DNA of 26,275 nucleotides from a virus, in the IMG/VR virus record IMGVR_UViG_3300021138_000145, positions 1-26,275 of that record, one strand, 5' to 3'. A program made the position numbers and the translations under genes. This document shows, piece after piece, positions 1 to 26,275 of the stretch (its first letter is position 1; each line of letters opens with the position of its first letter). The notes beneath the pieces are model-generated. The model worked only from the letters and a program-made list of their open reading frames with translations. It searched no databases and was not told the origin of the DNA.

Positions 1-1
1 T

Positions 2-313
2 GATATTCATAATAACGACGAAGATCGTTTTCTTGCTTATCAATGGGAACGTATGCAAGAGTTAGTTATTAAACAAAGCCGTGATGCATACGAATGGGCA
101 ATCGAAAAAGGCATTGCTAAAGAGCAAGCCCGTGCTGTACTACCAGAAGGGCTTATTGAAAGTCGTTTATATATGAATGGCACACTACGTAGCTGGATTC
201 ATTTTATCGAACTACGTAGTTCAAACGGTACACAAAAAGAGCATCAGGAAGTTGCAATTGCTTGTGCAAAAGTCATTGCTAGTATCTTCCCAATGACTAC
301 AGATCTCATTTAA
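2..313 (+). CDS. thyX: Flavin-dependent thymidylate synthase, C-terminal fragment (partial at window edge)
   Basis: ThyX makes dTMP from dUMP using methylene-tetrahydrofolate and FAD, supplying thymidylate for phage DNA synthesis. The reading frame is open from base 2 without a stop, so the apparent ATG at 53 is internal and the gene starts outside the window. About 103 residues are visible. They carry the conserved ThyX C-terminal block: ARAVLPEGL, then NGTLRSWIHFIELR, then a polar loop and a helix with HQEVAIACAKVIASIFP. This lines up with the family pattern ARxVLP...NxRSxxHFxxLR...AQxEIRxxA, whose arginines contact dUMP. The signature RHRxxSxNExSxR lies upstream and is not visible. It is the only gene on the + strand here, consistent with nucleotide-metabolism genes lying opposite late genes. 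T4-like marine phages commonly carry thyX. Its stop overlaps the stop of the converging gene by 8 bases. Confidence 0.88.
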   Translation, partial: DIHNNDEDRFLAYQWERMQELVIKQSRDAYEWAIEKGIAKEQARAVLPEGLIESRLYMNGTLRSWIHFIELRSSNGTQKEHQEVAIACAKVIASIFPMTTDLI

Positions 314-1022
314 AAGTCTCGGGTGGAAACAGTTCGATATGCACTTTGAACTGTTCTGCTAACCAATCATAATCATTAATCTGCGATAACATATCAGGTG
401 AATCTTTATATGTTTCGCCGAACCACTTTCCTGCACTTGCACCGCCTTTAGAATATTCTCCGAATTTCATATCTCCGCCTACAGTTAACCAAGTAGTTAA
501 TCGACTTTCTGTATCAGTATCCACTTGCCCGGGTATTATTTTACTGCTTAACTTTACACATTCTCTAAAAGCAGTACGCCATGTGCTTAATGGATCTACA
601 TTAAAATCATTTATATTACTTGTTTCATTCATTAATTTAAAACGACTACTTATACTAGTGGTCATATCAGGATTAGAAATATCCATATCCAATACCAATT
701 GAGTAGGTAGTAATTTAATTCCGCCATGGCCGTATTCTAACATATTAATAGGGTTAATACTGCGCCATACGTGAACAATATCCTCTTCGCTTGGATCTAA
801 TTTTAAATTAAACTTAAATCTCGGCAATATTTTTGCATCAGCATCGACTGCATAAAACATGTTAGTAGTGACTTTTTTGGCAGCTTCAATATGTGCGGCG
901 TGTATACCTTTGACTCCATGTACACGATATATTTTATTTGGGCCATTAAAACTCGTCACAAATTCAAAATATCTATTATTAGCTATTTTTTCATCAAAAG
1001 AAATAAACACAATATCATACAT
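306..1022 (-). CDS. Glycosyltransferase-like protein (GT-A-type, VDAD motif), paralogue of the next gene
   Basis: About 238 residues. The protein begins with a short beta strand (YDIVFISFDE), followed by YRVHGVKGIHAAHIEAA and then FYAVDADA at about residues 57-63. The VDADA stretch resembles the DxD metal/nucleotide-sugar motif of GT-A fold glycosyltransferases. The same order of motifs occurs in the neighbour at 1015-1908 (RVHGVKGSDAAHKACA, then VDGD), so the two are diverged duplicates. Both also share WRxxFRExVKxS near the middle and a late W-T/C-VG-D motif. An in-frame ATG exists at 1046, but the ATG at 1022 is preferred because GAGAAGGA lies 9 bases upstream, whereas the 1046 start has no clear ribosome binding site and adds eight unconserved residues. 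Substrate and acceptor cannot be told. The family is common next to tail genes of marine T4-like phages, usually unnamed. Confidence 0.6.
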   Translation of the reverse strand: MYDIVFISFDEKIANNRYFEFVTSFNGPNKIYRVHGVKGIHAAHIEAAKKVTTNMFYAVDADAKILPRFKFNLKLDPSEEDIVHVWRSINPINMLEYGHGGIKLLPTQLVLDMDISNPDMTTSISSRFKLMNETSNINDFNVDPLSTWRTAFRECVKLSSKIIPGQVDTDTESRLTTWLTVGGDMKFGEYSKGGASAGKWFGETYKDSPDMLSQINDYDWLAEQFKVHIELFPPETFK

Positions 1023-1908
1023 TTGATTTGATCCTTCTCGGTGCATTAGTATAAACAGTTTTATGAAATCTGCTTCCCGCTGGATCTAAATTAGCAATTT
1101 CTAAATTACATTTTTGCATAAGATCCTTACCTAATTGATTAATTAAAGTAGTTGCACCTTCTGGTGTTAACCATTCATGTTGATCTTTCCATCTTTCAGC
1201 TAGATAGTCAAAATCTCTAACATTACTGTAATCCCAATCAGTACAATTAGTTAAATATGCACCTTCCCTTGCACCTAAAATGCTCCACATACCGTGTTCG
1301 ACATCAGCTCCTACACTACACCAAATAAGAAGTCTGTTGTAATTTTGCCAATGTATTTGTTTAAGATCAGAAACTTTGGCACCCTGATCTAATGACATTT
1401 TTACGCCTTCGCGAAATCCTGCTCTCCACGCTTGTTCAGGTGTAGCATTAGTAAAACTTTCACTGTAGTTTTCTGTAAACTGATAATACAAGTCATCAAA
1501 ACAAAATTCAACTAAACCCTTAGTATTATTAGGATCTGAATTTTCATGTGTTTTCATATTATTAACAAATTCTGGAGTCCACATTTTAAGGCCGCCATTA
1601 CCGTACATCAATCCGTTAACATGTACTTTTCCGCACCAACTAAACACATGTTTAGATGTTAATCCTAATTTATCTAAATCAATTTCTACTTCTAAAAAAC
1701 GCGGATCGATAATGTTATCACCATCCACAGTAACAAAGTATTCTGTTTCACATTGTGCGGCGCAGGCTTTGTGTGCGGCATCACTACCTTTAACTCCATG
1801 CACACGTTTTGCCCACGGCACTTTAGTTAATAAGTCTGCATAATTTTTTTCAGCATTAGATTCGTTATAGCTGAGAAAAATTATATCTTGTTCAATTACT
1901 TTTATCAT
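1015..1908 (-). CDS. Glycosyltransferase-like protein (GT-A-type, VDGD motif)
   Basis: 297 residues. Opens with QDIIFLSYNESNAEKNY, then RVHGVKGSDAAHKACA (about 35-50), then YFVTVDGDNIIDPRF (about 57-71). VDGD fits the DxD position of GT-A fold transferases that bind a nucleotide sugar through a divalent metal. Later conserved blocks are GNGGLKMWTPEF, WRAGFREGVKMS and LIWCSVGADVEHG. It is a longer paralogue of the gene at 306-1022, with an additional C-terminal tail of about 50 residues (LGKDLMQKCNLEIANLDPAGSRFHKTVYT and on). The ATG at 1908 is preceded by AAGGTG four bases away, overlapping the stop of the upstream gene. No signal peptide or membrane helix is seen, so it should act in the host cytoplasm. 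Possible roles are glycosylation of virion proteins or of host surface polymers. The enzymatic assignment is inferred from the motif only. Confidence 0.6.
   Translation of the reverse strand: MIKVIEQDIIFLSYNESNAEKNYADLLTKVPWAKRVHGVKGSDAAHKACAAQCETEYFVTVDGDNIIDPRFLEVEIDLDKLGLTSKHVFSWCGKVHVNGLMYGNGGLKMWTPEFVNNMKTHENSDPNNTKGLVEFCFDDLYYQFTENYSESFTNATPEQAWRAGFREGVKMSLDQGAKVSDLKQIHWQNYNRLLIWCSVGADVEHGMWSILGAREGAYLTNCTDWDYSNVRDFDYLAERWKDQHEWLTPEGATTLINQLGKDLMQKCNLEIANLDPAGSRFHKTVYTNAPRRIKSNV
1032..1039 (-). promoter_or_regulatory. Ribosome binding site that decides the start at 1022
   Basis: GAGAAGGA on the minus strand, 9 bases before the ATG at 1022-1020. It lies inside the last codons of the upstream gene, so that gene's translation runs into it. 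It favours the start at 1022 over the in-frame ATG at 1046. Confidence 0.6.
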
Positions 1909-1911
1909 TTG

Positions 1912-2466
1912 TCACCTTATTAAATTATATGCTAAATCTGAATTAGTTAGCAAAGAAAGATTATCTTGTTCCTCGATGTTACTTTCAAACGGAATAATAA
2001 TTTTATCCAATATTAAATCTTTGAATGGTAAATTAAAAGTTCTAATTATATAATCTCTGTTATCTTTTAATGTAAGATATAATTGTACAGAATCTCCGAT
2101 AATTTTTTTATCATAATAATTTTGTCTTGCATGATCGTTTAATAAAAAAGTCCACTCATGTGTATAATAAACTTCTATATCGGCAAGTTTATTCGAAGAA
2201 ATCTCTTTTAATTTTTTATTTTTTAATTTAGGTTTTTTGACATTAATACAAATTAATTGGTCGTTTTCAACCTTAAAGTCTAAAATCTTACTAATTCCTA
2301 ATGTAAAGTTTTCATATTCAGTATAAGTAATTTCTATGGAATGTGTATGTTCTTTTAATTTTTCATTAGAAATAGAAACAATATTGCCAGTGTCTGCATT
2401 ATAATGAGCATAAAACTTAGGCGCCCATACCGGTGGTGGAGGTGGAAAAAATTCTTCTTCATCCAT
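1912..2466 (-). CDS. Hypothetical protein with acidic/polyproline N-terminus
   Basis: 184 residues, function not recognised. The N-terminus is striking: MDEEEFFPPPPPVW, an acidic cluster followed by five prolines, then PKFYAHYNADTGNIVSISNE. The FYAHYNADTGNIVSI segment resembles short beta-hairpin leaders of phage tail or tail-assembly proteins, but this is too weak to name a family. The rest alternates short strands and lysine-rich stretches (VKKPKLKNKKLKEI). The start at 2466 has a strong ribosome binding site (GGAGGAG, about 7 bases away) placed inside the end of the upstream glycosyltransferase gene, which it overlaps by 8 bases. Lying between two pairs of glycosyltransferase-like genes, it may work with them as a scaffold or acceptor, but nothing in the sequence shows this. 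Confidence 0.6.
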   Translation of the reverse strand: MDEEEFFPPPPPVWAPKFYAHYNADTGNIVSISNEKLKEHTHSIEITYTEYENFTLGISKILDFKVENDQLICINVKKPKLKNKKLKEISSNKLADIEVYYTHEWTFLLNDHARQNYYDKKIIGDSVQLYLTLKDNRDYIIRTFNLPFKDLILDKIIIPFESNIEEQDNLSLLTNSDLAYNLIR

Positions 2467-3301
2467 TTATCAACTCCTCCATTTTTAATAATATCGATTC
2501 TGTTAGAAAATCTTTTTCTACATAATGAAATACTTTAGTTTGTTTAATGTTGTTTATTAGTAATTTACCTTTAGAATTAAAATCAATAAAAACATCATTA
2601 GACCATTTTTCTGGAGAAACATTCCAACCTTGTATTGGAGATTTCATATGTATAAATTCCATTGGGTTATTAATATCCAAAACTTGTTCATGTGCTCCTG
2701 TAATTTCAATTGTTATAGCAGTTGCTAAATCCATACTAGACCAATTCTGATACTTTTCTGGAGCAAATATAGACCAACATTTTTCCCAATTGTTACAAAC
2801 AAACTCTAATACTTTATAAAAGTCTTGTGCAAATTCAGATTTTTTAAAATAATGCAATGCATAGTATGGGTTAGATAATTTATTAGTGATAAATGTTTGT
2901 CGATGTACTGTATCTTTAATTATGTATTCCAATTTATAATTTAGTATTTTATCACAAAAAACAACATCTTTACTATTACAATAGTTCCACCAATTTGATA
3001 AATCTTCTAATATTAACATATCACTATCTAAAACAATAGTTTCATAGTAAGGTGTTGCATTATATAATTGATATCTATGCTCAGTTTTTAATTCACTATT
3101 TACTTCTGCATTAAAAAATGGAATTGGAATTATTTGATCAAATACATGTTTGTAAGTGTCTGGCACTACATCGTTAGTAACAATTGAAATGTTTTTAATA
3201 TCAACTTGAGTATATTTTATACTTAATGCCAAGGCATAGGCTTGTTGAATATAATCAACAGTATCCGAATTTTGTGCAAAAACTAAGAATCCTTTAGACA
3301 C
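2459..3301 (-). CDS. GT8-like glycosyltransferase candidate (DSD motif), GTG start
   Basis: 280 residues. The N-terminus GFLVFAQNSDTVDYIQQAYALALSIK and the strand ISIVTND are typical of a nucleotide-sugar-binding Rossmann-like half. YYETIVLDSDMLIL at about residues 85-98 carries the DxD motif (DSD, 92-94) of GT-A/GT8-type glycosyltransferases. The C-terminal half has KVFHYVEKDFL, comparable to the late metal-binding H-x-x-x region of GT8 enzymes. It is a paralogue of the next gene (both start with xxGxxxFAQNxxxxDYxxxA). Translation starts at GTG (3301-3299). No other in-frame start lies nearby, and GGAGGT sits about four bases upstream. It overlaps the genes on both sides by 8 bases, which suggests coupled translation. 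Sugar and acceptor are unknown. Confidence 0.65.
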   Translation of the reverse strand: MSKGFLVFAQNSDTVDYIQQAYALALSIKYTQVDIKNISIVTNDVVPDTYKHVFDQIIPIPFFNAEVNSELKTEHRYQLYNATPYYETIVLDSDMLILEDLSNWWNYCNSKDVVFCDKILNYKLEYIIKDTVHRQTFITNKLSNPYYALHYFKKSEFAQDFYKVLEFVCNNWEKCWSIFAPEKYQNWSSMDLATAITIEITGAHEQVLDINNPMEFIHMKSPIQGWNVSPEKWSNDVFIDFNSKGKLLINNIKQTKVFHYVEKDFLTESILLKMEELING

Positions 3302-4139
3302 CCGAACCTCCGTCGATATATCGGCTAAGACTAGATTTATTCATAACATGAACATCTATACCTGTAGTTTTTATTAGTGTATATTCTCCTAAATATTTTT
3401 CTTTTTCTATTAGGAATTTCATTTTATTATCAGTTGCTTCAACTAAAATGTCTTTATCTAATATATAAGACATTTTACCTGGAAGTTCCGTAGCAAAATC
3501 TCCAGCAGTATTTCCATTCATTATATGTATTGCAATGCTAAATGCGATATCATTTCGATATGTATCAAGATTTATACTATACAATGATCTAAAATAACTC
3601 CAATTAATTTTGATATGATCTAATAGATTAAAAAAACTTTCTACTACATTATTCTTTTTAAACACAAATACAGTTGCCCAATAAAAAGGAATACTATATT
3701 GATTAATTCTCATAAATTCTCTGTTGTCTCTCCAGCCCGCCAAATCTATACTGTTTTGATATATTTGAAAATCATAATCTCTAGTTAGCGCCATACTTAA
3801 AATATCGGAATTTAAAATATAATCACTGTCAATAACAAGGGTCGTATCGTAAGGAGTTAATTTATATACATTGGTACGAGATTCATTTTTCCATTCTAGA
3901 TTCTTGTTAAAAATTGAACCATCATAAAACTTTTTTAATTGAGTAGTATCCGAAAAATGATCGATGATTTGATCAAAAGGATGATCAGGATTGCTAGTTT
4001 CAAGCCATCCTTTACTATCAGTTATGATAGAAACAGGAATATTTAAATATTGTTTAATACGTTTAGCCGCAAATACAGCCAGCTTTACATAATCAATTCC
4101 TGAATTGTTTTGTGCAAAAATTATTGCTCCAGTTGTCAT
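3294..4139 (-). CDS. GT8-like glycosyltransferase candidate (DSD motif), paralogue of the gene downstream
   Basis: 281 residues. Layout parallels the neighbour at 2459-3301: GAIIFAQNNSGIDYVKLAVFAAKRIK, then VSIITDSKGWL, then YDTTLVIDSDYILNSDIL with the DSD motif at about 104-106, and a C-terminal IDVHVMNKSSLSRY segment in the place of the neighbour's VFHYVEKDFL. Identity between the two is low and confined to these motifs, so the duplication is old or they were acquired separately. Its ATG overlaps the stop of the upstream small gene in an ATGA arrangement (4136-4139), and no strong ribosome binding site is seen, so translation is probably coupled. No signal peptide. Likely cytoplasmic transferase; substrate not deducible. 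Confidence 0.62.
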   Translation of the reverse strand: MTTGAIIFAQNNSGIDYVKLAVFAAKRIKQYLNIPVSIITDSKGWLETSNPDHPFDQIIDHFSDTTQLKKFYDGSIFNKNLEWKNESRTNVYKLTPYDTTLVIDSDYILNSDILSMALTRDYDFQIYQNSIDLAGWRDNREFMRINQYSIPFYWATVFVFKKNNVVESFFNLLDHIKINWSYFRSLYSINLDTYRNDIAFSIAIHIMNGNTAGDFATELPGKMSYILDKDILVEATDNKMKFLIEKEKYLGEYTLIKTTGIDVHVMNKSSLSRYIDGGSGV

Positions 4140-4480
4140 AATTCTACTATATCAATAATTTTTCTTTTATTTTTTATATTAGCGTATTTTTCAAAATATT
4201 CTGCGGAAGCAGTATCATATATTGATATAATATCATTTAAAAACTTTGCAGTATTATCAATTTTAACAGGAAGATTATTTGAATCAATTAAAATTAAATC
4301 ATCTGATTTTTCTAACATTGTTTTTACAAAACTGATTAATGCGGGAGTAATTTTAAATGTGGCACCGGCAACATAATAAATTAATTTTTGATTATATTCT
4401 TCTAATATTATACGACGCTGATTAGATAGCGTTGCCATAAAATTGGCTGTGGCAAAGGCTTTTTCGATTCTTTCATCCAT
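4136..4480 (-). CDS. Small conserved phage hypothetical protein
   Basis: 114 residues, soluble, mostly helical by composition. It starts MDERIEKAFATANFMATLSNQ with a long amphipathic helix and ends in a lysine-rich helix (YANIKNKRKIIDIVEL). The middle has ATFKITPALISFVKTML and DLILIDSNNLPVKID. I recall similar small proteins (a FxxxxxLxNQ start followed by LIDSNNLPxxI) beside structural genes of T4-like marine phages, always without a known function. The ATG at 4480 has GGAG 7 bases upstream. It follows the largest intergenic gap of the cassette (61 bases) and leads the overlapping glycosyltransferase run, so it may be the first gene of that translational unit. Confidence 0.65.
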   Translation of the reverse strand: MDERIEKAFATANFMATLSNQRRIILEEYNQKLIYYVAGATFKITPALISFVKTMLEKSDDLILIDSNNLPVKIDNTAKFLNDIISIYDTASAEYFEKYANIKNKRKIIDIVEL

Positions 4481-4497
4481 AGATAATCTCCGTAATG

Positions 4498-4506
4498 TAT
4501 ATAATA
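4498..4506 (-). promoter_or_regulatory. Possible late promoter-like TATTATATA box
   Basis: In the 61-base gap before the gene starting at 4480 the minus strand reads TATTATATA, 17 bases before the ATG. Its position matches that of the two clearer TGATAAATA boxes in this window, but the sequence departs from them, so it is only a weak candidate. No hairpin with a T-run was found in this gap. Confidence 0.22.
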
Positions 4507-4541
4507 CACTACTTTAATTATCTTGTTAAGGGATTAAGAGA

Positions 4542-5501
4542 TTAAGGTCCTGAACTAGTTACTGAAGGAATGTAACTTAAACCTGCTGAATTTGAGCTAC
4601 TTACTGATACATTTGGCCCCGAAGCATAAGTACCTTGAACAGTACTAGCTAATGTGCCTTCAACTGGTTCATAAATGTAGCCGCCAGGGCCTGCTGAAAG
4701 ATCTTCAAACTTAATTTGGAATGTAATAATGTTTGGATTAGAATTTGCATTAACGTTAGCAAATATTTGATATTGATTACCTGAATAAGAACTAGCTGTT
4801 TTTGTAAAAATTACTTGAGGGCTAGTAGTAAGTTGATAAAATCCAACACTAAGTGCAGGTGATCCAGTAGGATTAGACCCAGGTGAAGGATAAGTTGCCG
4901 ATCCTGCAACTTGCGAAGTACTATTGTAATTCATCGAAATAGTTCCCATTGCCGCAAGTAATCTAGACCAATCTGTATCTAAAGCTGTACTGTTATCACT
5001 ACCTGAAAATCCAGTTAATGATGCAAGAAATTGAATAGTACCGCCTGAATTAAAATAATATCTTGCATAATTAGAATTAGCAAAACTAAGTGTCACATTG
5101 TGAATAATTGTAGTATTACTCCAAGGTGTATATCTAGTAGATACATTATAAGGATATACTGTTGATTGCCCCGATGGAGCAATTGTCAAAGCAGATGTAT
5201 GTATTGTAGTAGCATAGTTAAAGTAAGCCAATCTAATAGCTTCTGTCACTAGTGAACTAGTTGTTACTGTTGGTATATTTCCACTTTCATTTTGGTTTGT
5301 TTGATGTTGTCGGGCCGCTATCATATCATTATACAATGCGTTCCAACCTGCGGCTGTAATTTTATCGCCAACAGAAACTTGTGCGCTTGTCACGGTTTGA
5401 CCGTATCCATAAGTACCAGATCCTGTACCTAATACATTGCCAATAAGTGATTGAATCGCGTTAAAGTCACTAGCAGTAATCCGCGTACCTTGTCCAGCCA
5501 T
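4542..5501 (-). CDS. Conserved phage virion structural protein (tail-associated)
   Basis: 319 residues. The N-terminus MAGQGTRITASDFNAIQ, GYGQTVTSAQVSVGDKITAAGWNALYNDM and the following ARQHQTNQNES form a module I recognise from structural genes of T4-like marine phages. The middle (residues about 110-240) is beta-rich, with TTIIHNVTLSFANSNYARYYFNSGGTIQF, and resembles a jelly-roll-like domain. The C-terminal 80 residues are rich in Ser, Gly and Pro. No catalytic motif. AAGGA lies 6 bases before the ATG. It follows the anchored fibre genes in the same direction with 17 bases between and is probably cotranscribed with them. Exact location in the virion is unknown; a small fibre or tip protein is likely. 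Confidence 0.7.
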   Translation of the reverse strand: MAGQGTRITASDFNAIQSLIGNVLGTGSGTYGYGQTVTSAQVSVGDKITAAGWNALYNDMIAARQHQTNQNESGNIPTVTTSSLVTEAIRLAYFNYATTIHTSALTIAPSGQSTVYPYNVSTRYTPWSNTTIIHNVTLSFANSNYARYYFNSGGTIQFLASLTGFSGSDNSTALDTDWSRLLAAMGTISMNYNSTSQVAGSATYPSPGSNPTGSPALSVGFYQLTTSPQVIFTKTASSYSGNQYQIFANVNANSNPNIITFQIKFEDLSAGPGGYIYEPVEGTLASTVQGTYASGPNVSVSSSNSAGLSYIPSVTSSGP

Positions 5502-5518
5502 TTTTTATCCTTTACTTC

Positions 5519-7000
5519 TTAAAGTATTATACATTCTACTAGTGCAACATCAGTATTATCGCAATCTTCTAAAGCAATGGCAAAAATAGGGTTACCGTTA
5601 CCTGGTGCATTATTGTCTGATTGTCCCCATCCGGCACCGTACGGTACAATCCTATCACCTTTAGTACATCCGCCAAAGATTTTAACTGGTACACGACCTT
5701 TTAGTGCAACATAAACACCGCCTACTAACTCGCTGTTCATCATGTATGCTGGTTGAGTACTTATAACACCAACAGCCATATCATTTGCACCACAAGCTCT
5801 TACTTCTTTGTCGCCGCCAACTGCCATTACTGTTCCTGGCTCATAGACTGCATCGGGCAAATATTTTTCTGCCAAGTCAGCGTAATAACTTGTTGTACTT
5901 GCACCGTTAAATATTGTAGCATTTAAATTACCATTACTATCTCTAACTGCAATTGTATTAGGTGTAGCAGTAGCACTTGGTGTAGTAGTGGTACTATTAT
6001 ATAATAATCCTGATGCTGTTGTAGCATTACCATTAAATGTAGTAGCCCAAACATTCGCCCATTGATAATTTGAATTACCTAAATTACTAGTTGTAGTAAC
6101 TCCTGGTAAAACATCTGATCCTACTAACTGTAATGGAGTAACTAACGAAGATCCAACTGTTGTCTGGAAAACAATAGTATTATTACTTTCATTTTGTATA
6201 GTTGGAGTAGTTGCATTATTGTTAAACACTCTCAGACGAGCAACAGGATTACCAACTGTATATCCAACGTCAGCAAAATTAACAACTGTACTAAATGATG
6301 CACTTCCTGCTGTGATATAATTGCTTGCAGGAAAACCGCCTAATTGATCAGCGTTAGATGCTGTACCATAAAATCTATGTGCAGTTTGTGTAACTCCAGG
6401 CTGACTATTATTATTAGTATAACATAATGTCACACCTTGCTGTATTGTAGTAAATCCAGTAATTGGATTTATCGTGTTATTCAATACGAAAGGACTATCC
6501 GCGCTAATTATAAAAATTACATTACCGTTATCGATAGCTTCAATAATAGTATGGCTAGATCCGTTTGTATCTTTAACACTAGTACTTAACATTTCTGTAG
6601 TACCAGAACCTGCAACTGCCTGTGGACCAACTAGTACATAAGAACTACCTGTCCATGCAAATAACTGATTTGTACTAGTATCAAACCAGAAATCGCCTTG
6701 TGTTAACCCAGTAGGAGCAGTAGTACCGATTTCAGCACCACCTGTAGTACGGAATTGGGTGCCGTCCCAGAATTTTAACTTACTTGTACCGCTATCAAAC
6801 CATATTTGCCCGGTTAAAGGACTTGAAGGAGATGTGGAATTTGCAAAGTTTTCTAACAAATAAACAAAATTCTCATTTTGAATTTGTCCATATCCTGCAT
6901 AATTTTTACCGACCAACGTTAAATCAGTGGTAGTATTAACGGTTCCGTCCGCAACTGTTACTAGCGAGGATCCATTATAGTGATTAATTGTATATGCCAT
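5519..7000 (-). CDS. Tail fibre protein with shared anchor and autoprocessing-like C-terminal domain
   Basis: 493 residues. Residues 1-130 are the anchor also found in the genes at 7047 and 8111: MxYTIxxxxG, VGKNYAGYG, NFVYLLENFAN, GQIWFDSGTSKLKFWDG, GDFWFDTSTNQLFAWTGSSYVLVGPQ. Residues 140-240 resemble the second domain of the 800-residue fibre (ETIID...HT and GFTTIxxGxxL in place). Residues about 310-350 form a shaft-like repeat (SNLGNSNYQWANVWATTFNG). The C-terminus from about 370 (ADLAEKYLPDAVYEPGTVMAVGG, VGVISTQPAYMMNS, VPVKIFGGCTKGDRIVP) resembles the intramolecular-chaperone Peptidase_G2 type of domain that ends many phage fibres and appendages and can be cleaved off after trimerisation. 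A late-promoter-like box lies 24 bases upstream of the ATG. AGGAG and AAGGA both precede the start. Confidence 0.82.
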   Translation of the reverse strand: MAYTINHYNGSSLVTVADGTVNTTTDLTLVGKNYAGYGQIQNENFVYLLENFANSTSPSSPLTGQIWFDSGTSKLKFWDGTQFRTTGGAEIGTTAPTGLTQGDFWFDTSTNQLFAWTGSSYVLVGPQAVAGSGTTEMLSTSVKDTNGSSHTIIEAIDNGNVIFIISADSPFVLNNTINPITGFTTIQQGVTLCYTNNNSQPGVTQTAHRFYGTASNADQLGGFPASNYITAGSASFSTVVNFADVGYTVGNPVARLRVFNNNATTPTIQNESNNTIVFQTTVGSSLVTPLQLVGSDVLPGVTTTSNLGNSNYQWANVWATTFNGNATTASGLLYNSTTTTPSATATPNTIAVRDSNGNLNATIFNGASTTSYYADLAEKYLPDAVYEPGTVMAVGGDKEVRACGANDMAVGVISTQPAYMMNSELVGGVYVALKGRVPVKIFGGCTKGDRIVPYGAGWGQSDNNAPGNGNPIFAIALEDCDNTDVALVECIIL

Positions 7001-7024
7001 TGCTCCTGTTTCCTTATTCTTGAG

Positions 7025-7032
7025 TATTTATC
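7025..7032 (-). promoter_or_regulatory. T4-like late promoter box GATAAATA
   Basis: The minus strand reads TGATAAATACTC, close to the T4 late consensus TATAAATA(CT), in one of the few intergenic gaps (7001-7046), 24 bases before the ATG at 7000. No -35-like element is seen, as expected for sigma55-type late promoters. The same TGATAAATA core recurs before the gene starting at 11125. Confidence 0.6.
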
Positions 7033-7046
7033 ATTATTTTGGCTCT

Positions 7047-8111
7047 TTACCAGGTGCTTAAACCAGCACGTTTCCAGGTATTTGTTGCCACGCATACATA
7101 AACATATCCCGAATCCCATGCAATTTGACCAGTAACTCCTGGGCTAGATGATGATGCCGGTGCTGAACTAGATATTCTAAAAGTACCGTTTACATCTAAA
7201 GTAGCTTGAGGTATACTATTAAAAATTCCTACTGTATTACCACTAGCGTTAATAAAAAATGCAGAAGAAAGAGTTGATCCTGCTAATGTACTAATTACAA
7301 AATTCTGGTTTGCTGTGTTTGAAGATATTTGAAAAATGTTAGAACTAACATTTATTTCATTATTACTATTAGGTCCAAGAATTAATGGTGAATTATTTGT
7401 AATTGTTAGCTGGCCATCTATGGAAGAATTACCGCTAGTTGTTACGAAATCTTCTACAACGTATGTAGTTACACCGTCGGCTGCTAATAATTGACTAGCA
7501 GTTAATACTGGAGCATCAAAAATTAGTCCTTGAATGTTACTAGCATTAAATCCAACTGAAATATTGCCTGTAAATCCGCTGATAGCTGATCCTGGGGTGA
7601 ACGAAGTATCACTGAAAATTCCTAATAATGTTCCTCCCACATATAGATAAACAATTGTGCGAGATATACTATTCGAATCAAGAATAGATTCAACTTGAAA
7701 TCCATTTAAGCCTTGGCTTTTTGTATATATCGGGCCTGCTAATACATTAGAAATGCCATCATTAAAATATAATTGTGCATTTACACTATCGATCCAAAAA
7801 TCACCAGTAGTTATATTGCTAGGCACTGTTGAAGATACTTGCGCTCCTCCGATATTTGCAAAACTAGATCCGTTATAAACTTTTAAAACATTTTGAGTTG
7901 TGTCGTACCACACTTGCCCGGTTAACGGATTCGGTGGTTGAGATGTATTTGCAAAGTTTTCTAATAGATATACAAAATTATCATTGAGATATAATCCATA
8001 ACTAGTAGAATTTTTTCCTATAAGTGTTAAATCCGTTGTAGTTTGATCAACTTGACCATCAACAATTTGAGTTAATAGTGTACCGTCAGTTAAGTTTATT
8101 GTATAGCTCAT
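7047..8111 (-). CDS. Tail fibre protein with shared N-terminal anchor
   Basis: 354 residues. Residues 1-130 are the anchor shared with its two neighbours (MSYTINLTDG, GKNSTSYGLYLNDNFVYLLENFAN, GQVWYDTTQNVLKVYNG, GDFWIDSVNAQLYF). The middle is a short beta-rich shaft (NNSPLILGPNSNNEINV, ATLDVNGTFRISS). The last 35 residues, VTGQIAWDSGYVYVCVATNTWKRAGLSTW, form a compact tip commonly seen at the end of marine phage fibres. The protein starts at an ATG that shares its A with the stop of the upstream gene (TAATG, 8109-8113). No good ribosome binding site precedes it, so it is probably made by reinitiation after the 800-residue fibre, which would tie their amounts together. Confidence 0.8.
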   Translation of the reverse strand: MSYTINLTDGTLLTQIVDGQVDQTTTDLTLIGKNSTSYGLYLNDNFVYLLENFANTSQPPNPLTGQVWYDTTQNVLKVYNGSSFANIGGAQVSSTVPSNITTGDFWIDSVNAQLYFNDGISNVLAGPIYTKSQGLNGFQVESILDSNSISRTIVYLYVGGTLLGIFSDTSFTPGSAISGFTGNISVGFNASNIQGLIFDAPVLTASQLLAADGVTTYVVEDFVTTSGNSSIDGQLTITNNSPLILGPNSNNEINVSSNIFQISSNTANQNFVISTLAGSTLSSAFFINASGNTVGIFNSIPQATLDVNGTFRISSSAPASSSSPGVTGQIAWDSGYVYVCVATNTWKRAGLSTW

Positions 8112-10513
8112 TATATAACACCAGTGAAAATTATGTAATTTATAGTTAAGAAAGGATTCATTATTGTAACTGGTAACGATGCCGCTGGAGCCGGAACACT
8201 AACACTACCACTATCGGATAAACCATAACCTTGGCCTGTTTGGCTCGATGTAGCTAATCCGAGCCCTGGAGTAATATTAGTAAGTTGACTTTCAGCAGTT
8301 CCTGGAACCCAGCCTGGAGTTCCTACAGCATAAAATTGTTGATATCCATCGCTAAGACTATGTTTATGGTCTGGTAAATTCGATGCCGATAACGTAATAT
8401 TTTGACTTCCGTCTCCGGCACCTACTGTATCTGCTGTAACTGTAGATACACGATTTGCAGATCCACCGCCTGCAGAAATTAAAGTAGTAGACGAAGAAGC
8501 TGAAGGTACAGTTAATCCGTTATTCATGTTATCTGCACCTAGCGCAAATCTTCCACGTAAATCAGGTAACGCAAATGTACTTAATCCATTTAATAAAGCA
8601 GATGCTTTATAAGTATACTGTAATACTGCAAATAACGCAGGATACTTACTAATCTGTACTTCACTACCATCGCATAACAAATATCCAGTTGGTAAATTAG
8701 TAGCAAGACCTGCATATGGAAATATAGAGCCTACTGGAACTGTTGCAGTATGATTAAACAAAACTTGTTTAGACATACTTACTAGCTGATTCGAGCTTGC
8801 TTGATATACCAACAATTGATCGTTTAGTGAAGAATCTATTGCTACTGTTTTTTGAGTAATGATACTTGAACTAATAGAAGTATTGAATATTGCAGAACCT
8901 GTTTGTGTTTGTCCATTAAAGACTAAATCGTCACTAGTTACATCTCCAGATAAAGAAAATGTTGTAGGAGAAGTTAATTTTGTAGCAGATCCTGACACAT
9001 TACCAGTTACTGTTCCAGAAAACGTTCCTGTAAAATTGCCATTAAAAGATTGTGCATATACATTTCTAAATTGGAATGAACTACTTCCAATATCATATGC
9101 TAAATTCGAATTAGGAAGTATAGCTACAGAATTCATATCTGCGCCGACATTAATTGCACCAGATGTGCCTGTAGTTGTTCCGCCTACTGTTAAAGTATTT
9201 CCTATTGTAGCATTTAATTGAATTGATATGCCACCGCTTGTCTGGATACTAGCACCACCTGGATCAAATGGGCTACCGCTAGTTGTTCCTATGTCGCTAG
9301 TACCTTGTACTATCAATCTTCCTGGAACAGGAGCTGAAGGAATACTTCCTATAAATTGTAAAACAGCAGTACCATCGGTAGCAGTGCCACTAGAAAAACT
9401 AGGAGCCGATGTCCCAGTTGTACCTGCTGTTATAACTTGATAATAATAATTATTTGATGTAATATAAGAATTTAATGTAACACTTGTATTACTTGTCCAT
9501 GCAATTGCTTGTGTGCTAGGATCATCTTTAATAGTTGTTCCGCCAATGACATCTAATGTAGATAACGGATTAGTATTATTAGCGCCAACACCTAACCGTG
9601 CATTAGCATTTAAATGCAACCCTGTAACAATAATACCCATATTGTTTGTTGCAAATTCAACTGCATTACCATTATTTTTAGAATAAAAAACAGTAGTCGA
9701 ACCATTGACACCAATGTTGAATCCTAAACCAGCTCCTAAAGTAATACCACCATCGTTTCTTACGTTGATAGGATAATTTGCTACAGATGTTATATCATTT
9801 CTTAAAAAGTTTGCCGCGGGAACCGTAGTAGTACCTACTAATAATGCATCAGCTTGTTGTGCAGTACCCCAGAATCTAGTTAAACTACTTGCATTAGTTG
9901 AATCAACTGTAGTTAAATTAATACCTTCATTAATTGTAGTGAATCCAAGTATGGCAGATTTAGGAGTAAAAGCATCTTTACTAATAATCATCATTCTGTA
10001 ACTAGTAGTTGTAGTGATAACACTAGTTGCATATACTGTTGTTACAGTATGGCTAATATTATTAGTATCTATAATAGTTTCTAATATTGGCCCAGATTGT
10101 AATCCTGAACTATATTGAGGCCCGACTAATACAAATGCAGATCCGGAGTACAAGTATAATTGACTATTAATAGTGTCAACCCACAAATCACCAGTATTTG
10201 AATTAGTAGGTGCTGTACCTGATTTTTTAACACTACCTACAGCGTTCCAGGTACTACCATCATATACATATAACAAATCAATACCAGATGTATTATCAAA
10301 CCATAATTGACCTTGCACAGGATTAGCTGGTGCAGAACTATTAGCAAAGTTTTCTAATAAATGTAAAAAATCTCCCGCTATAATAGGAGCATATCCTGAA
10401 TAATTTTTTCCTACATACTGCAAACTAGTGGTGTTATCAACTGCACCATCTTGAATAGTAATAGGTTGTTTATCTGGATTATTAGATTCAGTAAATGTAA
10501 TAGTATAAGACAT
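8111..10513 (-). CDS. Large tail fibre protein with shared anchor and tail collar domain
   Basis: 800 residues. Residues 1-130 are the shared anchor (YVGKNYSGYAPIIAGDFLHLLENFAN, GQLWFDNTSG, GDLWVDTINSQLYLYSG, FVLVGPQ). A second domain to about 250 parallels the 493-residue fibre (GFTTINEGINL, RFWGTAQQADAL). Residues 250-590 are a Gly/Ser/Thr-rich shaft with NARLGVGANNTNPLSTLDVIGGT and SNLAYDIGSSSFQFRNVYAQSFNG, typical of trimeric beta-structured fibres. A phage Tail Collar domain follows at about 593-660: VPVGSIFPYAG, LPTGYLLCDGSEV, YPALFAVL, FALPDLRGRFALG. The C-terminal 140 residues (LSASNLPDHKHSLSDG ... MNPFLTINYIIFTGVI) are the usual collar-associated tip with a HKH motif that in related fibres can bind a metal. 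AGGAG precedes the ATG by 8 bases. Likely a receptor-binding short or distal fibre. Confidence 0.87.
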   Translation of the reverse strand: MSYTITFTESNNPDKQPITIQDGAVDNTTSLQYVGKNYSGYAPIIAGDFLHLLENFANSSAPANPVQGQLWFDNTSGIDLLYVYDGSTWNAVGSVKKSGTAPTNSNTGDLWVDTINSQLYLYSGSAFVLVGPQYSSGLQSGPILETIIDTNNISHTVTTVYATSVITTTTSYRMMIISKDAFTPKSAILGFTTINEGINLTTVDSTNASSLTRFWGTAQQADALLVGTTTVPAANFLRNDITSVANYPINVRNDGGITLGAGLGFNIGVNGSTTVFYSKNNGNAVEFATNNMGIIVTGLHLNANARLGVGANNTNPLSTLDVIGGTTIKDDPSTQAIAWTSNTSVTLNSYITSNNYYYQVITAGTTGTSAPSFSSGTATDGTAVLQFIGSIPSAPVPGRLIVQGTSDIGTTSGSPFDPGGASIQTSGGISIQLNATIGNTLTVGGTTTGTSGAINVGADMNSVAILPNSNLAYDIGSSSFQFRNVYAQSFNGNFTGTFSGTVTGNVSGSATKLTSPTTFSLSGDVTSDDLVFNGQTQTGSAIFNTSISSSIITQKTVAIDSSLNDQLLVYQASSNQLVSMSKQVLFNHTATVPVGSIFPYAGLATNLPTGYLLCDGSEVQISKYPALFAVLQYTYKASALLNGLSTFALPDLRGRFALGADNMNNGLTVPSASSSTTLISAGGGSANRVSTVTADTVGAGDGSQNITLSASNLPDHKHSLSDGYQQFYAVGTPGWVPGTAESQLTNITPGLGLATSSQTGQGYGLSDSGSVSVPAPAASLPVTIMNPFLTINYIIFTGVI

Positions 10514-10516
10514 TTA

Positions 10517-11125
10517 TTATACTCCTACCAAACCAGTTAAACTTTGAATTCGAACAGTATAATCTATTTGAATTAACCTATTAAGACTTTTTAATACAGG
10601 GTGAAAAATAACATGTGTCAATAAAGATGTAGACCCATCTGTATTATAACTCTGCAACCCTAATTCGTCAAATACGTATGCACTTTGACCATTTGATTCT
10701 ATATCATAAGCACTTTGCCCGCTAGGTTCACCATAATCTAACAAACAAGTTACAAATACATCAGTATAGTTTGTACCAGTTGTATGACGTGTTTCTATAA
10801 AATTCCTAGTAGGATCTAAATTATTGCTTGATTCTTGATTTACAACTTTAACGTAGGTTTGATTATATAAACTAGCGTTAGTTCCGCTTGTGTTTGGGGT
10901 TAGATAGGTAATAATTCCGGTTGGATCAATACTGGTTCCACCGTTGCCAAATGCCATTTGGTAAACAAAACCATTACCGCTGTCTGCTAGACTTTGTGCA
11001 ATAGCAATACTCATATTTTCGTAATGAATAGCATTACGTTTATTGATGAAGATTTCTTTAGAAATAGGGTCATAAATCTTAATATGACCTTCAATATGGA
11101 TTCCTGTTGAGTCTTTAGTCTGCAT
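10517..11125 (-). CDS. Conserved T4-like phage virion structural protein
   Basis: 202 residues. Recognised blocks: TGIHIEGHIKIYDPISKEIFINKRNAIHYENMS, then MAFGNGGTSIDPTGIITYLTPNTSG, then LLDYGEPSGQ, YVFDELGL, and the C-terminus LTHVIFHPVLKSLNRLIQIDYTVRIQSL. This whole order is, as I recall it, highly conserved next to tail fibre genes in marine T4-like phages, where it has no experimentally known function. Compact length and invariance suggest a structural connector or baseplate-associated part rather than a variable receptor binder. A late-promoter-like box sits 19 bases before the ATG. GAGAG is the likely ribosome binding site. Only 3 bases separate it from the 800-residue fibre downstream. 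Confidence 0.75.
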   Translation of the reverse strand: MQTKDSTGIHIEGHIKIYDPISKEIFINKRNAIHYENMSIAIAQSLADSGNGFVYQMAFGNGGTSIDPTGIITYLTPNTSGTNASLYNQTYVKVVNQESSNNLDPTRNFIETRHTTGTNYTDVFVTCLLDYGEPSGQSAYDIESNGQSAYVFDELGLQSYNTDGSTSLLTHVIFHPVLKSLNRLIQIDYTVRIQSLTGLVGV

Positions 11126-11144
11126 AATATCTCTCTTTATCTAT

Positions 11145-11152
11145 TATTTATC
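11145..11152 (-). promoter_or_regulatory. T4-like late promoter box GATAAATA
   Basis: The minus strand reads CTGATAAATAATAG in the 47-base gap 11126-11172, with the box ending 19 bases before the ATG at 11125. It shares TGATAAATA with the box at 7025-7032 and resembles the T4 late consensus. It would start a transcript covering the conserved virion protein and the large fibre. Confidence 0.6.
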
Positions 11153-11172
11153 AGTGTTCATTATCTGATAGT

Positions 11173-12402
11173 TTAATATGCTCTTGCACCATTATTTTTT
11201 CTTGGATAAACTGCGCCGGTTGAATTTCTAAAACCATAATTTAGTTTAGGATATATCGATCCAGTACGTACTAAAGCATATAAAGATGCGCCTATAGGTG
11301 GACCCAATCCGGTTACAGGATCCCAGCCCGAGGTACCTGCATACCCATTACTAATTGATCCAGTGTCTTTACCCACAGTTATATCATAAAATACACTTTG
11401 ATGTGCATAAGCCAAGGTATTCCAATCAACACTTGATCTTTTAACTCCAGTTAATTGCAGGATTCTAGCAAACATACCAGCTAATGTTGGGCAAGCAAGG
11501 CTTGTTCCTCCAGCAGCCGCTAATGTTCCGCTTTGATAATAGATATATGCACTCATAGGAGCAGAAATATCTGGTACTCCTCTCATAGTCAACGATGTTG
11601 GACTGCCCGTTACTCCGCTAGTAACAGGAGTATAATGTAGTCCAGTTTGCCAGCTAGGCAAGCTAAATGTTGTACTTATTCCGCCGCCGCCGCCCCAACC
11701 TGAAGGAAAATTGGAATCTCCATTATCATCTGTTTCTAAAGATCTCACGTTTTGAGCTGTAACATACAAATGTGTACCGCCTACTCCGATTGCATTAGGG
11801 CTCGATGCCGGGTAAACTACCGCTTCAGAGGAGCTTCCTTCACTAACTACACTTCCGTAGTCCCCCGATGATGCACAGAAAACAATTTTGTTAGAGGCTA
11901 ATAAAGCTAGATTTGTTTCATCTGCTGTATATTCAGCACCACCCCAACTCATAGTACATATATGTACTTGATCTGAAATTGCTTGAGCAACCATACTTGA
12001 AAGATAATTTCCAATATAGATACTAATATTAGCAAGAGGTGCCATACAAGCTGTACAATATATATCTACAGTATTTTCTCCATCTGAGCCAGTACCAGTG
12101 TATGTTCCTGTTTGACCATCTAATAGTACTGTTCTAATTGTAGGAGCCGTTAAATTAGATGATATCAATCCTGCCGTTTGTAAATCTGAAAAAGATTTAT
12201 TAAGATCACTTTGTTGAAAGCCACCACCAAAACTAAAAATTGCAATTTTTACACCATACCCTGTACTATTAGGAATTCCGTATGCGGCTGCTATGGAAGG
12301 AGGAGTTAAATAGGTTGGCAAATAAGAATTTATGCCTTCAGGACTTGCTCCTTCGGGCATTACTAAATCTACCGGAATAAGATTTGATGGTTTAAAGTCC
12401 AT
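11173..12402 (-). CDS. Sedolisin-type (S53) serine-carboxyl peptidase in the tail module
   Basis: 409 residues. Sedolisins are endopeptidases with a Ser-Glu-Asp catalytic set and a bound calcium, usually acid-active. The order of motifs is complete: LTPPSIAAAYGIP (about 32-44) as at the start of mature sedolisins; GENTVDIYCTACMAP with Glu109 and Asp113 (the ExxxD pair); CTMSWGGAEY (149-158); CASSGDYG with Asp181 (oxyanion Asp); YPASSPNAIGVGGT; and GGTSLACPTLAG with the nucleophile Ser301. The calcium site region follows: FYDITVGKDTG with Asp340, then GYAGTSGWDPVTGLGPP with Asp361. Subtilisin-type DTG and HGT motifs are absent. No signal peptide and no propeptide: only about 31 residues precede the mature domain, whereas secreted sedolisins carry a prodomain of about 150-200 residues. 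The C-terminus holds a short basic repeat (IYPKLNYGFR / VYPRKNNGAR). It lies 1 base after the repeat fibre with GGAAG as ribosome binding site, so it is expressed with late structural genes and is probably virion-associated (inference). Confidence 0.88.
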   Translation of the reverse strand: MDFKPSNLIPVDLVMPEGASPEGINSYLPTYLTPPSIAAAYGIPNSTGYGVKIAIFSFGGGFQQSDLNKSFSDLQTAGLISSNLTAPTIRTVLLDGQTGTYTGTGSDGENTVDIYCTACMAPLANISIYIGNYLSSMVAQAISDQVHICTMSWGGAEYTADETNLALLASNKIVFCASSGDYGSVVSEGSSSEAVVYPASSPNAIGVGGTHLYVTAQNVRSLETDDNGDSNFPSGWGGGGGISTTFSLPSWQTGLHYTPVTSGVTGSPTSLTMRGVPDISAPMSAYIYYQSGTLAAAGGTSLACPTLAGMFARILQLTGVKRSSVDWNTLAYAHQSVFYDITVGKDTGSISNGYAGTSGWDPVTGLGPPIGASLYALVRTGSIYPKLNYGFRNSTGAVYPRKNNGARAY

Positions 12403-12403
12403 A

Positions 12404-14041
12404 TTATACTTCCAATTTTAAATATGTAATTGTTACTGTAATTGGGTTTGTCGAACCGCTATTGTTATAAATCTTCAAATACATATTTGTACTAGGTGTT
12501 CCATCGGCATTAAATCCAAATACTGCTGGAGTAAAATAAGTAGTAGTTGCAGTTGTTGTAATTGATTCAGCAACTACTCCGCTACCAGGAGTTGGATCTG
12601 TGCTAATGTTTCTACTACTATCATTAGATTGAGCTGTGGAACTTGTATAAACTGTTACCCAGGCACCAACACTAGTTTGTATACTGTACAATAGATATCC
12701 TTTAGCAGCCGTAACAGTTGCAGTAGCACTAGCGGTATTGGATAAACTTGCTGTCGTAGTTGCTACTGTAGTACGACTACTTAACGAACCAGGGCTTGCT
12801 ACTAATTGATTACTGCCGTTTAATATAATTGTTGAGCCATCTATTTTAACTCCGCCTAAAACTGTTGTACTTGCTGTTGGCAATGAATATGTATTTGCAC
12901 CGCTGATAACACCACTACCGTTAATTGTAATAGTGGTACCATCTACTTTGACTCCGCCTAATGTTCCAGTGCTTGCTGTAGGTAATGAATATGATGTAGC
13001 ACTTATTACTCCGCTTCCGTTAATTGTAATAGATGACCCATCAATTCTTACTCCTCCAAGAATACTAGTAGTCGCTGTTGGAAGAGAATAAGCACTTGCG
13101 CTACTAATAACACCACTACCATTAATTGTAATAGTTGTTCCATCTACTTTGACTCCTCCTAGTGTGTTAGTAGTTGCGGGAGAAACACTGATTAAACCGC
13201 TAGTTGAAGTAATTGAAGTTCCGTCTACTTTAACTCCTCCGATGATTGTTGTAGATGCTATCGGTAATACAGAACTAATTGTTCCATTATTAATAACAAT
13301 ACTCGATCCATCAACTTTAACTCCACCAAGTACACTAGTAGTTGCAGTAGGTACCACTGAACTAATTACTCCGCCGGTTGAAGTAATTGTAGTACCATCA
13401 ACTTTAACTCCACCTAATACAATTGCAGTTGCAGATGGTAAAATATATTGAAGTTGATTACTTCCATTTAGAGTGATTGTAGTTCCGTCAATTTTAACTC
13501 CGCCGAGTACACTAGTACTTGCAGTTGGTAATGTATAAGGAGTTGTACTACTAATAACTCCAGTTGAAGGATTAATAACAATACTAGATCCATCTACTTT
13601 AACTCCGCCTAATGAGCTTGAAGTAGCGATAGGTAAACTATAAGACCCTGGAGTTGCACTAATTACTCCTCCATTAATATTAATTGTTGAGCCGTCTACT
13701 TTAACTCCGCCGAGTACGCTAGTACTTGCAGTTGGTAATGAATAAGGTGTAGCACTTATTACACCTGAATTAGTAGTAATAGTAACTCCATCAATTTTAA
13801 CTCCTCCTAACACCGTTGTTGATGCTAAAGGTATAGAATAGTTAAGTATTGCCGATGCTGGTTGCCAAATTAATGATGATCCATTTGTAGATAAAATATA
13901 TCCATTATTACCAGCTTGTGATGGCACAATAGAAGAATACAATTCAGAAAAGTTTGCATTTATTTTTGTTCCACCAGTTCTTAAAGTATCCCCGGTACCA
14001 TCATCTGTTGCTGTACCTAAATTCAATAATTGTTGTGCCAT
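12404..14041 (-). CDS. Repeat-rich tail fibre protein (about eleven LGGVKVDG repeats)
   Basis: 545 residues. Residues 1-36 (LNLGTATDDGTGDTLRTGGTKINANFSELY) are a well-known phage fibre N-terminal module that attaches fibres to the virion. Residues about 68-415 are eleven tandem copies of a 29-35 residue unit of the form YSLPTASTSVLGGVKVDGxTITINGxGVISA, expected to make a long trimeric beta shaft. Residues about 420-545 are a separate beta-rich end (LYSIQTSVGAWVTVYTSS, FTPAVFGFNADG, MYLKIYNNSGSTNPITVTITYLKLEV) that may be a receptor-binding or capping domain. The start at 14041 has AGAGGA 9 bases before it, made from the last codons of the upstream giant gene, only 6 bases away. No catalytic motif is visible. 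Confidence 0.85.
   Translation of the reverse strand: MAQQLLNLGTATDDGTGDTLRTGGTKINANFSELYSSIVPSQAGNNGYILSTNGSSLIWQPASAILNYSIPLASTTVLGGVKIDGVTITTNSGVISATPYSLPTASTSVLGGVKVDGSTININGGVISATPGSYSLPIATSSSLGGVKVDGSSIVINPSTGVISSTTPYTLPTASTSVLGGVKIDGTTITLNGSNQLQYILPSATAIVLGGVKVDGTTITSTGGVISSVVPTATTSVLGGVKVDGSSIVINNGTISSVLPIASTTIIGGVKVDGTSITSTSGLISVSPATTNTLGGVKVDGTTITINGSGVISSASAYSLPTATTSILGGVRIDGSSITINGSGVISATSYSLPTASTGTLGGVKVDGTTITINGSGVISGANTYSLPTASTTVLGGVKIDGSTIILNGSNQLVASPGSLSSRTTVATTTASLSNTASATATVTAAKGYLLYSIQTSVGAWVTVYTSSTAQSNDSSRNISTDPTPGSGVVAESITTTATTTYFTPAVFGFNADGTPSTNMYLKIYNNSGSTNPITVTITYLKLEV
12797..13840. repeat. Tandem coding repeat, about 11 units of roughly 87-105 bases
   Basis: This is the DNA behind the fibre shaft. 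On the + strand each unit contains a variant of CCATCTACTTTAACTCCGCC, spaced about 87-105 bases. Units differ by many synonymous and conservative changes, so they are old or under selection to diverge while keeping LGGVKxDG. Two units (around 12800 and 13450) have the variant ending LNGSNQL instead of INGSGVIS. Unit number could change by recombination and so alter fibre length. Confidence 0.85.
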
Positions 14042-14047
14042 TTTTGA

Positions 14048-17000
14048 TTATCCTCTATCAAATGTTATATTTCCGTTGTCAAACGTACCAAGATCACTAT
14101 CGAATGTAGATGGTGGATTACTTGATTTTATTATATTATTACCTACTTTGTTATATTCACTATACAAGATTCCCGGAGCTCCGCGTAAAAAGTCAGCGAC
14201 AACTCCTGTATCATAAAGTATATCAATAGAACTGTCCCATGTAGTGCCTGTATTTTGAATAACAGTTATTTGTGTTCCATTATCTAATACATTTGCTAAA
14301 GTAATTTGTGCAGTTGTACCATTAACAGTGAAATCTGCAGGAAATTCAACATCTCCTGCTGGACTATAAGGGCCATTGTTTATATTGAATACACTATAAC
14401 TATTTTTCTTTAATCTAATATTACCTATAAAGAATTTCCAATTACTGCTATCTGCATAGAATGTAGAACCGCTAGTGTGTGTTGATGTGCATCTATAAGT
14501 ATATGGGCCAACATTTACTATAGTTCCAACATTATATGTTACACCGCTTGACCAAACTGCTCCATCATTGTATCCACCAACAAATACTTCTATAGTATTT
14601 TTAGCAATAGCTGCCGATTCTTGTTGTGTCAATGTAGATTGTTTATATTTCGATCCTGTGACATATTGTCCAGGAATAAACGGTAAGTTAACAATATTAG
14701 TTCCATCACTAATAACTTGTGTTATAATTTGATTATCAATATATGGAATAGTTGAACTAGTACCGATATCTTGTACAAAAGTACCAGCAAGATACAATGG
14801 ACGTAGTCCTGTACCTAGTGTAGCTCGTCTCAATTGACTTAAAATATTTCCGGATACTTGATAATATTCAATCCTTTCTCCGCAGATTTCGATTATTCCA
14901 GGTTTAGCATTGTTTGGATTTGGCAAATCAAAATTACTAGCATCTGTTACATGGATTTCAGTATCGCTCCATGTTAAATCTTGTGCTAAGGTAGTTTGTT
15001 TATCGGTACTTAATCTCTTATATGTAGTTCTGTTTAACATATCTTTAAATTGCATATAAGAAACACCAGGAAGTAATACGTCACTACTAAATGTAATAAT
15101 AGATAATACACTACTAGAATTTATCACAACGTCTTTATATAAAGTTAAACTTAAATGATCCGAATTTAATTTATAATCAATGTTCGGAGATAGTAAAGTA
15201 CCGTTAAGTGTTAACCAAACATACCCTTGATCGATAACATATCTATCTAAAGGTACAATATTACCTGTTAGATTTTTATATTCAAAATATGAAGGAGTGT
15301 TAATTACAAGATTAGCAGTTGAACTAATACTAATTTCAGTTCTTTGAATATCTAGAATATCGTGCTGATAGAAACCAATTACTTGTACTAAGTGAGTATT
15401 ATCATATGCCGTTGTAAAGGTTATCTGTTTTGTTGCAGAGTTATAAGTATAGGATTCTCCTGTTATCACACTGACAACTAATGTTTGTCCTGTATATGCT
15501 GAATAAATCTTTTTAGTAATTTTTATCGAGATTCCGCCTAAATCTACTACATAATCAGTTCCTAATTTTAATGGTGTTGTTCCTATTATTACAACAATAT
15601 CTTTTATATCAACAGAATATGGAACAAACTTAATAGGATCTATGATATAGTTTAAACGATTGCTTCCAATAGTAAAATATACATTGTTAGGTGGTTGCAA
15701 TATTGATTGGTCAACTCTAACTAGCATGTTTGATTCGTTTGGTAAATTGTTACCAATTTGATTTTGCAATGTATATGTTAGCCCGCCATTAGTTGATACA
15801 GTCTCTACTGTAGCAATAGAGAATGTTTTTTCTGTACCGCTGACAATAATATAATTAATAATCTGACCATCTGCTGGAGCAATTGAAAAACGCAACCCAA
15901 TAGTATCTATGATAGAATAAGTGCTATCAGTTTTAAACAGTATAGGATTTACAACTTCTCCATTTAAATAAACTAAACTAGTAACAGGAGTTGTCCATTC
16001 TATGTTTGTTACAAATTCAGTTGTTAATCCATCACCTATAAAGTAATCAATACCTAAGATATTTTTTCCGTTGTACCCTATACTAAACAAACTAAGTTGC
16101 TCATTAGCAGGAGGTATTGAATTTAAAATTACAGATTGCGTATTATAATTTATAGTATAATCTGTGTTTAAAGTTTTAATATTACCGTTAAGTTTAACAA
16201 TGACTGCACCAGAACTATTAAGAATTTGACTCAAAGAATACGATGCAGAAACTCCATTAGTAATGTAGTTGTCAACTTTAATATTTGCAGATCCAGTATG
16301 AGGAGTGTCAAACACTTTAATAGCCACAGTATCAACTACTTGCCCTGGTACTACTTCTTCTGGCGCTCCACTTGTATCCGGTGTTACAAAATCATCACCG
16401 TCAACAATAATATCATCTGCTAATAACCCTGTAGCGGTAGCATAAACTCCATTTAATTGACTAGTATTGCCACCACTTAAAGAAGTATCATAATCAGAAT
16501 CTGCAGGCAAGATAGAACCATCGCTAGTAATTTGTCTTATAACAAATTCATCGCCTTTATTTACAGTATATGTGTTTGGAATGGTAAATGTAGTATTAAC
16601 ACCGTCAGCTAAGAATGTATTCACAATAGAATTAGAATTATAAACAGGAATTAACAAAGTTTCTGAAGATAATATATTTTCAGCAATTGGCTGTAACGAC
16701 ATTGAGCCCAATGTAATTGTTGGATTAATTGTTGTTACTGAGCCGCCTGTCAAATAATTTATTACCGTAGAGATATTGTTAGAAAGTGCTGTACCTGCTA
16801 ACGAACCATTTATTAAAGAACTATTTTCATATTGTAAAAATTGTGTCTGTAAAGGCGTAACTGTAATATTAGAAATAATATCTTGTACTAATGTATTAAT
16901 ATGGTTGTATATATTAGTATCGAATGTATTCAAATCCGCTGTATCCAGATCTATCAAATAAGTATTTCCGTATACTTCGGCTGTTAATAATGATTGACTA

Positions 17001-20000
17001 TTTCCACCATATAACAAATTATAAATTAAAGATTCAACTGTATATTGAATTTGTGTTTGGAAAGCGCTGATACTAGTACTGTATCCGGAATAATTTGCTT
17101 TAATATACGCAACCATTTCTGCTTGAATAAAAGGTATATTGTCATTCAATAAAATTGCGGCATTAGTAATTCCTCCATTAGGAGATTGGAATGTATATGT
17201 TCCATTTTCATAATATTCTACGACTTCTATATTAATTTGAGCCGCAACATATCCATTATGTAGGGTTACATTTAATACTGTAGCTATTCCTGATATGCCT
17301 GGGCCAGTTACTGTCCAGTTTGTTGTCACTTGTGTAGCGTTAACATTTGCTACTGGCAAATATACATAATAGCCTAATGTTCCAATAGTAACATCTGGTG
17401 CAGTATATGTAATTACTACAGGTGTACCGTATGGCGAAGGATATATTGGCGTTGGCACAACTCCACCGCTAACAATTGTTGTTATAATATTTGCATAATT
17501 ATTAATCAATGATACAGCAGATGCGTTTGAAGATACTAAAGATAACTCTGTAATATTGCTAACAAGATTATTAATTGCTAAAATAGTTTCAGCTGAACGA
17601 TAATTGCGTACAGTAGAATATATTAAAATTGAATTACCTGTTTGGATACTTTGATAATTGCTTCCAAACAAAGAATCATACGTCACTGATGAAATTATTA
17701 AAGAAATAAATTGTTGATAGATATTATAATTAGGATCATCTAATCTTATAGGATTTAATTTTCCTGTAATAGTAATATTTGTACCTACAATAATATTTGA
17801 ATTAGTAAAACTAATTAAATTAATATCACTTGTATTAGGAATTACATAATCTACAAATTGAGTTAAAGTTCTAGTAAATGTTACACTACTACCAGCTGTA
17901 ATTGCATTATATAAAATATAATTTAGCGTGATTGTTGTAGCATTTACAATACTTAATACAGTTGTTCCTTCTACAAATAAACTGGTACCAGTTTGAGAAA
18001 CACTATCTCCTTCTTTAATTCCAGCTGTACTAGTAAGATGTAATGTTGAACTACCGACAACATTAGATGATCCTGTAGTTGTTGTACTCCAAGATGCACT
18101 AACAACTGGCGATACATCAGAAACATTAAATTGGAATTTTGTTGTCGACAAACTTTCCACTGTATAGCTATTTGTGTACGTTTGATTTTTGTAAATTGTT
18201 AGTTGAGTGCCTGCCAAAGGAGTATATGGCAATGTAAACGAATGTGTATTTGCCGCTACTACTACAGAATAGTCTGTATAGTTTGAATCATAAGAATCCC
18301 AGCCTGAAGAATAATAAGGAACACTATCCCAACCGTTAGATTCGACAAAATTCATTCCGCTGACTATTACTCCGCCATAATCGATACCAGTTAGTAATTG
18401 TGAAATATCTTTTCCTAACATACCTGCTGTAGGATTATAATAGTATTGTATTCTATCTGTCGCATTTAAAAGAGTTTGATCGATGTTATATGTAACAGAA
18501 ATGGCTGCATTTATTCCTGGTGGGCTTATAAATGTTATATTTCCAGCATATTGCGTATACCCATTTAGTTTTGAACTGGTGATATTTAATACATAACTAT
18601 CTCTCAAAGCTAAAGTATTATTAATAGTAACAGTACTTTGTCCTATACGTACATCAGGTGCCCATGTTAGTGGAAACTGCACACGATTTGACGTTCCGGT
18701 AAATGTTTCCGTTTTTTGTAACTGGGTAATATAATATGTTTGATTGATTCTATCAAACTTCATACCTACTAGTGTCGATCTAACAACGCTATCACCAATA
18801 ATTGCAACTGCTGTTGCGGCAACACCACCTTCAGCTAATCCACCTTGTATTGTAACTGTAGGTGCTGAAAGATATCCGCTGCCTGGTGTTAATAAAATAA
18901 TTCTATTTACTGAACCATTAGTAATAAATGCTTTAGCAGTAGCTCCAGTTCCGCCACCTCCTGATATTACAACAGTAGGAATAGTTGCATAATTAAACCC
19001 ATTACTAGTTAATATAATTTCTGTTATTTCAAAACCTACATCTTTGAACCAATTTTTCCAAGGAGCAACATTTATATTTGGATCTGAAGTAACTATTTTA
19101 TCATTCACAACGTAAGCATGCAATACTGTCATGCTACCATTTTCATATATTGGTTGCAAATCAAAATCTGTAATCGGTAGTTGAGATACATCTAAATTAG
19201 TGTAGTTGTCTACATATTCTCTAACTTTAGTTCTATAAGGTTTAACTTCGTTAACATAATCTTGGAAATTGCTGAGATTATCAGGCTGATATGTCACTGG
19301 TTGATTTAAAGAACCAACGCTATGTTCTGCTTTAACAAAACTAGTTTTAAAGATCCAATCAACATAAGGTTGTTCTTTATGAACATATCTTACACTATCA
19401 AAGAATAAATCTAAATATGAACCTGTTAAAGTGTTTATAAAAATATTATTTTGTAATGCATTAAGTATAATTCTTAATTCAACTGCGGCGTACAAATCAA
19501 AGCCATCTGCATCATATATGATATTATCATAGCCTAGATTTGTTCCGGCCATTTTATACAAATTACTACTTAATTGGATAGTTCCATTTTGCAACCCTAC
19601 TGTAGCATAAGATTGTGTCCAATCCACCGATACTGTATTAGAATATTTGTATAATAATGACCATCCACCGGATCCTGTTGTTCTTATTTTAACAGTTTCA
19701 CCAATTGAAACAGATATATTGTTTAAATCTGAAAGTGTTGCAACAGAAAAATCTGGTGCGGTAAACTGCGTGGCTATAAATAATACTTTATTCGAAGTCG
19801 GATCTGTGTAAGATCCATACCAATCTGCATAATTCCAGAATTTTCTAACATCATAACTTTGGGTTAGTGTTCTACTCCATATCTTGTATACAGGATCATA
19901 AGAATATATACTCCAATTGCCATCTGCACCACTATCGCTAGTTACTAATACACTATAATTTCTAACTGTAAATGTTGTATCAACATCATATCCGATACCA

Positions 20001-23000
20001 GATGATATAACATCAACTCCTGTGATTTGACCTTTAGAATTAATAATTGCTCGTAATATTGCTCCGGTGCCCGATCCATGAACTTCTATATAAGGAGCAA
20101 CTAAGTATCCTTTACCTGAAGAAGAGATAGTGGCTCCTATAATTCGACCGCTGCCGATTACTGGAGTTATAACAGGTATTGAATAATTTGCAATATTTGA
20201 ATAAGGTAATTCTGCATCCGTAGAAATTGTGCTATCGTACATGCCTAATACTGCATTTGGAATAGGATCGTAACTTTCTAAGGACGATAAATTACTATTT
20301 TCAACTATTTGATTTTGTAATAGAGTTTGATTAGCAATATCTACAAATTCTTTCAATGCTTCAAATCTGTTTATAAACATTCCTTGACGTGGGCGATTTT
20401 CAATACCGTAACGCAGTTTAAGAGGCAGTGCAGGATCAGGTACTACGCGGCCTTGTTCATCGACTCCGCAAAGACTATCAATCCATTTTTGTAAAATATT
20501 TTTTGGTATAATTGTTGTAGGATCATCACTTATAATTTTCCAATGTCTATGAACATTTTGGTCCACATTATCGATTAACCAATAATTTACACTTAGTACT
20601 AACTGCGTATCTTGTAAAAATTGTTTTGCATTAACTAAACTAAATGTGCTTTCACTAGTCAATGCAAGATATGTATAATTTTGACCTCTTGGATTTGCAA
20701 TAAGATTAGAAACATCTAACGCATCCATATGTCTTCCTGGAACATTTGGAATATATTTTTTGTTTTTAACCCAGAAATAATATGTTTTAGTGAATTTATT
20801 TGTTACACTATTAAAAACTTGGCTAACACTATACGCATTATTACCGTATATACTAGTTCCACTTATACCTTGAGCTAATCCTGTAGGAGTATCTGCTAAT
20901 AAATCCCACGCGGAAGGAAGTCCACTATACGATACCCATTCGTAAATGTCAATACTAGCTCCTGTAGCTAATGTATTCCAATTTGAATTACGATATATTA
21001 CATCATCAACATAAACATTTAAGAATTTTGCTGTTCTTAAATCCCACCATAGTTGTCCTAACTGTGCAGTAGTCCAAGATGCATTAGCATTTACATTAAC
21101 TGTAATAGTAGCGTCCGGGGCAATATAAGTATATACCGCTGGATCATAGAACGCTTTATAAGTTATTTCCTCATCTGCTGGGCCTGGTATTTTTCCTTGG
21201 GCAGGATCAATAAAATCAATATATTGAATTAGTTCGCCATCAATTCTATTGTATAAAAATGCTTTTTTAATCTTAGTTACATCAGGAATAGTCGATTTTG
21301 ATCGCATCTTTGTCCAAGAATATGATCCTGGAGATTTTTCATAATCAAATATAAGACCAGATTGTAATCCTCTATCTACACCATTAGGAGCTCCTACTAA
21401 AATATGGTTAGCTCCTACTGCAAAACCTGTTCCATAACCATCTAATACGCCAGATTCGCTAGTAACAAGTGCCGCAGTTCCAGTACCAATAGCACCGCCA
21501 GTGGCAACAAATTGTACACCTACTTTATTTGCTGAAGCGCCAATCGTAGTAAAATCTGTAGTTCCTAATGTAAGGATATCATACGTATTACCTGGAATAA
21601 GAAGAGCAGACGATACTACTGGGTTCACTTTTGTTAAACTTTCACTATATACCCACTGAGTTGCATATCGATCGTATACATCAATGCGTCCACTATTTGT
21701 TTGAGTTACTGAAAATACTGTTGAATTTTTGTCAAAAGTTGTTTTATTACTATCAAATGTTGTAGTTACATTTGTATCACCGTATTCACTATACACTACA
21801 AGTGTGTTGTAATCATTCATGAAAGAAATCTTACGGCCAAAATGTCCATTAATTTCAGGCTGATGTAATGCTAAAGTTTGATACTGTACATATTGCCCTA
21901 CAGAATTTAAAGAATAAATTGTAACAGAACCTTGTCCTTTTATTTGTGAGGTACTTGCAGTATCATCAGCGATAGCAATATATGTACCAGTACCCGATAA
22001 TGCTAGTTGAATATTACTATCAACTGTTGTAATTATTTGTGGAGTTTCAAATCCATTTCCGGTGTTAGTATAAATGTTAACTGTTGCATTTGATAACCCG
22101 TTAGTTGCACTAATAGCTAATGTAGTTTGATCTGCACTTAGCGCTATACTATATCCAAATCCTTGATTAATAGTTCCAGTAAAGATTTGTGACCAATTAT
22201 ATCCCCATCCGGCTATAGCAAAACTTAATACGCCCGATGGAGTTGAATCTGGTGTACCACTTAATGTCAATGTAGTTGAATTAACAACTTCTACAACAGT
22301 TTGACCACTTGTGAACCCATTTCCTATTACAACCATTCCTGCACGTATTCCAGAAGTGCTAGACAATACAAGTGTAGATTCTTCACTACCAGAAGGATTA
22401 TAAGCATAAGTTTCTTGTACAACAGTACTATAGGTAATATTATAAACTCTTCCAGCATTATTACTATAACCTGGAGCAGAAATATACAAATTATTATCGC
22501 CACCAAATATTAAACTTGAACCAAAGTTTTCGTTTGCGCTCGGCAATGGGCTAAGAATAGTATCTACTAAAGAATATATATTGTTGTAATCTTTCTTATA
22601 AAGACTTACTACACCTTGACCTGATGGGCCAGTTATCGTTGAGAAATAATTTGTAACATAAGTCCACAACGGAGTTCCAGTAAGCGGGTCTACTGCAACA
22701 TCTGGAGTTAGTTGAGCTTGTTGGGTGGCTACCATTGTTCCGTAAGCAGTAACTAACGGAACATACGATGAACTTCCTGCGGTAGCACTTATTTGAAAAT
22801 GATTTGAATCTATAATATTAGCAATATAATAAGTATTTCCTGCTATCAATCCACTTATTGATCCTACATTTGAAGTTGTTATCTTTCCTGGATATAATAA
22901 AACTCCTGTAGCGTTACTTGCAAAACTAACAGAGCTAGTCGTACAACTAATTACTGTATAAGTTCCATTATAAGCTGTAGGAATTACTTCTGATACAGTA

Positions 23001-26000
23001 ATTGTTTGTCCTGTTAAGAATGGAGGAACTAACTGTGTTGGAAAATTAATTTTTGCTATTGCGCCGGAACCGTTTGCACCAGTAACTTGTAGATCTCCAA
23101 ATACATCTCCAGAAAAGATAATTTCATATCCTGCCCCTAATTCACTGGTATCAGTTGTTGTTAGTGCGTATTGATATGTAGTTCCAGAAGAAACATAAGT
23201 CGATAAAGTGCTGGTTATTAATAAATTAATTGATCTATAAATCTGTTTGTTTGCTTTATATACATTATTTTTAAACACTACAAGAGTATGTAATGGATAA
23301 TCTGTATTATTATCCCAAGTACCGTAATCATTAACTGGAAGATAATATAGATTTCCCCAATAATTTGGATTAGAAGTAGGTGTAGTATTTGTCGGAACTA
23401 CAGATAACGCTTCGTAATATTTTGTAATACTTCCAGAAATGACCGAAACAATTGTGCCTGGACCATAAACATTAGAAGAATTATATGTACCTAAATAAGA
23501 AGTTACAGCAGATCCAGCTAGAGGACTTCCTGATGCCATCCATTCACCGTCATAACTAATTGCTACTGTAGATGCAATAGTGTTAAGAGGATTAATATTG
23601 TTTTGTAGTACAATAAGATAAGTGTTACCAGAAAGAGTAGTTGTTGCTTCTTGGCCAAGTACCATGCTGACACCTGGTGTTACCGTTGTTATAATAGTAT
23701 TATAAGGAATTCCTGGGCCAGATATAATACCGCCAACCCAACTCGATTGTGCGGCGGCACATGCAACTATATTACTGTTTACTGTTGTGTTTAATGTAGT
23801 TGTTACTAACGAATTTGTAGCAATAAACGGTGGAGTTAGTACCTGACGTTGTGTCCAGGCTACTGAAATTCCAATTTTATCGTATATAATTACTTGCCCG
23901 AATGAAGTAGTTACGGCTGCCAATGTTCCTTGATTATTAACTGCAATAGACGAGCCGAATTTTAATTCTGATTGTGGAGCATTGTTAGGTATATTACTTA
24001 TTTGATATACTGAAGAATATTTCCATACGGCCCAACTATCGTCGGTTGGTAAAGTGCTATCTGCCCATACTAATTCATTAGGAAGGGTAGTTTTTGTAAT
24101 TACAGAATCAAGGGCATCGATAGAAGACACACGTTGAGGAGTCATTCCAAATACTACTAATTTTTCGCATAATGCTGGAGTAAATGGCTGTGGAAAATTA
24201 TTAATAGTTGCCGATAATGTTATTACATTTAATTCTATATCAGTAACTAAAAAGAATCCTTGCAAGGCAGAAACTTGTGTAAGTCCAACATAAGATCCTT
24301 TAGTAATATTTTTAACTATATTAGTTGCTGTAATTTTTAATGATCCGCTTGAATATGTAACACTATTAATTTGTAAATGTAAATCTGTATAGCGATATAT
24401 ATTCCAAAAAGCAGGAGCACTATCAAATGTTATCCAAACGTATGCACCTTCATAAAAAGTTGTAATATCCTGGCTAGTAATTTGCGATAATGATCCTAGC
24501 GAAATAAAAATATCTGCAGAATTTACATATCCTGCGTCTCTCAAAAATGGATTATAGTTTGTTAATAACGGCCAAGGCTTACTATTATATCCGACTGGTT
24601 TTAAATATACATCATTAGGAGTTTGTTGAATAATAAACGTGCCCTTAAAGGAAGGATCAACTACTGTCGATAAACTAAAACCTTGAGGATTAGAAATAAA
24701 CTGTTGTTCATCTAATATAAATTCAATTTCTCGAAATGCGCTTGCGGCGCCATATTGTCCAACACGAACTGCCCATTCTTCATAGAATGTTAAACTTTCA
24801 GAATTATCTTCTGTGAGTACACCAAATAAATGATTTAATGCATTTTGTGTACCTTTATCTCTAATCATTCCTTGATAGAATTTAAATTCACTAACAGAAT
24901 CTTGTATAATATTATCTAGATATTGACGTTTCTGGTATCCAATTAAATGATGAGCCTGAGTTTGTTGATCGGAATTAAATCCGTCAACATCTGTACTATA
25001 AAAATCTAAAAATTGTGTAGCACTATTTGTCCAATTGGGCAATATCTTAGGAACAGGTTTACTATCTAATTTTGTCCAATTATAAGAATCAAACAACGGT
25101 ACACCTGGAAGGAAGGAATTTGCACTATAGTAATTTCCTTGATTTAATACAATATCTCCAAGATTATAATCTTGGAATGGTTCCCATGCTTGTATTATAG
25201 CTCTGTCGTATATAAATCCAGGAATATCAAAACCGCCATACCACCCTTCGCTAACATACGCAGATATTTTTAATCTTTCTTGTCTATATCCACTAGTAGG
25301 ATTATAAATTATATCATTAAAAATTGTTGTGTTGTTCAACAAAACAACATGTTCATTTTGTATCAAGTAAAAACTTGCACCATAGATACCATCATGATTT
25401 GTAGTAGTATAACTTACGACATTTCCATTTCTATAAGAATTTAAAAATGTTGGTTGAATCGGTGTACCATCAACTTTTACAATCTCATAATCATAAAATG
25501 GATTAGAAATATCATCTACTACTGTAAGATTTGTACCAAATATTAATCGATTAGCACCTGGGCTCAAACTAATAACGCTACTGCCAATTTCACTTAGTCC
25601 GTCTAACTTAGAATATTTTAATGGATCAAATATATCACTGGCCGCAAGATTAAACAATGCGCTGTAATAATCTCCGTTGTATCTTACAATACTTCCGTAG
25701 GTAACAGGTTGATTAGGAATCCAATCACTCCATTTGTTTTGTCCGGCTGACCAGTTTTGAGTTGTCCAAAATAAAAATTCATTTACACTAGTAGTCCAGT
25801 TTGCCACAGATCCTAAATTATTATTAAAATCGTCAAATATAAATCCTTGAGTTTCTAAATATTTTCCGTAGCCTAATAAAAAGTCAACAACTGCCTGTAT
25901 GGTAGTAAATTGTGTAGAATAAGGAACTAAAATAGGAGAAGAAGTATCCCAAGATGTTCTGAGATTTGCTTGAACTCCTCCAGTTATTGGTAACCCATTT

Positions 26001-26275
26001 AATGCCGCAAATAACGTTGTATCAAATGTTGTACCAGCAGTAGTTGTAGCAGTAGATCTATAATATGATCCTTGATATTGTACTATAGAACCTGCAATAT
26101 ATTGTTGATTAGGAGTCCATTGGCTATAACTTTCGCTAATTCCACCAATGTTTATAATTTGTCCAGTCTGGGTATAAGGAAAATAATAAAAATAAGGTTC
26201 TGTTTTACTATATCCTTTAACTTCATATCCTGAATTTAATCTTGTAACAATAACTCCACTATAAGTTATTTTTTT
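14048..26275 (-). CDS. Giant phage virion structural protein, N-terminus outside window (partial)
   Basis: At least 4075 residues. A GTG at 25807 could be read as the start, but the frame runs without a stop to the last base of the window and the added 156 residues look like the same protein (for example a third sugar-binding-like motif at about 25990-26130), so the gene is truncated by the window edge. Modules from N to C: CBM5/12-like motifs; a conserved helical block (DSVSEFKFYQGMIRDKG, FYEEWAVRVGQYG; about 24670-24980); a seven-bladed FG-GAP-like propeller (21310-23975); a conserved block with YYFWVKNKKYIP and RYGIENRPRQGMFINR (20280-21200); two GxGYxxxPxVxI repeats; GKDISQLLTGIDYGGV (18365-18420); helical LLYGGN modules (16740-17830); repeated DGxTTxFTIP/VxLNGxxxxxxxDY beta units; KPGIIEICGERIEY with LRRATLGTG (about 14810-14910); and a last CBM-like motif. 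Related giant proteins occur in marine T4-like phages as virion components without assigned function. Probably a tail or baseplate appendage involved in host contact. No membrane segments. Confidence 0.85.
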   Translation of the reverse strand, partial: KKITYSGVIVTRLNSGYEVKGYSKTEPYFYYFPYTQTGQIINIGGISESYSQWTPNQQYIAGSIVQYQGSYYRSTATTTAGTTFDTTLFAALNGLPITGGVQANLRTSWDTSSPILVPYSTQFTTIQAVVDFLLGYGKYLETQGFIFDDFNNNLGSVANWTTSVNEFLFWTTQNWSAGQNKWSDWIPNQPVTYGSIVRYNGDYYSALFNLAASDIFDPLKYSKLDGLSEIGSSVISLSPGANRLIFGTNLTVVDDISNPFYDYEIVKVDGTPIQPTFLNSYRNGNVVSYTTTNHDGIYGASFYLIQNEHVVLLNNTTIFNDIIYNPTSGYRQERLKISAYVSEGWYGGFDIPGFIYDRAIIQAWEPFQDYNLGDIVLNQGNYYSANSFLPGVPLFDSYNWTKLDSKPVPKILPNWTNSATQFLDFYSTDVDGFNSDQQTQAHHLIGYQKRQYLDNIIQDSVSEFKFYQGMIRDKGTQNALNHLFGVLTEDNSESLTFYEEWAVRVGQYGAASAFREIEFILDEQQFISNPQGFSLSTVVDPSFKGTFIIQQTPNDVYLKPVGYNSKPWPLLTNYNPFLRDAGYVNSADIFISLGSLSQITSQDITTFYEGAYVWITFDSAPAFWNIYRYTDLHLQINSVTYSSGSLKITATNIVKNITKGSYVGLTQVSALQGFFLVTDIELNVITLSATINNFPQPFTPALCEKLVVFGMTPQRVSSIDALDSVITKTTLPNELVWADSTLPTDDSWAVWKYSSVYQISNIPNNAPQSELKFGSSIAVNNQGTLAAVTTSFGQVIIYDKIGISVAWTQRQVLTPPFIATNSLVTTTLNTTVNSNIVACAAAQSSWVGGIISGPGIPYNTIITTVTPGVSMVLGQEATTTLSGNTYLIVLQNNINPLNTIASTVAISYDGEWMASGSPLAGSAVTSYLGTYNSSNVYGPGTIVSVISGSITKYYEALSVVPTNTTPTSNPNYWGNLYYLPVNDYGTWDNNTDYPLHTLVVFKNNVYKANKQIYRSINLLITSTLSTYVSSGTTYQYALTTTDTSELGAGYEIIFSGDVFGDLQVTGANGSGAIAKINFPTQLVPPFLTGQTITVSEVIPTAYNGTYTVISCTTSSVSFASNATGVLLYPGKITTSNVGSISGLIAGNTYYIANIIDSNHFQISATAGSSSYVPLVTAYGTMVATQQAQLTPDVAVDPLTGTPLWTYVTNYFSTITGPSGQGVVSLYKKDYNNIYSLVDTILSPLPSANENFGSSLIFGGDNNLYISAPGYSNNAGRVYNITYSTVVQETYAYNPSGSEESTLVLSSTSGIRAGMVVIGNGFTSGQTVVEVVNSTTLTLSGTPDSTPSGVLSFAIAGWGYNWSQIFTGTINQGFGYSIALSADQTTLAISATNGLSNATVNIYTNTGNGFETPQIITTVDSNIQLALSGTGTYIAIADDTASTSQIKGQGSVTIYSLNSVGQYVQYQTLALHQPEINGHFGRKISFMNDYNTLVVYSEYGDTNVTTTFDSNKTTFDKNSTVFSVTQTNSGRIDVYDRYATQWVYSESLTKVNPVVSSALLIPGNTYDILTLGTTDFTTIGASANKVGVQFVATGGAIGTGTAALVTSESGVLDGYGTGFAVGANHILVGAPNGVDRGLQSGLIFDYEKSPGSYSWTKMRSKSTIPDVTKIKKAFLYNRIDGELIQYIDFIDPAQGKIPGPADEEITYKAFYDPAVYTYIAPDATITVNVNANASWTTAQLGQLWWDLRTAKFLNVYVDDVIYRNSNWNTLATGASIDIYEWVSYSGLPSAWDLLADTPTGLAQGISGTSIYGNNAYSVSQVFNSVTNKFTKTYYFWVKNKKYIPNVPGRHMDALDVSNLIANPRGQNYTYLALTSESTFSLVNAKQFLQDTQLVLSVNYWLIDNVDQNVHRHWKIISDDPTTIIPKNILQKWIDSLCGVDEQGRVVPDPALPLKLRYGIENRPRQGMFINRFEALKEFVDIANQTLLQNQIVENSNLSSLESYDPIPNAVLGMYDSTISTDAELPYSNIANYSIPVITPVIGSGRIIGATISSSGKGYLVAPYIEVHGSGTGAILRAIINSKGQITGVDVISSGIGYDVDTTFTVRNYSVLVTSDSGADGNWSIYSYDPVYKIWSRTLTQSYDVRKFWNYADWYGSYTDPTSNKVLFIATQFTAPDFSVATLSDLNNISVSIGETVKIRTTGSGGWSLLYKYSNTVSVDWTQSYATVGLQNGTIQLSSNLYKMAGTNLGYDNIIYDADGFDLYAAVELRIILNALQNNIFINTLTGSYLDLFFDSVRYVHKEQPYVDWIFKTSFVKAEHSVGSLNQPVTYQPDNLSNFQDYVNEVKPYRTKVREYVDNYTNLDVSQLPITDFDLQPIYENGSMTVLHAYVVNDKIVTSDPNINVAPWKNWFKDVGFEITEIILTSNGFNYATIPTVVISGGGGTGATAKAFITNGSVNRIILLTPGSGYLSAPTVTIQGGLAEGGVAATAVAIIGDSVVRSTLVGMKFDRINQTYYITQLQKTETFTGTSNRVQFPLTWAPDVRIGQSTVTINNTLALRDSYVLNITSSKLNGYTQYAGNITFISPPGINAAISVTYNIDQTLLNATDRIQYYYNPTAGMLGKDISQLLTGIDYGGVIVSGMNFVESNGWDSVPYYSSGWDSYDSNYTDYSVVVAANTHSFTLPYTPLAGTQLTIYKNQTYTNSYTVESLSTTKFQFNVSDVSPVVSASWSTTTTGSSNVVGSSTLHLTSTAGIKEGDSVSQTGTSLFVEGTTVLSIVNATTITLNYILYNAITAGSSVTFTRTLTQFVDYVIPNTSDINLISFTNSNIIVGTNITITGKLNPIRLDDPNYNIYQQFISLIISSVTYDSLFGSNYQSIQTGNSILIYSTVRNYRSAETILAINNLVSNITELSLVSSNASAVSLINNYANIITTIVSGGVVPTPIYPSPYGTPVVITYTAPDVTIGTLGYYVYLPVANVNATQVTTNWTVTGPGISGIATVLNVTLHNGYVAAQINIEVVEYYENGTYTFQSPNGGITNAAILLNDNIPFIQAEMVAYIKANYSGYSTSISAFQTQIQYTVESLIYNLLYGGNSQSLLTAEVYGNTYLIDLDTADLNTFDTNIYNHINTLVQDIISNITVTPLQTQFLQYENSSLINGSLAGTALSNNISTVINYLTGGSVTTINPTITLGSMSLQPIAENILSSETLLIPVYNSNSIVNTFLADGVNTTFTIPNTYTVNKGDEFVIRQITSDGSILPADSDYDTSLSGGNTSQLNGVYATATGLLADDIIVDGDDFVTPDTSGAPEEVVPGQVVDTVAIKVFDTPHTGSANIKVDNYITNGVSASYSLSQILNSSGAVIVKLNGNIKTLNTDYTINYNTQSVILNSIPPANEQLSLFSIGYNGKNILGIDYFIGDGLTTEFVTNIEWTTPVTSLVYLNGEVVNPILFKTDSTYSIIDTIGLRFSIAPADGQIINYIIVSGTEKTFSIATVETVSTNGGLTYTLQNQIGNNLPNESNMLVRVDQSILQPPNNVYFTIGSNRLNYIIDPIKFVPYSVDIKDIVVIIGTTPLKLGTDYVVDLGGISIKITKKIYSAYTGQTLVVSVITGESYTYNSATKQITFTTAYDNTHLVQVIGFYQHDILDIQRTEISISSTANLVINTPSYFEYKNLTGNIVPLDRYVIDQGYVWLTLNGTLLSPNIDYKLNSDHLSLTLYKDVVINSSSVLSIITFSSDVLLPGVSYMQFKDMLNRTTYKRLSTDKQTTLAQDLTWSDTEIHVTDASNFDLPNPNNAKPGIIEICGERIEYYQVSGNILSQLRRATLGTGLRPLYLAGTFVQDIGTSSTIPYIDNQIITQVISDGTNIVNLPFIPGQYVTGSKYKQSTLTQQESAAIAKNTIEVFVGGYNDGAVWSSGVTYNVGTIVNVGPYTYRCTSTHTSGSTFYADSSNWKFFIGNIRLKKNSYSVFNINNGPYSPAGDVEFPADFTVNGTTAQITLANVLDNGTQITVIQNTGTTWDSSIDILYDTGVVADFLRGAPGILYSEYNKVGNNIIKSSNPPSTFDSDLGTFDNGNITFDRG
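14430..14562 (-). other. CBM5/12-like motif near the C-terminus of the giant protein
   Basis: AVWSSGVTYNVGTIVNVGPY with TYRCTSTHTSGSTF and SSNWKFF is the best match in the protein to the CBM5/12 pattern W-x-x-x-x-x-Y-x-x-G-x-x-V-x-x-x-x-x-x-Y-x-C-x-x-x-H-x-(S)...W. Confidence 0.55.
16960..17160 (-). other. Helical LLYGGN module in the giant protein
   Basis: LLNDNIPFIQAEMVAYIKAN, then YTVESLIYNLLYGGNSQS and AEVYG match a helical module (AxxxFIxxExVxYI...DxxxYDLLYGGNxxxxxAxxxY) repeated in phage structural proteins. A degenerate copy, FISLIISSVTYDSLFGSNYQ, lies at about 17630-17720. Confidence 0.55.
18800..19020 (-). other. GxGYxxxPxVxI double repeat (second copy) in the giant protein
   Basis: ITEIILTSNGFNYATIPTVVIS, GGGGTGATAKAFI, VNRIILLTPGSGYLSAPTVTIQ: two units of a beta repeat frequent in large phage structural proteins. 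A diverged pair lies at about 19950-20170 (ISSSGKGYLVAPYIEVHGSG). Confidence 0.6.
21310..23975 (-). other. Seven-bladed FG-GAP-like propeller domain within the giant protein
   Basis: Seven units share the form (F)GxSIAxxxxxxxLAIxxxxxxxGxVxIY. Approximate locations: 23850-23975 (KFGSSIAVNNQGTLAAVT); 23515-23585 (TVAISYDGEWMASGSP); 22440-22560 (NFGSSLIFGGDNNLYISAPG); 22060-22190 (GFGYSIALSADQTTLAISA); 21890-22030 (QLALSGTGTYIAIAD); 21640-21860 (HFGRKISFMNDYNTLVVYSE); 21310-21450 (GYGTGFAVGANHILVGAPNG). Between blades are insertions, including two CBM-like motifs and a GTTDFTTIGA module. Seven blades is the number found in integrin alpha and other FG-GAP propellers. The Asp-rich calcium loops typical of FG-GAP repeats are not clearly kept. 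Confidence 0.6.
23228..23500 (-). other. Two CBM5/12-like motifs inserted in the propeller
   Basis: YNSSNVYGPGTIVSVISGSI with KYYEAL and NPNYW (23354-23500) is followed by YGTWDNNTDYPLHTLVVFKN with NVYKANKQIY (23228-23330). Both keep the aromatic/Gly/Val/Tyr spacing of the N-terminal motifs and interrupt the propeller after its second blade. Confidence 0.4.
25067..25195 (-). other. CBM5/12-like motif 3 of the giant protein
   Basis: AWEPFQDYNLGDIVLNQGNYYSANSFLPG ending in YNWTKL matches the pattern W-x(n)-Y-x-x-G-(D/S)-x-V-x-x-x-G-x-Y-Y-x-(A/S)...W used by chitin/cellulose-binding CBM5/12 modules. Sugar binding is inferred from this pattern alone. Confidence 0.45.
25605..25735 (-). other. CBM5/12-like motif 2 of the giant protein
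   Basis: WSDWIPNQPVTYGSIVRYNG followed by DYYSALFN and DPLKYSKL repeats the same W...YGxxVxYNGxYYxA pattern as motifs 1 and 3, in the N-terminal region. Confidence 0.45.
25990..26130 (-). other. CBM5/12-like motif 1 of the giant protein
   Basis: YSQWTPNQQYIAGSIVQYQG followed by SYYRST, lying upstream of the GTG at 25807. Its close likeness to motif 2 (WxPNQxxxxGSIVxYxGxYY) is the main evidence that the gene continues past that GTG. Confidence 0.5.

Follow-up and report, generated by a model that had tools for sequence, protein, structure and literature searches.

A prodomain-less S53 peptidase gene paired with a fibre gene in a freshwater T4-like phage fragment, a candidate exchangeable tail-fibre cargo

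Gene content of the fibre locus

The window analyzed here is the whole 26,275-nucleotide stretch of an IMG/VR virus record (IMGVR_UViG_3300021138_000145). It carries a series of genes on the minus strand in which a peptidase gene is flanked by genes matching phage virion proteins:

8111 to 10513, minus strand: fibre/collar protein, 800 aa, with a Phage Tail Collar domain
10517 to 11125, minus strand: 202-aa member of PHROG 11259, a family conserved among jumbo phages of the RaK2/Phosso type; borders the slot downstream
11173 to 12402, minus strand: S53 (sedolisin/kumamolisin-type) peptidase gene, 409 aa, ATG start, without prodomain (open reading frame, homology, and structure)
12404 to 14041, minus strand: fibre gene, 545 aa, with a T4 gp9/10-type N terminus, head-fibre-like repeats, and a C-terminal domain termed fC (domain and PHROG matches)
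12407 to 12817, minus strand: fC (PHROG 15343), the beta-sandwich at the C terminus of the fibre, into which the protease tail is proposed to plug
14048 to 26275, minus strand: PHROG 10938 giant virion protein, whose reading frame runs off the window; borders the slot upstream

The stop codon of the 545-aa fibre gene and the ATG of the peptidase gene are one base apart (TAATATGG), which confirms the spacing given in the first-pass annotation. That annotation had also placed the peptidase before a conserved virion protein, and the downstream gene indeed belongs to PHROG 11259, a family with members in Phosso, Atu_ph07, and RaK2/121Q-type jumbo phages; the nearest cultured relatives of the window member are those of Phosso (54%) and Atu_ph07 (49%). 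T4-type Gp23 capsid protein was found in 3 of 12 related records, and the Gp23 of a 345-kb record is 67 to 73% identical to those of Phosso, PA5oct-like phages, Vibrio 2.275.O, and Erwinia jumbo phages. The window is a fragment of a freshwater T4-like phage. Several of the IMG samples presumably come from humic bog lakes, a setting that would suit an acid protease and to which we give no weight.

Elsewhere in the window, the giant PHROG 10938 reading frame encodes at least 4,075 aa with weak CBM_5_12-like stretches, and positions 1912 to 2466 (minus strand) show a sub-threshold Pfam resemblance to the restriction endonuclease HincII (E = 0.0037). The genes around it, at 306 to 4480, carry no functional assignment.

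S53 catalytic domain and prodomain

The peptidase gene can be divided as follows, all on the minus strand:

11176 to 11259: C-terminal tail, residues 382 to 409, containing YPKLNYGFRNSTGAVYPRKNNGARAY; proposed docking tag that also occurs on S8 phage proteases
11263 to 12318: S53 catalytic domain, residues ~29 to 380 (kumamolisin alignment, invariance, and structure)
11320 to 11322: calcium-site D361 (alignment to kumamolisin)
11383 to 11385: calcium-site D340 (alignment to kumamolisin)
11500 to 11502: S301, nucleophile Ser, in GGTSLACP
11860 to 11862: D181, oxyanion Asp, in SSGD
12064 to 12066: D113, catalytic Asp, in GENTVD
12076 to 12078: E109, catalytic Glu, in GENTVD
12319 to 12402: N-terminal extension of 28 aa, where other S53 enzymes have the prodomain (alignment)

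In a phmmer comparison with PDB sequences, kumamolisin matched residues 29 to 375 (E = 6.8e-37), and sedolisin and TPP1 gave E values of ~6e-14 and 1e-5, respectively. E109, D113, D181, and S301 fall in the columns of kumamolisin residues that we take to be E78, D82, D164, and S278, and D340/I341 and D361, which are conserved in the sequence comparison, align on its single C-terminal calcium site. The six residues named earlier were thus found at the positions and in the order claimed, and Glu109 is by alignment the predicted general base. An AlphaFold model (mean pLDDT, 79.8; pTM, 0.84), which was built from 19 aligned sequences taken solely from the window and its loci, had kumamolisins as its best PDB structure matches (Foldseek E = 3.5e-24). 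Z scores were 42 to 45 for kumamolisins (VIA Z 45.0 for 1t1e; rmsd, 2.0 to 2.9), against 39.8 for sedolisin 1nlu, 31 for TPP1, and 25 to 26 for subtilisins, an outcome that bears out the kumamolisin or sedolisin fold expected of the protein. The superposition and the aligned columns imply that the catalytic residues would lie close together in space.

E109, D113, D181, S301, D340, and D361 are invariant in all relatives that reach those positions. Because only the Glu/Asp motif among these six residues was part of the patterns used to fetch relatives, the way in which they were chosen does not account for the conservation seen at D181, S301, D340, and D361. Such invariance puts the presence of an S53 gene far beyond chance, and sequence, modelled fold, and active-site residues together support the prediction that the window protein is an S53 peptidase.

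The precursors of S53 enzymes normally include a prodomain of ~150 to 180 aa, which the enzymes usually require for folding. The Pfam profile search proposed in the first-pass annotation labelled the window protein Peptidase_S8 (PF00082; 8e-11), a model that covers S8 and S53 at the clan level, but did not find the Pro-kumamolisin activation domain (PF09286; ~150 aa) in the gene. A scan of the protein sequence for the HGTH-type motif of the S8 Asp-His-Ser triad was also negative. The description of a complete sedolisin therefore holds for the catalytic domain, which is intact by its phmmer and structural matches (Z ~45), but not for the activation prodomain, which is missing. PF09286 was likewise absent from all 12 searched viral records with a prodomain-less S53 gene, also as a stand-alone copy, with the limit that these records are fragments, so that a stand-alone prodomain could lie outside them; it was detected in two control records with full-length phage S53 genes (L042 and L069).

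The prodomain-less S53s form one clade (support, 100/100) nested among phage S53s, in a tree with cellular S53s from plasmid records as the outgroup and its rooting assumed. Because of this nesting, a single loss of the prodomain would be the simplest reading under the assumed rooting. The clade also provides a collection of S53 enzymes whose folding apparently proceeds in the absence of the usual prodomain. The position of kumamolisin Glu32 is Ser57 in the window protein and Ser, Gly, or Ala throughout the prodomain-less clade, and Glu is kept in 16 of 18 prodomain-bearing phage S53s (the other two are unreadable). Since Glu32 belongs to the extended catalytic network, its replacement by Ser57 means that the activity of the window enzyme may differ. 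The lost prodomain and the replaced Glu32 equivalent would also fit a catalytically dead S53 fold retained as a structural or binding module; we give that reading only a very slim chance, as the catalytic Glu, Asp, Asp, and Ser and the calcium-site Asp residues are invariant in the prodomain-less relatives that cover them, down to 55% identity.

Compared with kumamolisin and kumamolisin-As (MEROPS S53), the window protein is thus alike in predicted fold, in its catalytic Glu-Asp-Asp-Ser set, and in its calcium-site Asp residues, and it differs in the absent prodomain, in Ser57, in its tail-fibre context, and in a docking-like C-terminal tail. IMG/VR holds dozens of S53 genes (24 loci at 55 to 76% identity were recovered with an alignment query), and tblastn with the window and full-length S53 queries gave no match in 50,697 INPHARED phage records. 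No cellular relative was confirmed in two genome-contig scans, which used exact short patterns and in which absence means little, and a search of the open-access literature found no paper on a phage sedolisin. As far as these searches reach, phage S53 peptidases, the prodomain-less clade, the linkage to fC, and the common tail described below are new; the S53 fold and family, and S8 genes annotated at this place in cyanophages, are already known.

Some relatives have additional domains. The S53 of L023 has a further C-terminal domain, and in L025/L026 the S53 domain is N-terminal in a protein of 1,414 aa that also contains Ig-like domains (He_PIG and Big_9). The latter gene, at positions 7968 to 12212, joins the sedolisin domain to bacterial Ig-like repeats that span ~1,000 aa. 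In L027 (8001 to 9264), the sedolisin gene is interrupted by a frameshift accompanied by a short repeat, SMSWGSSEYTGDEI, either through an assembly error or because it is a pseudogene. Sequence motifs near the sedolisin gene of the 345-kb record (L033/L034 in G001, 55 to 65 kb) point to several genes for FAD-dependent enzymes resembling tryptophan halogenases and to one for a NodU-like carbamoyltransferase, and the cultured phage S-SCSM1 is likewise annotated with genes of the tryptophan-halogenase-like/NodU-like carbamoyltransferase type.

The fC fibre domain and the protease slot

A search anchored on the PHROG 11259 protein revealed that the gene preceding it varies among phages. The giant virion protein mostly runs straight into PHROG 11259; other loci have a fibre alone, and a minority have a fibre followed by a protease. 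The gene order of the window, which the first-pass annotation had suggested looking for in phage genomes, is therefore found elsewhere, but a protease is absent from the slot in 45 of 59 non-redundant PHROG 11259 loci. The slot proteases are S53 enzymes with a prodomain (524 to 558 aa), prodomain-less S53 enzymes, or S8 subtilases. S53 and S8 thus exchange in the same slot, a feature omitted from the earlier description together with the lost prodomain and the C-terminal tail.

The domain preceding the protease gene is fC, the last ~130 residues of the fibre, which is modelled as a confident beta-sandwich (pLDDT, 93). With fC as the only anchor, and with a query alignment built from fibres that precede proteases, a protease gene lay directly after 75 of 81 fC genes among the best 80 of at least 594 loci. 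After removal of redundancy (90%), the same best 80 loci retained 56 fC genes, 52 with a protease directly next (29 S8 subtilases, 16 S53s with a prodomain, and 7 without) and 4 with none, and the gap from fC to protease was mostly one base. The PHROG 11259 sample, which is independent of the fC search, comprised 12 loci with both fC and protease, 2 with fC only, 2 with protease only, and 43 with neither (Fisher p = 6.8e-9, a nominal value, as the sequences are related). In L071/L072, a protease is present and fC is not upstream. In the S53 pairs, the fC and protease genes are out of frame. The S53 gene and the gene of an fC-ending fibre together make up a two-gene cassette, which suggests a role for PHROG 15343.

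Structure searches with fC found nothing better than weak matches in the PDB (the best, to a plant-virus capsid, at E = 1e-3), so no function was read from its fold. One fibre cassette, at positions 551 to 5949 of L051, carries two S8 proteases.

The same arrangement exists in cultured phages. In the T4-like cyanophages S-H38, S-CREM1, and Sf-FR1, an S8 protease gene beside a baseplate/tail-pin gene occupies this slot, behind a gp9/10-type fibre with fC at its C terminus; in S-H38 and S-CREM1 it lies directly after that "tail pin" gene. The cyanophage S8 proteins share the C-terminal tail motif of the window S53, whereas they belong to another peptidase family with an Asp-His-Ser triad and their own N-terminal region, and they are already annotated, although our searches met no characterization of them.

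A protease encoded directly after a fibre gene, at near-zero spacing, might be expected to act in morphogenesis, cleaving the neighbouring fibre or the giant virion protein at assembly in the manner of a tail-fibre maturation enzyme, and fC, as the linked partner, could be its substrate. This role, maturation of tail fibres, was among those proposed in the first-pass annotation, and we now regard it as unlikely because close relatives do without the enzyme (the 45 protease-free loci have the same flanks) and its family changes, with S8 and S53 alternating beside similar fC domains. In addition, the tail common to these proteases is conserved in sequence and is not known to serve as a cleavage site, and T4-type phages have a prohead protease of their own.

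The common C-terminal tail and a proposed role on the virion

Residues 382 to 409 of the window S53 are disordered in the AlphaFold model and carry a motif, R-P-x-[ST]-G-x-x-[YF]-P-R, that is common to the S53 and S8 slot proteases. In 57 of 74 proteases, the core [FYW]PR lies among the final 22 residues, compared with 2 of 698 other reading frames; most of the 17 proteases without a terminal [FYW]PR have an extra C-terminal domain, many with the motif just before it. When a profile made only from S53 tails was run against 5,678 six-frame reading frames, its best non-S53 matches were S8 slot proteases, of which only that of L109 was strong individually (3e-5; others 0.01 and weaker), and shuffled control sequences gave a best E of ~1.1. 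The kinship of S53 and S8 tails would thus rest on the overall pattern and not on single matches. Two loci fit a modular exchange in which catalytic domains would be swapped on a constant dock: L176 has an S53 bearing the S8-like tail RPATGMVWPR, and L141 has an S8 next to an fC that is 81 to 82% identical to S53-linked fCs.

A regular-expression search found no second tail-bearing protein in the window; further tail-bearing proteins were found in S-SCSM1 and S-H9-1. Virions of S-SCSM1 were analyzed by mass spectrometry, with 45 proteins reported (PMC9602691). The GenBank record has 48 "(virion protein)" labels by our count and leaves several structural genes unlabelled, so the label seems a near, not exact, proxy for the mass spectrometry data. 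SSCSM1_231, the only fC protein of this phage, is labelled a virion protein, and the two best tail matches among 1,299 reading frames, SSCSM1_233 (80 aa) and SSCSM1_235 (368 aa), are encoded just downstream of it; SSCSM1_235 is also labelled a virion protein. Because neither protein has a recognizable protease domain, the tail may serve non-protease cargo too. SSCSM1_228, which combines S8 and laminin-G domains, is labelled a virion protein and has neither fC nor the tail. The virion proteomes of S-CREM2 and S-SZBM1 (PMC10665884, PMC9146016) are uninformative here because neither phage gave a protease match.

The earlier proposal of a virion-borne protease gains support from the fC linkage, the tail in common with S8 enzymes, and the S-SCSM1 labels, which speak only indirectly to its presence in the particle. 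Two other readings bear on this point. The enzyme might be a late, non-virion protein that is merely co-transcribed with the fibre and is released at lysis or acts on the surface from inside. An obvious signal peptide was not seen on inspection of the window S53, which agrees with such a protein, to which we nevertheless assign little probability given that the linkage is specific to fC (Fisher p = 6.8e-9) and that the common tail is also on an annotated virion protein of S-SCSM1. Alternatively, the S53 might ride in the virion, enter the cell, and act on host proteins or defence systems, much as the possible entry of cyanophage virion enzymes into the host has been discussed (PMC10665884, PMC9602691). 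Such an injected effector has a slim chance, as the gene lies among baseplate and fibre genes, the tail is fibre-linked, and the L025 enzyme is fused to Ig-like repeats. The L025/L026 fusion would instead count for a virion or fibre cargo. A typically acid-active family would also be ill suited to the neutral cytoplasm.

We consider it fairly probable that the window gene encodes a virion-borne S53 serine-carboxyl peptidase carried as exchangeable tail-fibre cargo and cutting host-surface protein, docking and substrate being the parts that we infer. The C-terminal tail would bind fC or another constant part of the fibre, and the docked enzyme would ride on the phage tail. On contact, it might cut outer-membrane, S-layer, or pilus proteins or a protein-rich matrix, and this cutting could expose a receptor or loosen the envelope. 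S53 enzymes characterized in other systems act at acid pH, so the protease may be inactive in the neutral cytoplasm of the host and function extracellularly. The clearing of host-surface protein is our best guess for its role.

More tentatively, and with our doubts slightly outweighing our confidence, we suggest that the tail is a plug by which varied cargo enters fC as a socket, allowing the phage to change its surface-clearing protease between acid and neutral types with the fibre unchanged. Such cargo would include S53 enzymes with or without a prodomain, S8 enzymes, and small or non-protease proteins like those of S-SCSM1. If true, the widespread fibre-protease cassette would imply a protein barrier on the hosts of many T4-like phages from fresh and marine waters, and the tag and socket would be ready for mounting enzymes on phage particles.

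Phage fibre-borne enzymes are known chiefly as polysaccharide depolymerases. The proposed S53 cargo would resemble virion-associated depolymerases (PMC5380687) as a fibre-linked enzyme that clears a surface barrier before infection, whereas most of those enzymes degrade polysaccharide and form an integral part of the tailspike, and the window protease is encoded by a separate gene with a tail tag. The branched adsorption complex of RaK2-type phages, which through PHROG 11259 belong to the same broad phage group, consists of several fibres assembled on gp10-like domains (PMC10253068); unlike in the window cassette, no peptidase was found in the text of that paper.

In S-SCSM1 (L221), SSCSM1_233 and SSCSM1_235 (18678 to 18920 and 20593 to 21699) end in the tails RPATGQMYPR and RPQSGQMYPR. 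Among the fibre-linked S8 proteases of L120, L166, L170, L187, L196, and L200, some have a cupredoxin-like domain after the tail (YYYxCxxHxxMxGxI, recognized by eye), and others have an extension of ~310 aa.
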